Source: an uncultured Sulfitobacter sp.
GTDB taxonomy: Bacteria > Pseudomonadota > Alphaproteobacteria > Rhodobacterales > Rhodobacteraceae
Direction: 5' to 3'
Assembly: GCA_937138475.1 (NCBI GenBank)
Contig: CAKZPD010000028.1
Coordinates: 62,001 to 126,000 of the forward strand
DNA: 64,000 nucleotides
Shown here: one piece after another, positions 1 to 64,000 of the stretch
Layout: every line of letters starts with the position of its first letter
How positions within the stretch are numbered: the first letter of the stretch is position 1
Translations under genes and position numbers: made by a program
Notes under the pieces: model-generated
Database searches by the model: none
What the model was told of the DNA's origin: nothing
What the model saw: the letters and a program-made list of their open reading frames with translations, nothing else

Positions 1-1715
1 TTGCCCGCAGCGGGGGCCGGACGTTCGCGCAGCGGGTCAAACCGTTTGCCTTGCGGGCGATCGGTGTTTGTCGGTCTTGGTCCGCGTGGCCCTGTGGGTT
101 TTGGGCCGCGCCCCGGTTTGCCTTTGTTGTCGCGATCCAGGTTGGGTGCCTTGTCAAGGCGGGTCAGCTTGGCGCCCCCTTCAAGGGCCATATCCGGGCC
201 GATGGCCGCCAGGAAGTGATCGGCGCGGCTGGCCAGAACTTCGATAAAGCTGTGCGAGGGCTGCACGCGGATTGCCCCGATGTCATCTTTGGTCAGATCG
301 CCCATGCGGCACAACATCGGCAACAGGACGCGCGGTTCGGCATCATCGTTGCGCCCCAGCGATACAGAAAACCACACCGATGGGCCAAAGGCCGGGCGGG
401 GGCGGCTGTCATCGCTGCTGGCTGGGTCCGACAGTTCTTCCGGGGCGGATTGACGGGCATTATAGAGGCTGACAAAACCTGCCGCCAACTGTTCGGGGCT
501 GAACGTCGCCAGCAGCGTGTCGGCAAAGCTTTGCGCGTCGTCAGGCAGTGGGGTGCTCCAGGCGGGATCGGCCAAAAGGCGTTCCTGGTCCTGGGCCATG
601 ACCTCGGCTGCGGATGGGGGATCGGCCCATTCCACCTTGAGTTTCGCCCAACCGATCAGACGATTGGCCTTGCCGCGCATCTTGGGCGGCACGATCAGCG
701 CTGAAACCCCCTTGCGCCCGGCGCGGCCGGTGCGGCCCGACCGATGCAGCAGCGTGTCGGAATTGCTGGGCAGGTCGGCATGGATAACCAGTTCCAGATT
801 GGGCAGGTCGATGCCGCGGGCGGCCACATCTGTGGCGACACAGACCCGGGCCCGCCCGTCGCGCAAGCTTTGCAAGGCGTTGCTGCGTTCGGATTGGGTC
901 AATTCCCCGGACAGGGCCACAACCGAAAAGCCCCGGTTGGTAAACCGGGTGGTCAGCCGGGCCACAGCCGCGCGGGTGTTGCAAAAGACGATGGCGTTCT
1001 TGGCCTCGTAATACCGCAGCACATTGATGATGGCGTTTTCTGTATCACGCGGATGGGTGTTCAGCGCGCGGTATTCGATATCGCTGTGCTGCTTGGCTTC
1101 GCCGGCGGTCGAAATCCGCTTGGCGTCCTTTTGATAGCTTTGCGCCAATTTGGCGATGGCCGCAGGCACCGTGGCGGAAAACAGCAAAGTCCGGCGGGAT
1201 TCGGGCGCTTCTGAAAGAATAAACTCGAGCTCTTCGCGAAAGCCAAGGTCAAGCATCTCATCTGCTTCGTCCAGAACAACGGCGCGCAGGGCGGTCATGT
1301 CGATGTTGCCGCGCTTGATGTGATCGCACAGACGTCCGGGTGTTGCCACAACCACATGGGCCCCGCGTTCCAGCGCACGCCGTTCGGCGCGGCTGTCCAT
1401 CCCCCCCACGCACGAGGTAACAACCGCCCCGGCCTTGGCATAAAGCCAGCTCAGCTCGCGGGTGACCTGCATGGCCAATTCGCGGGTCGGCGCAATGATC
1501 AAGGCCAGCGGGCTGGCGGCGGGGGGAAACATCGTGGCATCGCCAAGCAGCGTCGGCGCAATGGCCAGGCCAAACCCAACCGTCTTGCCCGACCCTGTCT
1601 GCGCCGAAACCAAAAGATCGCTGCCAAGCAGATCGGGGTCGGTGACGGCCTGTTGCACAGGTGTCAAAGTGTCATAGCCCTGCTGGGCAAGTGCGTCGGA
1701 AAGCGTCTGGATCAC
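1..1715 (-). CDS. DEAD-box ATP-dependent RNA helicase (DeaD/CsdA type), 3' end cut by window edge
   Basis: An RNA helicase that remodels structured RNA, probably in ribosome assembly and mRNA turnover in the cytoplasm. The visible 571 codons show motif I AQTGSGKT (about residues 38-45), the DEAD motif inside VVLDEADEML (about 147), SAT (about 183) and HRSGRTGRAGR (about 323), so both RecA-like lobes are complete. After the core comes a DbpA-like RNA-binding fold (around LPMLCRMGDLTKDDIGAI) and the beginning of a basic, Pro/Gly/Arg-rich tail that runs off the window. The start is a GTG at 1715-1713: an in-frame TAG lies three codons upstream, so no ATG is possible. The domain order fits DeaD/CsdA better than short RhlE proteins, but the exact paralogue is not certain. 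Confidence 0.93.
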   Translation of the reverse strand, partial: MIQTLSDALAQQGYDTLTPVQQAVTDPDLLGSDLLVSAQTGSGKTVGFGLAIAPTLLGDATMFPPAASPLALIIAPTRELAMQVTRELSWLYAKAGAVVTSCVGGMDSRAERRALERGAHVVVATPGRLCDHIKRGNIDMTALRAVVLDEADEMLDLGFREELEFILSEAPESRRTLLFSATVPAAIAKLAQSYQKDAKRISTAGEAKQHSDIEYRALNTHPRDTENAIINVLRYYEAKNAIVFCNTRAAVARLTTRFTNRGFSVVALSGELTQSERSNALQSLRDGRARVCVATDVAARGIDLPNLELVIHADLPSNSDTLLHRSGRTGRAGRKGVSALIVPPKMRGKANRLIGWAKLKVEWADPPSAAEVMAQDQERLLADPAWSTPLPDDAQSFADTLLATFSPEQLAAGFVSLYNARQSAPEELSDPASSDDSRPRPAFGPSVWFSVSLGRNDDAEPRVLLPMLCRMGDLTKDDIGAIRVQPSHSFIEVLASRADHFLAAIGPDMALEGGAKLTRLDKAPNLDRDNKGKPGRGPKPTGPRGPRPTNTDRPQGKRFDPLRERPAPAAG

Positions 1716-1960
1716 GTGGAACTACCTGTTTGCTTGGCGGCGCGACGGCCGCTGGGCCCGTGGCGGGCGGGCCAAAGGCGGGGATTGCGCTGTCGTTAGG
1801 GCTTTGTGACGCATATGTCGATGGTTTATTGTGGCCAGCGGCCTTGCGCCCAGGACATAACCCGCCCTTTTGCACAGCAACAAGCCGCCCGCGCACCCGG
1901 CCGCTATCCAGCCATGCGCATCCCTGCACAAAGCCTGCCTAAGAATCGGTCAAGGAAATT

Positions 1961-2044
1961 TGGTGGGCGACCCTGGAATCGAACCAGGCGTGCGTCTCCG
2001 CGAGGGAGTTACAGTCCCCTGCCACACCTTGCGGCCTGTCGCCC
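1961..2044 (-). tRNA. tRNA-Tyr (anticodon GTA)
   Basis: An 84-nt class II tRNA on the minus strand with encoded CCA. The acceptor GGGCGAC pairs with GTCGCCC, followed by discriminator A. The anticodon loop CTGTAAC carries GTA between GGGGA and TCCCT. The variable arm is long (about 14 nt, with a GCG-GAGA-CGC stem). The T arm is CCTGG-TTCGATT-CCAGG. The D arm is GCC/GGC with GG in the loop. Position 8 appears to be A and position 14 C, where most tRNAs have U8 and A14. Confidence 0.93.
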
Positions 2045-2117
2045 ACTTACGTTCAATCATTGCGCTGAACGTGAAGGCGTGATTACAAGCGGTCTTTAAG
2101 GCCGTCAAGGTGAAAAC

Positions 2118-2927
2118 GTGGCAAAATCCACGTCAAATTCGAATGGGATGCCAGATATGAAAAAGCCCAAGTGGGTTGTGCAAAAAGAACAGGGCAAAAA
2201 GCATGACGCCCGCGAAACCGTCTGGCTGTTCGGCTTGCACGCGGTGCGCGATGCGCTCTTGAACCCGGCCCGCGAAAAGCTGCAACTGATCGTGACCATG
2301 AACGCGCAGGCCAAACTGCAAGAGGCCATCGACCAATCCGGCATCACCCCCATCCAGGTGGATCCGCGCAAGTTTTCCGCCCCCCTGGATCCCGGATCGG
2401 TGCACCAGGGCGCCGCGCTCGAGGTCAAGCCCCTCGATTGGGGGCGGCTTGAGGATGTGTGTATCGGCGCGGTATCGCCGCGGGTTGTCATGCTCGACCG
2501 GGTCACCGACCCGCATAACGTCGGCGCGATCCTGCGCTCGGCCGAGGTCCTGGGCGCTTCGGCGGTGATCGGCACCCGCCACCATTCGGCGCCTGAAACC
2601 GGGGCCTTGGCCAAAACCGCCAGCGGTGCCCTTGAACGTCAACCCTACCTGCGGCTGCGCAACCTCTCGGATGCCATCCGCGAATTGCAATCAATGGGGT
2701 ATCTGGTGCTTGGTCTGGACGGAGAGGCCGAGCAAACCATCGAAGCAACCCTCGAAGGGCGGCGTGACCGCCCGGTTGCGCTGGTTCTGGGGGCCGAAGG
2801 GCCAGGACTGCGTGCCAAAACAAAAGAGACGGTTGACGCATTGGTGCGCATAGACGCCGCCGGCGGCTTTGGGTCGCTCAACGTTTCCAACGCGGCGGCT
2901 ATCGCGCTCTATGCCAGCCGGCCCTGA
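2118..2927 (+). CDS. rlmB: 23S rRNA (guanosine-2'-O-)-methyltransferase, SpoU/TrmH family (RlmB)
   Basis: Methylates a ribose 2'-OH in 23S rRNA using S-adenosylmethionine. The N-terminal third resembles the SpoU substrate-binding domain (VWLFGLHAVRDAL). The C-terminal SPOUT domain shows all three family motifs: DRVTDPHNVGAILRSAE, LVLGAEGPGLR and LNVSNAAAIALY, which build the trefoil-knot SAM site. The product is 269 aa. The start chosen is GTG at 2118, preceded by AAGG with 7 nt spacing; ATG codons at about 11 and 14 codons downstream are alternatives. Its stop codon lies inside a small hairpin that leads directly into a 35-bp repeat. Confidence 0.92.
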   Translation: MAKSTSNSNGMPDMKKPKWVVQKEQGKKHDARETVWLFGLHAVRDALLNPAREKLQLIVTMNAQAKLQEAIDQSGITPIQVDPRKFSAPLDPGSVHQGAALEVKPLDWGRLEDVCIGAVSPRVVMLDRVTDPHNVGAILRSAEVLGASAVIGTRHHSAPETGALAKTASGALERQPYLRLRNLSDAIRELQSMGYLVLGLDGEAEQTIEATLEGRRDRPVALVLGAEGPGLRAKTKETVDALVRIDAAGGFGSLNVSNAAAIALYASRP

Positions 2928-2931
2928 CGGC

Positions 2932-2966
2932 TTCTTTTGTTCTTAAATATCCCCGCCGGAGGCTCC
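2932..2966 (+). repeat. 35-bp 3'-end repeat, copy A, with terminator-like hairpin
   Basis: First of six copies of an element that starts TTCTTTTGTTCTTAAATAT and ends CCCCGCCGGAGGCTCC. It begins 4 nt after the rlmB stop codon. The preceding AGCCG/CGGCT hairpin (2916-2932) with this T-rich head looks like a Rho-independent terminator. It lies in the convergent gap between rlmB and polA. Confidence 0.9.
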
Positions 2967-3015
2967 TGCCGGCGCCGATAACCCGGCCATTGGCGGGCGG
3001 AGGGGGCCGGGCGCG

Positions 3016-5820
3016 TCAATGCGCCTCGGCCCAGCTGTGGCCGGCGCCGGCTTCGACCGTCAGGCGCACATCCAGATGCGCGGCCGGGGCGGCAGCCTGT
3101 TCCATGACCTCTTTGGCGATACCGATCAGCTCTGCCTCGGCCCCGGCTTCGACTTCGAACAGCAATTCATCATGCACCTGAAGCAACATCTGCGCCGGCA
3201 AACCTGCGATGGCGGCGGGAATGCGGATCATGGCGCGGCGAATGATATCGGCCGCACTGCCTTGGATCGGTGCGTTGATCGCGGCGCGTTGGGCGAACCC
3301 GGCACGGGGGCCCTTGGCGGAAATTTCCGGGGTGTGAATGCGCCGCCCGAACAGCGTCTCAACAAAGCCATGTTCCTTGGCAAAGGCTTTGGTCTCGTCC
3401 ATATAGCGGCGAATTCCGGGAAAGCGTTCGAAATAGCGGTCGATAAACCCCTGTGCCTCGCTGCGCGGAATGCGCAAATTCCGCGCCAGCCCGAACCCGG
3501 AAATCCCATAGATCACCCCAAAGTTGATCGCCTTGGCGCGGCGACGGATATCGGGGGTCATCTGGTCCAGCGGCACGTCAAACATCTCTGAGGCGGTCAT
3601 GGCGTGAATATCCAGCCCGTCTTTGAACGCCTGCTTTAGCGCCGGCAGATTGGCGATATGCGCCAGAATACGCAATTCGATCTGCGAGTAATCCAGCGAT
3701 ACCAAAACTTTACCGGGTTCCGCGACAAAGGCTTCGCGGATGCGGCGGCCCTCTTCCGTGCGAATTGGAATGTTTTGCAGATTAGGGTCGGTCGAGGCGA
3801 GCCGCCCAGTCGATGCCCCGGCAATATGATACGAGGTGTGAACCCGGCCGGTTTCCGGATTGATGTGATCCTGAAGCGCATCGGTATAGGTGGACTTCAA
3901 CTTTGACAGTTGCCGCCAATCCAGCACTTTGCGCGGCAGCTCGTGCTCGGTGGCCAGATCCTCCAGCACATCGGCGCCGGTGGCATAGGCCCCGGTCTTG
4001 CCTTTTTTGCCGCCGGGCAGCGCCATTTCATCGAACAGGATTTCGCCAAGTTGTTTGGGGGATCCGACGTTGAACCGCCGCCCGACCAGGGCAAATATCT
4101 CGTCCTCCAGTCCGGCCATGGTTTGGCTAAAGCTATTTGACATCCGGCTTAGTGTGTCGCGGTCAACCTTGATGCCTGTGCGCTCCATCTGGGCCAGCAC
4201 TGGCACCAGGGGCCGCTCCAGGGTTTCATAAACCCGGCTGACCTTGGCGCGGTGCAGCTGCGGTTTAAGAAGCTGCCACAATCGCAGGGTAATATCGGCG
4301 TCCTCGGCGGCATAGGGGATCGCATCGGTCAGCGGCACCTTGTCAAAGGTGATCGCCGATTTGCCGGCGCCCAGCAGCGGCTTGATCGGAATCGGGCTGT
4401 GCTGCAAATACCGTTCGGACAACGTGTCCATCCCATGCCCATGCAGGCCGCCATGCAGCGCATAAGACATCAGCATCGTGTCATCAATCGGCGCCACTTC
4501 AATGCCAAGCCGGGCAAAAATCTTGGCGTCATATTTCATGTTTTGCCCGATTTTGACGATGCTGGGATCTTGCAGGACCGGGGTCAACATCGCCAGCGCC
4601 TCTTCCAAGGGCATTTGCCCTTGGGCCAATTGCGCAGTGCCGAAAAGATCGTCGCCGGCATTGGCCTTGTGGGTCAGCGGGATGTAACAGGCCTTGCCGG
4701 GTTCCACCGCCAGCGAAATCCCCACCAGATCGGCGGTCATTTCATTCAGGCCCGTGGTTTCTGTGTCCACCGCCACATACCCGCGCTGATAAATGGCGTC
4801 GATCCAGCCTTGCAGGGCCTGGGCATCGGCAACATGGCTGTATCCGTCGCGATCAAACGGAACTTGGGTCTGATCCGGTTCGGCTGATGCGGTGGCGCGG
4901 GGGCTGTCGTCGATTTCAGGCGCCTCAACCTTAAGGTTTTCGGCGACGCGTTTTGTCAGGGTGCGGAATTCCATCTGGGCCAGGAACGCCAAAAGGGTTT
5001 CCGGCTCGGGCGTGCGGACTTCAAGATCTTCTAGGGTGAAATCCAGCGGCGTGTTTTCATCCAGCAGCACCAATTGGCGTGAAAGACGGATCTGATCGGC
5101 GTGGGTTTGCAGGGTTTCGCGGCGCTTGGGTTGCTTGATTTCTCCGGCGCGTTGCAGCAGCGATTCCAGATCGCCATATTCGTTGATCAAAAGCGCCGCG
5201 GTCTTGATCCCGATGCCCGGCGCCCCCGGCACGTTGTCCACCGAATCGCCCGCCAGCGCCTGAACATCGACCACCCGTTCCGGAAAAACGCCGAATTTTT
5301 CGAAGACGCCGTCGCGATCGATGCGCTTGTTCTTCATGGCATCCAGCATTTCAACACCGCCACCCACCAACTGCATCAAGTCCTTGTCCGAGCTGATGAT
5401 CGTTACCCGGCCGCCGGCATTGCGCGCCTGCACGGCCAAGGTGGCGATGATGTCATCGGCCTCAAAGCCCTCTTTTTCTTTGCATGCGATGTTAAAGGCT
5501 TGGGTTGCTGCGCGGGTCAGCGGCATCTGCGGGCGCAAATCTTCGGGCATTGCCTCGCGATTGGCCTTGTAGAGATCATAAAGATCGTTGCGGAATGTGT
5601 GGCTGCCCTTGTCAAAGATGACCGCAACATGGGTGGGGGCATCGGGGCCGTGGTTGCCTTCGACATAGCGGTGCAGCATGTTGCAAAACCCGGCGACGGC
5701 CCCAATCGGCAGGCCATCGGATTTGCGCGTCAGGGGCGGCAGGGCATGATACGCCCTGAAGATAAAGGCCGACCCATCAATCAGGTGAAGATGGTGGCCT
5801 TTTCCAAATGCCTGGGACAT
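3016..5820 (-). CDS. polA: DNA polymerase I
   Basis: Repair and Okazaki-fragment polymerase, 934 aa, the usual length for a full three-domain enzyme. Residues 1 to about 300 form the 5'-3' exonuclease (LIDGSAFIFRAYHALPP, then GDSVDNVPGAPGIG). Residues about 330-530 form an intact 3'-5' proofreading domain (AVDTETTGLNE). The C-terminal polymerase shows motif A SLDYSQIELR, motif B RRRAKAINFGVIYGISG and motif C LLQVHDELLFEV. The start ATG at 5820 has GGAG six bases upstream. It follows the small zinc-finger gene on the same strand after 113 nt and is convergent with rlmB. Confidence 0.98.
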   Translation of the reverse strand: MSQAFGKGHHLHLIDGSAFIFRAYHALPPLTRKSDGLPIGAVAGFCNMLHRYVEGNHGPDAPTHVAVIFDKGSHTFRNDLYDLYKANREAMPEDLRPQMPLTRAATQAFNIACKEKEGFEADDIIATLAVQARNAGGRVTIISSDKDLMQLVGGGVEMLDAMKNKRIDRDGVFEKFGVFPERVVDVQALAGDSVDNVPGAPGIGIKTAALLINEYGDLESLLQRAGEIKQPKRRETLQTHADQIRLSRQLVLLDENTPLDFTLEDLEVRTPEPETLLAFLAQMEFRTLTKRVAENLKVEAPEIDDSPRATASAEPDQTQVPFDRDGYSHVADAQALQGWIDAIYQRGYVAVDTETTGLNEMTADLVGISLAVEPGKACYIPLTHKANAGDDLFGTAQLAQGQMPLEEALAMLTPVLQDPSIVKIGQNMKYDAKIFARLGIEVAPIDDTMLMSYALHGGLHGHGMDTLSERYLQHSPIPIKPLLGAGKSAITFDKVPLTDAIPYAAEDADITLRLWQLLKPQLHRAKVSRVYETLERPLVPVLAQMERTGIKVDRDTLSRMSNSFSQTMAGLEDEIFALVGRRFNVGSPKQLGEILFDEMALPGGKKGKTGAYATGADVLEDLATEHELPRKVLDWRQLSKLKSTYTDALQDHINPETGRVHTSYHIAGASTGRLASTDPNLQNIPIRTEEGRRIREAFVAEPGKVLVSLDYSQIELRILAHIANLPALKQAFKDGLDIHAMTASEMFDVPLDQMTPDIRRRAKAINFGVIYGISGFGLARNLRIPRSEAQGFIDRYFERFPGIRRYMDETKAFAKEHGFVETLFGRRIHTPEISAKGPRAGFAQRAAINAPIQGSAADIIRRAMIRIPAAIAGLPAQMLLQVHDELLFEVEAGAEAELIGIAKEVMEQAAAPAAHLDVRLTVEAGAGHSWAEAH

Positions 5821-5933
5821 GCTGCGCTCCTGCTTGCGAATTTACCTGCCTTTGTGGCACGAACGCAGGGGCGCTTCCAGCGGGCAGGGACAGGCAGGGG
5901 CAAATATCTGACCCCAGGGTCCGGCCCCAAGGT

Positions 5934-6101
5934 TCAGGCGTCTTTGTGGACGAATTTGCAATCGCAATAGGGGCATTCAACAAAGCCGGTCGCATGGGGA
6001 ATTTGCAGCCAGACGCGCGGATGCCCAAGGGCCCCTTCGCCGCCGTCACAGGCCACGCGCCATGTTTCGACTTGTTTTGTTTCCGGCGCTTGCAGGCTCA
6101 T
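5934..6101 (-). CDS. CHCC zinc-finger protein (zf-CHCC / NDUFS6-like)
   Basis: A 55-aa protein with one zinc site: Cys in VACDGG, then GHPRVWL supplying His, then CPYCDC near the C terminus. This is the CHCC zinc-finger fold also found in the mitochondrial complex I subunit NDUFS6; alphaproteobacterial complex I (Paracoccus) carries such a subunit, so a role in NADH:ubiquinone oxidoreductase is plausible but inferred. The start at 6101 has AAAGGA eight bases upstream; the open frame continues further upstream but without support. It lies upstream of polA on the same strand and divergent from gpmI. Confidence 0.85.
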
Positions 6102-6305
6102 CTTTGCGGTCCTTTGATCGGGCTTGAACACTGCGCCTGTTATGACCAATGAAATCTGGTTGGGCAAGGGCCACAGCCAAGCCAAACCGACCCGCCATCG
6201 GCGATATTTGCGCACAGGGGCAATGTTTTTCCGGTTCAGAGGTTCACCCATCGGCGTCTTGGTCCTAAAAGGGCGCAAATCAGTCACAAAGAGTGGGGTC
6301 GCTTT

Positions 6306-7832
6306 ATGGGCGCGCGTAAACCGGTGGTGTTGTGTATTCTTGACGGCTGGGGCCTGCGCGAGGAACGCGAAGGCAATGCCCCCTTGCTGGCGGATACGCC
6401 GCATATGGACCGGATCATGGCCGCGTGCCCGGCCGCAACCCTGACGACCTTTGGCCCGGATGTCGGCCTGCCGCGTGGGCAGATGGGCAATTCCGAGGTG
6501 GGGCACACCAATATCGGCGCAGGGCGTGTGGTGGCGATGGACCTGGGTCAGATTGATTTGGCCATCGAAGACGGAAGTTTTGACCAAAACAGCGCCCTTG
6601 TGACCTTTATTGATCAGCTAAAGCACAGCAAGGGCACGGCGCATTTGATGGGGCTGGCTTCGGATGGCGGGGTTCACGGGCACCAGGCGCATATGATTGC
6701 CGCCGTTCAGGCAATAACCGCCCAAGGCGTGCCGGTGGCGCTCCATGTGATCACCGATGGCCGCGATGTGGCACCGACCTCGGCGGCGGGGTTTCTTGAC
6801 GCGCTTGAGGGGGGCTTGCCGCAGGGTGCCCGTATCGCCAGCGTAACCGGCCGCTATTTTGCGTTGGATCGCGACAACCGTTGGGACCGTGTGGCGCAGG
6901 CCTATGAGGCCATGGTTCACGGGCGCGGGCAACAACACGCCGACGGGGCGGCGGCGGATGTGGTGCGCCGCGCCTATGCGGATGGGATCACGGATGAATT
7001 CCTGCCTGCCACGGTGATGAACGGATATGCGGGCGCACAGGCCGGCGATGGGTTCTTTTGCCTGAATTTCCGGGCCGACCGTGCCCGTGAAATTATGGCC
7101 GCTATCGGGGCGCCTGACTTTGATGCCTTTGATGCCGGCTCCCGCCCCAGTTGGAGCGCGGTCATGGGGATGGCCGGCTATTCGGACGATCATGCCAAAT
7201 ATATGACCACCATGTATCCGCGCGCGCCGTTGAAAAACACCTTGGGTGATTGGGTCGCGCAACATGGGCTGCGCCAGTTCCGTCTGGCTGAAACCGAAAA
7301 ATATCCGCATGTGACCTTCTTTTTGAATGGCGGGGAAGAGGTCTCGTTTCAGGGCGAGGATCGCTTTATGCCCAAGTCGCCGAACGTGGCGACCTATGAT
7401 TTACAGCCGGCCATGTCATCGGTGCAGGTGACGGATCGTTTCGTGGCAGCGATTGAGGATGGCTATGATCTGATTGTGACGAATTATGCCAATCCGGATA
7501 TGGTTGGGCATACCGGGGATCTGGCCGCCGCCATCGCCGCCTGCGAAGCAGTGGACCGCGGGCTGGGCCGGGTGCTTGAGGCGCTGGAAAAAGCGGGCGG
7601 CGTGATGATCGTGACCGCCGACCATGGCAATTGCGAAATGATGATTGATCCGGCCACCGGCGGCGCGCATACGGCGCATACCTTATCCCCCGTGCCCGTG
7701 ATATTGGTGGGCTCAGATCATCAGGGCGCGCGCCTGCGTTCTGGCCGCCTGGCGGATATCGCGCCAACTCTTTTGACATTGCTGGGTCTGCCATGCCCGG
7801 CGGAAATGACGGGAAAATGTCTGATTTCCTAA
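6306..7832 (+). CDS. gpmI: 2,3-bisphosphoglycerate-independent phosphoglycerate mutase
   Basis: Interconverts 3- and 2-phosphoglycerate in glycolysis and gluconeogenesis with two Mn ions. The 508-aa product has the standard length. It starts with [14 protein letters not shown] (metal-binding Asp), carries the phosphoserine loop [16 protein letters not shown] at about residue 60, the segment [14 protein letters not shown], and the C-terminal metal site [11 protein letters not shown] with [13 protein letters not shown]. It overlaps the following EnvC-like gene by 16 nt, which suggests one transcript gpmI-envC-like-ctpA, an order I recall as common in alphaproteobacteria. Confidence 0.97.
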
Positions 7833-8947
7833 AAGCCCTGTTGATTGCGGCGCTTTGGTCTGCGGCGCCTGCGTGGTCTGCCCCCCAGACCGAGGCGCGC
7901 GCCGCGCTGACCCGTCTTGAGGCCGCGATTGCCACGCTTGATCAGGCCGATGCAGCCGAGGACCGGATCGCGGCCTTGACGCAAACGATTTTGGCGATGG
8001 AGGACGGGTTGGCCGCCATGCGCAGCAGTCAGCGCCAGGTGGCACAGCACGAGGTTCGGTTGGCCCAGGGGCTAAGCGCGGAAAACCAGCGTCTGGTGCC
8101 GCTTTTGCAATTGATGCAGCGCATCGGGGATCCGGCCCAACCCGCCGGGTTGATCCACCCCGGCGGGGCCCTGGGCGCGGCGCGGGCGCAAAACCTGCTG
8201 GATGCGATCACACCGCAATTGGCCCAAACCAGCCAACGCCTGAGCGCCGAGATGGACGATCTGCATATCCTGCGCGCCCTTCAGCAGCAGGCAGTGCAGC
8301 GGATGCAAGATGGCGCTGAGGCGGTGCAAAAGGCCCGCGCCGATTTGGTGCAGGCCATGGCCGATCGGTCCCAATTGCCCCGGCGTTTTGTGGTTGATCC
8401 CATTCGGGCTGCTGTGCTGATTGCCTCGACTGAAACACTCGATGGGTTCGCCAGCGGGCTCAGCCAGATCACGGCCCCCGTTGATGGCGCCAGCGCCGCG
8501 CCCGCACCGCCGGCTGCGCGGCCCGCCGGGGATCTGCCGCTGCCGGCCCTGGCCCGGATTGTGTCGCCCAGCAGCGTGGACAGCGAACGCCCCGGTCTTT
8601 GGCTGTCTGTGCCGCCTGCGGCGCTGATCACCGCCCCGGTGGTGGCGACGATTCGCTTTGCCGGGCCGCTGTTTGACCTTGGCAATGTCGTGATCCTTGA
8701 ACCCCGCCCGCACAGCTTGCTTATCTTTGCCGGGCTTGACACAATCCTGACCACCGCTGGCGAAACGGTTTTGCCCGGCAGCCCCTTGGGGTTTATGGCG
8801 GATTTGAGCGAAAAAAACGCGGCAAAGCGGTCAACTGATGGTGATGGCACTGGAACCCTGTCTACAGACGCGCTCTATATAGAAGTCAGACAGGACGATA
8901 AGCCCGTGGACCCGGCGATCTGGTTCCAGACAGACAAGGATGGATAA
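7817..8947 (+). CDS. EnvC-like murein hydrolase activator (degenerate M23/LytM domain)
   Basis: Periplasmic protein of about 376 aa, probably an activator of amidases that split septal peptidoglycan. The N terminus ([22 protein letters not shown]) is a signal peptide. A long coiled coil follows (about residues 30-190, many Ala/Gln/Leu heptads), then a Pro/Ala linker and a LytM-like fold from about 240. The HxxxD and HxH zinc ligands of active M23 peptidases are not visible (GNVVILEPRPHSLL and LYIEVRQDDKP stand at the expected places), as in EnvC-type activators. I chose the ATG at 7817 because it gives a clean signal peptide; an ATG at 7793 adds eight residues. Confidence 0.8.
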   Translation: MSDFLKALLIAALWSAAPAWSAPQTEARAALTRLEAAIATLDQADAAEDRIAALTQTILAMEDGLAAMRSSQRQVAQHEVRLAQGLSAENQRLVPLLQLMQRIGDPAQPAGLIHPGGALGAARAQNLLDAITPQLAQTSQRLSAEMDDLHILRALQQQAVQRMQDGAEAVQKARADLVQAMADRSQLPRRFVVDPIRAAVLIASTETLDGFASGLSQITAPVDGASAAPAPPAARPAGDLPLPALARIVSPSSVDSERPGLWLSVPPAALITAPVVATIRFAGPLFDLGNVVILEPRPHSLLIFAGLDTILTTAGETVLPGSPLGFMADLSEKNAAKRSTDGDGTGTLSTDALYIEVRQDDKPVDPAIWFQTDKDG

Positions 8948-8952
8948 ACTCA

Positions 8953-10284
8953 ATGAAGAAATTTGTCATGGCCGCGCTGGGCGGAACCTTGGCCGGTGTC
9001 GTCGCAACGACGCAAATCGCCGGACCGCTGCTGGCGCAGGACACCAATGCCAACGCCAACGTCTACGAGCAGCTGGACCTGTTCGGCGACATCTTTGAAC
9101 GCATCCGCGCCCAATATGTAGAAGAGGTCGACGCCGGCAAACTGATCGAAGCGGCGATCAACGGTATGCTGACCTCTCTGGATCCGCATTCCAGCTATTT
9201 GTCGCCCGATGACGCGGCCCAGATGCGCGTGCAAACACGCGGCGAATTCGGTGGGCTTGGCATCGAAGTCACGCAGGAAGACGGCTTTGTCAAAGTGGTC
9301 TCGCCGATTGACGGCACACCCGCCGACGAGGCCGGCATCGAAGCCGGCGATTTCATCACCCATGTGGATGGCGAAACTGTCTTGGGCCTTAATCTGGACG
9401 AAGCGGTGGATCTGATGCGTGGGCCCGTCGGCTCCGAGATCGTCATCACCGTCGTGCGCGAAGGCGAAAGCGAACCGTTCGACGTGACCATCGTGCGCGA
9501 CACGATCAAACTGACAGCCGTGCGCACCCGCACCGAAGGCGAAACCATCGTGCTGCGCGTCACAACCTTTAACGATCAAACCTATCCAAACCTGAAGTCC
9601 GGCCTCGAAAAACAGATCCAAGAGGCCGGCGGCATCGACAAGATCAATGGCATTGTGGTCGATCTGCGCAACAATCCCGGCGGGCTGCTGACCCAGGCGA
9701 TCCGGGTGTCGGATGCCTTTCTTGAGGCCGGTGAAATCGTCAGCACCCGTGGGCGTGACCCGCAGGATGGCGATCGCTTCAACGCAACACCGGGCGATCT
9801 GGCTCAGGGCAAGCCGTTGGTCGTGCTGATCAATGGTGGCTCGGCCTCGGCCTCGGAAATCGTGGCCGGCGCGCTTCAGGATCATCGCCGCGCCATTGTC
9901 GTGGGCACCAAAAGCTTTGGCAAAGGTTCGGTGCAAACCGTGATGCCGCTGCGCAGCGACGGCGCCATGCGCTTGACGACCGCGCGCTACTATACGCCGT
10001 CAGGGCGCTCGATCCAGGCGCTTGGCGTATCCCCTGATATCGTGGTGGAACAGCCGCGCCGCCGCCCCGAGACCGAAGAGCAAAGCGATGCGCGCCCCTC
10101 GCGCTCCGAAGCAGATCTGCGCGGCAGCCTCAACAACGACAGCCTGACCGATGATGAGATCGAACAGATCGAAGCCGATCGCGCCAAGGCCGCCGCCGCC
10201 GCGGCACTGCGGCAAGAGGATTATCAACTGGCCTATGCCATCGACATCCTCAAGGGCCTGTCAAAGCTCGGCCCCTCGCGCTGA
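8953..10284 (+). CDS. ctpA: C-terminal processing peptidase, S41 family (CtpA)
   Basis: Periplasmic serine protease of 443 aa that trims or degrades envelope proteins. A signal peptide/anchor (MKKFVMAALGGTLAGVVATT) is followed by a helical domain, a PDZ domain (about 95-175, GGLGIEVTQEDGFVKV) and the S41 core. The catalytic Ser lies in GGSASASEIV and the Lys in GTKSFGKGSVQ. The C-terminal tail is charged and Ala-rich. It starts 5 nt after the EnvC-like gene, so the two are almost certainly cotranscribed. That matches the known link of Ctp proteases with regulators of murein hydrolases. Confidence 0.95.
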   Translation: MKKFVMAALGGTLAGVVATTQIAGPLLAQDTNANANVYEQLDLFGDIFERIRAQYVEEVDAGKLIEAAINGMLTSLDPHSSYLSPDDAAQMRVQTRGEFGGLGIEVTQEDGFVKVVSPIDGTPADEAGIEAGDFITHVDGETVLGLNLDEAVDLMRGPVGSEIVITVVREGESEPFDVTIVRDTIKLTAVRTRTEGETIVLRVTTFNDQTYPNLKSGLEKQIQEAGGIDKINGIVVDLRNNPGGLLTQAIRVSDAFLEAGEIVSTRGRDPQDGDRFNATPGDLAQGKPLVVLINGGSASASEIVAGALQDHRRAIVVGTKSFGKGSVQTVMPLRSDGAMRLTTARYYTPSGRSIQALGVSPDIVVEQPRRRPETEEQSDARPSRSEADLRGSLNNDSLTDDEIEQIEADRAKAAAAAALRQEDYQLAYAIDILKGLSKLGPSR

Positions 10285-10314
10285 ACTGGCGCGGCCCTTT
10301 GCGTGGGGGCCTGC

Positions 10315-10349
10315 TTCTTTTGTTTTCAAATATCCCCGCCGGAGGCTCC
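10315..10349 (+). repeat. 35-bp 3'-end repeat, copy B, after ctpA
   Basis: Same element as at 2932, with two substitutions (TTTTGTTTTCAAAT in place of TTTTGTTCTTAAAT). It starts 30 nt after the ctpA stop. A GC hairpin GGCCC/GGGCC (10293-10311) directly precedes its T-rich head, making a probable terminator. It lies in the 229-nt convergent gap between ctpA and ilvD; I see nothing else in that gap. Confidence 0.88.
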
Positions 10350-10513
10350 ATCGGCCTGCGGCGGGGCATTGGCGGTTATGGTGCGCGATCAGCTCACCTG
10401 ATATCTGCCGCATTTGCTGATCCGCATCCCAAACAGTTGGCGCCGCCAAAGACCCTGCCCACCCGTCCGGGCAAACAGGGTCAAGATTGCGGCAAGCCGT
10501 CAAACAACGACGG

Positions 10514-12247
10514 TCAAAGCTCCATATAGCTGTGGCGTTCGTCTTTGCCGCCGGGGTGGGTCACAGCACCCAGATAGGTCGGTCCAACCAGCTTGGCATA
10601 TTTCCACAGCGCGCCCGAACCATAGATTGTCTCGCGTGGGCCGGACCATTCCGCCTTGCGTTGCGCCAGCTCGGCGTCGGTCAAATCGACGCTGATCGTG
10701 CCTTTGACCGCATCCAGCGTGATCATATCACCATTGCGGATCAAGGCGATGGGGCCGCCATGCGCCGCTTCGGGGCCGACATGGCCGACACAAAAGCCGC
10801 GCGTCGCGCCAGAAAAACGGCCATCGGTGATCAGCGCCACCTTCTTGCCCATCCCTTGCCCTGACAAGGCCGCCGTGGTGGCCAGCATCTCGCGCATACC
10901 TGGGCCGCCCGATGGGCCCTCGTTGCGGATCACGATCACTTCGCCTTCACAATAGGCGCGGTTCTTGACCGCCTCAAAGGCGTCCTCTTCGCACTCAAAG
11001 ACATTCGCCGGCCCGGTAAAGACGATGTCCTCTTCGGTCATTCCGGCGATTTTCACGATGGCGCCTTCGGGGGCCAAATTGCCTTTCAATCCGACAACAC
11101 CGCCGGTTTTGCTGATCGGGGTTTCAACCGGATAGATCACCCGGCCGTCGGCCTCGCGGTCGATCTTGTCCAGCTCTTCGCCCATGGAAAACCCGGTCGC
11201 GGTCATGCAATCCAGATGGATCAACCCGGCCTTGCGCAGCTCTTTCATCACTACGGGCACGCCGCCGGCTTCGTAAAGGTCTTTGGCCACATAGGCGCCG
11301 CCCGGCTTGAGATCGACAAAATAAGGTGTGTCGCGGAAAATTTCGCACACATCATCAAGGAAGAAATCAATCCCGGCCTCATGGGCCATGGCCGGAAGGT
11401 GCAAACCGGCATTGGTCGAACCGCCGGTGCAGGCGACGATCCGGGCCGCGTTCTCAAGGGATTGGCGGGTGACAATGTCACGGGCGCGGATGTTCTTTTC
11501 GATCAGGTTCATCACAGCAACGCCCGAAGCCTCGGCATAGGCATCGCGCGATTCATAGGGCGCCGGCGCGCCGGATGATTTGGGCAGGGCCAAGCCAATC
11601 GCCTCTGAAACACATGCCATGGTGTTGGCGGTGAATTGCCCGCCGCACGCCCCGGCCGAGGGGCAGGCCACGGCCTCGAGCTTTTCCAGCTCGCAGGTGG
11701 TCATATTGCCGGCCTGATGTTGGCCGACGGCCTCGAACACGTCTTGAACCGTGACATCCTTGCCATTCAGGCGGCCCGGCAGGATCGACCCGCCATAAAG
11801 AAAGACCGACGGCACATTCAGGCGGATCATCGCCATCATCATCCCCGGCAGGGATTTGTCGCATCCCGCCAGACCGACCAGCGCATCATAGCAATGGCCG
11901 CGCATGGTCAGTTCGACCGTATCGGCAATCGCCTCGCGCGAAGCAAGAGAAGAGCGCATCCCCTCGTGGCCCATGGCAATGCCGTCCGTGACGGTGATGG
12001 TGGTGAATTCGCGGGGCGTGCCTTTTGCGGCTTTGACGCCCATCTTGGCGGCTTGGGCCTGACGATTCAGCGCAATGTTACAAGGTGCAGCTTCGTTCCA
12101 GCAGGTCGCCACACCGACCAGCGGCTGATGAATTTCCTCTTCGGTCATCCCCATGGCATAGTAATAGGACCGATGCGGCGCGCGTGCTGGCCCTTCGGTA
12201 ACATGCCGGCTTGGCAATTTGGATTTGTCGAACGTAGAATTGGACAT
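10514..12247 (-). CDS. ilvD: Dihydroxy-acid dehydratase
   Basis: Dehydrates 2,3-dihydroxy acids to 2-oxo acids in valine, isoleucine and CoA synthesis, using an iron-sulfur cluster. The 577-aa product has cluster cysteines in [24 protein letters not shown] and ACTGGSTN, and the family segment [11 protein letters not shown]. The start ATG at 12247 has GAAGG upstream. It stands alone, convergent with ctpA and divergent from the CPBP protease gene. Confidence 0.97.
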
Positions 12248-12402
12248 AAGGGCAGACCTTCAGCTGAATGGATCGTCGCAACCGGAATAGCGGGCCAATA
12301 TCCGTGCTGCAAGGCTTTGACCGCCCCAAGCCGGTCTTTGCGCTTGATTTTGCAGACTTCGCCTCCTAGCTGAGCCAAACGACATCCCAAGCCGGAGCAA
12401 AG

Positions 12403-13290
12403 ATGCGCTATTTTGAGTATCAGCCACTGATTGATCAGGCACGGCCAAAGGCACAGCTTTGGCGCCTGATTTTGGGGCTGGGGTTGATTGTCGCAATCTA
12501 TGTGATGCTGGGACGCGGTGCGATGACCGTGCTGGGGATGGCCTTGGGCGACGCGGGGGGCGATCTTTACCGACATCTGCCGGCAGGGGGCAGCCCGCTG
12601 GCGATGTATGTGCTGTTGTTTGGGTTCGGATTGCTTGGCGTCGCGGTGGTTTGTGCCACGATGATTGTGCATGGTCGTGGGTTTGCGGGATTGATCGGTC
12701 CGCCGCGGCGCTTTTTGCGGCAGTTCGGGCGGGTCTGCGCGGGTCTTGTGGTGCTTTATGGGGCGGTGCTGGTGCTGCCCCCGTGGGATTTGGGTGCCCC
12801 GCTGGGCGCCAATTTGCCTGTCGCGCTTTGGCTGGGGCTTTTGCCTTTGTCCTTGGTGGCCGTCCTGGTGCAGGTCAGCGCAGAAGAGCTGCTGTTCCGC
12901 GGCTATCTGCAACAGCAGCTTGCCGCGCGGTTCAACGGCGCGTGGGTGTTCGTTCTGGTGCCGTCTGTGCTGTTTGGCCTTGGCCATTTCATGCCCGACC
13001 AAGCCGGCGACAACGCGGGCCTGATCGCGCTTTGGGCGATGGTTTTTGGGGTCCTGCTTGCGGATATCACCGCGCGCGCCGGAACGCTTGGCCCCGCGAT
13101 TGCGCTGCATTTTGTCAATAACATCACCGCGATTTTGATCATTTCTGTGCCAGACAGTTTGTCAGGTCTGGCGCTTTTTACCGGGCCGTTTGACATGAAC
13201 GACACCCAGGCCTTTCGGGCTTGGCTGCCGGTGGATTTCGCGTTGATGTGGCTAAGCTGGTTGGTGGCGCGCATTGCCATTCGCCGCTGA
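12403..13290 (+). CDS. CPBP family intramembrane metalloprotease
   Basis: A 295-aa polytopic membrane protein with about eight hydrophobic segments. The CPBP (CAAX-type/Abi) active site is complete: SAEELLFRGYLQQ supplies the Glu-Glu pair and Arg, FGLGHF supplies the first His, and LHFVNN the second His/Asn. The substrate is unknown; bacterial members act in processing of membrane-associated peptides. It is divergent from ilvD and precedes accD by 60 nt on the same strand, so it may be cotranscribed with accD-folC. Confidence 0.88.
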   Translation: MRYFEYQPLIDQARPKAQLWRLILGLGLIVAIYVMLGRGAMTVLGMALGDAGGDLYRHLPAGGSPLAMYVLLFGFGLLGVAVVCATMIVHGRGFAGLIGPPRRFLRQFGRVCAGLVVLYGAVLVLPPWDLGAPLGANLPVALWLGLLPLSLVAVLVQVSAEELLFRGYLQQQLAARFNGAWVFVLVPSVLFGLGHFMPDQAGDNAGLIALWAMVFGVLLADITARAGTLGPAIALHFVNNITAILIISVPDSLSGLALFTGPFDMNDTQAFRAWLPVDFALMWLSWLVARIAIRR

Positions 13291-13350
13291 TTGCACTTTT
13301 TCCAGCGGGCGACTATCTAGGGCCTGACCAATGCCAAAGGGGCGAGAAGA

Positions 13351-14262
13351 ATGAACTGGATCACCAACTATGTCCGGCCACGGATCAATTCGATTTTCTC
13401 GCGCCGCGAGACACCGGACAACCTTTGGACCAAATGTCCCGAATGTGGCACCATGTTGTTCCATCGCGAGGTCAGCGAAAACCTGAATGTGTGCACCAAT
13501 TGTGACCACCACATGCACATCACCCCGCGCGCCCGGTTCGAAGCGCTTTTTGATGGCGGTATCTTTACCGAAGTCAAAGTCCCGGCGTCCAAGCCCGATC
13601 CGTTGCAGTTTCGCGATCAAAAGAAATACCCTGACCGTTTGAAGGCGGCGCAAAAACAGACCGGCGAATCCGAGGCGATGTTGGTGGCCTGCGGTGAAAT
13701 CGGCCGCACCCCGATCGTGGCCGCAGCCCAGGATTTTTCCTTTATGGCCGGGTCGATGGGGATGTATGTGGGCAATGCGATCATTGCCGCAGCACAAGAG
13801 GCGGTTAAGCTCAAGCGGCCGCTTATCTTGTTCTCGGCCGCAGGTGGCGCACGGATGCAAGAAGGCATCCTGTCGCTGATGCAAATGCCGCGCACGACTG
13901 TGGCGGTGCAGATGCTGAAAGAGGCCGGGCTGCCGTATATCGTCGTGCTGACGCATCCGACAACCGGCGGCGTAACCGCCAGCTATGCGATGCTGGGGGA
14001 TGTCCATATCGCCGAACCCAATGCGCTGATCTGTTTTGCCGGCCCTCGGGTGATTGAACAAACGATCCGCGAAAAGCTGCCCGAAGGGTTTCAGCGCGCC
14101 GAATACCTGTTGGACCACGGCATGCTTGACCGCGTGACCCCGCGCACCCAATTGCGGGACGAGCTGATCTCGATCACGCGGATGCTTTTGGGTCAACCGC
14201 CGGCGATCAAGGGTGATCTGCCTGCGCCCAAGACCGACAAGACACCACCCGAGGCGCCATGA
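13351..14262 (+). CDS. accD: Acetyl-CoA carboxylase carboxyltransferase subunit beta
   Basis: Beta subunit of the carboxyltransferase half of acetyl-CoA carboxylase, which makes malonyl-CoA for fatty acid synthesis. At 303 aa it has normal length. The N-terminal zinc ribbon is clear ([11 protein letters not shown], then VCTNCDHHM). The crotonase-like core contains [14 protein letters not shown] and [12 protein letters not shown]. It shares a four-base ATGA overlap with folC, a common accD-folC pair. Confidence 0.97.
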
Positions 14263-15533
14263 CCCCCCAAACATCGGATGCCATCCTTGCCCGGATGATG
14301 GCCCTTCATCCCAAGATCATTGACCTGACGCTGGATCGTGTCTGGCGCCTTTTGGATGCGCTGGGAAATCCGCAAAACGATCTGCCGCCGGTGATCCACA
14401 TTGCCGGAACCAATGGAAAAGGATCGACCCAGGCCATGATCCGCGCCGGTCTTGAGGCGGCAGGCAAACAGGTGCACGCCTATACCTCGCCGCATCTGGC
14501 CCGGTTCCACGAACGGATCCGTCTGGCGGGCGCATTGATCAGCGAAGACGCGCTGAGCGCCATCCTGGACGAATGCTATGCCGCCAATGGCGATCAGGCG
14601 ATCACCTATTTTGAGATCACGACCTGTGCCGCCATCTTGGCCTTTGCCCGTAAACCCGCCGATTATACCTTGCTTGAGGTCGGTCTGGGCGGGCGGCTGG
14701 ACGCAACGAATGTCATCGCAAAGCCGGCAATGACGGTGATCACCCCGGTGTCGATCGACCATGAACAGTTTCTGGGCGATACGCTGGCCAAGATTGCTGC
14801 CGAAAAGGCCGGAATAATCAAGCGCGGCGTGCCCTGTGTTGTCGGGCCGCAAAGCGATGACGGGCTTGAGGTAATCGAGGCGGTGGCCGCGAAATTGGCG
14901 GCGCCGGTGCTGGCCTATGGCCAACATTGGCATGCCGCCCCTGAACACGGGCGCATGGTTTTTCAGGATGAAACCGGCCTGCTGGACCTGCCGCGCCCAA
15001 ATTTGCCAGGCGACCACCAGATACAAAACGCGGGCGCGGCATTGGCGGTGCTGCGCCACCTTGGCGTCGACAACGCCGCCTGCGAGGCCGCAGTTACACA
15101 GGCCCAATGGCCGGCGCGGATGCAAAAGCTGCGGGTCGGTCCGTTGATTGACCTGGCCCCGCAGGCCGACCTATGGCTGGATGGCGGCCATAATCCGGCG
15201 GCGGGTGTGGCTTTGGCCGATGTGTTGGCCACTTTGCCGGCGCGGCCAACACATTTGATTTGCGGGATGCTGAACACCAAGGACATTGGCGGGTATTTGC
15301 GCCCCCTGGCCCGCGTCGCGGCCAGCCTGACCGCCGTTTCAATCCCCGGCGAGGCCAATACCCTGCCCGCCGAAGCCACCGCTGCCATGGCGACCGAGGT
15401 CGGGCTTAAGGCGGCAACGGCCGGATCGGTCGCGCAGGCGGTGCGTCAGCTCAGCGCCCAAGACCCCGGCGCCCGCATTTTGATTTGTGGCTCGCTCTAT
15501 CTGGCGGGGGCGGTGCTGCGCGAGAACGGCTAA
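14259..15533 (+). CDS. folC: Bifunctional folylpolyglutamate synthase / dihydrofolate synthase
   Basis: Adds glutamate to dihydropteroate and folates. The 424-aa protein has the Mur-ligase layout: P-loop [16 protein letters not shown] (about residues 45-60), the substrate segment [18 protein letters not shown], and [13 protein letters not shown]; the C-terminal domain has [11 protein letters not shown]. It is translationally coupled to accD and ends tail to tail with zapE, overlapping it by 4 nt. Confidence 0.95.
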
Positions 15534-16600
15534 AGGCCCCAGCCTTGCGATTGCATCTCGCGCAATCGCGAGGCGGTGCGCTCAAATTCAAAGGTGCCCT
15601 CGCCCTCAAGATACAGCATTTCCGGGGTGGCCGCCGCGGATGCGATCAGCCGCACCTTGGCCTCGTAAAGGGCATCAATCAAGGTCACAAAGCGCTTGGC
15701 CTCGTTGAAGTTGCTGCGCGACAGGGCCGGGATGTCATCCAACACCAAAACCCGCACCGCTTGCGCAATGGCCAGATAATCAGCCGGTCCCAGATGCGCG
15801 GCGCACAGCGTATGAAAGCGCGCGCGCGCGGCACCGTTGCGGAACTCTGGCAAAATCAGATCGCGCCCATTGACCCGCAACACCAGCGGATCACCCGTCC
15901 CCCCGGCCAGATCGCGCCAAATCGCGTCCATGGCTGCGCGGCTGTCTGCGTTGATCGGGGTGAAATAGACCGGGCTGCCACCCAAGCGGTCTTGCCGGTA
16001 ATCTGTGGGGCTGACCAATTCATGAATATCCAGATGTCGTTCAATCAACGCAATAAACGGCAAGAACAAATGCCGGTTCAGCCCGTCCTTATACAAATCC
16101 CCCGGCGCCCGGTTCGAGGTGGTGATCACCACCACACCTTGATCAAACAATGCCTGGAAAAGCCGCCCGACAATCATCGCATCCGTGATGTCTGACACCT
16201 GCATTTCGTCAAAGGCCAATAAACGCAGATCCGCCGCCACTTGCGCTGCAACCGGGGCAATCGCATCCTCTGCGCCGCTTTTGCGCACCTCGTGCATGGC
16301 GGCATGAATTTCTTGCATAAAGGCATGGAAATGCACCCGGCGCGCGGGGATCTCTCCCAAATGTTCAACGAATAAATCCATCAACATCGACTTGCCGCGC
16401 CCGACACCGCCCCAAAGATACAGCCCCTTGGGCGGCGCAGATGCCCGGCGGAACAACCCCTTTTTGCGGGGGGCAAGCAGCCCTTGGCGCAAGGCATCCA
16501 ACCGGGGCAAGATTGCGCGCTGCGCCGGATCGCTTTGCAAGGCGCCGCAGGCAATCTTTTGTTCATAAATATCCAAAAAACTTTCCATAGCCTTCGGCAT
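15530..16600 (-). CDS. zapE: Cell division protein ZapE (AFG1-like ATPase)
   Basis: AFG1/ZapE-type AAA ATPase of 356 aa. The Walker A loop is LWGGVGRGKSMLMD (about residue 60) and the Walker B is LLAFDEMQVSD. VVITTSNRAPGDLYKDGLNR is the sensor/arginine region. ZapE interacts with FtsZ in enterobacteria; mitochondrial AFG1 helps protein quality control, so the role here is inferred. The second in-frame ATG at 16588 is a possible start. It is divergent from the MFS gene. Confidence 0.93.
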   Translation of the reverse strand: MPKAMESFLDIYEQKIACGALQSDPAQRAILPRLDALRQGLLAPRKKGLFRRASAPPKGLYLWGGVGRGKSMLMDLFVEHLGEIPARRVHFHAFMQEIHAAMHEVRKSGAEDAIAPVAAQVAADLRLLAFDEMQVSDITDAMIVGRLFQALFDQGVVVITTSNRAPGDLYKDGLNRHLFLPFIALIERHLDIHELVSPTDYRQDRLGGSPVYFTPINADSRAAMDAIWRDLAGGTGDPLVLRVNGRDLILPEFRNGAARARFHTLCAAHLGPADYLAIAQAVRVLVLDDIPALSRSNFNEAKRFVTLIDALYEAKVRLIASAAATPEMLYLEGEGTFEFERTASRLREMQSQGWGL

Positions 16601-16672
16601 AGCTTGCCGTTCGCGGGGTGAAAAGATGCCCTTGCATCAATTTCCCTGATGGCGGGCTGAAAAATTGCTGAA

Positions 16673-16703
16673 TTGACGGAGCGGATGGAACCGGCAATAT
16701 AAC
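16673..16703 (+). promoter_or_regulatory. Probable sigma-70 promoter of the MFS gene
   Basis: TTGACG (16673-16678) and ATATAA/TATAAC (16697-16703) are spaced 18-19 nt apart, 23 nt upstream of the ATG at 16727, which has AAAGGA as ribosome-binding site. The match to the consensus is good for a GC-rich genome, but it is unproven. Confidence 0.5.
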
Positions 16704-16726
16704 GCGACTTTTTAAAGGACATTCCC

Positions 16727-17968
16727 ATGGAACACCGCGCACCGCTTTTTACCCCGGTTTTGATCGTGGGCTGTGTGATCATCATGGTCAGCTTTGCGGT
16801 GCGGGCGTCATTTGGGGTGTTTCAGATCCCCATCGCCGAAGAATTCGGCTGGTTGCGGGCCGAATTTTCCTTGGCGATTGCGATCCAAAACCTGGCATGG
16901 GGCATTGGCCAGCCGATATTTGGCGCCGTCGCCGAAAAGATTGGCGACCGGCGGGCGATTATCATCGGGGCGGTGGTTTATGCCCTTGGAATGATCTTGT
17001 CGGCCAATTCCGCGACACCTTTGGCCCATCAAGCCTATGCTTGGCTGGTGGGGTTTGGCATTGCCGGGACTGGCTTTGGCGTCATTCTGGCGGTGGTGGG
17101 GCGCGCGGCCTCGGCCGATAACCGCTCGATGGCCTTGGCCATCGCCACCGCCGCCGGCAGCGCCGGTCAGGTGGTCGGGGCGCCGGTGGCCGAATGGATG
17201 CTGGGCTTTTTGACCTGGCAGATGACCTTCACCGTCTTTGCCGGTGCGATTTTGGCACTGATCCTGACCTTGCCGCTGATGCGCGCGCCGCAGATTGCCA
17301 GCCGAACCGAGCTGGAGGAAACCCTGGGCGAGATCCTTGGCAAAGCCTTTCGCGATCCGTCCTATACGTTGATCTTTCTGGGGTTCTTTTCCTGCGGGTA
17401 TCAGCTGGCCTTTGTCACGGCGCATTTTCCCGCCTTCGTAACCGAGCTGTGTGGGCCGATTTTACCCGGCAGCTTGCTGCACAGCGCCGGGGTCACGACC
17501 ACTTCGGCGTTGGGCGCTGTGGCGATTTCGCTGATCGGGCTGGCCAATATTGCCGGGACGTTGTTGGCCGGCTGGGCGGGCAAGCGCTATTCCAAGAAAT
17601 ACCTTCTGGCAGGGATATATGCAGGGCGCACGATCGTTGCTGCGTTGTTTATCATGCTGCCGATCACACCGCTGAGCGTGATCGTGTTTTCCGTCGCGAT
17701 GGGGTCGTTGTGGTTGGCCACGGTGCCGCTGACCTCGGGGTTGGTCGCGCATATTTATGGCCTGCGCTATATGGGCACGCTTTATGGTATCGTGTTCTTC
17801 AGTCACCAGCTGGGCAGTTTCCTAGGGGTTTGGCTGGGGGGGCGCATGTATGACGTTTATGGCGATTACACCACGGTTTGGTGGATCGGTGTTGGCGTTG
17901 GCGCCTTTAGCGCGATTGTGCACCTGCCCATTCGAGAAAAACGGCTGGAAGGTCTGGCGATTGCCTAG
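16727..17968 (+). CDS. MFS transporter
   Basis: A 413-aa major facilitator with about 12 hydrophobic helices. The loop after helix 2 (GAVAEKIGDRRAIIIG) is the MFS signature between helices 2 and 3. The pattern resembles the monocarboxylate/oxalate-formate branch of MFS carriers, but the substrate cannot be read from sequence. The gene has its own promoter-like sequence and stands alone, convergent with the ornithine cyclodeaminase-like gene. Confidence 0.88.
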   Translation: MEHRAPLFTPVLIVGCVIIMVSFAVRASFGVFQIPIAEEFGWLRAEFSLAIAIQNLAWGIGQPIFGAVAEKIGDRRAIIIGAVVYALGMILSANSATPLAHQAYAWLVGFGIAGTGFGVILAVVGRAASADNRSMALAIATAAGSAGQVVGAPVAEWMLGFLTWQMTFTVFAGAILALILTLPLMRAPQIASRTELEETLGEILGKAFRDPSYTLIFLGFFSCGYQLAFVTAHFPAFVTELCGPILPGSLLHSAGVTTTSALGAVAISLIGLANIAGTLLAGWAGKRYSKKYLLAGIYAGRTIVAALFIMLPITPLSVIVFSVAMGSLWLATVPLTSGLVAHIYGLRYMGTLYGIVFFSHQLGSFLGVWLGGRMYDVYGDYTTVWWIGVGVGAFSAIVHLPIREKRLEGLAIA

Positions 17969-18011
17969 GATCGGTATTTGCCACCCACCGATGGTGGTGG
18001 GGGCGATGGGC

Positions 18012-18046
18012 GGAGCCTCCGGCGGGGATATTTAAGAACAAAAGAA
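18012..18046 (-). repeat. 35-bp 3'-end repeat, copy C
   Basis: Identical to copy A but on the minus strand (plus strand reads GGAGCCTCCGGCGGGG then ATATTTAAGAACAAAAGAA). It begins 12 nt after the stop of the minus-strand cyclodeaminase-like gene, in a convergent gap. No strong hairpin precedes it here. Confidence 0.9.
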
Positions 18047-18058
18047 GGGGCGGGCGCT

Positions 18059-18970
18059 TCAGCTTTGCCAGCGGTCCAGAATATGGCGGCTGGTCATCAG
18101 GTCGAGGTGGGCGCCGCCGCCATTTTTGAACAGGGTGATTTCATCGTCTGAGGTGCGGGTGAATTTTTCTGGCTGATAGTGGTCAGCGATCACAGCGCCG
18201 CGCTGCAAGACGCCGGTCTCAAGCGGGATTTTCAGCTCGCCTATGTGGGCCAGAGTGGTGTCAAAGCTGTCGACGAAAATGCGGGCGCGGGACAGGGCGG
18301 TGTCGTCGGCTTCGCGCATGTCGGGGCGGTAGGCGCCGATCAGGTCGATATGTTGGCCCGGCTGGAGCCATGCGCCCAGAAGGAGCGGCTGTGTCGACAT
18401 GGTGGCGCTGGTGATGATGTCGGCGGATTTTACTGCGGCTTCCAGATCCTGTGCAATGTGCAGGCCAGGAATGTCTCTGGCCATAGCCTGAGCGTTTGGG
18501 AGGCTGCGGTTCCAGAGGGTGAACCGGGCGTCGGGGAAGAGGGCGCTGTATGCGGCATGAAGGCCGCGCCCTTGGGTGCCGGCGCCGATGATCAAGATTT
18601 TGCGGCTGTCTTTTCGGGCAAGGCGGCGGGCCGCGAGCAGACTGTCACCTGCGGTTTTCCATTTGGTCACGAGGTGAAAGTCGATGATCGCCTGCAAGGT
18701 GCCATCCTGGTCTGAGTAGAGGCTGACGCCGCCATTGACCATCGGTTTTCCCTGGCTGGGGTTGCCGGGAAACACGGTGGCCGATTTGACAGCAAGGCCA
18801 AGCCCGTCGATCCAGGCGGCACGGTTCAGCAATGTGTCAGGATCGCGGTAAAGGAAGCTGTCGGTGATTTCGGCCTTTGGGCGCAGGTGTCCGGCGGCCA
18901 GCGCATCGGTCAGGGGCAGCCAATCCAGCTTGGCGTCGCCTTCTGCGAAGGGGATGAACGGGATATTCAT
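18059..18970 (-). CDS. Ornithine cyclodeaminase / mu-crystallin family protein
   Basis: A 303-aa NAD(P)-dependent enzyme of the OCD/mu-crystallin family. The Rossmann loop ILIIGAGTQGRGLHAAY starts at about residue 124. The substrate half carries SATVFPGNPSQGKPMVNGG. Members include ornithine cyclodeaminase, alanine dehydrogenase and imine reductases; the true substrate here is open. It overlaps the upstream HAD gene by an ATGA and is the last gene of the fghA-UPF0178-HAD-ocd run. Confidence 0.85.
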   Translation of the reverse strand: MNIPFIPFAEGDAKLDWLPLTDALAAGHLRPKAEITDSFLYRDPDTLLNRAAWIDGLGLAVKSATVFPGNPSQGKPMVNGGVSLYSDQDGTLQAIIDFHLVTKWKTAGDSLLAARRLARKDSRKILIIGAGTQGRGLHAAYSALFPDARFTLWNRSLPNAQAMARDIPGLHIAQDLEAAVKSADIITSATMSTQPLLLGAWLQPGQHIDLIGAYRPDMREADDTALSRARIFVDSFDTTLAHIGELKIPLETGVLQRGAVIADHYQPEKFTRTSDDEITLFKNGGGAHLDLMTSRHILDRWQS

Positions 18971-19587
18971 TGTGCCTCCTGGGGGGTTAGCAGCCCTTCG
19001 GAGACAAGCCGGTCGGCCCAGCCTTGTGGGCCGTCAAACAGGTGGGCGTTCCAGCCGCGGGCGCGGGCCTGTTCGATATTGGCGGGACGGTCGTCGGTGA
19101 ACAACAGGTGCTGCGGGGCGATGCCGCTTTCGCGTTCTAGGATCGCATAGATCTGCGCTGCTGGCTTGATGACCTGTAAATGCCCCGAGATGAAATCGCG
19201 ATCAAATTCGTGCAAGAAATCATAGTGCCGTGCCGCAAGTTCATAGCTTTGGATGCCGAAATTGGTCAGGGAAAAAACCGCCACCCCCTTGGCGCGAAGC
19301 GCCCGCATCAGACGGACAGAATGGTCGATGACCGGGCTGGCGATTTCGATCCAATTGTCATGCCAGGCGCGGATTTCCGCGCGCCATGTCGGATTGGCCT
19401 CGGCGGTGTCATAGATGGTCTGCGTAAATGGCGCGCCCGTGTCGATAAGGTCGTTCATCGCATGCAGATCGACGTCCTGGAACATCTGCTTGCGGCGCTG
19501 GGGCCCGATTTGCCGATCGAAAAACCGTTCGGGATGCCATTCAATCAGCACATTGCCGATGTCAAAAACCACAGCCTGAATATTCAT
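18967..19587 (-). CDS. HAD-IA family hydrolase
   Basis: A 206-aa haloacid dehalogenase-type phosphatase. Motif I is [15 protein letters not shown], the DxGN variant typical of YihX-like sugar-phosphate phosphatases. Motif II is FSLTNFG, motif III Lys is in [13 protein letters not shown], and motif IV is [13 protein letters not shown]. It is linked by 4-nt overlaps to genes on both sides. The substrate is unknown. Confidence 0.88.
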
Positions 19588-20042
19588 GAGAGCCTCGTTC
19601 GGTTGGATGATCGGAGCGCGTTTTCAAGCGCATTGAGAAAGCGGGAGCGGTCGGCCTTGGAAAAGGGTTTGGCCCCGCCGGTGCGAAACGGATCCGCCGC
19701 GCGCAGGTCGGTCATCAGATCGCGGGTGGCCAAGACATTGCCGATATTGGCCGGGGTAAGCTGTTCGCCATTGGGTTTCAGAACCGCGGCGCCGTTTGCG
19801 ACACATTTGGCGGCAAGCGGAATATCCGAGGTTACGACGACATCGCCGGTGACGCAGCGATCGGCGATCCACATATCGGCGATATCCGGGCCTTCGGGGA
19901 CGATCACGGTTTCGACCCATGGGCTGGCCGATGGCCGCAACCCGCCGTTCGAGACAACGAACATGCGGATTTGATGGCGCTCGGCGACGCGCTGGGCCTC
20001 GGCTTTGACAGGGCAGGCGTCTGCGTCAATATAAAGCGCCAT
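19584..20042 (-). CDS. UPF0178 (YaiI/YqxD) family protein
   Basis: A 152-aa protein of the conserved UPF0178 family: N-terminal [20 protein letters not shown], then [12 protein letters not shown] and the C-terminal segment [20 protein letters not shown]. The fold resembles PIN-like nucleases, but no function is established. The ATG at 20042 shares one base with the fghA stop (TGATG); a GTG one codon upstream is a weaker alternative. Confidence 0.9.
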
Positions 20043-20872
20043 CACCCATACAGCGCATCGGCGTGGAACGCGATGTGCTCTTCCATGAAGGTGCTGACAA
20101 AGAAATAGCTGTGATCATACCCCGGTTGCAGTCGCACGATGGCCTGTTGGCGGCGGGCTGCGATGGCTTGGGACAGGGCCTCGGGGGCCAGCGCGTCGAT
20201 GAACTGATCATCCGTGCCGGTGTCGATCAAGATCGGGCCGTTGAACCCGGTGTTTTGCATCATCAGCGTTGAATCATGGGCGCTCCAGGTGGTTTGATCG
20301 TCGCCCAGATACGCCCGCAGTTGCTTTTGACCCCATGTGCTGGCGACCGGGTTGCAAATCGGCGCAAAGGCCGAGACCGACTTGAACCGTCCGGGAAGGC
20401 CCATTGCCAACGTCAAGGCGCCATGGCCGCCCATCGAATGGCCGGTGATGGCCTGGCGGCTTGGGTCGATGGCAAAGTGTTGCGTCAATAGGGCCGGCAG
20501 TTCGTCGGCAAGATAATCCCACATGCGAAAGTGGGTTGCCCAAGGGGCCTGCGACGCATTCAGATAAAACCCGGCGCCCTGACCCAGATCATAGGCGTCA
20601 TCATCGGGCACATCGGCCCCGCGCGGTGATGTATCGGGAAAGACGACGGCGATGCCATGCTCGGCGGCCCAGGATTGCGCCCCGGCCTTGGTCATGGCGT
20701 TTTCATGGGTGCAGGTCAGCCCTGACAGATACCACAGCACCGGCACGGGGCCTTCCAGGGCCTCTTCCGGCAGAAAAAGGCCAAAGGTCATGTCGCAGTT
20801 ACAGGCTTTGGATGTGTGGCTATAGACGCCTTGGGTGCCGCCGAAGCAGGCGTTGGTGGACAGGGTTTGCAT
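20042..20872 (-). CDS. fghA: S-formylglutathione hydrolase
   Basis: Hydrolyses S-formylglutathione to formate and glutathione, the second step of glutathione-dependent formaldehyde oxidation. The 276-aa alpha/beta hydrolase has the nucleophile elbow [13 protein letters not shown] (about residue 145) and the esterase D signature near the N terminus ([18 protein letters not shown]). The His in [13 protein letters not shown] completes the triad. AGGA lies 7 nt before the ATG. The formaldehyde dehydrogenase partner is not in this window. Confidence 0.95.
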
Positions 20873-20962
20873 GGCGAATTCCTATGTTGATTTATGATTG
20901 GCTATCGCGTGCGACGGTGTTGGGCAAGGCAAGATAGCCTTCAAATGCCCGGTCGCAGGCGG

Positions 20963-21937
20963 TTAACCCGATCCGATCAGCGCGCCTGCTGCGAAAACCA
21001 AGGCCCCACCCAGCACCACCTGAAAGGTCGCCCGGAAAAACGGTGTCTGCATAAAGCGGTTTTGAATCCACACAATCGCCCAAAGTTCCAAAAACACCAC
21101 AAGGATGGCGGTGATGGTCGCGGTCCAGAAATCCGGGATCAGATAGGGCAGGGCGTGGCCCAACCCGCCCAGGGTTGTCATGACGCCGGCGGCGATGCCG
21201 CGCTTGACCGGAGAGCCGCGGCCCGACAGTTGCCCATCATCCGAGGCGGCCTCGGTAAAGCCCATCGAAATTCCGGCGCCAACCGATGCGGCCAGTCCGA
21301 CCAGAAAAGTGGTCCAGGTGTCTTGCGTGGCAAAGGCCGTGGCAAAGATCGGTGCCAAGGTCGAAACCGATCCGTCCATCAGCCCGGCAAGGCCCGGTTG
21401 GACCCATGTCAGCAGGAATTGACGATGGGCGGTGCTTTCTTCGGATTCAAGCGCGTCTGGGTCCAGATGTTGCTGCGTCAGCTTGTCGGCCTTTTTGTGG
21501 TGGCCAGCTTCTGCGGTGGCCAGATCGCCCAGCAATTTGCGGGTGCCGGCATCGGTGGTGACGGCGGCGGCATCAAGGTAAAAGCGTTCGGCCTGATGTT
21601 CCATCGCGGTTGCTTCGGCGCGGATACGCTCAAGGCTGAGGTTCTCGACCAGCCACATGGGCCGGCGATGGTAATACCCGGCCACATGTTCGCGGCGGAT
21701 CAGGGGAATGACGTCGCCAAACCGGGCGCTGTGCTGTTCGATCAATCTCTGACGATGGCCGTCCTCTTCCTTGGCCATTGCTTCGAACACCATCGCGCTG
21801 GCGGGGTAATCGGCCCGCAATTTCTCAGCATATCCGCGATAAATCCGCGCGTCGTCTTCTTCGGAAGAAATGGCAAGGGCAAGGATTTGCTGCTCCGTCA
21901 GGTCCTGAAATCGCTTGCGTGCAAAGGTAAACCGCAT
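20963..21937 (-). CDS. mbfA: MbfA-type membrane-bound ferritin (erythrin-VIT1 iron exporter)
   Basis: A 324-aa fusion of an N-terminal ferritin-like/erythrin domain (about 1-150; Glu ligands in SSEEDDARIYRGYAE and AKEEDGHRQRLIE) with a C-terminal VIT1/CCC1 membrane domain of several helices (LAGLMDGSVSTLAPIFATAF, then ASVGAGISMGFTEAASDD). In Agrobacterium and Bradyrhizobium MbfA exports excess iron and protects against peroxide stress. I start at the ATG at 21937, which has GAGGA 6 nt upstream; the open frame extends 23 codons further without support. It is divergent from a TetR gene over 132 nt. Confidence 0.9.
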   Translation of the reverse strand: MRFTFARKRFQDLTEQQILALAISSEEDDARIYRGYAEKLRADYPASAMVFEAMAKEEDGHRQRLIEQHSARFGDVIPLIRREHVAGYYHRRPMWLVENLSLERIRAEATAMEHQAERFYLDAAAVTTDAGTRKLLGDLATAEAGHHKKADKLTQQHLDPDALESEESTAHRQFLLTWVQPGLAGLMDGSVSTLAPIFATAFATQDTWTTFLVGLAASVGAGISMGFTEAASDDGQLSGRGSPVKRGIAAGVMTTLGGLGHALPYLIPDFWTATITAILVVFLELWAIVWIQNRFMQTPFFRATFQVVLGGALVFAAGALIGSG

Positions 21938-22030
21938 TGAAATCCTCGCTTGTATAAAAGCAACTCTAAGAATAGGGGCGGTCAAATTCAATTGCCCCCA
22001 AACCAAGTATTTTACGAATTACCTTGGAAG

Positions 22031-22041
22031 TGAACCGTTCA
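22031..22041. promoter_or_regulatory. Candidate TetR operator (inverted repeat)
   Basis: TGAAC-C-GTTCA is a perfect 5-bp inverted repeat, and AAgTGAACcGTTCAgTT extends it imperfectly. It lies 29 nt before the tetR start, between TTGGAA and an AT-rich TTTATATTT that could be -35 and -10 elements. The size and position fit an autoregulatory TetR site; binding is inferred. Confidence 0.5.
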
Positions 22042-22069
22042 GTTTATATTTATCCAATCAGGAGGCCCC

Positions 22070-22687
22070 ATGAACGCACCCCAAGATATCACCCGCAAGG
22101 GTCGCAAGCTGGACCAAGTGCTTGACGGGGCGCGCCGCGTGTTCATGGCGGATGGGTTCGAAGGCGCCAGCGTCGATGATATCGCGCGGGCGGCGAATGT
22201 ATCCAAGGCAACGCTCTATAGCTATTTTGCGGATAAAAAGCTGTTGTTTCTTGAGGTTGCTTCATCCGAATGCCAACGCCAATCCTGCGAGGCGATCAAC
22301 ACGATTGACACCTCGGCGCCGCCGCGCGTTGTGCTTGAACAGGTGGGAAAGCATTTCGTGCGGTTCTTGACCTCGACCTTTGGGCAACAGGTGTTTCGGA
22401 TATGTGTCGCCGAATCTGATCGATTCCCGGAACTGGGGCGCCAATTCTATGGATCCGGGCCGGCGGTGATGCGGGCCGAGATCGTGCGCTATTTCGAAGC
22501 GGCAATCGCGCGCGGGGAATTGGCCATAGAAGACAAACCTCTGGCCGCCGACCAATTCGCCGAACTGTGCAAAGCAGATGTCTGGTCACGCCTGATTTTT
22601 GGGGTTTCGGCGTCCATCACCCCGCCCGAGATCGACCGCGTGGTTGCCGGCGCGGTCGATGTGTTCATGGCGCGCTATGGGGCCTAA
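22070..22687 (+). CDS. TetR/AcrR family transcriptional regulator
   Basis: A 205-aa repressor with the TetR helix-turn-helix at residues about 20-60 (ILDGARR-like start, GASVDDIARAANVSKATLYSYFADKKLLF), followed by a helical ligand domain. GGAGG lies 4 nt before the ATG. It is divergent from mbfA and convergent with paaK (4-nt overlap). It may control itself plus mbfA, or the paaK-paaI pair, since TetR-type PaaR repressors of phenylacetate genes exist. The ligand is not predictable. Confidence 0.92.
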   Translation: MNAPQDITRKGRKLDQVLDGARRVFMADGFEGASVDDIARAANVSKATLYSYFADKKLLFLEVASSECQRQSCEAINTIDTSAPPRVVLEQVGKHFVRFLTSTFGQQVFRICVAESDRFPELGRQFYGSGPAVMRAEIVRYFEAAIARGELAIEDKPLAADQFAELCKADVWSRLIFGVSASITPPEIDRVVAGAVDVFMARYGA

Positions 22688-23994
22688 TGCTTTGGGCGTT
22701 TGTCCAAAATGCGCACGGCCTTGCCGTCCGATCGCGCGACCCCGCCGACATCGGTCACATCCACAGCGACGCTGATCCCGACGGTCTGTTTGATCTTGGC
22801 CGCCAGTTGTTTGGCCGCCTCGGCCCGGTCTGCCGGTGCGACAGAGGGATCTGCGGCTTCGGTCAAGATCCGCATTTTGTCCATGCGGTCCGGGCGGCTT
22901 AGCTCTATCTGGAAATGCGGGGCAAGGTTGCGGACGGTCATCAAGGCTTCTTCGATCTGGGTTGGGAACACATTGACGCCGCGCAAAATGATCATGTCAT
23001 CGCTGCGGCCGGTGATCTTTTCCATACGGCGCATGGACCGGGCCGTGCCGGGCAACAGACGGGTCAAGTCGCGGGTGCGATAGCGTATGATCGGAAAGGC
23101 CTCTTTGGTCAGGGATGTGAACACCAGCTCGCCCTGTTCGCCTTCGGCGACGGGTTCGCCTGTTTCGGGGTTGATGACTTCGGGGAAAAAGTGGTCCTCC
23201 CAGATGTGCAGCCCGTCTTTGGTCTCGACACATTCATTGGCAACGCCCGGCCCCATCACTTCGCTTAGCCCATAGATATCAACGGCGTGCATATCAAAGG
23301 CCTGTTCGATCTCAAGCCGCATGGCGTTTGTCCACGGTTCGGCGCCAAAGATGCCGACATCCAAGGAACAGGCGCGCGGATCAAGGCCCTGCGCGGCAAA
23401 TTCATCCAGAATGGACAGGGCATATGATGGGGTGACGGTGATGCCGTTGGGTTTGAAATCTTCGATCAGACGCACCTGCCGGGGGGTCATGCCGCCCGAA
23501 ATCGGCACCGTGGTCAACCCCAGCGCATCGGCGCCAAGGTGGATCCCCAGACCGCCGGTAAACAAGCCATAGCCATAGGCGTTGTGCAGCATGTCGCCCG
23601 GTTTCAAACCTGACGCGCGCAGCGATCTGGCCACCACCTGCCCCCAGTTTTCCAGATCGCGCTGTGTATACCCCACAACCGTCGGCTGGCCTGTTGTGCC
23701 CGAAGACGCATGAATGCGCGCCACTTGTTCGCGTGGCACAGCGAACATGCCAAAGGGATAATTGTCGCGCAAATCCGCCTTGACGGTAAAGGGGAACTTG
23801 GCCAGATCAGACAGGGTCTTCAGATCATCGGGATGCACACCGGCATTGTCAAAGCTGGTCTTATAGAACGGCACGTTTTCATATGCATGGCGCAACGACC
23901 ATTTCATCCGCTCAAGCTGAAGGGCGCTGATCTCGTCGCGGCTGGCGATTTCGATCGGATCAAGCGAGGCTTTTGGCGGGGTAAGGTCTTTCAT
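22684..23994 (-). CDS. paaK: Phenylacetate--CoA ligase
   Basis: Activates phenylacetate to phenylacetyl-CoA, the entry step of the paa pathway. The 436-aa adenylate-forming enzyme has the P-loop ASSGTTGQPTVVGYTQRD (about residue 95), the segment DIYGLSEVMGPGVANEC, YRTRDLTRLLPG and the C-terminal ITGRSDDMIILRGVNVFPTQIE. GGAG lies 7 nt upstream of the ATG. It overlaps paaI by an ATGA; the ring epoxidase genes paaABCDE are not in the window. Confidence 0.95.
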   Translation of the reverse strand: MKDLTPPKASLDPIEIASRDEISALQLERMKWSLRHAYENVPFYKTSFDNAGVHPDDLKTLSDLAKFPFTVKADLRDNYPFGMFAVPREQVARIHASSGTTGQPTVVGYTQRDLENWGQVVARSLRASGLKPGDMLHNAYGYGLFTGGLGIHLGADALGLTTVPISGGMTPRQVRLIEDFKPNGITVTPSYALSILDEFAAQGLDPRACSLDVGIFGAEPWTNAMRLEIEQAFDMHAVDIYGLSEVMGPGVANECVETKDGLHIWEDHFFPEVINPETGEPVAEGEQGELVFTSLTKEAFPIIRYRTRDLTRLLPGTARSMRRMEKITGRSDDMIILRGVNVFPTQIEEALMTVRNLAPHFQIELSRPDRMDKMRILTEAADPSVAPADRAEAAKQLAAKIKQTVGISVAVDVTDVGGVARSDGKAVRILDKRPKH

Positions 23995-24446
23995 TCGGGG
24001 GCTCCGTCGTCTTCTGGGAAATGTTGGCCTTTGATGGTGCGGGACAAGCCGCGAAATACGGCGGCGGTTGTGCCGTCGGCGGTGGTCACGCGCACGTCAT
24101 AAACGCCCGATCGCCCCCCACCCGAGACCCGCGCCGCATGGGCCGTCAGGTGATCGTTCAGGCGCACCGGTTCCAGATAGGTAATCTGGTTTTGCTGTGC
24201 GACCGTCAGTTGGTTAAAGCTGTTGCAGGCAAAGGCAAAGGCGCTGTCGGCCAATGTAAAGATATACCCGCCGTGGCAAATTCCGTGACCGTTCAGCATC
24301 GCATCGGTGACGCGCATACTTAGGCTGGCCTGACCTGGGGCGATGTGGTCGATGGTCATGCCCAGCGCCTTGGACGCCGCATCGCGCGCCATCATCACCG
24401 CCGCCGATTTTTCAGCACGCGCCTGCGCAGAAAGAGATTCGGTCAT
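23991..24446 (-). CDS. paaI: Hydroxyphenylacetyl-CoA thioesterase PaaI
   Basis: A 151-aa hotdog-fold thioesterase that releases CoA from dead-end hydroxyphenylacetyl-CoA. The PaaI signature is NGHGICHGGYIFTLADSAF at about residues 52-70, with the catalytic Asp in TLADS. It is upstream of and translationally coupled to paaK. The 129-nt gap to the divergent DUF2794 gene is AT-rich (CATGTAACATATTAAG) and probably holds both promoters; I see no TGAAC-N-GTTCA site there. Confidence 0.92.
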   Translation of the reverse strand: MTESLSAQARAEKSAAVMMARDAASKALGMTIDHIAPGQASLSMRVTDAMLNGHGICHGGYIFTLADSAFAFACNSFNQLTVAQQNQITYLEPVRLNDHLTAHAARVSGGGRSGVYDVRVTTADGTTAAVFRGLSRTIKGQHFPEDDGAPE

Positions 24447-24575
24447 TTATGTTTCCGATTTCGCTCAATATTTGCAATCATGTAACATATTAAGTTTCGT
24501 CTGTATATTCCCTTTGCAAGGGCCGCAGGGCGCGGGGGTCTTGATTTGTTGTGCGATTGACGCAACCTTATCTGG

Positions 24576-24923
24576 ATGAGCCTTCATTCACCGCCGACAG
24601 GCAATATTCGCCCCTTTCCCCCCGCGCAAACAGCGTTTCAGCGGGCCGAGCTTTCGGTGATCTTGTCGCTTTATGGTCGCATGGTCGCCGCGGGCGAGTG
24701 GCGCGATTACGGGATTTCCTGTTTGCGCGACGTTGCGGTGTTTTCGGTTTTTCGCCGCACGGCCGAACATCCGCTGTATCGCATCGAAAAACGCCCCAAG
24801 CTGCGCGGCAAACAGGGCATCTATGCGGTGGTTGGCATGGATGGGCAGGTGTTGCGGCGTGGGCATGATCTGAAAACCGTGCTGCGGGTGCTGGAACGCA
24901 AACTGATCCGGCCGATAGATTAA
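24576..24923 (+). CDS. DUF2794 domain-containing protein
   Basis: A 115-aa conserved alphaproteobacterial protein of unknown function. Recognisable features are LSVILSLYGRMVAAGEWRDY, FSVFRRTAEHPLYRIEKRP and the C-terminal basic segment VLRVLERKLIRPI. It has no signal peptide or membrane helix. No Shine-Dalgarno sequence is obvious before the ATG, so translation may be leaderless. Confidence 0.85.
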   Translation: MSLHSPPTGNIRPFPPAQTAFQRAELSVILSLYGRMVAAGEWRDYGISCLRDVAVFSVFRRTAEHPLYRIEKRPKLRGKQGIYAVVGMDGQVLRRGHDLKTVLRVLERKLIRPID

Positions 24924-24935
24924 CCTTGGCCTTTT

Positions 24936-25718
24936 TCAAAGGCGTTTGTGACCAATTAGGGGGCCGTCGCCTTGGATCTCTATCCGGTCCAGCGCGTCTT
25001 GAATTGGTTCTTGCACCACGGCCATATGGGCGGCGTTGGCGTGAATGATTGTTTGTGGATCCAGCACCAATGCCACATGCCCTTTCCAGAACAGCAGATC
25101 ATTCTTGCGATAATCCCCCTTGCCAAGCACATGGGCGCCAAGCTGGGCCAACTGTTGATCGCTGTCCCCCGGACAGGGCAAATTACAGGCCAGAAGTGCC
25201 GCCTGTATCAACCCGGAACAATCAAGCCCGGCGTGCGAGTTGCCGCCCCACAGATACGGCGCGCCCAGAAACAACTGGGCAATCGCCGATGGGTCTTCGG
25301 CGTGATCTGACAGGCGGTGAACATGCTGGCGTGGCACAAAGCCATGGGCGGTTTCGATAAAGGTTGCGGTTTCCGACAACGCCTCAAGGCGGGCACCAAA
25401 GCTTAGCGCCAGACGTTCGCCTGATTTTATATCCGGGGCACAATAGGCGTGGCTGGCGCGTGCGGTGACGCGGTGGCTGGGCAGATGTGGCGCGCCAAGG
25501 GTGGCGGCGCGGACAAACCCGCAATAGCCATCGCGCAGCGCCTGCACATAGCACCACCCGTCGCCCGCGCCAAAATCGGTCACATGGTCGCCCAGCAACA
25601 ACTGTCGGTCGCGTGGCCCGCCGGGATAGGCGCAAAGGTCGACCACCGGGCGGGTGATCTCTTGGGCAAGGCGCCGGGTGATGCGTGCCGGATCGGGGAT
25701 GCTGCGCCGGTCAGTCAT
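24936..25718 (-). CDS. NlpC/P60 family peptidoglycan hydrolase with SH3-like domains
   Basis: A 260-aa C40 peptidase. The N-terminal half resembles the bacterial SH3 domains of gamma-D-glutamyl-diamino acid endopeptidases (WCYVQALRDGYCGFVRAA). The C-terminal NlpC/P60 domain has the catalytic Cys in GLDCSGLIQAAL (about residue 166) and the His in WKGHVALVLDP. No signal peptide is visible, so it may act on imported muropeptides. The ATG at 25718 overlaps the aminopeptidase stop by 8 nt; the open frame extends upstream inside that gene but without support. Confidence 0.88.
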   Translation of the reverse strand: MTDRRSIPDPARITRRLAQEITRPVVDLCAYPGGPRDRQLLLGDHVTDFGAGDGWCYVQALRDGYCGFVRAATLGAPHLPSHRVTARASHAYCAPDIKSGERLALSFGARLEALSETATFIETAHGFVPRQHVHRLSDHAEDPSAIAQLFLGAPYLWGGNSHAGLDCSGLIQAALLACNLPCPGDSDQQLAQLGAHVLGKGDYRKNDLLFWKGHVALVLDPQTIIHANAAHMAVVQEPIQDALDRIEIQGDGPLIGHKRL

Positions 25719-27093
25719 GGGTGATTTCCCGCTCAAGCGCCGCAAAAAGCGCCCGCGTCGCCTGACCAACACCGCCCTTGGGCCGTGCCGGTGCATCTGT
25801 GGGCTGCCAGCCATAAATATCAAAATGGGCATAGCGGCTTTGCGGGGCGAAACGGCGCAGAAACAACGCGGCGGTGATGGCGCCGGCGAACCCGCCCTTG
25901 GGGGCGTTGTCCAGATCGGCGATGCCCGGCTCGATCAGGGCCTCGTAGGGGGTGTGAAACGGCATCCGCCAGACCGGATCGCCGGTTTGCGCTGCCGCAT
26001 CCTCAAGCCGCTGAACAAAGCCGGTGTCGTCACAGAAATACGGGGCCAAATCAGGGCCAACCGCAACCCGCGCCGCGCCGGTCAGCGTGGCCATCGACAC
26101 AATCAGATCCGGCGCGCCCTCTTCCGCAAAGGTCAGGGCATCGGCCAACACCAGACGCCCTTCGGCATCGGTGTTGTTGATTTCGACGGTCAGCCCCTTG
26201 CGCGAAGTCAAGATATCCTGCGGCCGCATCGCCGTGCCCGACACAGCGTTTTCAACGGCGGGGATCAACACGCGCAACTGCATCGGCAGATTGGCCTGCA
26301 TGATCATATGCGCAAGCCCAAGCACCGCCGCCGCGCCGCCCATATCTTTTTTCATCAACCCCATCGAGGCACCCGGCTTGAGGTTCAGCCCGCCCGTGTC
26401 AAAGCAAACCCCCTTGCCGACCAGGGTGATCTTTGGCCCTGTATCGCCCCAAGTCAGATCAATCAGGCGCGGACTTGGCCCTGCGGCCCGGCCGACCGCA
26501 TGGATCATGGGAAAGTTGTCCCGCAGCAATGCGTCCCCGATGGTGCTGTGCATCTTGGCCCCATGCGTTTTGGCCAGACGCCCGGCGGCGTCTTCCAGTT
26601 GGGGCGGTCCCATGTCACTGGCCGGCGTATTGATCAAATCGCGGGTCAGGCTTTCACCTGCGGCGATGGCCTCAAGCCGGGGGGCATCCCCGCGATCATA
26701 GGCCAAGCGCGCCGCCATCGGCGCGACAGCCGCGTATTTGTCAAAGCGATAAGATTGCAGCAGCCACCCCAATGCCTCGGCCGAGGCTTGGGTCGCGCTG
26801 AGCCCCGATGCGATGCGATACACCCCTTCGGGCAGTTTGGCCGCCGCAGATGCCAAGTGAAACCGCCCGCGGGCACGTTGGTCGGCGGTGCCGTACCCGG
26901 CCAAGGCCATTGCGATACTGCCTGCGCCATCCGGCACCACCAGCGCCTGCCCCAGCCCCCCCGAAAAACCGTTCGCCGCACACCAGGCCTGCACGGTTGG
27001 GCCTTGGGTGCCAAGCCAATCGGGCAATGCCTCAGGGGTCAAGATATGAAGGGGGATATCGCTGGGCGCCGGGGCGGCGAATCTTGCGGACAT
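25711..27093 (-). CDS. M17 leucyl aminopeptidase family protein
   Basis: A 460-aa cytosolic di-zinc aminopeptidase. The C-terminal catalytic domain shows GKGVCFDTGGLNLKPG (Lys and Asp), MKKDMGGAAAVLG and the M17 signature NNTDAEGRLVLADAL. The N-terminal domain is short and divergent compared with PepA, so a role limited to peptide turnover is likely. It is coupled to the NlpC/P60 gene, so the pair may recycle cell-wall peptides (inference). Confidence 0.93.
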   Translation of the reverse strand: MSARFAAPAPSDIPLHILTPEALPDWLGTQGPTVQAWCAANGFSGGLGQALVVPDGAGSIAMALAGYGTADQRARGRFHLASAAAKLPEGVYRIASGLSATQASAEALGWLLQSYRFDKYAAVAPMAARLAYDRGDAPRLEAIAAGESLTRDLINTPASDMGPPQLEDAAGRLAKTHGAKMHSTIGDALLRDNFPMIHAVGRAAGPSPRLIDLTWGDTGPKITLVGKGVCFDTGGLNLKPGASMGLMKKDMGGAAAVLGLAHMIMQANLPMQLRVLIPAVENAVSGTAMRPQDILTSRKGLTVEINNTDAEGRLVLADALTFAEEGAPDLIVSMATLTGAARVAVGPDLAPYFCDDTGFVQRLEDAAAQTGDPVWRMPFHTPYEALIEPGIADLDNAPKGGFAGAITAALFLRRFAPQSRYAHFDIYGWQPTDAPARPKGGVGQATRALFAALEREITHD

Positions 27094-27157
27094 GACAAGG
27101 CCTTTCGGGGATGATCGCTCCCCTCAGCCTAGCGGGAACGCCGCGCGCCGCAAGGTG

Positions 27158-27538
27158 TCAGATGGTGATATCCTGCAAGTCCCAGATGGCGGTCAAAGAC
27201 TGATTCCCAATCCGCAACAGCCGCGCAAGGGTGGCCGCGATGGCCGGATCATCCCCGCGGTCGATACAGCCCGTCACATCGCGCGCCACGCGCGCCAGAA
27301 CCGTCATCCCAATCTGATCGGCAATGGCGATCAAAGAACGGGTGCATTTGCGTAAATCTTGTGAATTCTGCCCTTTGTAAAGCCGGTTGCAATGGGCAAG
27401 CCGCAGGGCCAGTTCCTCCATCGCGCGGCACACGACATCCTCGGCGCCGGTTTCACCCATTTGCACATAAAGCGCGCCCAGCCGGTCCTGATCGACGGAC
27501 ACCGTTTCATGCAACTGGATCTCGAGCACCTGCTCCAT
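27158..27538 (-). CDS. Conserved hypothetical protein, HPt-like helical bundle
   Basis: A 126-aa helical protein, not firmly recognised. The middle segment LRKCTRSLIAIADQIG followed by VLARVARDV resembles the helix pair of histidine phosphotransfer (HPt) domains, but the phosphorylatable His is replaced (Cys-Thr-Arg at that place). AAGGAG lies 7 nt before the ATG, and the upstream leader contains CCCAC-ggc-GTGGG. It could be a phosphotransfer-like adaptor without a phosphosite; this is inference. Confidence 0.6.
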   Translation of the reverse strand: MEQVLEIQLHETVSVDQDRLGALYVQMGETGAEDVVCRAMEELALRLAHCNRLYKGQNSQDLRKCTRSLIAIADQIGMTVLARVARDVTGCIDRGDDPAIAATLARLLRIGNQSLTAIWDLQDITI

Positions 27539-27679
27539 CTTCTCACTCCTTCTAATCCCACGGCGTGGGTTTAGCCCCCAATCCGTATCAAAAGTGTTGA
27601 GGCGCCTGTGCGTTTTCTCTCGAATTCGTCATGAATTCACGATAGTTCAGCGCACAAGCGTCAAGAACAGGGGGCGGAA

Positions 27680-28330
27680 ATGGACCAGGCAAAACCTTTG
27701 CCAAGCTACTTGCTACAGCGGTATCACGGCTGGAAGGCCACAAGCTATTCTGAAAACCAAGCGTGGTATCGACGCCTCGCCAGCGAGGGGCAGCGCCCCC
27801 GCGCGATGGTGATTTCCTGTTGTGACAGCCGCGTGCATGTTACCTCGATCTTTGGGGCGGACCAGGGCGAGTTTTTTATCCATCGCAACATTGCCAATCT
27901 GGTCCCCCCCTATCAGCCGGACGGCGATCATCACGGCACCAGCGCCGCGGTTGAATACGCGGTCAATGCGCTGAAGGTCACGCATCTGATCGTGCTGGGG
28001 CATTCCAATTGCGGCGGCGTGCAGGGCTGCATCGACATGTGTCAGGGCCGCGCGCCCGAACTGGAACAAAAACAAAGCTTTGTCGGCCGCTGGATGGATA
28101 TTCTCAAACCCAAATACGATCTGGTCGCCCAGGTCAGCGATGGCGCCGCGCAGGCGCGCCAGCTGGAAAAACATGCCGTGGTTGCCAGCCTTGAAAATCT
28201 GATTACCTTCCCCTTCGTGCAGGACAAGATCAACACAGGGGAATTGACGCTTCATGGGCTTTGGACAGATATCGGAGAGGGGGGCTTGGAATTCTACAGC
28301 CCCGATGAGGCCGCCTTCCTACCAGTTTAA
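27680..28330 (+). CDS. Beta-class carbonic anhydrase
   Basis: Interconverts CO2 and bicarbonate with one zinc. The 216-aa protein has the beta-class ligands: Cys-Asp-Arg in SCCDSRVHV (about residue 40), then His and Cys in LGHSNCGGVQG (about 105), and the conserved HRNIANLVPPY. GGGGGCGGAA precedes the ATG. It is the first gene of a three-gene module with an SbtA-type bicarbonate transporter (17 nt gap) and a PII-like protein (3 nt gap). Confidence 0.96.
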   Translation: MDQAKPLPSYLLQRYHGWKATSYSENQAWYRRLASEGQRPRAMVISCCDSRVHVTSIFGADQGEFFIHRNIANLVPPYQPDGDHHGTSAAVEYAVNALKVTHLIVLGHSNCGGVQGCIDMCQGRAPELEQKQSFVGRWMDILKPKYDLVAQVSDGAAQARQLEKHAVVASLENLITFPFVQDKINTGELTLHGLWTDIGEGGLEFYSPDEAAFLPV

Positions 28331-28347
28331 GCCGCGCGGGAATCTGC

Positions 28348-29325
28348 ATGTCTGACATATTTTCCCTTGCGGCCCAGAACCTGTCGTCGCCGATCATTCT
28401 CAGCTTTGCGCTGGGGGCTTTGGCGGCGCTGGCGCGTTCGGATTTAACCATCCCCGAGGCCGCAGCCAAGGCCATGTCGATCTATCTGCTGTTTGCCATC
28501 GGCTTCAAGGGCGGGGTCAGCGTCGTCGATCATGGGGTTGACGCCAACCTTGCCCTGGCCTTGCTGACCGGGGCGCTCTTGTCCGCGACGCTCCCGCTGA
28601 TCGCCTTTGGCCTGTTGCAGATAATGACCGGCCTCAGCCGCGTCGATGCCGCCGCCGTCGCGGCGCATTACGGCTCCATCTCGATCGTGACCTTCGTTGC
28701 TGCCTCCTCGGTGCTCGAAGGCAGCGGCATCGCCTCCGAAGGATATATGGTCGCCGTCGCCGCCGTGATGGAGGCCCCGGCAATTCTCTCGGCGCTTTGG
28801 CTGGTGTCATCGGGCGGTGCATCGGGGCGAATGGACAAAGACTTGTGGCGCGAAATTCTTCTGAACGGCTCTATCGTTTTGTTGATCGGTGCTTTCGTGA
28901 TCGGCTGGATCAGCGGCCAAGACGGCCTGCGCGACATCCAAAGTTTTATCGTGTCGCCCTTCAAGGGGGTGCTTTGCCTCTTTTTGTTGGATATGGGGCT
29001 GGTCGCCGGGCGCGGGCTGCGGTCCGCTGGGGCAAACCTGCGCCCCGGCGTTTTGGCCTTTGGCGCCCTGATGCCGCTGGTCGGCTGCACGTTTGGCCTG
29101 GCTGCGGCCTGGTTCTTGGGGCTCAGCCTGGGCGGCACGGTGCTGTTGATGGTGCTCTCGGCCTCGGCGTCCTATATCGCCGTGCCGGCCGCCATGCGCG
29201 TCGCTCTCCCCGAGGCAAATCCCTCAATCTACCTGACCCTGTCCTTGGGCATCACTTTCCCCTTTAATCTGACGCTTGGCATCCCGCTCTATCTGGCGCT
29301 GGCCCAAGCCGTAATAGGACCCTGA
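28348..29325 (+). CDS. SbtA-type sodium-dependent bicarbonate transporter
   Basis: A 325-aa inner-membrane protein with about ten hydrophobic helices in two inverted halves. The family pattern is clear: LSSPIILSFALGALAALARSDLTIPEA at the start, AMSIYLLFAIGFKGGV, and ASASYIAVPAAMRVALPEANPS in the second half. SbtA of cyanobacteria couples bicarbonate import to sodium. The adjacent carbonic anhydrase and PII-like gene make this function likely here, although no carbon-fixation gene lies in the window. Confidence 0.9.
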   Translation: MSDIFSLAAQNLSSPIILSFALGALAALARSDLTIPEAAAKAMSIYLLFAIGFKGGVSVVDHGVDANLALALLTGALLSATLPLIAFGLLQIMTGLSRVDAAAVAAHYGSISIVTFVAASSVLEGSGIASEGYMVAVAAVMEAPAILSALWLVSSGGASGRMDKDLWREILLNGSIVLLIGAFVIGWISGQDGLRDIQSFIVSPFKGVLCLFLLDMGLVAGRGLRSAGANLRPGVLAFGALMPLVGCTFGLAAAWFLGLSLGGTVLLMVLSASASYIAVPAAMRVALPEANPSIYLTLSLGITFPFNLTLGIPLYLALAQAVIGP

Positions 29326-29328
29326 CCC

Positions 29329-29640
29329 ATGCAAACCCACAACGCCAAACGGGTTGAGATCACCATCGAAGCGATCATGCAGCGCCGCCTCACCCAGGCC
29401 CTGCTCGACGCCGAGGTCACAGGCTTCACGGTCCTGCCGGTTTTGGGTGGCTCAGGCCGCTCCGGCGAATGGAGCAGATCCGGCCAGGTCAGCCGCGCCA
29501 CCGGCATGGTGCAGGTGATCTGCATTATCCGCCCCGAACGCCTGAACACGCTGCTGGATGCGGCCTTCAAAGTGGTCAACAGCCATATCGGCGTGGTCAG
29601 CGTCACCGATTGCCAAGTGCTGCGCGCCGAACGCTTCTGA
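29329..29640 (+). CDS. PII-like (SbtB-like) regulatory protein
   Basis: A 103-aa protein with the ferredoxin-like PII fold: EITIEAIMQRRLTQALLDAEVTGFTVLPV, then a T-loop rich in Gly and Ser (GGSGRSGEWSRSGQVS) and VVNSHIGVVSVTDCQVL. The T-loop lacks the uridylylated Tyr of GlnB and resembles that of SbtB. The C-terminal CGPEGC redox loop of cyanobacterial SbtB is absent; the protein ends DCQVLRAERF. Its place 3 nt after the transporter suggests that it gates SbtA in response to adenine nucleotides. Confidence 0.87.
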   Translation: MQTHNAKRVEITIEAIMQRRLTQALLDAEVTGFTVLPVLGGSGRSGEWSRSGQVSRATGMVQVICIIRPERLNTLLDAAFKVVNSHIGVVSVTDCQVLRAERF

Positions 29641-29690
29641 CCGGGGCGCACCCCGCAGGCGCTCCCAAAAGGCAGCCTAAAAACGCAAGA

Positions 29691-29720
29691 AAGGGCCAAC
29701 CGGCCCCTTCTTTTGTTCTT
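29691..29720 (+). terminator. Rho-independent terminator of the bicarbonate module
   Basis: GGGCC-aacc-GGCCC (29693-29706), followed by CTTCTTTTGTTCTT. The T-rich tail is the head of the repeat copy D, which shows how the repeat can supply the U tract. Confidence 0.75.
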
Positions 29721-29742
29721 AAATATCCCCGCCGGAGGCTCC
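29708..29742 (+). repeat. 35-bp 3'-end repeat, copy D
   Basis: Identical to copy A, plus strand. It begins 68 nt after the stop of the PII-like gene, in the convergent gap before asd. Confidence 0.9.
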
Positions 29743-29773
29743 GGCCACCACCCCGCGCGCGGCGGGCAGCGGC

Positions 29774-30796
29774 TCAGCCCTTTTTCAGCACCCTTTGACC
29801 CAACAGCTCGGCGATCTGCACCGCGTTCAACGCGGCACCCTTGCGCAGATTGTCGCTGACACACCACAGGTTGATCCCGTTCTCGATCGTGCTGTCTTGG
29901 CGGATGCGGCTGATAAATGTGGCAAAATCGCCGACACATTCCACCGGCGACACATAGCCCCCGTCCTCGCGTTTGTCGATCACCATGATGCCGGGGGCCT
30001 CGCGCAGGATATCGCGGGCCTCGTCTTCATCCAAATGATCCTCGAATTCGATATTGATCGCCTCGGAATGACCAACAAACACCGGCACGCGCACACAGGT
30101 CGCCGTCACTTTGATCGCCGGATCAATGATCTTCTTGGTTTCGGCAACCATCTTCCATTCTTCTTTGGTCGACCCGTCTTCCATAAAGACGTCAATATGG
30201 GGGATCACGTTAAAGGCGATCTGTTTGGTGAACTTCTTGGCTGGTTTTTCATCGACAGGATTGTAAATCGATTTGGTCTGGTCCCACAGCTCGTCAATGC
30301 CTTCTTTGCCGGCACCAGATACCGATTGATAGGTGCTCACCACCACGCGCTTGATGCGGGCGCGATCATGCAAAGGTTTCAGCGCCACAACCATTTGGGC
30401 GGTCGAACAGTTCGGATTGGCGATGATGTTTTTCTTGGCATAACCTGCGATGGCGTCGGCGTTCACCTCGGGCACGATCAGCGGCACATCGGGGTCATAG
30501 CGATAAAGCGAGGAATTATCGATCACCACGCAGCCGGCCTTGGCGGCTTTGGGCGCAAAGGTCTTGGTGGCCTCGGACCCAACAGCAAAAAGCGCAAAGT
30601 CCCAGCCGGTGAAATCAAAGGTCTCAAGGTCTTTGGTCTTGAGGGTCTTGTCGCCAAAGCTGACTTCGGTTCCCAGCGACTTGCGCGAGGCAAGGGCTGC
30701 GATTTCGTCTACAGGGAACTGGCGTTCCGCCAGAATATTCAGCATTTCGCGGCCCACATTCCCTGTGGCGCCCGCTATGACGACGCGGTAACCCAT
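29774..30796 (-). CDS. asd: Aspartate-semialdehyde dehydrogenase
   Basis: Reduces aspartyl phosphate to the semialdehyde on the route to lysine/diaminopimelate, threonine and methionine. The 340-aa protein starts with the NADP loop VVIAGATGNVGREML. The catalytic Cys is in ANPNCSTAQMVVAL (about residue 130) and the family segment is TYQSVSGAGKEGIDEL. GGAG lies 7 nt before the ATG. A TATATG element sits further upstream. It stands alone on the minus strand. Confidence 0.97.
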   Translation of the reverse strand: MGYRVVIAGATGNVGREMLNILAERQFPVDEIAALASRKSLGTEVSFGDKTLKTKDLETFDFTGWDFALFAVGSEATKTFAPKAAKAGCVVIDNSSLYRYDPDVPLIVPEVNADAIAGYAKKNIIANPNCSTAQMVVALKPLHDRARIKRVVVSTYQSVSGAGKEGIDELWDQTKSIYNPVDEKPAKKFTKQIAFNVIPHIDVFMEDGSTKEEWKMVAETKKIIDPAIKVTATCVRVPVFVGHSEAINIEFEDHLDEDEARDILREAPGIMVIDKREDGGYVSPVECVGDFATFISRIRQDSTIENGINLWCVSDNLRKGAALNAVQIAELLGQRVLKKG

Positions 30797-30868
30797 CTGA
30801 TTTCTCCAATGTATAAGTGTGATGGTGGGCGCCTCATATACCGCTTGGCCTGCGGGGGAAAGGGGGCG

Positions 30869-32029
30869 CTAGGTCATATTGTCCCGCGCAAAACCGTAAA
30901 CAATCAACCCGGCGGCCAGCGCCACGCCGAAAAAGGCAAAAATCGCCGGATAGGGGGCAAGCGTCACCGCCCCATGCACCTGGCCCGAGGCAAATTGCAT
31001 TAACCCCGCCCCGCCAATGCCAAACAGGTTCAACAAGGTCACGCCGCGCCCGGTCAGATGGGCCGGGAAAAACCCCCGGCCATGGGCGATCAGCATCGGA
31101 AAAGAGGCGCCAAAGAAACCGATAATCGCCAACAGGCCAACCGATACCAGCGGGCTTTGATCCGGCAACACCGCCAATCCGAATATAGCCACCATCGCCA
31201 AAAGGTTCCCAGCAAACACCACCCATTTGCGGGTGCCAAATACCTTGTCCAGCGGCCCATAGACAAAGGTGCCCAAGATCATCGCCAGCCCCATGACCAA
31301 TGTGGCCTGCCCGATTTGCCCGGTGCTCAGGGCAAAAGTTTCCGCCAGATAAGGCCCAACCCACAGCCCCCGAATCGCACCGGCCGGCGCATAGCTGACG
31401 AACATCAACGGCAAGATCAGCCAGATTGCCGGCAGCCGCAACAGGTCCATCAGACGGCCTTTTGCCTCGCCCTCGGGTTTTTGCGGATCACGCACACAGG
31501 CCCAGATCCCCGCCGCCACAACGGCAGAGCCCCCCGCCAGCCAAAACAGCGCCGCCCGCCAGCCCAGGGTTTCCGCCGCAAAGGCCATGGGATACGAGGC
31601 AATCAAATTCCCGATTGATCCAACCCCGATGATCAACGCGGCCAGGGTTGCAAATTGCCGGGGCGGATATTGGCGCGCAAAAATGTAATAGGCGGCCATC
31701 AGAACCGGCGAACAGCCGATCCCGATCAGCGCCATGGCAATGTTGATATGCTGGGCCGAGGTCGCCATCCCAAAAACCGCGGCGCCCCCGCCGCCGCCGA
31801 TCATCAACAAGACCGAGGCCGTGCGGCGCGGCCCCAGATGGTCAAGCGCCCATCCCACCGGAATTTGCATGGCCGCAAACACCAAGAACCAAAGACCCGA
31901 CGCAAAGGCCAGCGCCTCTGGGCCGGTGCCCAGATCCCTCTCAAGAACCGGGGCCAATACGGCCAGAAAGGCGCGGAAAAACTGGCTCAGCACATAAGCA
32001 AGCGTCAGCAGCAAAATCCCTGGCGTCAT
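30869..32029 (-). CDS. MFS transporter
   Basis: A 386-aa major facilitator with about 12 helices; GWALDHLGPRRTASVLL is the loop between helices 2 and 3. The start at 32029 gives an ATGA overlap with the aldolase stop; an ATG six codons upstream is the alternative. Coupling to an HpcH/HpaI aldolase suggests import of a hydroxy/oxo acid, but the substrate is not known. Confidence 0.87.
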   Translation of the reverse strand: MTPGILLLTLAYVLSQFFRAFLAVLAPVLERDLGTGPEALAFASGLWFLVFAAMQIPVGWALDHLGPRRTASVLLMIGGGGGAAVFGMATSAQHINIAMALIGIGCSPVLMAAYYIFARQYPPRQFATLAALIIGVGSIGNLIASYPMAFAAETLGWRAALFWLAGGSAVVAAGIWACVRDPQKPEGEAKGRLMDLLRLPAIWLILPLMFVSYAPAGAIRGLWVGPYLAETFALSTGQIGQATLVMGLAMILGTFVYGPLDKVFGTRKWVVFAGNLLAMVAIFGLAVLPDQSPLVSVGLLAIIGFFGASFPMLIAHGRGFFPAHLTGRGVTLLNLFGIGGAGLMQFASGQVHGAVTLAPYPAIFAFFGVALAAGLIVYGFARDNMT

Positions 32030-32802
32030 CCCCGCGATCCCTGCCATTTTGCTGCCAAAACTTTGGCATTGCGCAGCAAAAGCAGAATATCGATCCCGAC
32101 CGCGACGAATTGCGCCCCGGCCTCCAGCGCGGCGTCAATGACTTGGTCGTCCTGCGACAAGATCCCCGGCGCCTTGCCGGCGGCGCGGATGCGGCGAATG
32201 GCCCCCATGATGGCGGCCTGCACGTCGGGGTGTGATGTCTCGCTCATATGGCCCATATCGGCGGCCAAATCCGCAGGGCCAATAAACACGCCGTCGATGC
32301 CTTCTATGGTCAGGATTTCATCCAATGCGGCCAAGCCTTTGCGGTTTTCAACCTGCACCAGCAGGCTGATCTCGGCATCTGCCGTCAGCCCGTAATCCGG
32401 CGTCTGCCCAAACCGCGAGGCCCGCGCCAAGGCAAAACCAACCCCCCGATCCCCCAGCGGCGGAAAGCGGCAGTCGCGCACCAATTGCCGCGCCTGTTCG
32501 GCGCTTTCCACCATCGGCACCAGAATCGTCTGGGCCCCGGCATCCAGAACTTGTTTGATCATATACGTCTCGCCAACCGGCACGCGCACCACCGGATGGG
32601 ACCGGCTGTTGCCAAGCACCTGAAGCTGATCGCGAATCGACCGCAAGTCATTGGGCGCATGTTCGCCGTCAATCACCAACCAGTCGAACCCGGCCTCGCC
32701 CATGACCTCGGCGGCATAGCCATCGGCAAACCCCAGCCAACAGCCAAATACGGTTTCTCCTTGGCGCAGGGCGCGTTTGAACGGATTGCTTGGGGCGGGC
32801 AT
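32026..32802 (-). CDS. HpcH/HpaI aldolase family protein
   Basis: A 258-aa class II (metal-dependent) aldolase of the 4-hydroxy-2-oxo-heptanedioate aldolase family. The N-terminal WLVIDGEHAPND, the metal-binding Glu in LLVQVENRKGLAALDEIL and Asp in GVFIGPADLAADMG are all present. It cleaves hydroxy-oxo acids into pyruvate plus an aldehyde in aromatic catabolism; the true substrate is open. It is translationally coupled to the MFS gene. Confidence 0.9.
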   Translation of the reverse strand: MPAPSNPFKRALRQGETVFGCWLGFADGYAAEVMGEAGFDWLVIDGEHAPNDLRSIRDQLQVLGNSRSHPVVRVPVGETYMIKQVLDAGAQTILVPMVESAEQARQLVRDCRFPPLGDRGVGFALARASRFGQTPDYGLTADAEISLLVQVENRKGLAALDEILTIEGIDGVFIGPADLAADMGHMSETSHPDVQAAIMGAIRRIRAAGKAPGILSQDDQVIDAALEAGAQFVAVGIDILLLLRNAKVLAAKWQGSRG

Positions 32803-32869
32803 GGCGCTGTCCTTGAATATGACCTGATCTGCCGCACCCTAGCGCCGGTGCCACGCCCCTGACCAGAGG

Positions 32870-33574
32870 CTAAAGCACCTGGATGACGTCTTTGTCGATG
32901 GCCAGCATATAGCCGCGCCGGGCAATGTTCTTGACCAAAAGGGTGGCCACCATCTGATTGCCCAAGGTGTCGCGCAATCGCTTGATCCGCGTCGCCCCGG
33001 CGGCCTCGTCGCAATCGGCGGCGTTGCGCCCCGATATGACGCCCTCCAATTGCGCCCCGCTCAAGATATCGTCGTCCAGGCGCGCCTCGGCCAGAACACA
33101 GATGGTTTCCATGGCCGCTTCGGTCAGCTTGAACTCAAGATTGTTCAGATAAACGGTGTTCTCTTCGCGGCTGATCATCAATGAGCTGACGGAAATGCCT
33201 GCCCGTTCGATTTGGGCCATGCGCCGGTTAACCCCTGCCAGCATCAACAAGAACACCAGGGCCGCAACGATCAACGCCGTCGAAAACACCAGCAACACAA
33301 GGATAACCAGACGATAACTGGCCAGGGTATCGGCAAAAGCCGTGCCCGACTGCGCCAAGATCTCAAGCAGCTTGACCTGGCTTTGGCCTGTCAGATCGGC
33401 GTTCTCGATGAACAGCTGCTCCACCCGCGCATCAAAGGCGTTGGCATCGGGCAAAGCCGCCAACAACACCAGCGCCGCGACCACCAAAATCGACACAATC
33501 GCGCCGATCCCCAGATAGACGCCGCGCGATCCCGGCCCCAGCCGATCAATATCGAAGGAAGTTTGCTCCGGCAC
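32870..33574 (-). CDS. Membrane-anchored OmpR-type winged-helix protein
   Basis: A 234-aa protein with two membrane helices (about residues 19-41 and 89-113), a periplasmic loop of about 47 residues between them, and a cytoplasmic C-terminal domain (about 145-228). That domain reads like an OmpR/PhoB winged helix: FKLTEAAMETICVLAE, then ATRIKRLRDTLG and NIARRGYMLAI. No receiver domain is present. The order is the reverse of ToxR/CadC, where the DNA-binding domain is N-terminal. The start chosen is GTG at 33574 with GAGGA 6 nt upstream; a TTG at 33592 is possible. It overlaps the small secreted protein gene by 29 nt. Confidence 0.7.
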   Translation of the reverse strand: MPEQTSFDIDRLGPGSRGVYLGIGAIVSILVVAALVLLAALPDANAFDARVEQLFIENADLTGQSQVKLLEILAQSGTAFADTLASYRLVILVLLVFSTALIVAALVFLLMLAGVNRRMAQIERAGISVSSLMISREENTVYLNNLEFKLTEAAMETICVLAEARLDDDILSGAQLEGVISGRNAADCDEAAGATRIKRLRDTLGNQMVATLLVKNIARRGYMLAIDKDVIQVL

Positions 33575-33821
33575 TCTCTTTCCTCTCGGCAAGCCCCTCA
33601 GGGCCGAAAATCGACAGCACCGTCAACAAGGTCCACCCCTGCGCTTGCAGGCGAACCGACAGTTCGGCGCGCGCCGCAGCCGGGGCGCAATTGGCCAATT
33701 TGGCCACCCCGTAATGCAGGCGCAGCGGGGCGTTCTGCTTGGCCTTGTAATCGGCAAAGCAATCTTGCGCGGCGACCGGGGCGGCCATCAACAGCAACAG
33801 GGCAACAACAGCATGTTTCAT
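33546..33821 (-). CDS. Small secreted hypothetical protein
   Basis: A 91-aa protein with a clear signal peptide (MKHAVVALLLLMAAPVAAQ) and a mature part of about 72 residues with two Cys (QDCFADY and ANCAPAA) that could form a disulfide. I do not recognise a family. The 3' end overlaps the membrane winged-helix gene by 29 nt, so the two are probably cotranscribed, and the product could be the periplasmic partner or signal of that regulator (inference). Confidence 0.65.
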   Translation of the reverse strand: MKHAVVALLLLMAAPVAAQDCFADYKAKQNAPLRLHYGVAKLANCAPAAARAELSVRLQAQGWTLLTVLSIFGPEGLAERKESAGANFLRY

Positions 33822-33851
33822 ACTGCCATCTTTGGCTGACCGGCGCCGATA

Positions 33852-33889
33852 TTCAATAACAATCCCGGCGCCGGGGCACGGTTATTGGA
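33852..33889. promoter_or_regulatory. Nested inverted repeat in a divergent promoter region
   Basis: TTCAATAAC (33852-33860) and GTTATTGGA (33881-33889) pair at 8 of 9 positions and enclose the perfect palindrome CCCGGCGCCGGG (33864-33875). It lies in the 155-nt gap between two divergent genes for small secreted proteins, so an operator is likely. A transcriptional terminator is less likely because no T tract follows on either strand. Confidence 0.5.
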
Positions 33890-33976
33890 TAACCGCGCGG
33901 TGATATTGCTTGGCCGGGGCGCTCGGCGGGATGCTGGGCCAAGATCTCAACGCCGATAACATAAAGGAAGCCCCCG

Positions 33977-34414
33977 ATGCCGACATCACGCCGCCCCGCC
34001 CCGCTGAAAATCCTGACCTGCCTCAGCCTTTGCCTGCCATTGCTGCTGACAAACCCGGCCCCCGCCGCCAGCGACGACATGACCCGCGCCCTTGCCGCGC
34101 TCTTTGGGATCGCGCTGATCGGGACAATGATCAACGACCGCCAGAACAATCAAACAGATTATGCTGCGGTGCCCACGCGCCCGCTCCCCAAACGGGTTCA
34201 GCGCAAACAACTGCCCAGCCAATGCCTGCGCCAGGTCGATGGCTTTGGCGGCCAAACCCGCATGCTCAGCGGCCGCTGCCTTGACCGTCACTATGCGTTC
34301 GCGCGCAACTTGCCCGCCAGATGCAGCCTGCGCATCCAAGGCTTCGACCGGGTTCAGCGCGGCTACAGCCTGCCGTGCCTGCGTCAACATGGCTATAAGG
34401 TTGCCCGCAGCTAA
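33977..34414 (+). CDS. Secreted hypothetical protein with four cysteines
   Basis: A 145-aa protein starting with a basic n-region and hydrophobic core (LKILTCLSLCLPLLLTNPAPA), so exported. The mature part has a Gly/Ala/Ile stretch (ALFGIALIGTMI) and a C-terminal region with four Cys (QCLRQVDG, GRCLDRHY, ARCSLRIQ, LPCLRQHGY) that probably form two disulfides. AAGGAAG precedes the ATG. I do not recognise the family. Confidence 0.7.
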   Translation: MPTSRRPAPLKILTCLSLCLPLLLTNPAPAASDDMTRALAALFGIALIGTMINDRQNNQTDYAAVPTRPLPKRVQRKQLPSQCLRQVDGFGGQTRMLSGRCLDRHYAFARNLPARCSLRIQGFDRVQRGYSLPCLRQHGYKVARS

Positions 34415-34419
34415 CCCCT

Positions 34420-34454
34420 TTCTTTTGTTCTTAAATATCCCCGCCGGAGGCTCC
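34420..34454 (+). repeat. 35-bp 3'-end repeat, copy E
   Basis: Identical to copy A, plus strand, 6 nt after the stop of the secreted hypothetical protein. This is the only copy in a co-directional gap (towards rnhB) and not a convergent one. Confidence 0.9.
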
Positions 34455-34542
34455 ACCCCTCACCCCATGCGCAGCCAGCGCTTCCGGCGCCCCCCTCCAA
34501 GCCGCGCAAATACGCGGCAGATGCGTCCCATCGGGCGCCCCT

Positions 34543-34586
34543 GAAAGGGAAATGACGTTCGGGCGTCTTTCCCTTTCTCTTTCTTG
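34543..34586 (+). terminator. Strong hairpin with T-rich tail (terminator or small RNA 3' end)
   Basis: GAAAGGGAA-at-GACG-ttcggg-CGTC-t-TTCCCTTTC (34543-34577), followed by TCTTTCTTG. A second perfect hairpin GCCGCG-caaata-CGCGGC lies at 34501-34518. Both are in the 270-nt gap before rnhB, after the repeat copy E. They may end the upstream transcript or be the 3' part of a small RNA; no gene is visible here. Confidence 0.6.
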
Positions 34587-34684
34587 AATTGACAAGATCG
34601 CCCCCCCTGTCACGCGCGCCCCAATGCGACAGCGATGTCCTGGGCCCTTGCCTCGGCGGTGCAATTGCGCTTTGTGCCTGTCTC

Positions 34685-35312
34685 ATGACCCCTGATTATT
34701 CCCTTGAAAGCCGCGCCCACTCCCTGGGCTTTGCCCGCATCGCTGGCGTGGACGAGGTCGGGCGCGGGCCGCTGGCCGGCCCGGTCACGGCCGCCGCCGT
34801 GGTGCTTGATCCACTCAACATTCCCGCCGGTCTGAACGATTCGAAAAAACTGACGGCCAAAGCCCGCGCCGCCCTTGCCCGGCTGATATGGGACACCGCC
34901 GATGTCAGCCTTGGCCATGCCAGCGTGGCTGAAATCGACGCGCATAACATTCTGCGGGCTTCGCACCTTGCGATGGTCCGGGCGCTAAGTGGGCTGCGCT
35001 GCGCGCCCGATCACATCCTGATCGACGGCAATATGATCCCCCAAGGTCTGACCATCCCGGCGCAATGTGTGATCAAGGGCGATGGCAAAAGCGTTTCGAT
35101 CGCTGCCGCGTCGATTGTGGCAAAAATAGCACGCGACGCGATCATGGTGGATTTGGCGCAACAGTTTCCGGGCTATGGCTGGGAAACAAACATGGGATAC
35201 GGCGCGAAAAAGCACCTTGCGGCGCTGCAATCCCTTGGCGTGACCCCCCATCATAGGTGTTCCTTCAAACCCATACACAACATCTTGTATCAAGATAAAA
35301 ACGTAAAACCTT

Positions 35313-35314
<2 letters not shown>
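34685..35314 (+). CDS. rnhB: Ribonuclease HII
   Basis: Removes RNA primers and single ribonucleotides from DNA. The 209-aa protein has the DEDD acidic site: IAGVDEVGRGPLAGPV (Asp, Glu), AHNILRASHLAMVRAL, and DHILIDGN, with KGDGKSVSIAAASIVAK. The ATG at 34685 gives the normal N terminus; the open frame runs 32 codons further upstream without family similarity. It precedes ccrM by 88 nt. Confidence 0.95.
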
Positions 35315-36503
<1,189 letters not shown>

Positions 36504-36586
36504 CACGGCGGTTTGCCGGCACGCGTTGCCGGACCGTGCTGCTGGCGCCCCTTGCCCGGTTGGGCAAGCTTTGCGGCGCCCACCTT

Positions 36587-36613
36587 AGCCCTGCCAATTG
36601 GCGGGGCTTTTTT
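36587..36613 (+). terminator. Rho-independent terminator of ccrM
   Basis: AGCCC-t-GCC-aatt-GGC-g-GGGCT, followed by six T, 84 nt after the ccrM stop and just before the convergent mutY 3' end. Confidence 0.85.
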
Positions 36614-36629
36614 GTTGGGCGGGCGGCCC

Positions 36630-37667
36630 TTAGCGCGTCACCAGATCAAAGGCTTTGCGCATCACCGTCGGCAAGTCCGAGGGGCGGAACTCATCGCTTG
36701 GGACAAAGGCGCCGCGTGCCGGGACACAGCCGGGATGCAATGGCGCGCAATAAACCCGCAGGACCAAGTGGAAATGGGTAAAGGTGTGGCGCACCTCTCC
36801 GGCGATCTCTTGCCAATCTGCTTGGCAGGGCGGATCGCCTGCGGGCGGGGATTGCGACCATTCCGGGCCGGGCCAACCCAGCATTCCGCCCAGCAGACCG
36901 CTGTCGGCGCGGCGTTCAAGCAGCCAGGCGCCATCGGTGCGCCGCCCCACATAGACATGGCCATAGCGGACCGGTTTCGGCTTTTTCGGGGTCTTTTTTG
37001 GCAATTCATTCTGTGTGCCCTTTGCCCGCGCGGCGCAGATCGCGGCGATGGGGCATATCCCACAGGCCGGGGAACGTGGCGTGCAGATGGTGGCGCCAAG
37101 GTCCATGACCGCCTGGGCATAATCGCCGGGCCGGTGGCTGGGCGTCAGCCCATCGGCCAGCAGATACAAATCCGGCTTGGCCGCGGGCAGGGGGGTATGC
37201 AGATCAAAAAGGCGCGCCATCACCCGCTCAACATTGCCGTCCAGAACGGTTTGGCGTGCATCAAAGGCGATCGAGGAAATTGCCGCTGCGGTATAAGGGC
37301 CAATGCCCGGCAGTTTCAGCAGCGTGGCATAATCGCGGGGAAACACGCCGCCCAGATCAGAATTGATCAACCGGGCGCATTTCAGAAGGTTGCGCGCCCG
37401 CGCGTAATAGCCAAGGCCGGCCCATTCGCCCATGACCTGCGCATCGGGTGCGGCGGCCAGATCACCCACATTGGGCCAAAGATCGGTAAACCGGGCAAAA
37501 TAGGCTTTGACCGCCGCAACGGTCGTTTGTTGTAACATGATCTCGGACAGCCAGACGCGATAGGGATCGGGCAGGGTGCCGCTGATCCGCTTGGCGGGGG
37601 GCACCCGCCAAGGCAAGGCGCGGGCATTGACGTCATACCAATCCAGCAACAGGCGTGGCACGGCCAT
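36630..37667 (-). CDS. mutY: A/G-specific adenine glycosylase
   Basis: Removes A mispaired with 8-oxoguanine. The 345-aa protein has the HhH-GPD core LPGIGPYTAAAISSIAF followed by the catalytic Asp in VLDGNVERVMARL, the [4Fe-4S] cysteines in CTPRSPACGICPIAAIC, and a C-terminal NUDIX-like domain. The ATG at 37667 gives the expected N terminus (LLLDWYDVNARALPWR), but an in-frame TTG at 37688 has a better ribosome-binding site (AAAGG, 9 nt). A run of eight C lies directly before the ATG. Confidence 0.93.
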   Translation of the reverse strand: MAVPRLLLDWYDVNARALPWRVPPAKRISGTLPDPYRVWLSEIMLQQTTVAAVKAYFARFTDLWPNVGDLAAAPDAQVMGEWAGLGYYARARNLLKCARLINSDLGGVFPRDYATLLKLPGIGPYTAAAISSIAFDARQTVLDGNVERVMARLFDLHTPLPAAKPDLYLLADGLTPSHRPGDYAQAVMDLGATICTPRSPACGICPIAAICAARAKGTQNELPKKTPKKPKPVRYGHVYVGRRTDGAWLLERRADSGLLGGMLGWPGPEWSQSPPAGDPPCQADWQEIAGEVRHTFTHFHLVLRVYCAPLHPGCVPARGAFVPSDEFRPSDLPTVMRKAFDLVTR

Positions 37668-37771
37668 GGGGGGGGATTTGTCACACAATCTTTATGGCCT
37701 TTGCACATGGGTTGGGCTGGCGAAACCGATCCAAGCCGCTATGCTGTGCGGCATATCAAAGGAAGATAGCA

Positions 37772-38281
37772 ATGCAATCCCGCCGCGCCAGTGCAAAAGG
37801 CTTTCAACGCACCTCAAGCTTGCTGGTGTCGCGCATTCGCCGTGCGTCCGAAAGCCGCGGCTTTGCCCAAAGCCGCTTGCTGACAGATTGGGCCGAGATC
37901 GCCGGCCAGGATATCGCCGCCTGCGCCCGCCCGGTCGAGGTCAGCTATGGCCGGGGCGGCATGGGGGCGACGCTGACGTTGCTGACCACGGGCGCCCATG
38001 CCCCCGTCCTCGAGATGCAAAAAGAACGCCTGCGCACCAAGGTAAACGGGGTTTACGGCTATAACGCGATTGCGCGGATCAAGATCACCCAGACGGCGCC
38101 CACCGGGTTTTCCGAAGGGCAGGTGGCCTTTGAGCATCGCAAGGCCCCCGCGGCCCCTGCACCCGCCAATCCAGCGGTCCGCGCCAAGGCGGTGCAAGAC
38201 ACTCAGGCGGTGGCCGATGATGACCTGCGTGCGGCCCTTGCGCGTTTGGGCGAAAACATATTCAACAAGACAAATCGCTAA
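37772..38281 (+). CDS. dciA: DUF721 / DciA family protein
   Basis: A 169-aa protein of the DUF721 family, whose member DciA recruits the replicative helicase DnaB. The domain occupies about residues 15-105 (LLTDWAEIAGQDIAACARPVE, then LQMQKE-like VLEMQKERLRTKVNGVYGY). An Ala/Pro linker and a short C-terminal helix follow. The ATG at 37772 has AAGGAAGA upstream; the open frame continues further upstream over the mutY leader. It is divergent from mutY and followed by a dsbA-like gene after 14 nt. Confidence 0.85.
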   Translation: MQSRRASAKGFQRTSSLLVSRIRRASESRGFAQSRLLTDWAEIAGQDIAACARPVEVSYGRGGMGATLTLLTTGAHAPVLEMQKERLRTKVNGVYGYNAIARIKITQTAPTGFSEGQVAFEHRKAPAAPAPANPAVRAKAVQDTQAVADDDLRAALARLGENIFNKTNR

Positions 38282-38295
38282 ATAAAGGATGTCTC

Positions 38296-38991
38296 ATGTC
38301 TAGATTATTGGCCGTTCTGGCCGCTGTTGTGGTGATCGGGGGCGCTGCGCTCTATTTGATGTGGCCGGCGACAGACGCCCCGACAAATGTCTCTTCAGAT
38401 GTTTCGACACAGGCGCAGACCTTGGATTCCCAGGAAACCCAGAACACGCAGGCGACCGCATCAGACAGCGTGATTGCCGAAATGGCCTTGGGCAACCCCG
38501 ACGCCCCGGTGACGGTCATCGAATACGCCAGCTTTACCTGTCCGCATTGCGCGCGGTTCCACGCCGAGGGGTTCAAGCAGCTCAAGTCCGATTATATCGA
38601 CAGCGGCAAAATCAACTTTATCTACCGCGAGGTCTATTTTGACCGCTATGGCCTTTGGGCTTCGATGATCGCCCGTTGCGCCGGCCCCGAGAAATTCTTT
38701 GGCATGGCTGATTTGATCTATAAGGGGCAATCCGAATGGGCCCGCGCAGGCGAGCCGGCAGCGATTATTGATCAGCTGCGCAAGCTTGGCCGTTTGGCCG
38801 GGCTGGGCGGCGATCAGCTTGAGGCCTGCCTGCAAGACGAGGACAAGGCCCGCGATCTGGTGGCGTGGTATCAACAAAACGCCGAGACAGACGGCATCGA
38901 AAGCACGCCCAGCTTTTTGATCAATGGCAAGAAATACGCCAACATGCCCTATGACGACATGGCACGGATCATCGACGAGGCCGCCAAGTGA
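38296..38991 (+). CDS. DsbA family periplasmic thiol oxidoreductase
   Basis: A 231-aa exported protein: N-terminal membrane anchor or signal (LLAVLAAVVVIGGAALYLMW), a Thr/Gln-rich linker, then a thioredoxin fold with DsbA active site CPHC in YASFTCPHCARFH (about residue 80) and cis-Pro in STPSFLINGKKY. It may oxidise or isomerise disulfides of envelope proteins. It overlaps the CoA-transferase start by 4 nt. Confidence 0.92.
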   Translation: MSRLLAVLAAVVVIGGAALYLMWPATDAPTNVSSDVSTQAQTLDSQETQNTQATASDSVIAEMALGNPDAPVTVIEYASFTCPHCARFHAEGFKQLKSDYIDSGKINFIYREVYFDRYGLWASMIARCAGPEKFFGMADLIYKGQSEWARAGEPAAIIDQLRKLGRLAGLGGDQLEACLQDEDKARDLVAWYQQNAETDGIESTPSFLINGKKYANMPYDDMARIIDEAAK

Positions 38992-40109
38992 CAGCCCCGC
39001 TTGCAGGCTTAAAAGTGGTTGAGCTGGCGCGCGTGCTGGCCGGCCCTTGGGCGGGGCAAACCCTGTCGGATCTGGGCTGTGATGTGATCAAAGTGGAAAG
39101 CCCGGCGGGCGACGACACCCGGCAATGGGGCCCGCCCTTTGTGACACGCGATGATGATGTTTCGGCGGCCTATTTCCATTCGGCAAACCGCGGCAAGAAA
39201 TCCGTGACCATCGACTTTCGCACCGTCGAAGGCCGGGCGCAGGTCAAGGCATTGCTGGCAGATGCGGACATCGTGATCGAAAATTTCAAGACCGGCGGAT
39301 TGCAGAAATACGGTCTGGATTATGACAGTCTGCGGGCCGAGTTTCCGCGCCTGATTTATTGTTCGATCACCGGATTCGGGCAAGATGGGCCCTATGCGCA
39401 CCGGGCGGGCTATGATTTCATCATTCAGGCGATGTCGGGCCTGATGTCCATCACCGGAGAGCCGACCGGCCAGCCGCAAAAATCGGGTGTGGCGATCACC
39501 GATATCTTTACCGGGGTCTATGCGGTGGTCGGCATCCTAAGCGCGGTGCACCAACGCAATGCGACTGGCCTGGGGCAGCATATAGACATGGCCCTGCTGG
39601 ATGTCGCGGTGGCGATCACGGCCAATCAGGCGATGAACTATCTGACCACCGGTGTGGCGCCGGGGCGGATGGGCAATGCGCATGTCAACCTTGCGCCCTA
39701 TCAGGTGTTTGACTGTCTTGATGGCCACCTGATTATCGCCACTGGCAATGATGGGCAGTATCAGCGGCTGTGTCACCTGTTGGGTCTTGGTGATATGGCG
39801 CAGGCGCCTGAATTCCTCAAGAACGCCGATCGTCTGGCCAATCGCGATGAAATGACCCGCCGGCTGAATGATGCCACATCTTTGCGCGCCCGCGATGATT
39901 TGCTGGCCGCCTGCGAGGCCCAAGGCGTGCCGGCCGGGCCGATCAACGATATGGCGGATGTGATGGCCGATCCACAGGTGCAGGCCCGCCGGATGCAGAT
40001 CGACCTGGACGGTGTGCCGGGTGTGCGCACCCCGATCAGCTTTTCCGGGGCGCAGCTTGCGTTGCATCGCCCCTCGCCCCGTTTGGGCGAGGACAATCCC
40101 CCCAGCTAG
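38988..40109 (+). CDS. CaiB/BaiF family (class III) CoA-transferase
   Basis: A 373-aa family III CoA-transferase. The N-terminal signature is [21 protein letters not shown] with VIKVESP; the catalytic Asp is in [15 protein letters not shown] (about residue 168). Members move CoA among carnitine, oxalate, formate, mesaconyl and similar acids, so the substrate is unknown. It ends tail to tail with lpxK, overlapping by 4 nt. Confidence 0.92.
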
Positions 40110-41095
40110 GACAGTTTGTCCAAGGCTTGGCTTAATGGGTTTTCCGGGGCAAGTGCCAGCCGAACCGGCAGGGTGATGACCTGCGCGCGGTCGCGCAGCG
40201 GCAGGCGCACGGCGTCCTTTTCCGTGGTGACAAGCTGGGCACCCCGCGATTTGGCATCGGCCAGCAAACGCGCCATCAGCGTCGATGTCAGGGGCTGGTG
40301 ATCGCCCAAAGGTTCGGCGTGCAGAACCCGCGCGCCCAGCCCGCGCAGCGTGGCAAAGAACTTTTCCGGATGGCCGATGCCGGCAAAGGCCAATACCGGT
40401 GTGTCTTGCCAATCCATTCCGGTTTGCAAGGGAACAAGCTGCGCCTTTGCGTGGGGCAAGCCGCCTGGAACCCCGGCGCGCCGGGCCTGCGCGGCAAAGC
40501 GATCCTGGGCGTCTGGCGCGCCGATAGACAGCAACAGATCGGCCCGCGCCAACCCTGCGGGCACCCCCTCGCGCAGCGGGCCGGCCGGCAAGCAATACCC
40601 ATTGCCAAAGCCCTGCTGCGCATCGACCACGACGATGCTCAGGTCATGGTGCAGCGCCGGGTTCTGAAATCCGTCGTCCAGCACGATAATGCTGGCGCCG
40701 GCCTCTTGTGCCATCCGCGCCCCGGCGGCGCGGTCTTGCGCCACCCAAACTTCGGCAAAGGCGGCCAGCAAAAGCGGCTCATCACCCACATCGCGGGCGG
40801 AATGTTTGGCCGGATCGACGCGGACCGGCCCGCGCAGGCGCCCGCCATAGCCGCGCGAGACCACATGCGGCTGGTGAAAACGGTCGCGCAGATGTTCCAC
40901 AACCGCAATCACGGTCGGGGTCTTGCCGGTGCCGCCTGCATTCAGGTTTCCGACGCAGACAACGGGAATGCCAAGTGCCGCGCGCGCGCCATTCGCAAGA
41001 CGCCGCGCCGTTGCGCGCCCATAAAGCCAGCCCAGCGGCGCCAGCAGGCGGGCCCGAATGCCGGGCGGTTTGAACCAAAATTCGGGCGCGTTCAT
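40106..41095 (-). CDS. lpxK: Tetraacyldisaccharide 4'-kinase
   Basis: Phosphorylates the 4' position of the lipid A precursor, at the inner face of the inner membrane. The 329-aa protein has the P-loop [17 protein letters not shown] (about residues 55-70) with the LpxK motif [16 protein letters not shown] and the DDGFQNPAL segment. The ATG at 41095 overlaps the waaA stop by 4 nt; the open frame extends 30 codons further without similarity. It is the last gene of an LPS-core run. Confidence 0.95.
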
Positions 41096-42303
41096 TTTGG
41101 CTCCTTTGGGGGGGCATCCAGCAGGGTCTGCACCTGTTCGATGATCTTGTCCGTGACCATTGCGCCTTCGCTTATCACATCCCATCCCGCATGGGCCATA
41201 GCGGCGGCCTGATCGGGGGCCATCAACCGTGTCACGGCGGTGCCAAGGGTCTGGGCATCATTGACGATCCGCGCGGCGCCCGCCTGCGCCAGCCGTGTAT
41301 AGAATGGCAAATACCGCCTGACGTTCGGGCCATACAGCACAGCCGAACCCAAAACAGCGGCATCGAAGGGGTTTTGCCCGCCGTGCCCTGCCACCAACGA
41401 GCTGCCCATAAAGGACAGGGGCGCGATGCGATAAAACAGACCAAGGTCATCTTGCTCTTCCGATAACAGGACCTGCGTCGCCTCGTTTGGTTCTTCGCCC
41501 ATGCTCCAACGGGCGGTGCGGAAATTTTCCTGGGTGGTTTGCGCCAGAATGGCGTCGATGGGGACATCCGGCGCCGGATGCAGCACCAAAAGCAACCGGT
41601 GCGCCAGCTTCATCGCCTGGCGGTGGGCGCGCAACACAGCCGGTATTTCCGCCAGTTGCACGTTGCTGGCCAACCAGACTGGCCGCCCGGCCAGGGTCGT
41701 CGCCAGGGCGTTTATGCAGGCCTCGGGGCAGGGCAATACCTGTCCGCCGGCCCGCAGGGGCATGTGCTGTTCAAGCCGCTTGGCAGGCACGCCCAGTTGC
41801 ACAAGCCGCGCGTGGGCTTGGGGGCTGCGCACCATCAACGTGCTGAACCCGGCCAGCAATTTGCGCGGCACATCCGGCAGCCAGCGGTCACGCCGCCCGC
41901 CGAACCCGGCCGCATCTGCATCGGCAAGCACAAGGGGGCAGCCGGCCTTGATCGCCGCTTGGATCAGGTTGGGGCGCAGATCCCCATAAAGCCACAGCCC
42001 GCAATCGGGGGCCCAATGATCCAAAAACCGGGCCACCGCCTGGGGCGCGTCCGAAGGCAGCGCGCTGAACAAAACCGCGCCGGTTCCGGCCTCGGGCGCG
42101 GGGCAGGTGATCAGCACGGACAAATCGTATCGCAGCTGCATCAGGCGATAGGCCAGATCCTGGGCCGCATTCTGCCCGGCCGGTTCGGGCGCGTTGATCC
42201 ACAAAAGCTGCCCCTTGGGGCGGGGCGTCTGGGCCACATATTCGCGCGGCCCAATGCGCCGCGACAGCGCCCGATATGCCGCAAGACTAAGCGAGCGGCC
42301 CAT
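41092..42303 (-). CDS. waaA: 3-deoxy-D-manno-octulosonate (Kdo) transferase, divergent
   Basis: A 403-aa GT-B glycosyltransferase placed between lpxK and DUF4170, so almost surely the Kdo transferase of lipid A. The C-terminal signature [21 protein letters not shown] is clear. The usual N-terminal HAxSxGE stretch with the catalytic Glu is replaced by [11 protein letters not shown], and the second motif (ASTHxGEE) reads ASNVQLAEI. Either the catalytic residue is placed elsewhere or this is a divergent subfamily. Overlaps lpxK by 4 nt. Confidence 0.82.
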
Positions 42304-42309
42304 GGGGGC

Positions 42310-42552
42310 CTAGCCCAGCTCTTCTGTGGCCGAGGCCGGTGCGTCTTCGTCGCGCAGCCTGTGCAAATGCGCGATGAAATAACGCATATGGGCATTGTCC
42401 ACGGTGCGCTGTGCTTCGGATTTCCAGGCGTTATAGGCGCTTTCGTAATTGGGAAAGATGCCGACGATATGCAGGTCGGCAACGTTCTTGAAGACATTCT
42501 TTGACGGGTCTGTCAGCTCTCCGCCAAAGACCAGATGCAGGCGTTGGGTCAT
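42310..42552 (-). CDS. DUF4170 domain-containing protein
   Basis: An 80-aa protein of the alphaproteobacterial DUF4170 family, found next to Kdo transferase genes. Visible features are LHLVFGGELTDP, VGIFPNYESAYNAWKSEAQ and MRYFIAHLHRL. It has no signal peptide and is acidic at the C terminus. It lies 6 nt from waaA and 2 nt from cysQ. Function unknown; a role in LPS core assembly is a guess by position. Confidence 0.85.
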   Translation of the reverse strand: MTQRLHLVFGGELTDPSKNVFKNVADLHIVGIFPNYESAYNAWKSEAQRTVDNAHMRYFIAHLHRLRDEDAPASATEELG

Positions 42553-42554
42553 GT

Positions 42555-43391
42555 TTATTCCTGTGGTTTAGGGTTCATCCTAGGGTGCGTGGGTTTTGCG
42601 CGCGGGTCAAGCGGCGCCAGATGCCCCAACAGCCGGTCATGCAGGGCCGCCCCCGAAGCGATGACCCCGTTCAGCTGTGGCACCGGGTTGTTGAACATCA
42701 GCGGCGCGCCGGATTTATCGGTGCAGGTGCCGCCCGCTTCGGTGACGATCAGGGCGCCGGCCGCGATGTCCCATTCCCAGCTTGGGCGAAAGGTCAGCAT
42801 CGCATCAAAGCGCCCCTGCGCCACCAGCCCCAACCGATAGGCCAGCGATGGTCGGTGCGCCCGCTGAAACCCCGGCAGCCCGCCGGGCCAAAGATCGGGT
42901 TGAACCGTCGGCTTGGCCGCCAATATGTTGGCGGTGCCGGGGTCGGCTGTGGCGCTGGCGGTGATCGCGGCACCGTTCAGCCAGGCGCCCCGACCCAGCG
43001 CGGCGGCATAAAGTTTGTCGCGCAACGGCAGAAAAACCACCCCGGCCACCACGCGCCCATTGCGGGCAATGGCCAGGGAATGCGCCCAGGTGCGTGACCC
43101 CTCTATGAAGCTGCGGGTGCCGTCGATCGGATCGACGATAAAGACATGCTCGTGCGTCAGGCGCCGGGCGTTGTCCTCGGTTTCTTCGGACAGCCATCCG
43201 TAATCAGGGCGGGCGCTGCGCAGCGTGTGTTCAAGCATGGCGTTGACCGCCAGATCGGCTTCGGTCACGGGGCCGGCGCCGCGGGCCTTGTCCCAGCGTT
43301 TGGCCGAAAGCCCGGCAAAGCTGGTGGCGACCTGACCGGCCAGCCGCGCCGCGTCGATCAACAGCGACAGATCATCGGTGTTGTCAGGCAC
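42555..43391 (-). CDS. cysQ: Inositol monophosphatase family 3'(2'),5'-bisphosphate nucleotidase (CysQ)
   Basis: A 278-aa lithium-sensitive Mg-dependent phosphatase. It shows the two family motifs: VFIVDPIDGTRSFIEG (about residue 85) and WEWDIAAGALIVTEAGG (about 210), with WLSEETEDN supplying the metal-binding Glu. CysQ removes 3'-phosphoadenosine phosphate from sulfate assimilation; an inositol-phosphate substrate is the alternative. It overlaps pmbA by 8 nt. Confidence 0.88.
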   Translation of the reverse strand: MPDNTDDLSLLIDAARLAGQVATSFAGLSAKRWDKARGAGPVTEADLAVNAMLEHTLRSARPDYGWLSEETEDNARRLTHEHVFIVDPIDGTRSFIEGSRTWAHSLAIARNGRVVAGVVFLPLRDKLYAAALGRGAWLNGAAITASATADPGTANILAAKPTVQPDLWPGGLPGFQRAHRPSLAYRLGLVAQGRFDAMLTFRPSWEWDIAAGALIVTEAGGTCTDKSGAPLMFNNPVPQLNGVIASGAALHDRLLGHLAPLDPRAKPTHPRMNPKPQE

Positions 43392-44730
43392 CGGCCAAGG
43401 TCATCCTTGGGACCAACAGCGATGGCACCGGCCGGCTTAGATGCAGGCGCGCGTCGTTTGCGGGGATCAAAGCGCCAAGCATCTCGTGCAGGTTGCCGGC
43501 GATGGTGCATTCATTGACCGGATAGGCAATCGCGCCGTTTTCCACCCAGTGCCCGGCCGCGCCGCGCGAATAATCGCCGGTGTTGGGGTTGATCGTCGCG
43601 CCGATCAACGACGTCACCAGCAACCCGGTTCCCATATCGCGCAGCAGCGCCGCGCGGCTTTGCTGGCCTTGGCTAAGCGCGACGTTCCAATTCATTGGGC
43701 TGGGCGGTGCCGAGGTGCCGCGCGCGGCATTCCCGCTTGGGGCCATGCCCAGTTTGCGCGCATTCGCCAGATCAAGCGTCCAGCCCGTCAGCACGCCGTC
43801 CTTGACGATTTGTCGTGGCTGGGTGGGCAGACCTTCCCCGTCAAAAAGCCGCGACCCAGACACCCTTGGCCGGTGCGGATCTTCAAGCACAGACAAACCT
43901 TTGGGCAGGATCTGGGTGCCAATCGCGTCCCGCAAGAATGATCCACCGCGCGCAATCGCCGCCCCGTTGACAGCCGCCAGAAGATGGCCCAACAGGCTTG
44001 CCGCGATGCGTTCATCAAACAACACCGGAAACTTGCCGGTGGGTGGTTTGCGCGCCCCGATCCGCGCGGCGGCCCGTGCGGCGGCGCTGGCGCCAATGTC
44101 ATGGGCTGGGGTCAGATCGCTTTGAAAAATGCGGCTGTCGCCGTCATAGTCGCGCTCCATGCTGGTGCCGGTGCCGGCAATCGCCACACAAGACAGCCCA
44201 CGGGTGCTGCGGGTATATCCGGCCGAAAACCCATTGCTGGCGGCCAAATGCACCCGGCTGGTGCCATAGGCCGCGCTGGCCGATTGCACCTGCGACACAG
44301 CGGGGTTGTCTAGGGCGGCGGCTTCGGCGGCCTGCGCATCTTGCATCAGGTCTTGGGGCGTGGGCTCTGGGGCGGGGTCGTACAGCTCAAGCGGGCGGGA
44401 ATCGGTGCTTTGGCACAGCTGGCCGGGATCGGCCAAACCGGCAAAGCGATCTTGGGGGGCCTCGCGGGCCATGGCAACCGCGCGTTCGGCCATCATGGCA
44501 ATGGCCCCATGCGCCCGGTCGGAAATAGAGACATTCGCAAAACGCTGCCCGACAAAGACCCGCAGGCCAATGTCGATGCTTTCGGCGCGCTCGGCCTGTT
44601 CCAGGGTTCCGGCGCGCACATCGACAGAAACCGAGCTGCGCTGAACCGCAAGGGTATCTGCCGCCTGCGCCCCGGCTTGTTTGGCTGCTGCCAGAACCTG
44701 CGCGCTTAGCTGCTCAAGTGTTTGGGTCAT
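43384..44730 (-). CDS. pmbA: PmbA/TldE subunit of the TldD/TldE metalloprotease
   Basis: A 448-aa protein of the TldD/PmbA family, which works with TldD to cleave unfolded peptides. Family segments visible are GLRVFVGQRFANVSISD near the N terminus, PVLFDERIAASLLGHLLAAVNG, SGSRLFDGEGLPTQPRQIVKDG and GHWVENGAIAYPVNE. PmbA lacks the HExxxH zinc motif of TldD, and none is seen here. The ATG at 44730 starts the conserved N terminus; the frame extends 20 codons upstream without support. Confidence 0.92.
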   Translation of the reverse strand: MTQTLEQLSAQVLAAAKQAGAQAADTLAVQRSSVSVDVRAGTLEQAERAESIDIGLRVFVGQRFANVSISDRAHGAIAMMAERAVAMAREAPQDRFAGLADPGQLCQSTDSRPLELYDPAPEPTPQDLMQDAQAAEAAALDNPAVSQVQSASAAYGTSRVHLAASNGFSAGYTRSTRGLSCVAIAGTGTSMERDYDGDSRIFQSDLTPAHDIGASAAARAAARIGARKPPTGKFPVLFDERIAASLLGHLLAAVNGAAIARGGSFLRDAIGTQILPKGLSVLEDPHRPRVSGSRLFDGEGLPTQPRQIVKDGVLTGWTLDLANARKLGMAPSGNAARGTSAPPSPMNWNVALSQGQQSRAALLRDMGTGLLVTSLIGATINPNTGDYSRGAAGHWVENGAIAYPVNECTIAGNLHEMLGALIPANDARLHLSRPVPSLLVPRMTLAGA

Positions 44731-44799
44731 GTCCGTTCGCTCCTTGGCCGCCGCTGGCGCAGGCCTAGCGCCCCGCGCCGCCGGGGGCAAGGGCGCCGG

Positions 44800-46317
44800 T
44801 TACTGGATGCGCTGGCCGTTGGCGATGACATGGCCTTGGGCGTTGATCTCTATCTGTGACACCAGGGTGTCCGGGCCATCGCCGGGAACCGCCAAAAGCC
44901 CCATCATCATACGGGCGCCCATGGCCTGTTCTTGGGGCAACAGCCCCATGCCCACCAAGGTGTCGATCAACTGGTTGGCCCCGACCAGACGCAAGGACAG
45001 ATTGCCGGTTGGTTTCGGCAGGGTGGCCAAGCCAGGCGGGGTGTCAAAGGTAAAGGCGCCCGATCCGTTCAGCGCAGCGCCGGCCAGCGTCAGGCGCAAA
45101 TCGTTGATTGTCAGGGCCTCAAGTTGGGCGGGAACGTTTTGCGCCTGACCGGCAGCGGCGATATTCGCCGGGTCAAGCAAATCCAGAACAATGCGCAGCT
45201 TGCCGGTCAGATCCAGCGCGATGGTGGCCGGGTCGCGCGACAATTGCCCGGCCGGATCGAACAGCCCCCAAATCATCTCGGACATGGTGAAACCACCCAG
45301 TTCAAATCCCAACGAAAAATCCGATGCGCTGTCGCGCTTTTCAAGCGGCAAGGCCAGATGAAAGGCCGATTTTGCGACTTGGAAGGCAATCGGCAAGGGG
45401 CTGGCCGCCGAGGTCATATTGACGTTCAGGTCTTGTTGCCGGGTGCGATATTGCAACCCCGCGCGCGAAAGGGCGATCTGCAAGCCCCCGCCAGACGAGG
45501 ACGCAGTCCCCGAGAAAGGGCCATCCGGGCTGTTGGCGGCGATCTGCATCTGGCTGGGGCCATAGCTGAAAGCCCCGTCCAGGCCAAAACCGGCGCGCAA
45601 CAAGGCGGCCGCATCGGCAGGGGCGCTGGCGGCATCGGGCACGCGCGAGGTGGCATCAAAGCGCACATCCTGCGCGCTGCCGGTGATGGTGGCGGTTTCG
45701 GTGCTTTGCGGGTCGGCAAAGGCAATGTCATAATGCATGCGCTTGGCGTTGAAGGTCTTGCTGACCTGTCCGGTCTGATCCATCGCGGTTTCGCTGGTGC
45801 CATCCAGATCATCCAAGCCAAAGACGATTCGCATCATCGTGCTGGGAATGGCGGTGCCGTCCAAAACGAAATCGCGCAGCTCGGCGCGCATGCTTTGGGC
45901 AGAAAAATCATAGTGCATTTGATCGGGGGTGCCCGAAACACGCATTTGCAAGCCGCTTTGACGATAATTCATGGTAAAGGCGACCGACTCGCCCTCGGGG
46001 GGGGTCAGGCGGACCTGTGCCGGCACCTGTTCAACAAACATCACATTGACGGTGCCGTCCTGATTTTCGATGAAATCGACATTGCCGATCATCATTTCGG
46101 CGCGGCTGCCGTTGGTGTCGATATCGACGGCGATGCTGAGATCTTGCAGGGCCAGCCCTGAGGCGTTGGGGCGCTCTGACACGCTGACCTGATAGCCAAA
46201 ACGTTCCATTATGTTGCGCCAATCGCCCCAGACCTGCTGCGCGGTCACATCGGCAAGGCCGGCCGTTGCCAATCCGGAAAACAAAAGGGAAAGCAGGGGG
46301 CGGGTTAGAATGCGCAT
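44800..46317 (-). CDS. DUF2125 domain-containing periplasmic protein
   Basis: A 505-aa exported protein: signal peptide MRILTRPLLSLLFSGLATAGLA with predicted cleavage before DVTAQ. The mature part is beta-rich with repeating Asp/Gly patterns and matches the alphaproteobacterial DUF2125 family in length and style. Function unknown; an envelope role is likely. It is the first gene of a minus-strand run 69 nt before pmbA and is divergent from the SDR gene. Confidence 0.8.
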   Translation of the reverse strand: MRILTRPLLSLLFSGLATAGLADVTAQQVWGDWRNIMERFGYQVSVSERPNASGLALQDLSIAVDIDTNGSRAEMMIGNVDFIENQDGTVNVMFVEQVPAQVRLTPPEGESVAFTMNYRQSGLQMRVSGTPDQMHYDFSAQSMRAELRDFVLDGTAIPSTMMRIVFGLDDLDGTSETAMDQTGQVSKTFNAKRMHYDIAFADPQSTETATITGSAQDVRFDATSRVPDAASAPADAAALLRAGFGLDGAFSYGPSQMQIAANSPDGPFSGTASSSGGGLQIALSRAGLQYRTRQQDLNVNMTSAASPLPIAFQVAKSAFHLALPLEKRDSASDFSLGFELGGFTMSEMIWGLFDPAGQLSRDPATIALDLTGKLRIVLDLLDPANIAAAGQAQNVPAQLEALTINDLRLTLAGAALNGSGAFTFDTPPGLATLPKPTGNLSLRLVGANQLIDTLVGMGLLPQEQAMGARMMMGLLAVPGDGPDTLVSQIEINAQGHVIANGQRIQ

Positions 46318-46443
46318 CGGACAATCCTTTACTGATACAATGCCTCATCGTCTGCCAAGCGATGCAGCGGGTCAAGAGGCACGCGGGCTGGACCTGCGGC
46401 CAATCACCTATTACCACGAAAGCGTGAAACACGGAGCGCAGTT

Positions 46444-47193
46444 ATGGATATGAACGGAAAGACGGTGATGATCACCGGGGCCAGCCGCGGCATCGGCGCG
46501 CAGGCTGCACGGGTGTTCTTGGCGGCTGGCGCGAATGTTGCGCTTGTGGCGCGGTCGCAAGAGGCGATCGCCAACCTGGCCGGCGAGCTGGGGCCAAAGG
46601 CGCTGGCGATCCCTTGCAACGTTGCCCGCTTTGCCGAGATATCGGCGGCGGTGGATGCCACGGTCGACACATTTGGCGGTTTGGACGTGCTGATCAATAA
46701 CGCAGGTGTGATTGACCCCATTGCCCATATGGACCAGGCCGATCCCGACGCCTGGGGGCAGGCCATCGACATCAACGTCAAGGGGGTGTTTTACGGAATG
46801 CGCGCCGCGGTGCCGGTGATGAAGGCGGCGGGCGGCGGCACGGTTCTGACCGTCAGTTCCGGGGCGGCGCATGCGCCGATCGAAGCCTGGAGCCATTATT
46901 GCGCGTCAAAAGCGGCGGCTGCGATGCTGACCCGCAGCCTGCACCACGAAGAGGCCGCCCATGGGATCCGCGCCATCGGTTTGTCGCCCGGCACCGTGGC
47001 GACCCAAATGCAACGCGACATCAAGGACAGCGGGATAAACCCGGTCAGCCAGCTGGACTGGGAGGTCCATATCCCCGCCGACTGGCCGGCCCGCGCGCTG
47101 TTGTGGATGTGCAGCCCGGCGGCGGACCAGTGGTGCGGCGAAGAAATATCGCTGCGCGACGAGGGCATCCGCGCCAAGGTTGGCCTGATATGA
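46444..47193 (+). CDS. SDR family oxidoreductase
   Basis: A 249-aa short-chain dehydrogenase. The NAD(P) loop is MITGASRGIGAQAARVF; NNAG is in VLINNAGVID; the catalytic Tyr-Lys is in SHYCASKAAAAML with Ser in TVSSGAAH. Its TGA stop overlaps the ATG of an enoyl-CoA hydratase (ATGA). Together they suggest beta-oxidation-like chemistry of a small acyl-CoA or alcohol; the substrate is open. Confidence 0.92.
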   Translation: MDMNGKTVMITGASRGIGAQAARVFLAAGANVALVARSQEAIANLAGELGPKALAIPCNVARFAEISAAVDATVDTFGGLDVLINNAGVIDPIAHMDQADPDAWGQAIDINVKGVFYGMRAAVPVMKAAGGGTVLTVSSGAAHAPIEAWSHYCASKAAAAMLTRSLHHEEAAHGIRAIGLSPGTVATQMQRDIKDSGINPVSQLDWEVHIPADWPARALLWMCSPAADQWCGEEISLRDEGIRAKVGLI

Positions 47194-47807
47194 TCGAAAC
47201 CGCGCGCGACGGCGATATCGTGACGATTACGCTGAACCGACCTGACAAAGCCAACGCGTTGACCTTTGCGATGTTGGAGCAGCTGGTTGAAGCGGTGGAA
47301 CAGGCGGCCCCAGCGCGCGCGGTCATTCTGACAGGGCGCGGCAAGGTCTTTAGCGCCGGGGCCGATCTGGACGACGCGCGCGCGGGGCTCGCTACCGCTG
47401 ATGTGTGGGAACGGCTTTCGAGCGCGGTGGCGCGTTTTGACGGGCTGAGCATCGCGGCGCTGAACGGCACTTTGGCAGGCGGCGCGATGGGCATGGCCCT
47501 GGCCTGCGATATCCGCCTGGCGGTCCCCCAGGCGCGGTTCTTTTACCCGGTGATGAAGCTTGGATTTTTGCCGCAACCCAGCGATCCGGGGCGTCTGCGG
47601 GCGCTGATCGGGCCGGCGCGCAGCAAGCTGATCTTGATGGGCGGACAAAAAATCGACGCTGACGAGGCCCTGGCGTTCGGGTTGATTGACCGGATCGTGG
47701 CGCCAGAGGCCCTGTTGCAGGGCGCGCGCGACCTGGCGCAAGACACGCTTGGCGCGGCCCCGGCCCATGCCCTGGCCATCAAACAAATGTGCACCGCCGA
47801 GGCGTGA
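47190..47807 (+). CDS. Enoyl-CoA hydratase/isomerase family protein
   Basis: A 205-aa crotonase-fold protein, shorter than the usual 255-270 aa. CoA-binding and oxyanion segments are present: LNRPDKANALTFAM, FSAGADLDDA and GTLAGGAMGMALACDIRL. The C-terminal helical part is short. The residue at the second catalytic Glu is not obvious, so hydratase activity is uncertain. It is coupled to the SDR gene; the longer open frame that begins inside that gene has no family similarity. Confidence 0.87.
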   Translation: MIETARDGDIVTITLNRPDKANALTFAMLEQLVEAVEQAAPARAVILTGRGKVFSAGADLDDARAGLATADVWERLSSAVARFDGLSIAALNGTLAGGAMGMALACDIRLAVPQARFFYPVMKLGFLPQPSDPGRLRALIGPARSKLILMGGQKIDADEALAFGLIDRIVAPEALLQGARDLAQDTLGAAPAHALAIKQMCTAEA

Positions 47808-48982
47808 AACAGGCCGCAGTCATAGGGGGCGGACCCGCCGGGCTGATGGCGGCGCAAGAACTGGCGCGCGCCGGGGCTTTGGTCACCGTGTTCGAGGCCA
47901 AACCGACAGTGGCGCGCAAATTCCTTATGGCGGGCAAATCGGGGCTGAACCTTGCCAAAAACGAAACCTTTGACCAGCAGCTGCCGCATTACTTTGAGGC
48001 AAGCGCCGCCTTGGCGCCGATGCTGGCAGGGTTTGATGCGCAGGCGGTGATGCGCTGGGCCGAGGGCCTTGGCCAGGCGGTCTTTACCGGCTCCACCCAG
48101 CGGGTCTTTCCAGTCGCAATGAAGGGATCGCCGTTGCTGCGGGCCTGGTTGCGGTATCTGCACCAGCTGGGCGTCACGATCAAAACCAATGAACGCTGGC
48201 AGGGATGGCAGGGCACGGCGCTGGCCTTTGGCAGCGGATCAGTGGCGCCCGATGTCACGGTTTTGGCGCTGGGCGGGGCCAGTTGGTCGCGACTTGGATC
48301 GGACGGGGCCTGGGTGAAAACCCTGGGCGAAACCGGCAGCGCGCTGGCCCCGTTCCAACCGACCAATGCCGGGCTGTGCCGGGCGTGGTCGGCCCATATG
48401 GCCCCGCATTTGGGCGCCGCGCTGAAAGGCGTTCGCCTGAGCGCGGGCGATCTGTCAACCCGCGGCGAAGCGGTGCTGAGCCAAAGCGGGCTTGAGGGCG
48501 GCGGGATCTATATGTTGTCGCGGGCCTTGCGAACGGGGGCGCCGCTGCGGATTGATCTGCTGCCGGATCTGGATGTGACGCAAATCCAGAACAGGCTTGA
48601 AAACGTTGCGCGCAAGGCATCCACCAAGGTGGCGCTGCGCAAAGCCCTGCGCCTTGACCCGGTGAAAATCGCCATCGCACAGGAATGCGCGCACCCCCTG
48701 CCGCGGTCGGCAAGGGATCTGGCGCGGGCCCTCAAGGCGCTTGAGCTTGATCACCAGGGGCTGGCGCCGCTGGATCAGGCGATCTCGGTTGCGGGGGGCG
48801 TGCAGTTCGAGGCGCTGAACGACGATCTGATGCTGCGCAACAGACCGGGCGTGTTTTGCGCCGGCGAGATGTTGGACTGGGAAGCCCCCACCGGGGGGTA
48901 TTTGATAACGGGCTGCCTTGCCACCGGCCGATGGGCCGGGCGCGGTGCAGCCCGATACCTTGGGTTGGAGCCGGCGGATTAA
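47804..48982 (+). CDS. NAD(P)/FAD-dependent oxidoreductase (HI0933/BaiN-like flavoprotein)
   Basis: A 392-aa flavoprotein of the HI0933/TIGR03862 type. The dinucleotide loop is AAVIGGGPAGLMAAQELARAG; the family segment KFLMAGKSGLNLAKNE follows at about residue 40, and the C-terminal FAD site is GVFCAGEMLDWEAPTGGY. Reaction unknown. The start GTG at 47804 overlaps the hydratase stop (GTGA); an upstream GTG at 47789 is an alternative. Ends tail to tail with the GST gene. Confidence 0.9.
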   Translation: MKQAAVIGGGPAGLMAAQELARAGALVTVFEAKPTVARKFLMAGKSGLNLAKNETFDQQLPHYFEASAALAPMLAGFDAQAVMRWAEGLGQAVFTGSTQRVFPVAMKGSPLLRAWLRYLHQLGVTIKTNERWQGWQGTALAFGSGSVAPDVTVLALGGASWSRLGSDGAWVKTLGETGSALAPFQPTNAGLCRAWSAHMAPHLGAALKGVRLSAGDLSTRGEAVLSQSGLEGGGIYMLSRALRTGAPLRIDLLPDLDVTQIQNRLENVARKASTKVALRKALRLDPVKIAIAQECAHPLPRSARDLARALKALELDHQGLAPLDQAISVAGGVQFEALNDDLMLRNRPGVFCAGEMLDWEAPTGGYLITGCLATGRWAGRGAARYLGLEPAD

Positions 48983-49563
48983 CGGGCGGCAACCGCCCGA
49001 AAGGCCGGCCGCGCACGCAGCGCCTTGGCATAGGCCGCCAGCCCGTCGCCGACTTGCGGAAATCCCGCACCAATTGACCAATTGATGCAGTGACAGGCCA
49101 GGATATCGGGCAAACTAAGCGTATCACCAACCAAAAACGGCCCATTCATGCGGGATTCCAGCACCGCAGCCGAGCGGGCAAATTCCGCCTTGAGGCTGTC
49201 TTTTATCTGGGGGACACGCTGGTCTTTGGGAAAGACAAAGCTGTGCTTGGCGGCGGCCCAAAGGATGGCGTCGAATTCGTCAAGCAGCCAAAACGTCATG
49301 GCATCCTGCCGGGCGCGCGCCGGGGTGCCGGCCGGGGCGGTCAACTGGCCATGTTTATCGGCCAGATAGGTCATGATCGCCACGGAATCGGTCAGCACAT
49401 CATCGCCATCCACCAACGCGGGCACCTTGCCGGTGGGGTTGTGGGCCAGGGCCTCGGGGCTGTGGGGCGTGGCGGGAATGTGCTCATAGGGCAGGCCCAT
49501 TTCCTCAAGCATCCACATCACGCGGAAACTGCGGGATTTTGTGGCTCCGATCACTTTGTACAT
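48979..49563 (-). CDS. Glutathione S-transferase family protein
   Basis: A 194-aa GST. The N-terminal thioredoxin-like domain contains SRSFRVMWMLEEMGLPYEHIP and the cis-Pro/glutathione site NPTGKVPALVDGDDVLTDSVAIMTYL; an all-helical C-terminal domain follows. Function (detoxification or reductive chemistry) cannot be assigned. It lies 15 nt after holA and may be the last gene of the leuS-lptE-holA transcript. Confidence 0.92.
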   Translation of the reverse strand: MYKVIGATKSRSFRVMWMLEEMGLPYEHIPATPHSPEALAHNPTGKVPALVDGDDVLTDSVAIMTYLADKHGQLTAPAGTPARARQDAMTFWLLDEFDAILWAAAKHSFVFPKDQRVPQIKDSLKAEFARSAAVLESRMNGPFLVGDTLSLPDILACHCINWSIGAGFPQVGDGLAAYAKALRARPAFRAVAAR

Positions 49564-49578
49564 GGGGTTCTTTCTGAA

Positions 49579-50580
49579 TTAATGCCCGGCCAGCATGGCC
49601 AGACGGATAAAGGCGCGTTCAACCACGGCCATGGCCGGGGCGTGCTGCCCGGCAGATCGTAGCGTCAGATCGGTGTCGGTCAACAGGGTCAACGCGGTTT
49701 CCAGCTTGGCCGGCCCCCAGCGCCGGGATTGCGCCAGCATGCGATCGCGATGCGGCCCAAAGATCGTTGGACGGCCTGATGTGTCGCAGGCGGCGCGGTG
49801 CAGGCTGCGGAAATGACGCATGGCGCCAATGCACAGGCCGACCGGATTGGCGCCTTGGGCCACCAGTTTTTGCATCACCGGGCCGATTTCTTTGGCGCGC
49901 CCCTCGGCGACGACCATCAACACATCGTCAATCGCCGCCTCGGTCGAGGTGGGCGCGCAGGCGGCGATATCCGCAAGGGTCAGCGGCGCGGCATCGCCAA
50001 GCTTGTAAAGTGTTATTTTTTCAACGGTTTGGCGGAAATCTCCAGGGTCAAGCGCCTGTGCCAAATCGGTCAGGGCGGCCATCACATCGCCGCCAGGGTT
50101 GGGCAGGCCCGCGGCGGTCAGGGTTTGCTCTATTTCGGCGCGGCTGGGGGGGTTATCGTATATGCCAACGGCAAACACATTGGGGGCGCTTTCGAACCCC
50201 TTGCGCAGTTTTGACGTCGGTTTCAGGGCGCCGGCGCTGACAATGATCTGGGCATCACCGCTTTGCCATTCGGCAAGGGCTTGCAAAACGGCCGGGGCGC
50301 AGGTGTCGTTGGCCTCTTCGACGAAGGCGGCGCGGGGGCCGGGGAAAAAACCAACCGCCTTGATCGCATCCAGCAGCAGGGCGGGATCCTTGCGCAAATC
50401 CGCGCCGGACATCCGGGTCAGGCGCATTTCTTCCTCGGCGGTGGGGCCAAGCAATGCGGCGATCACCTGTTGCCGCTTGAGCGCGACCCGCATGGCATCG
50501 GCGCCATAGATCAAAAGCCCCGTTTTGCCCGGATCTGGTTTGCCGAAATAGGCGGCGGCATCGCGGGCAGACAGCTTCAT
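49579..50580 (-). CDS. holA: DNA polymerase III subunit delta
   Basis: Clamp-loader delta subunit that opens the sliding clamp. The 333-aa protein has the AAA-like fold of HolA with the N-terminal TGLLIYGADAMRVALKR and RLTRMSGADLRKDPALLLDAI, and an all-helical collar domain (WGPAKLETALTLLTDTDLTLRSA). It has no P-loop, as expected for delta. The lptE-holA order after leuS is standard in alphaproteobacteria; the start overlaps lptE by 4 nt. Confidence 0.93.
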   Translation of the reverse strand: MKLSARDAAAYFGKPDPGKTGLLIYGADAMRVALKRQQVIAALLGPTAEEEMRLTRMSGADLRKDPALLLDAIKAVGFFPGPRAAFVEEANDTCAPAVLQALAEWQSGDAQIIVSAGALKPTSKLRKGFESAPNVFAVGIYDNPPSRAEIEQTLTAAGLPNPGGDVMAALTDLAQALDPGDFRQTVEKITLYKLGDAAPLTLADIAACAPTSTEAAIDDVLMVVAEGRAKEIGPVMQKLVAQGANPVGLCIGAMRHFRSLHRAACDTSGRPTIFGPHRDRMLAQSRRWGPAKLETALTLLTDTDLTLRSAGQHAPAMAVVERAFIRLAMLAGH

Positions 50581-51044
50581 CGGTTGTTCAGCCGTGTCAG
50601 TATCTGATCGGCGACAATCGTCATCAGACGCGCTTGCGCATCCTTTTGGGCGGCCAATGTGGCGACCGTTGTGCCTGTGGCGGAATAGCCGGTGAAATTG
50701 CTGACCTCGCCCGAGGTCAGCACCTGCCCGCTGTTTTGATCGCTAAGCGTATAGGACACCTTGGCAAGCAGCGTATAGCGGGCTGTGTTGCCTTCTTCGT
50801 CGACGGCCAAGCCTTCTTGGTTGGTTGTGACGGCAAGGGCCAGGTGGTGCTGATCGGTGCGGCTGCGGCCCAACCGCTGTTCCAGCTGACGTTGCAGGAT
50901 AAACCCGTCGCGGGTTTGTGGTGCGGTAATCCGCGTGGTGCCCAGCAAAGCAGAGCCGCCCCCCTGCGGCCCATAGACAGGTTGAAAACCGCAGGCCGCA
51001 AGGGCCAGCGGCAGCATCAACAAATGGCGTCTAGATAACCACAT
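50577..51044 (-). CDS. lptE: LPS assembly lipoprotein LptE
   Basis: A 155-aa outer-membrane lipoprotein that plugs the LptD barrel in LPS export. The lipobox is [13 protein letters not shown] (Cys at about 18), preceded by a basic n-region (WLSRRHLL), followed by the beta-rich LptE domain. It overlaps the leuS 3' end by 14 nt and holA by 4 nt, the conserved leuS-lptE-holA order. Confidence 0.92.
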
Positions 51045-53577
51045 TCACAATCCGCCCCGGCACGACGATGATTTTCTTGGGGCTGGCTCCGGCCAGGCTT
51101 CGGATCACAGCTTGGTCTGCCAGGGCCACTTTTTCAACGTCTTCTTTGGCCATATCGGCCGGAACGGTGATTTCCGCCCGGCGTTTGCCGTTGACCTGGA
51201 TCGGCAGGGTCACGGTGTCAGACACCAGCATCGCGGGGTCGGCGTGCGGCCATGGCGCCAAGGCGATCAGCCCTGTGCCGCCCTGGGCCGCCCAGATGTC
51301 TTCGGACAAATGCGGGGTCATGGGCGACATCAGCTGCGCCAGGGTCATGATTGCCTGTTGTTGGGCGGCTTTGCTGGCTTTTGACTTTTGCAAGGTGGCG
51401 GTAAAGGCATAAAGCTTGGCAATCGCGGCGTTAAAGCCAAAGGATTCGACCCCGCCTGTGACATCGTGAATTGCCCGGTGCATGGCGCGCAGCAGATCGT
51501 CATCGTCGCGGGTGTCGCCGCCGTCGGGCATGTCGATGATCCGGGCCGACAGGCCCCAGACACGCGACAGATGCTTGAAGGCGGCCTCGGCGCCCGATGC
51601 CGTCCATTCCACGTCGCGCTCGGGCGGGCTGTCGGACAGAACGAACCAGCGCGCGGTATCCGCGCCATAGGCGGAAATGATATTGATCGGATCCACGACG
51701 TTTTTCTTGGATTTCGACATTTTGGCCGAGGGAATAATTTCGACCTGGGTGCCATCGGCCAGCTTGCCGTCTGTTACCGCCTCGGGAAGGTGATAGACGG
51801 GGCGGCCATTGCTGTCGCGGGTCTGATAGATTTCATGCGTGACCATGCCTTGGGTGAACAACGCGTCAAAAGGTTCAACCGCCGTTTTCGGCAGGTGGCC
51901 GGTGATCTGCATGGCACGGGCGAAAAAGCGCGAATAGAGCAGATGCAAAATCGCATGTTCGATGCCGCCGATATACTGATCGACGTTCATCCAATAGGCG
52001 GCTTCCTCTGGATCGGTCGGGGTGGCCGCCTTTGGGGCTGTGAACCGTGCGTAATACCAAGACGAATCGACAAAGGTGTCCATTGTGTCGGTTTCGCGCA
52101 GGGCTGGGTTGCCGCAGCTTGGGCAGGTGGTGTGACGCCAGGTCGGGTGACGATCCAGCGGGTTGCCTGGCACGTCCATGGTCACGTCATAAGGCAGCTC
52201 AACCGGCAGGTTCTCTTTCTTTTCGGGCACCACGCCGCATGATTCGCAATGCACGATGGGGATGGGGCACCCCCAATAGCGTTGCCGCGAAAGCCCCCAA
52301 TCGCGCAGGCGGTATTTGGTCACGCCCTGGCCGATGCCCTTGGCTTCGCAATGGGCGATGGCGGCGTCGATCGCCTCGAGCCCGGTTTGCCAGCGTTCGC
52401 CTGCAAAACCGCGGTTGTAATAGACCTTGTCGGTCTTGGCGGGCACGAAGGCTTCTGGCAGGGTCTCGTCTGCGGTTTCGTCTGGCAAATAAGTGGAAAT
52501 GATCGGCAGGCCATATTTGGTGGCAAAGTCGAAATCGCGCTGGTCATGGGCGGGGCAGCCGAAAATCGCCCCGGTGCCGTAATCCATCAAGATGAAATTG
52601 GCGATATAGACCGGCAGCTCTTGTGTGGCGTCAAAGGGATGGCGCACCCGGATGCCAGTATCAAGGCCAAGCTTTTCGGCGGTCTCGATGGCCTCTTCCG
52701 TGGTGCCGCCCTTGCGGCATTCGGTGCAGAAGGCCGCGATGTCGGGGGATTGTGCCTCAAGCGTCTTGGCCAGCGGGTGATCGGGCGATACCCCGACAAA
52801 GCTGGCGCCCAGCAGGGTGTCGGGCCGCGTCGTATAGACCTCGATGGTGGTGTGGCCCTGCGGCGCGTCGACTGTATCGAATGAAAATTGCAGCCCGCGC
52901 GACTTGCCGATCCAGTTTTCCTGCATCAGCCGCACTTTGGCGGGCCAGTTGTCCAGCCCGTCCAGCGCGCCCAAAAGCTCGTCCGCCATCGAGGAGATCT
53001 TAAAGAACCATTGTGTCAGCTCGCGGCGTTCGACCAGCGCGCCCGATCGCCATCCACGCCCGCCTTCGACCTGTTCATTGGCCAGAACGGTCATATCAAC
53101 CGGATCCCAGTTCACCACGGCGTTCTTGCGATAGACCAACCCGGCGTCGAGCATATCCAGAAACAAAGCCTGCTGTTGCCCATAGTATTCCGGGTCGCAG
53201 GTGGCGAATTCACGGGACCAGTCGATGGACAGGCCCAGCGGCTTCATCTGGTCGCGCATGTCGGCAATATTGCCATAGGTCCAATCCTTGGGGTGCCCAC
53301 CGATGGCCATGGCGGCATTTTCAGCCGGCATTCCAAAGGCGTCCCAGCCCATCGGGTGCAACACATTGTGCCCTGTCGCCAGCTTATAGCGCGCAATCAC
53401 ATCGCCCATGGTATAGTTGCGCACATGCCCCATATGAATGCGGCCAGAAGGATAGGGAAACATCTCAAGCACATAGTATTTTGGCTTGTCAGCCGATCGC
53501 ACGGCCTGAAAGACCTTGTCCTTGGCCCAGGCGGCTTGCCAATGGGCTTCGATCTGGGCGGGGGAATAACGCGACAT
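51031..53577 (-). CDS. leuS: Leucyl-tRNA synthetase
   Basis: Charges tRNA-Leu. The 848-aa class I synthetase has HIGH as HMGH in [15 protein letters not shown], the CP1 editing domain ([22 protein letters not shown], with [15 protein letters not shown]), zinc-type cysteines in [12 protein letters not shown] and [11 protein letters not shown], and KMSKS in [14 protein letters not shown]. The domain order is complete. It lies 78 nt after the DUF3576 gene, and its stop overlaps the lptE start. Confidence 0.98.
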
Positions 53578-53655
53578 TCAGTGGACCTCTTTTACGTCAA
53601 AACGCCGGACGCCGCCAAATGGGGCCCGGCGCAGATGGGGTGGCCTTTTGCGGGC

Positions 53656-54147
53656 TTAGAATTTGCTGTCAGCAATGCGCAACTGGCGCGCGCGGCTTAG
53701 GATTGCGTCTTCGACGGCGCGGGTGGTGGCATCGGGGGCCGGGCCGCTGCGGGTTTGCAGCGCCAGATTAAGCGACCGGGCGTCCAGCGCCGGATCATTG
53801 ATCAACACCGTGGCGCGATAGGCGCGCCCGCCGCCGGGCGGGGTGCCAAAGCCGGTCAGGATGACGCCGGTGAACGGGTCAACCGATGTGATCGGCAAAA
53901 AGCCAAGGACTTCGATCGTGGCGGCCCACAGGTATTTGTTCACCTGCACCTTGGTTTCGGGGTTCTTCTGGCCGAAAAGTTGCCAGATGGTGTCTTCTTG
54001 ATCGACGAAATCGGGGTGCGCGCTGTCTTGTTGCTGAGGTTGCGATTGCCCGTCAGGCAGGCCCGCCGGGCGAATAACCCCGCAAGAAGCCAAGGCAAAA
54101 AGGGCCAGCACCCCAATAAAACGTCCGATATCCAAACGTCGCAGCAT
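53656..54147 (-). CDS. DUF3576 domain-containing lipoprotein
   Basis: A 163-aa exported lipoprotein (lipobox ALASCGVIRPAG, Cys at about 22). The mature part includes DTIWQLFGQKNPETKVQVNKYLW and a C-terminal AILSRARQLRIADSKF, features of the alphaproteobacterial DUF3576 family. It precedes leuS, as in related genomes. Function unknown; an outer-membrane role is likely by its anchor. Confidence 0.85.
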   Translation of the reverse strand: MLRRLDIGRFIGVLALFALASCGVIRPAGLPDGQSQPQQQDSAHPDFVDQEDTIWQLFGQKNPETKVQVNKYLWAATIEVLGFLPITSVDPFTGVILTGFGTPPGGGRAYRATVLINDPALDARSLNLALQTRSGPAPDATTRAVEDAILSRARQLRIADSKF

Positions 54148-54429
54148 AACAGCGATCCTTCATTTGTTCGCGCACTGGTCTAGCCAAGCTGGCCTGCGCG
54201 GGCAAGCTATAGTTGGCCCAAAGCCAAGCCATATCCGGGCCGGGCCGCCCGATCCGGCGCGCAGGCGCATTTTGCAGGTGTGGCAAACCTGCATCATCTC
54301 TGGCGACTTTCGCTTTTGCCGGTCCAGAGTTCTTGCATTGCGATGGGAAAAAGCGCGAAACACCTGTCATACCTTTTCCGGATTCCCCGGATCAGGCATG
54401 TGAAATTATCTAACCCCGAGGGACAACTC

Positions 54430-55287
54430 ATGAAAAAAGTTCTCTTCGCTACTACTGCCCTGATCGCCACAGCCGGCATGGCAGCAGCCGATATCAACCT
54501 GTCCGGCTACGGCCGTTTTGGTCTGAACCAGACAAAGTCTGGCGGCACAACAACATCCACGGTTGAAAACCGCATCAACGTAGACATCAAAGGCTCCGGT
54601 TCGAACGGCGACCTGTCTTGGGGTGGTAAACTGCGCATGCGTGGCTCCTCCGGTGCAGTCGCAACTTTGAACGCGCCTCAGGTTCACCTGACTTCGGGCA
54701 ACGTCACCATCTATGCCGGCAACCTGCCAGGCGTTCTGGACTCCATGCCTGGCGTATACGCGCCAACAGTTGGTTACACCGGTGGCAACTTTGCCAACAT
54801 GGTAACAGCCGGCGACAACCTGGCCTATTCGTCGACAGGCGCTGGCGCCAATGGCGTTCAGGTTAACTATTCGATGGGTGACATCTCGGTTGCGGCTTCG
54901 ACAGCTGACGGCGCAGGCGACACACAGTTCTCCGTTCAGTATTCTGCTGGCGCACTGACATTCGCTGCTGGTGTTCAGCAGGGTGACGTTGCGGCTGACG
55001 ACGTAACAGCGATCACAGTTGGCTACTCGATGGGCGACATGTCCTTCACCGCCGGCTATGGCGACAACAACGGCACCACACGCAACGCCGTAACTGTTGG
55101 CTACAGCGTATCTGCTGACACATCCGTGACTGTTTATGCTGCAAACGTCAGCACCGCAGGCACAGACACAGCCTTTGGTCTGGGCGCCAAGCACAGCCTG
55201 GGTGGCGGTGCTTCCCTGGGTGTCGGCTTTGAAGAAAACACTGCCGGCGCACAGCGTGCCGAAATCGGTGTATCTTTGGGCTTCTAA
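54430..55287 (+). CDS. Porin (first of an inverted pair)
   Basis: A 285-aa outer-membrane porin of the small Rhodobacter type. The signal peptide is MKKVLFATTALIATAGMAAA, cut before DINLSGYGRFG. The mature part has alternating beta strands (FTAGYGDNNG, AFGLGAKHSLGGG) and ends with the C-terminal Phe in GVSLGF that marks outer-membrane barrels. GAGGGA lies 6 nt before the ATG. Third-position use differs from its neighbours (many GGT/GCT/ACA), typical of a highly expressed gene. It has a close paralogue in inverted orientation at 59874-60752. Confidence 0.93.
   Translation: MKKVLFATTALIATAGMAAADINLSGYGRFGLNQTKSGGTTTSTVENRINVDIKGSGSNGDLSWGGKLRMRGSSGAVATLNAPQVHLTSGNVTIYAGNLPGVLDSMPGVYAPTVGYTGGNFANMVTAGDNLAYSSTGAGANGVQVNYSMGDISVAASTADGAGDTQFSVQYSAGALTFAAGVQQGDVAADDVTAITVGYSMGDMSFTAGYGDNNGTTRNAVTVGYSVSADTSVTVYAANVSTAGTDTAFGLGAKHSLGGGASLGVGFEENTAGAQRAEIGVSLGF
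54443..54531 (+). repeat. Left arm of an 89-bp perfect inverted repeat (porin 5' ends)
   Basis: This 89-bp stretch is identical to the reverse complement of 60633-60721. It covers codons for the end of the signal peptide to the first strand (LFATTAL through RFGLNQ). The two porin genes diverge clearly outside it, mostly at synonymous sites, so the identity points to gene conversion or recombination. Confidence 0.85.
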
Positions 55288-55311
55288 TTCCTGAACAGGA
55301 ATTAAGAAGTG

Positions 55312-55340
55312 GGCTGAGGGGCTTTGCCTCTCAGCCTTTT
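55312..55340 (+). terminator. Rho-independent terminator of the first porin
   Basis: GGCTGAGgggctttgcctCTCAGCC, then TTTT, 25 nt after the stop codon. The following 55345-55560 is strikingly AT-rich for this window and contains AAAATACACC at 55371 but no gene. Confidence 0.88.
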
Positions 55341-55562
55341 CCTGTTTCAACGCGAATCATTTTTTGCGTCAAAATACACCAGAAAGGGGAAGTGCTTAGA
55401 TTTTAATATACTTTGGGGTGTAAATTTAACCAGTTTGACTGCTGTTTTACCGTTTCTTCTTGGCTTTCAGTATAATTTGCCAAAGAAACCCCTGCGGCTT
55501 GGCGCTTTGTTTTTGTGATGCTCTGCCGTGCTCGACCAGCAGTTCGTTATCGGAGCGTAATC

Positions 55563-56531
55563 ATGTTTAATCTGTTTTCCCGGCCTCATGCCGTCAAAGC
55601 CGTGCCAGATACCGATCTGGAGGCGTTTTTCCACGATCACTACTATCCCTATGCCTGCGCCACCAAAAAGCGGCCGCGCTTTGATCTGTTGGTGTATCAG
55701 CGACATATCGCCCCCGGCCTTGGCGGGCTTGGCCTGCGCCAGATTTCGCTGCGCGAGATCGACAAATGGAAGCTGGGCCAGCTGCAATTGGGGCTGAAGA
55801 ATTCCACCATCAACAAGCATATCTTTTTGCTGAACCAATTGATGAAACTGGCCAGCAACTGGGGCTTTACCGATCCAAATCATCATCTTCTGCTCAAGCT
55901 GAAAAAGCTGCCGATCGGCGATTATTCGCAGAAATTCCTGACACAGCAGGAAATCGGCGCGCTGTTGCGGGGCTGTCAAAAAAGCCATCACCCGTTTTTG
56001 TTCCATGTTGCCAAGGTGTTGCTGCTGACCGGCGCGCGGATCGGTGAATTGCGCAACGCGGTGTGGGGCGATATCGACGAAGGCACCTGTATGTGGCGGG
56101 TGCCGCTGTCCAAAAGCGGCCGGTCGCGCGATATCTTTCTAAGCCAGGATGCCCTTGCCACCTTCCGCGAAGTCCGTCGCGAGGCGGCCTATCTGGGGCT
56201 GGGCACCCAGCCGCGCGATTTCGTGTTCACCAACCCGCGCAGCAAGACCAAATACGACAGCTTTTATGCCGCCTGGTATCGCGTGCTTGAGGCCGAGGGC
56301 CTGCCGACCATACGCATCCACGATCTGCGCCACACCTATGCCAGCATCCTTATCAACAACGGTGTCAGCATTTACGAGGTGCAGCGCCTGCTGGGCCATT
56401 CCAACATCACCATGACCCAGCGCTATGCGCATCTGCTGAAAAACAAGCTGCACCGCCGCACCGAGGTTGTCTCGAATGCCATTCTCAGCGGGCACGTCAA
56501 GCCGCCCGGCGGTCATCACCCGCAGCTTTAG
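55563..56531 (+). CDS. Site-specific tyrosine recombinase (orphan integrase)
   Basis: A 322-aa tyrosine recombinase with an N-terminal SAM-like core-binding domain (about 20-115) and a complete catalytic domain: Arg in LLTGARIGELRNAVW, Lys in LSKSGRSRDIFL, HDLRHTYASIL, and LGHSNITMTQRYAHLL with the nucleophilic Tyr. GGAG lies 8 nt before the ATG at 55563; the frame extends 16 codons upstream without support. No phage, plasmid or excisionase gene lies nearby and no tRNA is adjacent. It ends convergent with the cenR-like gene. Confidence 0.93.
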   Translation: MFNLFSRPHAVKAVPDTDLEAFFHDHYYPYACATKKRPRFDLLVYQRHIAPGLGGLGLRQISLREIDKWKLGQLQLGLKNSTINKHIFLLNQLMKLASNWGFTDPNHHLLLKLKKLPIGDYSQKFLTQQEIGALLRGCQKSHHPFLFHVAKVLLLTGARIGELRNAVWGDIDEGTCMWRVPLSKSGRSRDIFLSQDALATFREVRREAAYLGLGTQPRDFVFTNPRSKTKYDSFYAAWYRVLEAEGLPTIRIHDLRHTYASILINNGVSIYEVQRLLGHSNITMTQRYAHLLKNKLHRRTEVVSNAILSGHVKPPGGHHPQL

Positions 56532-56534
56532 GCG

Positions 56535-56561
56535 AAAAAAGACCGGGCACAAGGCCCGGTC
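56535..56561 (-). terminator. Terminator of the cenR-like transcript
   Basis: On the minus strand GACCGGGC-cttgt-GCCCGGTC is followed by TTTTTT (plus strand A tract at 56535-56540). It lies 141 nt beyond the stop of the response regulator and 4 nt after the integrase stop, so it ends the regulator transcript. Confidence 0.85.
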
Positions 56562-56701
56562 AGTCCAACAGGGAGGTGCATGTCATAACCCGGACATGCG
56601 GCGGGGTCTTCAGGAAGGGACAGGTCATGAAAACCCTGTCACACCCCCCGCATAAGCGCTGTTCGTTAATAAACTGCCAACGCCAGCAAAGTTTGGCGCC
56701 G

Positions 56702-57388
56702 TCAGGTCATCAAGCGATAGCCCCCCGATTCCGTCACCAAAAGCTGCACATTGGAGGGATCAGGTTCGATTTTCTGCCGCAGACGATAGATGTGTGTCTC
56801 GAGGGTGTGGGTCGTGACCCCGGCGTTATAGCCCCAAACCTCGTGGAGCAGCACATCGCGCGCCACAACACCTTCGGTGGACCGATAGAGAAACTTGAGG
56901 ATGTTGGTTTCCTTTTCGGTCAGGCGCACCTTTTTGTCATCCTCGGTAATCAGCATCTTCATTGCCGGTTTGAACGTATAAGGCCCCATCTGGAAAACCG
57001 CGTCCTCGGATTGTTCGTGTTGGCGCAGTTGCGCGCGAATACGGGCCAAAAGAACCGGGAATTTGAAGGGCTTAGACACATAATCATTGGCGCCGGCGTC
57101 CAGCCCAAGGATGGTGTCGGAATCGCTGTCATGGGCGGTCAGCATCACAATCGGGCTTTTGACGCCCTGTTTGCGCATCAGGCGGCACAGCTCGCGGCCA
57201 TCGGTATCGGGCAGGCCGACATCCAGGATCACCAGATCATAGATCGCCTCTTTGGCGCGCACCATTGCATCCGCCCCGGTCGCGGCCTCAAAAACGTCAA
57301 AATCCTCTGTTAAAACAAGCTGTTCGCTTAGGGCTTCGCGAAGATCATCATCATCGTCGACCAGCAAAATCTTTTTAAGTTGCGCCAT
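56702..57388 (-). CDS. cenR: OmpR/PhoB family response regulator, probable CenR
   Basis: A 228-aa response regulator. The receiver domain has ILLVDDDDDLREAL (acidic pocket), phosphoryl Asp in LVILDVGLPDTDG, Thr in IVMLTAHDSD and Lys in YVSKPFKFPVLLARIRAQLRQHEQSEDAVF. The winged helix follows (KKVRLTEKETNILKFLYRS, EVWGYNAGVTTHTLETHIYRLRQKI). The LRQHEQSEDAVF linker is as I remember CenR, the essential envelope regulator of Caulobacter and Rhodobacter, so that name is likely but not certain. The start is ATG at 57388 with AAGGAG 6 nt upstream. The kinase CenK is not in the window. Confidence 0.9.
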   Translation of the reverse strand: MAQLKKILLVDDDDDLREALSEQLVLTEDFDVFEAATGADAMVRAKEAIYDLVILDVGLPDTDGRELCRLMRKQGVKSPIVMLTAHDSDSDTILGLDAGANDYVSKPFKFPVLLARIRAQLRQHEQSEDAVFQMGPYTFKPAMKMLITEDDKKVRLTEKETNILKFLYRSTEGVVARDVLLHEVWGYNAGVTTHTLETHIYRLRQKIEPDPSNVQLLVTESGGYRLMT

Positions 57389-57399
57389 CGTTATCTCCT

Positions 57400-57418
57400 T
57401 CACATTTCTGAAATGTGA
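57400..57418. promoter_or_regulatory. 19-bp perfect palindrome in the cenR leader
   Basis: TCACATTTCTGAAATGTGA is a perfect 9-bp inverted repeat with a single-base centre, 11 nt upstream of the cenR start codon and next to its ribosome-binding site. The one-base centre favours a protein-binding DNA operator over an RNA hairpin. Confidence 0.6.
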
Positions 57419-57545
57419 GCTTTGAAAGATACTAAGGCAAGCGCCGAGGCGGGAATTTCACGGGCTCGTGTCGAATGACCCGGCAAATGTTTCAATTCCG
57501 GTCGATTTGCCCTAGATCAGACAGGAAAAAAGCGGACACTGTAAC

Positions 57546-58634
57546 ATGATGAACCTTGCACCCAGCATAATTGAACGCCTTGCCCGCGCCCGTGCCGATC
57601 TGCGGATGGGGGTGCCTGTGGTGTTGTCCGGGGCGCGAACGATTTTGGTTGCAGCAGTGGAAACCGTTAATAATCAGCGCCTTAATCAGATAATGTCGAT
57701 GGGGTCTGCACAGGTGGTGATCACCGCGCGCCGGGCGGAAACCCTGAAGGCCCGCGCCTATGATGGGGATATCGCGCGGGCCATGTTGCCCAAGGGCGCT
57801 GATTTGCGGTGGCTGCGCGCGGTCGCGGATCCGGCCGATGACTTGATGGCGCCGATGAAGGGGCCGCTGGATTGCGCGCGTGGCGGCGATGTCACCGCCG
57901 AACGGCTGGCGATCCAGCTGATAAAATCCGCCCAGCTTTTGCCCGCAGCATTGGTGGTTGAGATCACCAAGACCCGTGAAAAGTTTGAAAATCAGGGTCT
58001 TACAGTGATTTCCGTGGCGCAGGCCACCCCGCATTTGCGCGCCAACAGCCCGCTGCATCCGGTGGTTCATGCCCGCTTGCCGATGCGCGCCTCTGAGAGC
58101 GGGCGGCTGCATATTTTCCGCCCCGAGGATGGCGCAGATGAACATTATGCCATTGAAATTGGCCGCCCCGATCGCAGCCAGCCGGTGCTGGCGCGCTTGC
58201 ATTCGGCCTGTTTCACCGGCGATGTGCTGGGCAGCCTGAAATGCGACTGTGGTCCGCAGCTTGATGCGGCGCTGGCCCAGATGGCAGCCGAAGGGACTGG
58301 CCTGCTGCTGTATATGAACCAAGAGGGGCGCGGCATCGGCCTTGCCAATAAGATGCGCGCATATTCCCTGCAAGATCAAGGGTTTGATACGGTCGAGGCC
58401 AATCACCGACTAGGGTTCGAGGACGACGAGCGGGATTTCAGATTGGGGGCGGATATCCTGCGTGCCTTGGGGTTTTCCCAGGTGCGGCTGTTGACCAACA
58501 ACCCCCGCAAGGTGGCAATGATGCAATCCAGCGGCATCACCGTCGCGCAGCGGGTGCCCCTGCGGGTGGGAAAAACCCCGCAAAACGCCGCCTATCTGGC
58601 GACAAAAGCCAATAAATCCGGGCATTTGATGTGA
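57546..58634 (+). CDS. ribA: GTP cyclohydrolase II with degenerate N-terminal extension
   Basis: First step of riboflavin synthesis: GTP to the diaminopyrimidine phosphate. The 362-aa protein has the GCH II domain from about residue 165: LHSACFTGDVLGSLKCDCGPQLD (zinc Cys), YMNQEGRGIGLANKMRAYSLQ and LLTNNPRKVAMM. The N-terminal ~150 aa (LARARADLRMGVPVVLSGA, VVITARRAETLK) looks like a remnant DHBP synthase (RibB) domain without its acidic DDExRENEGD motif, so RibB activity must come from elsewhere. The stop overlaps the next gene (GTGA). Confidence 0.93.
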   Translation: MMNLAPSIIERLARARADLRMGVPVVLSGARTILVAAVETVNNQRLNQIMSMGSAQVVITARRAETLKARAYDGDIARAMLPKGADLRWLRAVADPADDLMAPMKGPLDCARGGDVTAERLAIQLIKSAQLLPAALVVEITKTREKFENQGLTVISVAQATPHLRANSPLHPVVHARLPMRASESGRLHIFRPEDGADEHYAIEIGRPDRSQPVLARLHSACFTGDVLGSLKCDCGPQLDAALAQMAAEGTGLLLYMNQEGRGIGLANKMRAYSLQDQGFDTVEANHRLGFEDDERDFRLGADILRALGFSQVRLLTNNPRKVAMMQSSGITVAQRVPLRVGKTPQNAAYLATKANKSGHLM

Positions 58635-59146
58635 CCCCGTATGATTTGGTCCTGACCCCTCGGGGCCTGCGGTTTATGGGGCGCCTTTACCCATGCAGCA
58701 TCGGCAAGGGAGGGCCCAGCCCCGACAAGCACGAGGGGGACGGCGCGACGCCCTGCGGGGTGCACCGCATTGTTGGAATGCTGTATCGCCCTGACCGGAT
58801 GCCGGCGCCCGCGCCCTGGGCTGTGCCCATCGGCCCGCGCGATTTATGGTCAGACGATCCGACCCTGCCGGGGTATAACCGCCATGTAAAAGCCCCCTTT
58901 GCCGGCAGCCACGAACGCCTGCGCCGCGCCGATCCCTTGTATGATCTGGTCTTGTTGACCGATTGGAACTGGCCTGATGCGCAGCCGGGGCGCGGGTCGG
59001 CGATCTTTATCCATCAGTGGCGCCGGCCCGGTTTCCCGACCGAAGGGTGCCTGGGGTTGTCACGTCAGAATTTGCGTTATATTTCAACGCATATTGGCAT
59101 TGGATCGCGGTTTATTGTGCCACCGTTTCCCGCGCTCCGAAAATAG
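58631..59146 (+). CDS. L,D-transpeptidase (YkuD) family protein without signal peptide
   Basis: A 171-aa YkuD-fold protein. The catalytic His and Cys are in FIHQWRRPGFPTEGCLGLS near the C terminus, and the N terminus YDLVLTPRGLRFMGRLYPCSIGKGG matches the fold. No signal peptide or membrane helix is seen, although L,D-transpeptidases usually act in the periplasm. It starts with GTG overlapping ribA, so they are cotranscribed. The 3' end overlaps the 3' end of yggS by 35 nt on the opposite strand. Confidence 0.85.
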   Translation: MTPYDLVLTPRGLRFMGRLYPCSIGKGGPSPDKHEGDGATPCGVHRIVGMLYRPDRMPAPAPWAVPIGPRDLWSDDPTLPGYNRHVKAPFAGSHERLRRADPLYDLVLLTDWNWPDAQPGRGSAIFIHQWRRPGFPTEGCLGLSRQNLRYISTHIGIGSRFIVPPFPALRK

Positions 59147-59771
59147 CGGATCCAACCCGAACATGGGTTGCGCCAAGGGCAATGGCGCGGGTGAAATCGC
59201 TGCTCATTCCCATGCTCAGGCCGGTCAGGCCATTGCGGGCGGCGATTTTCGCCAAGAGCGCAAAATGCAAGGACGCCTCTTCGGACACCGGCGGAATACA
59301 CATCAATCCGCGCACGGGCAGATCCATATTCAGACACTCTTTGATAAAGGCGTCTGCCTCGCCCGGCAGCACCCCGGCCTTTTGCGGCTCTTCTCCGGTG
59401 TTGATTTGAATGAATAAATCGGGGCAATGCCCGATTTCTTGGGCAAGGCGGGCAAAGGTGGCGGCCAGTTTGGGGCGGTCCAGCGAATGGATGGCCTGAA
59501 ACAATTCAAAGGCCTGGCGGGCTTTGTTGGTTTGCACCGGGCCAATCAGATGCAAATCAATCCCGTCAAAGCGTTGCCGAAAATCTGGCCATTTGCCTGC
59601 CGCCTCTTGCACACGGTTTTCGCCGAATACCCGATGGCCCTGATCCAGAATATGCGCGACGCGGTCGTTCGGTTGCACTTTGGACACCGCGATCAATGTA
59701 ACCGCGCCGGCCGGCCGGCCGGCGGCGGCTTCTGCCTTTGCGATTTCGTCCTGAATTTCCGTCAATGCCAT
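59112..59771 (-). CDS. YggS/PROSC family pyridoxal 5'-phosphate-binding protein
   Basis: A 219-aa PLP-homeostasis protein. The PLP Lys lies in LIAVSKVQPNDRV (about residue 32), followed by FGENRVQEAAGKW, LHLIGPVQTNKARQAF and the C-terminal phosphate site LSMGMSSDFTRAIALGATHVRVGSAIFG. It keeps free PLP low; no enzyme reaction is known. The ATG at 59771 starts the conserved region. It lies next to the second porin on the same strand. Confidence 0.95.
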   Translation of the reverse strand: MALTEIQDEIAKAEAAAGRPAGAVTLIAVSKVQPNDRVAHILDQGHRVFGENRVQEAAGKWPDFRQRFDGIDLHLIGPVQTNKARQAFELFQAIHSLDRPKLAATFARLAQEIGHCPDLFIQINTGEEPQKAGVLPGEADAFIKECLNMDLPVRGLMCIPPVSEEASLHFALLAKIAARNGLTGLSMGMSSDFTRAIALGATHVRVGSAIFGARETVAQ

Positions 59772-59873
59772 TGGTCGATCCCTTTTGCTTTGGCCCCAAA
59801 AACACCAGTTTGCGGCAAAAGAAAAGGGGCAGGCCCTGCGGCCCACCCCTTCCCAATGTGGATTGAAACTGGC

Positions 59874-60752
59874 TTAGAAGCCGAATTTCACACCGATTTC
59901 CGCGCGCTGTGTGCCCGCAGTGTTTTCTTCGATGCCTGCGCCAACGGAAACACCGCCGCCCAGGCTGTGGTTGGCGCCCAGGCCAAAGGCTGTGTCGGTG
60001 CCGGCTGTGGACACGTCAGCAACGTAAACGGTGACAGATGTGTCGGCCGATACGTTATAGCCCAAGGTCAAAGCGTTGCGCTTGGTGCCGTTGTTGTCGC
60101 CGTAACCGGCGGTGAAGGACATATCGCCCATCGAATAGCCAACTGTGACGGCTGTTACGTCATCAGCGGCAACGTCACCCTGCTGAACACCAGCAGCGAA
60201 TGTCAGGTTGCCGGCCGAATAAGCAACGGTCAGCTGGTGATCGCCAGCGCCATCAGCTGTTGCGGCAGATACGGTCAGATCGCCCATGACATAGTTTACC
60301 TGAACGCCGTTTGCGCCAGCGCCGGTCGACGAATAGGCCAGGTTGTCGCCTGATGTGACGATGTTCGCAAAGTTACCGCCTGTGTAACCTACGGTTGGGG
60401 CATAGACACCTGGCATGGATTCCAGTGGGCCAGGGATGTTACCCGCATAAACTGTAACGTTGCCCGAGCCGATGTGAACTTGGCCGCCGCTCAGTGTTGC
60501 TGTCGCGCCACCGGCTGTCCGCAGACGGACCTTGCCGCCCCAGCTCAGGTTGCCGTTTGTGCCGGAACCTTTGATGTCGATGTTGACGCGGTTTTCAGTC
60601 GCAGTCGAGGACACACCACCGGATGGTTTCGACTGGTTCAGACCAAAACGGCCGTAGCCGGACAGGTTGATATCGGCTGCTGCCATGCCGGCTGTGGCGA
60701 TCAGGGCAGTAGTAGCGAAGAAACCTTGTTCAATTCGGGCAAGGTAATTCAT
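59874..60752 (-). CDS. Porin paralogue with altered translation start
   Basis: A 292-aa barrel protein that closely resembles the porin at 54430 (from FATTALIATAGMAAAD on, most residues match; it ends in GVKFGF). The normal start has been lost: where the other gene has ATG-AAA-AAA-GTT, this one has ATT-GAA-CAA-GGT, and the frame reaches an upstream ATG only by adding MNYLARIEQG. No ribosome-binding site precedes that ATG; AAGGAGA lies about 35 nt upstream, too far. The resulting signal peptide has no net positive n-region. It may be poorly expressed or silent. Confidence 0.75.
   Translation of the reverse strand: MNYLARIEQGFFATTALIATAGMAAADINLSGYGRFGLNQSKPSGGVSSTATENRVNIDIKGSGTNGNLSWGGKVRLRTAGGATATLSGGQVHIGSGNVTVYAGNIPGPLESMPGVYAPTVGYTGGNFANIVTSGDNLAYSSTGAGANGVQVNYVMGDLTVSAATADGAGDHQLTVAYSAGNLTFAAGVQQGDVAADDVTAVTVGYSMGDMSFTAGYGDNNGTKRNALTLGYNVSADTSVTVYVADVSTAGTDTAFGLGANHSLGGGVSVGAGIEENTAGTQRAEIGVKFGF
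60633..60721 (-). repeat. Right arm of the 89-bp perfect inverted repeat
   Basis: Reverse complement of 54443-54531, in the 5' end of the second porin. The two arms are about 6.1 kb apart in inverted orientation; homologous exchange between them would invert the segment with the integrase, cenR-like gene, ribA and yggS. Confidence 0.85.
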
Positions 60753-60952
60753 ACTATTGGCCGAAAATGGGGGGTTTGCGCCAGTCTCCTTAAAAGTGTG
60801 CGGTGCGGAAAATATTGGTCCATACGTTTGGCGCTAAAATACACCCATAAGGAGAGTTCAGGCGCCCCGGATCAACAAAGCGGCGCCGGGGCATGGTGCT
60901 TGGGGCGGGGCTGGGATAGGGTGGCGCGAAACGGGGATTTCGGGGGGCCTTT

Positions 60953-61741
60953 ATGTCGTTTACGCTTGCCACATGGAACATCAATTCGGTGCGGTTGCGG
61001 GCCGATCTGGTGCTGCGGCTGCTGGCCGAACAGGGGCCGGATGTGCTGTGCTTGCAAGAATGCAAAAGCCCGGTCGACAAGATGCCGCTCGACGCCTTCG
61101 CCGCAGCGGGATACGGTCATTGCGTGGCGCGCGGGCAAAAGGGCTATAACGGGGTTGCCATCCTGTCGCGTTTGCCCCTGACCGAGGCCGGCGCCGAGGA
61201 TTTCGCCAGCCTGGGCCATGCGCGGCATGTGGCGGCGCGGCTGGAAAATGGCGCGGTGATCCATAATTTTTATGTCCCGGCCGGCGGTGATGTGCCCGAT
61301 CGCACCGTGAACGAGAAATTCGGCCAAAAGCTGGATTATCTAGCGCAGATGCGTGACTGGTTCGTGCAATCCGCGCCCGAGCGGTCGATTTTGGTCGGGG
61401 ATCTGAATATTGCCCCGCGCGAGGACGACGTTTGGGATCACAAAAAGCTGCTGAAAATCGTCAGCCACACCCCGCAAGAGGTCGCAGCATTGGGCGAGGT
61501 CCAAGAGGCGGGGCGCTTTGTCGATATAACCCGGCAGGACATTCCGCAGGGGCCATTGTTCAGCTGGTGGTCTTATCGCGCGCGCGATTGGGACGCGGCG
61601 GACAAGGGGCGGCGGCTGGACCATATCTGGGCGACGGCGGATATTGCCCAGGCGGGACATTCCAGCAAGATCCTGCGCGATGTGCGCGGCTGGGACCAAC
61701 CAAGCGATCACGCGCCGGTTTTTGCGGCTTTTGACCTTTGA
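60953..61741 (+). CDS. xthA: Exodeoxyribonuclease III
   Basis: Class II AP endonuclease and 3'-5' exonuclease of base-excision repair, 262 aa. EEP-fold motifs are complete: ATWNINSVRLR at the N terminus, CLQECKSPVD (metal Glu), GYNGVAILSR, LVGDLNIAPREDDVWD, RLDHIWA and SDHAPVFAAF (catalytic His). It stands alone, divergent from the second porin. Confidence 0.96.
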   Translation: MSFTLATWNINSVRLRADLVLRLLAEQGPDVLCLQECKSPVDKMPLDAFAAAGYGHCVARGQKGYNGVAILSRLPLTEAGAEDFASLGHARHVAARLENGAVIHNFYVPAGGDVPDRTVNEKFGQKLDYLAQMRDWFVQSAPERSILVGDLNIAPREDDVWDHKKLLKIVSHTPQEVAALGEVQEAGRFVDITRQDIPQGPLFSWWSYRARDWDAADKGRRLDHIWATADIAQAGHSSKILRDVRGWDQPSDHAPVFAAFDL

Positions 61742-61796
61742 TTTTGCGCCCGCACCGCACATATAGGGCGAAACAGCCTGTGATAGGAAAGAAAAC

Positions 61797-62714
61797 ATGG
61801 ATTTGAATGTACTTGGCGCCGGTTCAGGCGCGTCAGAGTGGATCAAGGACACAACCGAGGCCAGCTTTATGGCCGATGTGGTCGAGGCCTCGCAATCGGT
61901 GCCGGTCATCGTGGATTTCTGGGCGCCCTGGTGCGGCCCGTGCAAGACCCTTGGCCCGCAATTGGAAGCCGAGGTCACGGCAGCCAAGGGCGCGGTGCGC
62001 ATGGTCAAGGTGAATGTCGACGAGGCGCAGAATATCGCGGCGCAGCTTCAGATTCAGTCGATCCCGACGGTCTATGCGTTTTTCAAGGGACAGCCGGTGG
62101 ACGGGTTTCAAGGCGCGGTGCCCGCATCTGAGCTGAAAGCCTTTGTTGAGCGGGTGATCAAGGCCGGCGGCGGCGAGGCCCCCTCGGAAAGTCTTGGCGC
62201 CGCAGTCGAGGCCGCAGAAGAGATGCTGGCCGAGGGCGCGATTGACGATGCGATTCAGACATTCGCAGCGGTTCTGGGCGAAGACCCAGCCCATGCGGCG
62301 GCCTATGGCGGTTTGGTGCGGGCGCATATTCAGGCCGGCGATTTCGATCAGGCCGAAGCGGTGCTGAATGGCGCCCCGGTCGAGATTTCCAAATCGCCCG
62401 AGCTTGAGAGCGCGCACGCGCAGCTTGAGCTGGCCCGCCAGGCGCAGGCCGCCGGGCCAGTGGATGAATTGCGCGCGGCGGTGCAGGCCGATCCGACCGA
62501 TCATCAGGCCCGATTTGATCTGGCGCAAGCCTTGCATGGCACCGGCGATATCGAGGGCGCGGTCGAACAATTGCTTGAGCTGTTTCGCCGTGACCGCACA
62601 TGGAACGATGAGGCGGCCAAGGCTCAGCTGTTCACGATTTTTGAATCGCTCAAGGCCAATGACCCGGTGGCGCTGAATGGACGGCGGCGGCTTAGCTCGA
62701 TGATCTTTGCATAA
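61797..62714 (+). CDS. Thioredoxin-TPR fusion (YbbN/CnoX-like)
   Basis: A 305-aa protein. The N-terminal thioredoxin domain has DFWAPWCGPCKTLGP (about residue 42) and cis-Pro in SIPTVYAF. The C-terminal ~170 aa form TPR-like helices (EEMLAEGAIDDAIQTFAAVLG, NQLLELF-like VEQLLELFRRD). CnoX/YbbN acts as chaperedoxin for stressed proteins, while keeping the WCGPC active site. Good ribosome-binding site (TAGGAAAG). It precedes the Lon-N gene by 26 nt. Confidence 0.92.
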   Translation: MDLNVLGAGSGASEWIKDTTEASFMADVVEASQSVPVIVDFWAPWCGPCKTLGPQLEAEVTAAKGAVRMVKVNVDEAQNIAAQLQIQSIPTVYAFFKGQPVDGFQGAVPASELKAFVERVIKAGGGEAPSESLGAAVEAAEEMLAEGAIDDAIQTFAAVLGEDPAHAAAYGGLVRAHIQAGDFDQAEAVLNGAPVEISKSPELESAHAQLELARQAQAAGPVDELRAAVQADPTDHQARFDLAQALHGTGDIEGAVEQLLELFRRDRTWNDEAAKAQLFTIFESLKANDPVALNGRRRLSSMIFA

Positions 62715-62740
62715 TGTGCTGCGCCGGCTAGGGTAGGGCC

Positions 62741-63385
62741 ATGATCAAGCCAAGCGATTTGCCCGACGTGGTTGCGATTTTTCCTTTGCCCGGGGCGCTG
62801 TTGTTGCCCCGTGCCCGGTTGCCGCTGCATATTTTTGAGCCGCGCTATTTGCAGATGTTCGAAGATGCGCTGAAAACCCGCGAGCGGCTGATCGCCATGG
62901 TGCAGCCCAACGAAGTGCCGGGGCGCGGCGGCAACGGATTGCACCGGATTGGCTGTGCCGGACGGGTGACACAGTTTTCCGAAACGGATGATGGGCGCTA
63001 TTTGATCACGCTGGGCGGTGTGTCGCGCTTTCGGGTGCTGCGCGAGGTTGAGGGGTTTACCCCATATCGCCGCTGCGAGGTCAGCTGGGAAGGGTTCGAG
63101 CGGGATCTGGGCGGGGAAGAAAAAGATCGCCGGTTTGATCGACCGGGGTTTTTGGACCTGCTGGGCCGTTATTTCGATGCGCGCGATCTTTCGGCGGATT
63201 GGGAGACGTTGAAAGAAGCCGATGATGAGCTGTTGATCAATTCGCTGTCGATGATGCTTGATTTCGAACCGGAAGACCGGCAGGCCCTGCTGGAGGCGCC
63301 GTCGCTGTCGACGCGGCGCGAAACCTTGGTGACGTTGATTGAGTTCCAGTTGCGCGGCGGAGATGAAAGCGAGACCATGCAATGA
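62741..63385 (+). CDS. LON peptidase substrate-binding domain-containing protein
   Basis: A 214-aa protein consisting of the N-terminal domain of Lon (PUA-like) without ATPase or protease parts: [31 protein letters not shown] is diagnostic, followed by a helical part. Function unknown. It overlaps the Trm112-type gene by 4 nt and follows the thioredoxin-TPR gene, so the three form one operon. Confidence 0.92.
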
Positions 63386-63567
63386 GTGAGACACAGATTG
63401 AATTTGACCGCCGCATGCTTGAGGCGCTGATTTGTCCACGCAGTCAGACCACGCTGGAGTATGACAAGGCGCGCCAGGAGCTGGTGTCGAAGGCGGCCGG
63501 GCTGGCCTATCCTATTCGCAACGGGATCCCGGTGATGCTGGTAGATGAGGCGCGGGTTCTGGAGTGA
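63382..63567 (+). CDS. Trm112 family protein
   Basis: A 61-aa Trm112-like (UPF0434) protein: [16 protein letters not shown], then [24 protein letters not shown]. In eukaryotes Trm112 activates methyltransferases; the bacterial role is unknown. Only one Cys of the zinc knuckle remains (CPRS, no second pair), so zinc binding is doubtful. Last gene of the plus-strand operon. Confidence 0.9.
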
Positions 63568-63625
63568 GCTGCGCGGATTGAACGGCGGGGGGCGCCGCAT
63601 GTGCCGGTTTGCTGTTGCGCGGGTC

Positions 63626-63660
63626 GGAGCCTCCGGCGGGGATATTTAAGAACAAAAGAA
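63626..63660 (-). repeat. 35-bp 3'-end repeat, copy F
   Basis: Identical to copy A, on the minus strand, 17 nt after the stop of the ubiH-like gene and in the convergent gap with the Trm112 gene. Confidence 0.9.
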
Positions 63661-63677
63661 GGGGCGCGCGGGGGCGT

Positions 63678-64000
63678 TCAGAGCGGTTGGCCTTTCATCA
63701 GGCGCGGCAGATCGCCATTCAGGCCGGCCGCCTCGCGGATGAAACCACGGCGCAGGGGGGGCAGGTGCGCCACCAGCCCCATGCCGATGTCGCGGGCGGC
63801 GCGCAGGAGCGAGTTATCGTTCGAAAACAGCCGGTTGAATGTGTCTGTGGCCAGGGCCAGCGCGGCGTTGTCGAAGCGGCGCCAGGTTTGATACCGGGAC
63901 AGGACATCCGGGGCGCCGATGTCTTCGCCGCGCCGTGTGGCATCGGCGATCACTTGGGCCAAGGCGGCGATATCGCGCAGCCCGGCGTTCAGCCCTTGCC
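63678..64000 (-). CDS. UbiH/UbiF/VisC/COQ6 family FAD-dependent hydroxylase, 5' end cut by window edge
   Basis: The C-terminal ~107 aa of a flavin monooxygenase of ubiquinone synthesis. It begins inside the FAD-ribityl signature (QGLNAGLRDIAALAQVI, from the family GQGLNLGLRD), followed by VLSRYQTWRRFDNAALALATDTFNRLFSND and ends RLMKGQPL. Which ring position it hydroxylates cannot be told from this part. The N-terminal Rossmann half lies beyond the window. Confidence 0.9.
   Translation of the reverse strand, partial: QGLNAGLRDIAALAQVIADATRRGEDIGAPDVLSRYQTWRRFDNAALALATDTFNRLFSNDNSLLRAARDIGMGLVAHLPPLRRGFIREAAGLNGDLPRLMKGQPL

Follow-up and report, generated by a model that had tools for sequence, protein, structure and literature searches.

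Porin Pair and Inverted Tract

The window (the whole 64,000-nucleotide stretch of DNA analyzed here, from the uncultured Sulfitobacter genome designated G000) contains two facing porin genes of the Pfam family Porin_4: porin A (54430-55287, + strand; E 4e-17) and porin B (59874-60752, − strand; E 5e-19). Both have sequence similarity to 2POR, a porin of known structure, and membership in Porin_2 (PF02530) was ruled out because a search of the genome with that family gave no match. Between them lie a tyrosine recombinase gene of a porin-associated clade (55563-56531, +), a cenR response regulator (56702-57388, −), a ribA-type GTP cyclohydrolase II (57546-58634, +), a YkuD L,D-transpeptidase-like gene (58631-59146, +), and yggS (59112-59780, −), which has an Ala_racemase_N domain. 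The name cenR comes from a preliminary description of this DNA, which also gave this gene order correctly; Pfam gives Response_reg and Trans_reg_C. A terminator-like site with a 12-bp stem lies on the 3' side of porin A (55311-55337).

The two porins have an exact inverted identity of 89 bp (arm A, 54443-54531, +; arm B, 60633-60721, −), located within codons 5-34 of porin A and surrounded by a wider alignment of 103 nt at 95%. Most of the remaining length is 79% identical at the DNA level (627 nt), with roughly half the synonymous positions outside the tract differing (pS 0.51). The facing pair, the perfect identity, and the synonymous divergence elsewhere had all been noticed previously and are confirmed; given this divergence, the identity is not due to chance or protein constraint alone. 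Porin A has the start ATGAAAAAAGTTCTC, preceded by the ribosome-binding-like sequence GAGGGA and the upstream region on the lptE side. Porin B has neither this type of start nor GAGGGA, and its open reading frame begins at an unrelated ATG, near which no ribosome-binding sequence was visible by inspection. A scan for sigma-70 promoters found 3 sites compared with 3.5 in shuffled sequences, none of them before porin A or porin B, and was therefore given no weight. The asymmetry in starts agrees with the preliminary description, but the ON/OFF pair proposed there is more aptly seen as two porin bodies changing places behind one promoter than as a single gene turned on and off.

Gene Order in Relatives

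In relatives, the order lptE(−), porin(+), yggS(+) is present in 79 of 80 named loci, with the remaining one ending at a contig edge, and cenR(+) comes after them in each of the 68 of these loci that contain cenR. The block cenR-ribA-ykuD-yggS-porin B in the window is reversed compared to this order; therefore, an inversion occurred with one breakpoint in the porin 5' end, and the inversion suggested in the preliminary description stands in the evolutionary sense. The genes cenR, ribA, YkuD, and yggS are ancestral neighbors carried along as passengers, yggS being the ancestral downstream neighbor of the porin. Porin B is the yggS-linked ancestral body, which as such is placed at 59874-60736 (−), while porin A, at the expression site, is a body without yggS linkage.

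A one-time inversion that became fixed and left porin B as a decaying pseudogene would be consistent with the lack of the usual start and upstream region in porin B and with the single orientation in the G000 assembly. However, the porin B frame is intact (281 codons counted from the core described below), dN/dS compared to porin A is 0.17, and this arrangement recurs in many genera, in both states; this explanation is improbable.

Expressed and Presumed Silent Porins

The usual pattern in genomes with the recombinase is one porin that has its own promoter region and ATG, and a second that lacks both and begins at signal-peptide codon 5, with promoter absence at the silent copies judged from sequence only. 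A 7-bp crossover core, TCTTCGC in the window, is predicted from the identity of the pairs and from flanking arms, and is located at 54443-54449 (+) in the expression-site porin and 60715-60721 (−) in the silent porin. The core is identical between expressed and silent copies in 15 of 16 pairs, G407 differing at one base, and in 14 of the 16 the left edge of identity lies 2-7 bp ahead of codon 6. Depending on the pair, 8 to 89 bp around the core match exactly; the G069 pair shares little outside the core (run −3 to +5).

At sites encoding the same residue, the same codon is used at 104/117 core sites (89%) and 1527/2448 sites in the rest of the sequence (Fisher p 4e-10), for 16 pairs that exclude G168 and G128 and with G166 compared over 49 codons only. 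Control paralogues from loci without an intact recombinase of the clade (5 loci, 9 pairs; tandem locus L112 excluded) have the same codon at 19/49 core sites (39%) and at 891/1557 in the rest, although these loci were not screened genome-wide for the recombinase and control genome G128 carries a relic. Core mismatches within genomes numbered 5, compared to a mean of 30 and a minimum of 9 in 20,000 permutations of the 11 pairs with a FATTAL-type core (excluding G172, G247, G141, G069, G168, G128, and the second silent copy of G312, whose 18-base core contains 3 mismatches, counted by eye). Chance 5' similarity arising from signal-peptide conservation is ruled out by the paralogue control together with the permutation.

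The core at silent sites is flanked by imperfect inverted arms, and the left arm at silent sites, GAAnnnAGTnTC, is seen repeatedly in different genera, beyond the homologous porin sequence. The symmetry of the sites, found after many spacings had been tried, is weak, chiefly at the expression site; the consensus is based on 24 sites, with the silent site of G392 counted twice. Silent frames are open in all 14 copies with enough sequence, and pairwise dN/dS is 0.08-0.44 (10 pairs). The silent copies of G392 and G420, like porin B, have an in-frame ATG upstream, so these three may be translated.

The Recombinase and Its Distribution

The recombinase matches Phage_integrase (PF00589) with E 1e-30, and residues R159, K184, H253, R256, H279, and Y288, the catalytic residues of the tyrosine recombinase family, are invariant across 18 aligned sequences including that of the window. 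Judged by the R-K-H-R-H/W-Y residue test, it is an intact tyrosine recombinase of the Phage_integrase type, as had been claimed. It is nearest to Xer recombinases, yet a housekeeping XerC or XerD was rejected, with 72 and 84 bits against the curated TIGR02224 and TIGR02225 cut-offs of 335 and 330. The genome has two further loci that resemble it, at 29% identity, and its PHROGs matches are to integrase or unknown families only.

The clade is present at 17 loci in 16 of 393 family genomes other than G000 (394 examined including G000), while in a class-wide sample of 385 genomes it is present in G000 only (E <= 1e-45). A porin is located within 0.5 kb of the recombinase at 16 of the 17 loci, and the contig of the seventeenth begins inside a porin; for weaker integrase matches, one of which is a relic of the clade itself, a porin is within 1.5 kb at 0 of 13 loci.

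The recombinase and start-less porin could instead be a small integrating cassette with the porin signal-peptide region as its attachment site and the inversion as a by-product. The silent porin and recombinase do sit at differing places in different genera, and the direct repeats of G168 and G141 might allow excision as circles. However, 9 of 11 same-contig porin pairs are inverted and would not excise, and the lptE-to-lon genes of the window are ancestral chromosomal genes, with no phage or transfer gene besides the integrase among the 7 lptE-to-lon proteins scanned with Pfam (the scan did not include the rest of the window) and with the window's single tRNA at 1961, so the region does not qualify as a prophage or integrative element. 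All plasmid matches of the recombinase are below 60% identity (30-31% in the 20 matches listed), and a scan of viral contigs for close relatives gave one partial match at 39%; with no close relative in either set, the idea that the integrase came from a prophage or plasmid was rejected. A mobile cassette is thus quite improbable.

Inferred Switch States and Porin Bodies

Among 25 genomes with the recombinase, nine express the ancestral body, eight express the alternative, and eight are unclassified. Both states are present in each of two architectures and within one genus, although in different species and from assemblies only, no one strain showing both. The eight unclassified genomes, which depart from the proposed scheme or could not be assigned, weigh against it: G168 and G141 have direct repeats, with a start in both copies of G168; the start-bearing porin and yggS are divergent in G141, G069, and G153; and G030, G419, G426, and G429 are incomplete. 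In G166 (C273), G426, G429, and G153, a contig ends no more than 100 bp from the core (4 of 25 versus 0.66 expected, Poisson P 0.005). This may reflect mixed orientations, but is not main evidence because the count was post hoc and contig numbers were rounded.

In a tree of porin bodies (built without two short rows, the rows for G128 and G029, and a G153 row in the wrong orientation), the expressed body of G422 groups with the silent body of G427 (100/98), and the expressed body of G418 groups with the start-less copy of G426 (100/100). Expressed and silent porins of the same genome are sisters in 12 genomes, or 13 with the weaker G141, which indicates that duplication or conversion supplies fresh silent bodies. 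Pure site-specific exchange accounts neither for this renewal nor for the length of the 89-bp identity in the window.

The preliminary description had named the integrase as a possible driver while leaving open that RecA could act alone. If RecA-dependent homologous recombination and gene conversion of duplicated porins made both the inversion and the tract, then the integrase would be a bystander. A tract of 89 bp suffices for some homologous exchange, the sister bodies suggest conversion or duplication, and the variable length of identity around the core also speaks for it. This explanation is nevertheless unlikely: exact identity at the core is only about 10-36 bp in several pairs with inverted or switched partners by gene order (such as G312, G392, G011, and G166), its left edge is at nearly the same codon across genera, paralogue pairs at loci without an intact recombinase lack core identity, and porins adjoin the recombinase almost without exception. 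From these sequence comparisons, the integrase is the likelier agent of inversion than RecA alone, because the clade is linked to start-less porins, the 7-bp core is shared, and both states occur in relatives.

Proposed Porin-Swapping Switch

The locus is probably a switch in which a dedicated Xer-like tyrosine recombinase swaps porin bodies, with catalysis and flipping in the living strain being inferred. The features read directly from the DNA are the inverted order, missing start, shared core, linkage of recombinase and porin across genera, and presence of both states in relatives. A single expression site on the lptE side would provide the promoter, ribosome-binding site, ATG, and first four codons, while a second porin elsewhere, usually inverted, would begin only at the core in the signal-peptide codons and is presumed to be silent. 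The recombinase would cross over at the core present in both copies, inverting the intervening DNA so that the two porin bodies trade places behind one promoter; that this is reversible in cells is also an inference. The G000 switch would be in the non-ancestral position, with body A expressed and ancestral body B silent.

More broadly, and with somewhat less assurance, the clade may be a porin-specialized recombinase family, restricted in these samples to Rhodobacteraceae in the broad sense, that acts inside signal-peptide codons and flips chromosome segments of between 6 kb and hundreds of kb. Each cell lineage of these free-living bacteria would thereby express, reversibly and behind a single promoter, one out of a set of porin bodies, probably to evade phages or predators. 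Porins often serve as phage receptors and determine how permeable the outer membrane is, and the inferred benefit is surface variation, such as evasion of this kind or altered permeability. To our knowledge, heritable surface-variation switches are known mainly from host-associated bacteria. If the proposal is correct, then a heritable DNA switch of the whole porin body would be a surface-variation device for these alphaproteobacteria, would account for a class of orphan integrases, and would predict assembly break points in recombinase genomes as well as the origin of large inversions. A literature search that left out most subscription papers and preprints found no report of porin swapping by inversion in these bacteria.

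Comparison with Known Systems

In Campylobacter fetus, surface-protein genes of the sapA S-layer system have a common 5' region and are swapped behind one promoter by inversion; unlike the window system, this switching is RecA-dependent with long 5' homology, and we know of no dedicated recombinase clade. Brucella omp2a/omp2b is also an inverted porin gene pair in an alphaproteobacterium, but from another porin family (Porin_2) and with gene conversion; we are aware of no integrase between the two genes.

In the vsa system of Mycoplasma pulmonis (HvsR), site-specific inversion connects an expression site, which contributes the promoter, ribosome-binding site, and N-terminal coding DNA, with the 3' portions of silent, promoterless surface-protein genes, and a tyrosine-recombinase-like gene is located nearby (PMC2268961, PMC4534519), as in the window system. 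The vsa genes encode mycoplasma lipoproteins and the expression site provides the first 714 nt of the coding region (PMC2268961, PMC4534519), whereas the window system involves alphaproteobacterial porins, with approximately four codons supplied, a site inside the signal peptide, and partners that are 6 kb to hundreds of kb apart. In the vpma system of Mycoplasma agalactiae (Xer1), silent genes are linked by inversion to a single promoter, the recombinase adjoining the locus is essential, and the proposed sites are in the 5' untranslated region before the start codons (PMC2268961); in the window system, crossover would instead fall in coding sequence and silent copies have no start. Three features of the vsa and vpma type are present: one expression site with a promoter and start and other copies without (with exceptions in the second copy of G168, which has a start, and the silent copies of G392, G420, and the window, which have some in-frame ATG), a common site in expressed and silent copies, whose role in crossover is inferred, and a tyrosine recombinase gene in or close to the locus. 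By this analogy, the best explanation is that the locus would work like mycoplasma vsa and vpma switching, but in alphaproteobacteria and with porins.

Porin pair and inverted segment

The window belongs to contig C28 of a 2.8-Mb genome (G000; G, C and L numbers denote genomes, contigs and extracted loci of relatives). Judging from its named relatives, this genome falls within Rhodobacteraceae taken broadly. Its two Porin_4 genes, porin A (54430-55287, +) and porin B (59874-60752, −), face each other; searching with a profile built from these porins retrieves 2POR, a porin of solved structure, at E 1e-40. The preliminary description reported an 89-bp perfect inverted identity at their 5' ends, synonymous divergence elsewhere, and a good start in only one of them, all of which hold. 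The exact match pairs 54443-54531 with 60633-60721, and the second-longest exact stretch is 38 bp. Outside the tract a 627-nt stretch aligns at 79%, and past the signal peptide differences affect about half of the synonymous positions (pS 0.51, dS 0.85, dN 0.14). Upstream of the tract porin A has GAGGGA and ATGAAAAAAGTTCTC, while porin B has unrelated DNA in the same place and its ORF begins at an ATG with no visible ribosome-binding site; that porin B is silent is inferred. A strong terminator-like hairpin (55311-55337) directly follows porin A, so the integrase gene (55563-56531, +) is probably transcribed separately.

The usual order in relatives is leuS(−) lptE(−) porin(+) yggS(+) ykuD(−) ribA(−) cenR(+) xth(+) trxA(+) lon(+), mostly with a single porin and sometimes with tandem copies. 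The order lptE or leuS (−), porin (+), yggS (+) is found in 79 of 80 named loci, the 80th being cut off by its contig end immediately ahead of the porin, and cenR (+) lies beyond yggS in all 68 of those 79 loci that hold it. None of these 80 loci contains a recombinase of the integrase's clade. The window reads lptE(−) porA(+) int(+) cenR(−) ribA(+) ykuD(+) yggS(−) porB(−) xth(+). This comparison of porin order, proposed in the preliminary description, therefore places the cenR-ribA-ykuD-yggS-porin block in reverse, with porin B as the ancestral body and porin A and the integrase as extra. Gene order demonstrates that an inversion with an end at the porin 5' end occurred. Flipping the segment between the tracts would restore the ancestral order and place porin B behind the promoter, and in the flipped form cenR and xth would flank the integrase and a silent porin A. 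G128 (C1, L170, about 7971-8297) has a fragment of a clade integrase likewise flanked by cenR and xth, where the recombinase of an un-inverted window is predicted to lie.

Start-less copies and shared core

In the recombinase genomes, the porin copy with a start (E) has a ribosome-binding region and a ATGAAAAAGGTTCTC-like start, mostly adjoining lptE. The start-less, presumed silent copy (S) lacks this region, and its similarity to E starts within a few bases of one point, at codon 5-6; the exception is G168, where both copies have a start. E and S were compared in 16 pairs (15 genomes). On its left side, exact identity begins 2-7 bp 5' of codon 6 in 14 pairs (exceptions: G407, 9 bp; G247, 12 bp), and a 7-bp segment (−2 to +4) is identical in 15, with one mismatch in G407. 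Where E and S have the same residue, they use the same codon at 104/117 sites in the core, 104/144 in codons 13-24, and 1527/2448 further on (core versus rest, Fisher p 4e-10, codons not being fully independent). Core mismatches number 5 within genomes versus a mean of 30 and a minimum of 9 when E and S of different genomes are paired (11 pairs, 20,000 permutations).

The preliminary description allowed that RecA could act alone, with no role for the integrase. This would account for the 89-bp tract, but it leaves unexplained the nearly fixed left edge and also the behavior of control paralogues, which share codons at only 19/49 core sites and at 891/1557 elsewhere, the latter nearly matching the E-S value. 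The control comprises 9 pairs from 5 loci where no intact clade recombinase is present, with an own start on every copy; the recombinase was not looked for across these entire genomes, one of which (G128) carries the relic. In the reading that involves the integrase, the recombinase would cut at TCTTCGC (54443-54449 and 60715-60721). The tract is longer than a recombinase site needs; in our interpretation, homologous conversion at that site has added the extra length.

Left of the core in S sites, GAAnnnAGTnTC tends to be kept across genera and forms an imperfect inverted repeat with the right side; a 7-bp spacer scores best and falls on the segment that the copies share. This apparent symmetry is only suggestive, because the search ranged over many spacings, a single genus supplies 10 of the 24 sites, and one site was counted twice.

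Other arrangements were observed. L113 (G029, C68) has porins at 6726-7670 (+) and 12259-13128 (−), the second inverted, near yggS and without the usual start; its similarity to the expressed copy starts further in, near codon 16. G029 has no clade recombinase among the family-genome matches, and a distant integrase lies at 15841-17130. Tandem direct porins occupy the lptE-yggS site in L039, L093, L109, L111, and L112, with no clade recombinase in the locus; where checked, they have their own starts (L112 excluded).

Recombinase clade

A search of 394 family genomes, counting G000, yields 17 close relatives of the integrase, spread over 16 genomes other than G000 (E <= 7e-68, 41-58% identity), after which matches drop to E 3e-31. 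In 16 of these 17 loci a porin ORF is found no more than 0.5 kb away, and the contig of the 17th starts within a porin; none of 13 loci with weaker matches, one of them the G128 relic, has a porin within 1.5 kb. RecA acting alone also leaves this linkage of recombinase and porin across genera unexplained. All 18 sequences compared have the same putative catalytic residues, and the closest NCBIfam families are XerA/XerD, with scores far under their cut-offs. At E <= 1e-45, 385 class-wide genomes contain no clade integrase besides that of G000. Matches in 72,556 plasmids are all below 60% identity (20 matches are listed, at 30-31%), and the close-relative scan of viral contigs gave a single partial match of 39%. 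Two integrase genes (L163 of G141, 8335-9297 and 11852-12454) lie between two direct-orientation porins that have 74 bp in common at their 5' ends, and G312 has two clade integrases and three porins.

Proposed switch states among relatives

States were assigned among 25 recombinase genomes from the positions of leuS, yggS, and porin. The yggS-linked body has a start (ancestral state) in nine: G392, G420, G418, G423, and G247, with the ancestral body expressed and the recombinase divergent on the silent left arm, and G407, G178, G172, and G024, with the recombinase behind the alternative body and travelling along with it. It is start-less (alternative state) in eight: G011, G258, G166, G312, G422, and G427, with the alternative body expressed and the recombinase again divergent on the silent left arm, and G000 and G282, with the recombinase behind the alternative body. 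In each of these genomes the recombinase position is that predicted from exchange at the core. The yggS-linked body has 2-5 kb before yggS in G178, G418, G423, and G024, and about 2.3 kb in G282 and G166; the state of G166 rests on two contigs joined by an exact 127-base overlap at their ends. Eight genomes are unclassified: the porins are direct repeats in G168, which has two good starts, and in G141; a porin with a start is divergent from yggS in G069, G153, and also G141; and G030, G419, G426, and G429 are incomplete.

One genus has both states (G392, G418, G420, and G423 ancestral; G422 and G427 alternative). Of the 11 porin pairs that lie on one contig, 9 are inverted, with spacings between about 6 kb and, in G392 with a circular chromosome assumed, about 0.76 Mb. 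Contig ends fall about 100 bp or less from the predicted crossover core in G166 (C273), G426 (C195), G429 (C23), and G153 (C72), and the overlap of C26 and C273 in G166 is at the predicted core; perhaps the sequenced population contained both orientations. Sequence establishes the 5'-end inversion, the start-less partner, the common core, the recombinase clade tied to porins, and the occurrence of both states among relatives; reversibility in living populations is inferred.

Porin bodies

A tree of 52 porin bodies places E and S of the same genome together as sisters, with good support in 12 genomes and weak support in G141, which suggests that duplication or conversion renews silent bodies. 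G422 E groups with G427 S (100/98), G418 E with a copy from G426 that lacks a start and has only 17 bases on its left side before the contig ends (100/100), and G427 E with the silent bodies of G418, G423, and G426 (99/92). In these groupings, a body lineage that is expressed in one species can be silent in a different one. All 14 silent copies with sufficient sequence keep an open frame, and in 10 pairs the pairwise dN/dS lies between 0.08 and 0.44, a pattern expected under occasional expression of the silent copies; a benefit of the proposed switch is inferred. Short porin-like matches of about 55-70 residues, not identified, occur elsewhere in several genomes of one genus (G392:C1:1934886-1935062, G419:C1:905971, G421:C6:216386, G423:C57:29326, G428:C58:16937).

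Comparison with known systems

Porin swapping by inversion in Rhodobacteraceae (broadly taken) was not found in the literature searched, most subscription papers and preprints being beyond the search. The vsa and vpma systems of mycoplasmas are described as having one expression site, silent copies, inversion, and a tyrosine recombinase (PMC2268961, PMC4534519). The porin locus appears to share all four features; it differs in host group and protein class (porins), in a predicted crossover inside signal-peptide codons, and in partners that are far apart.
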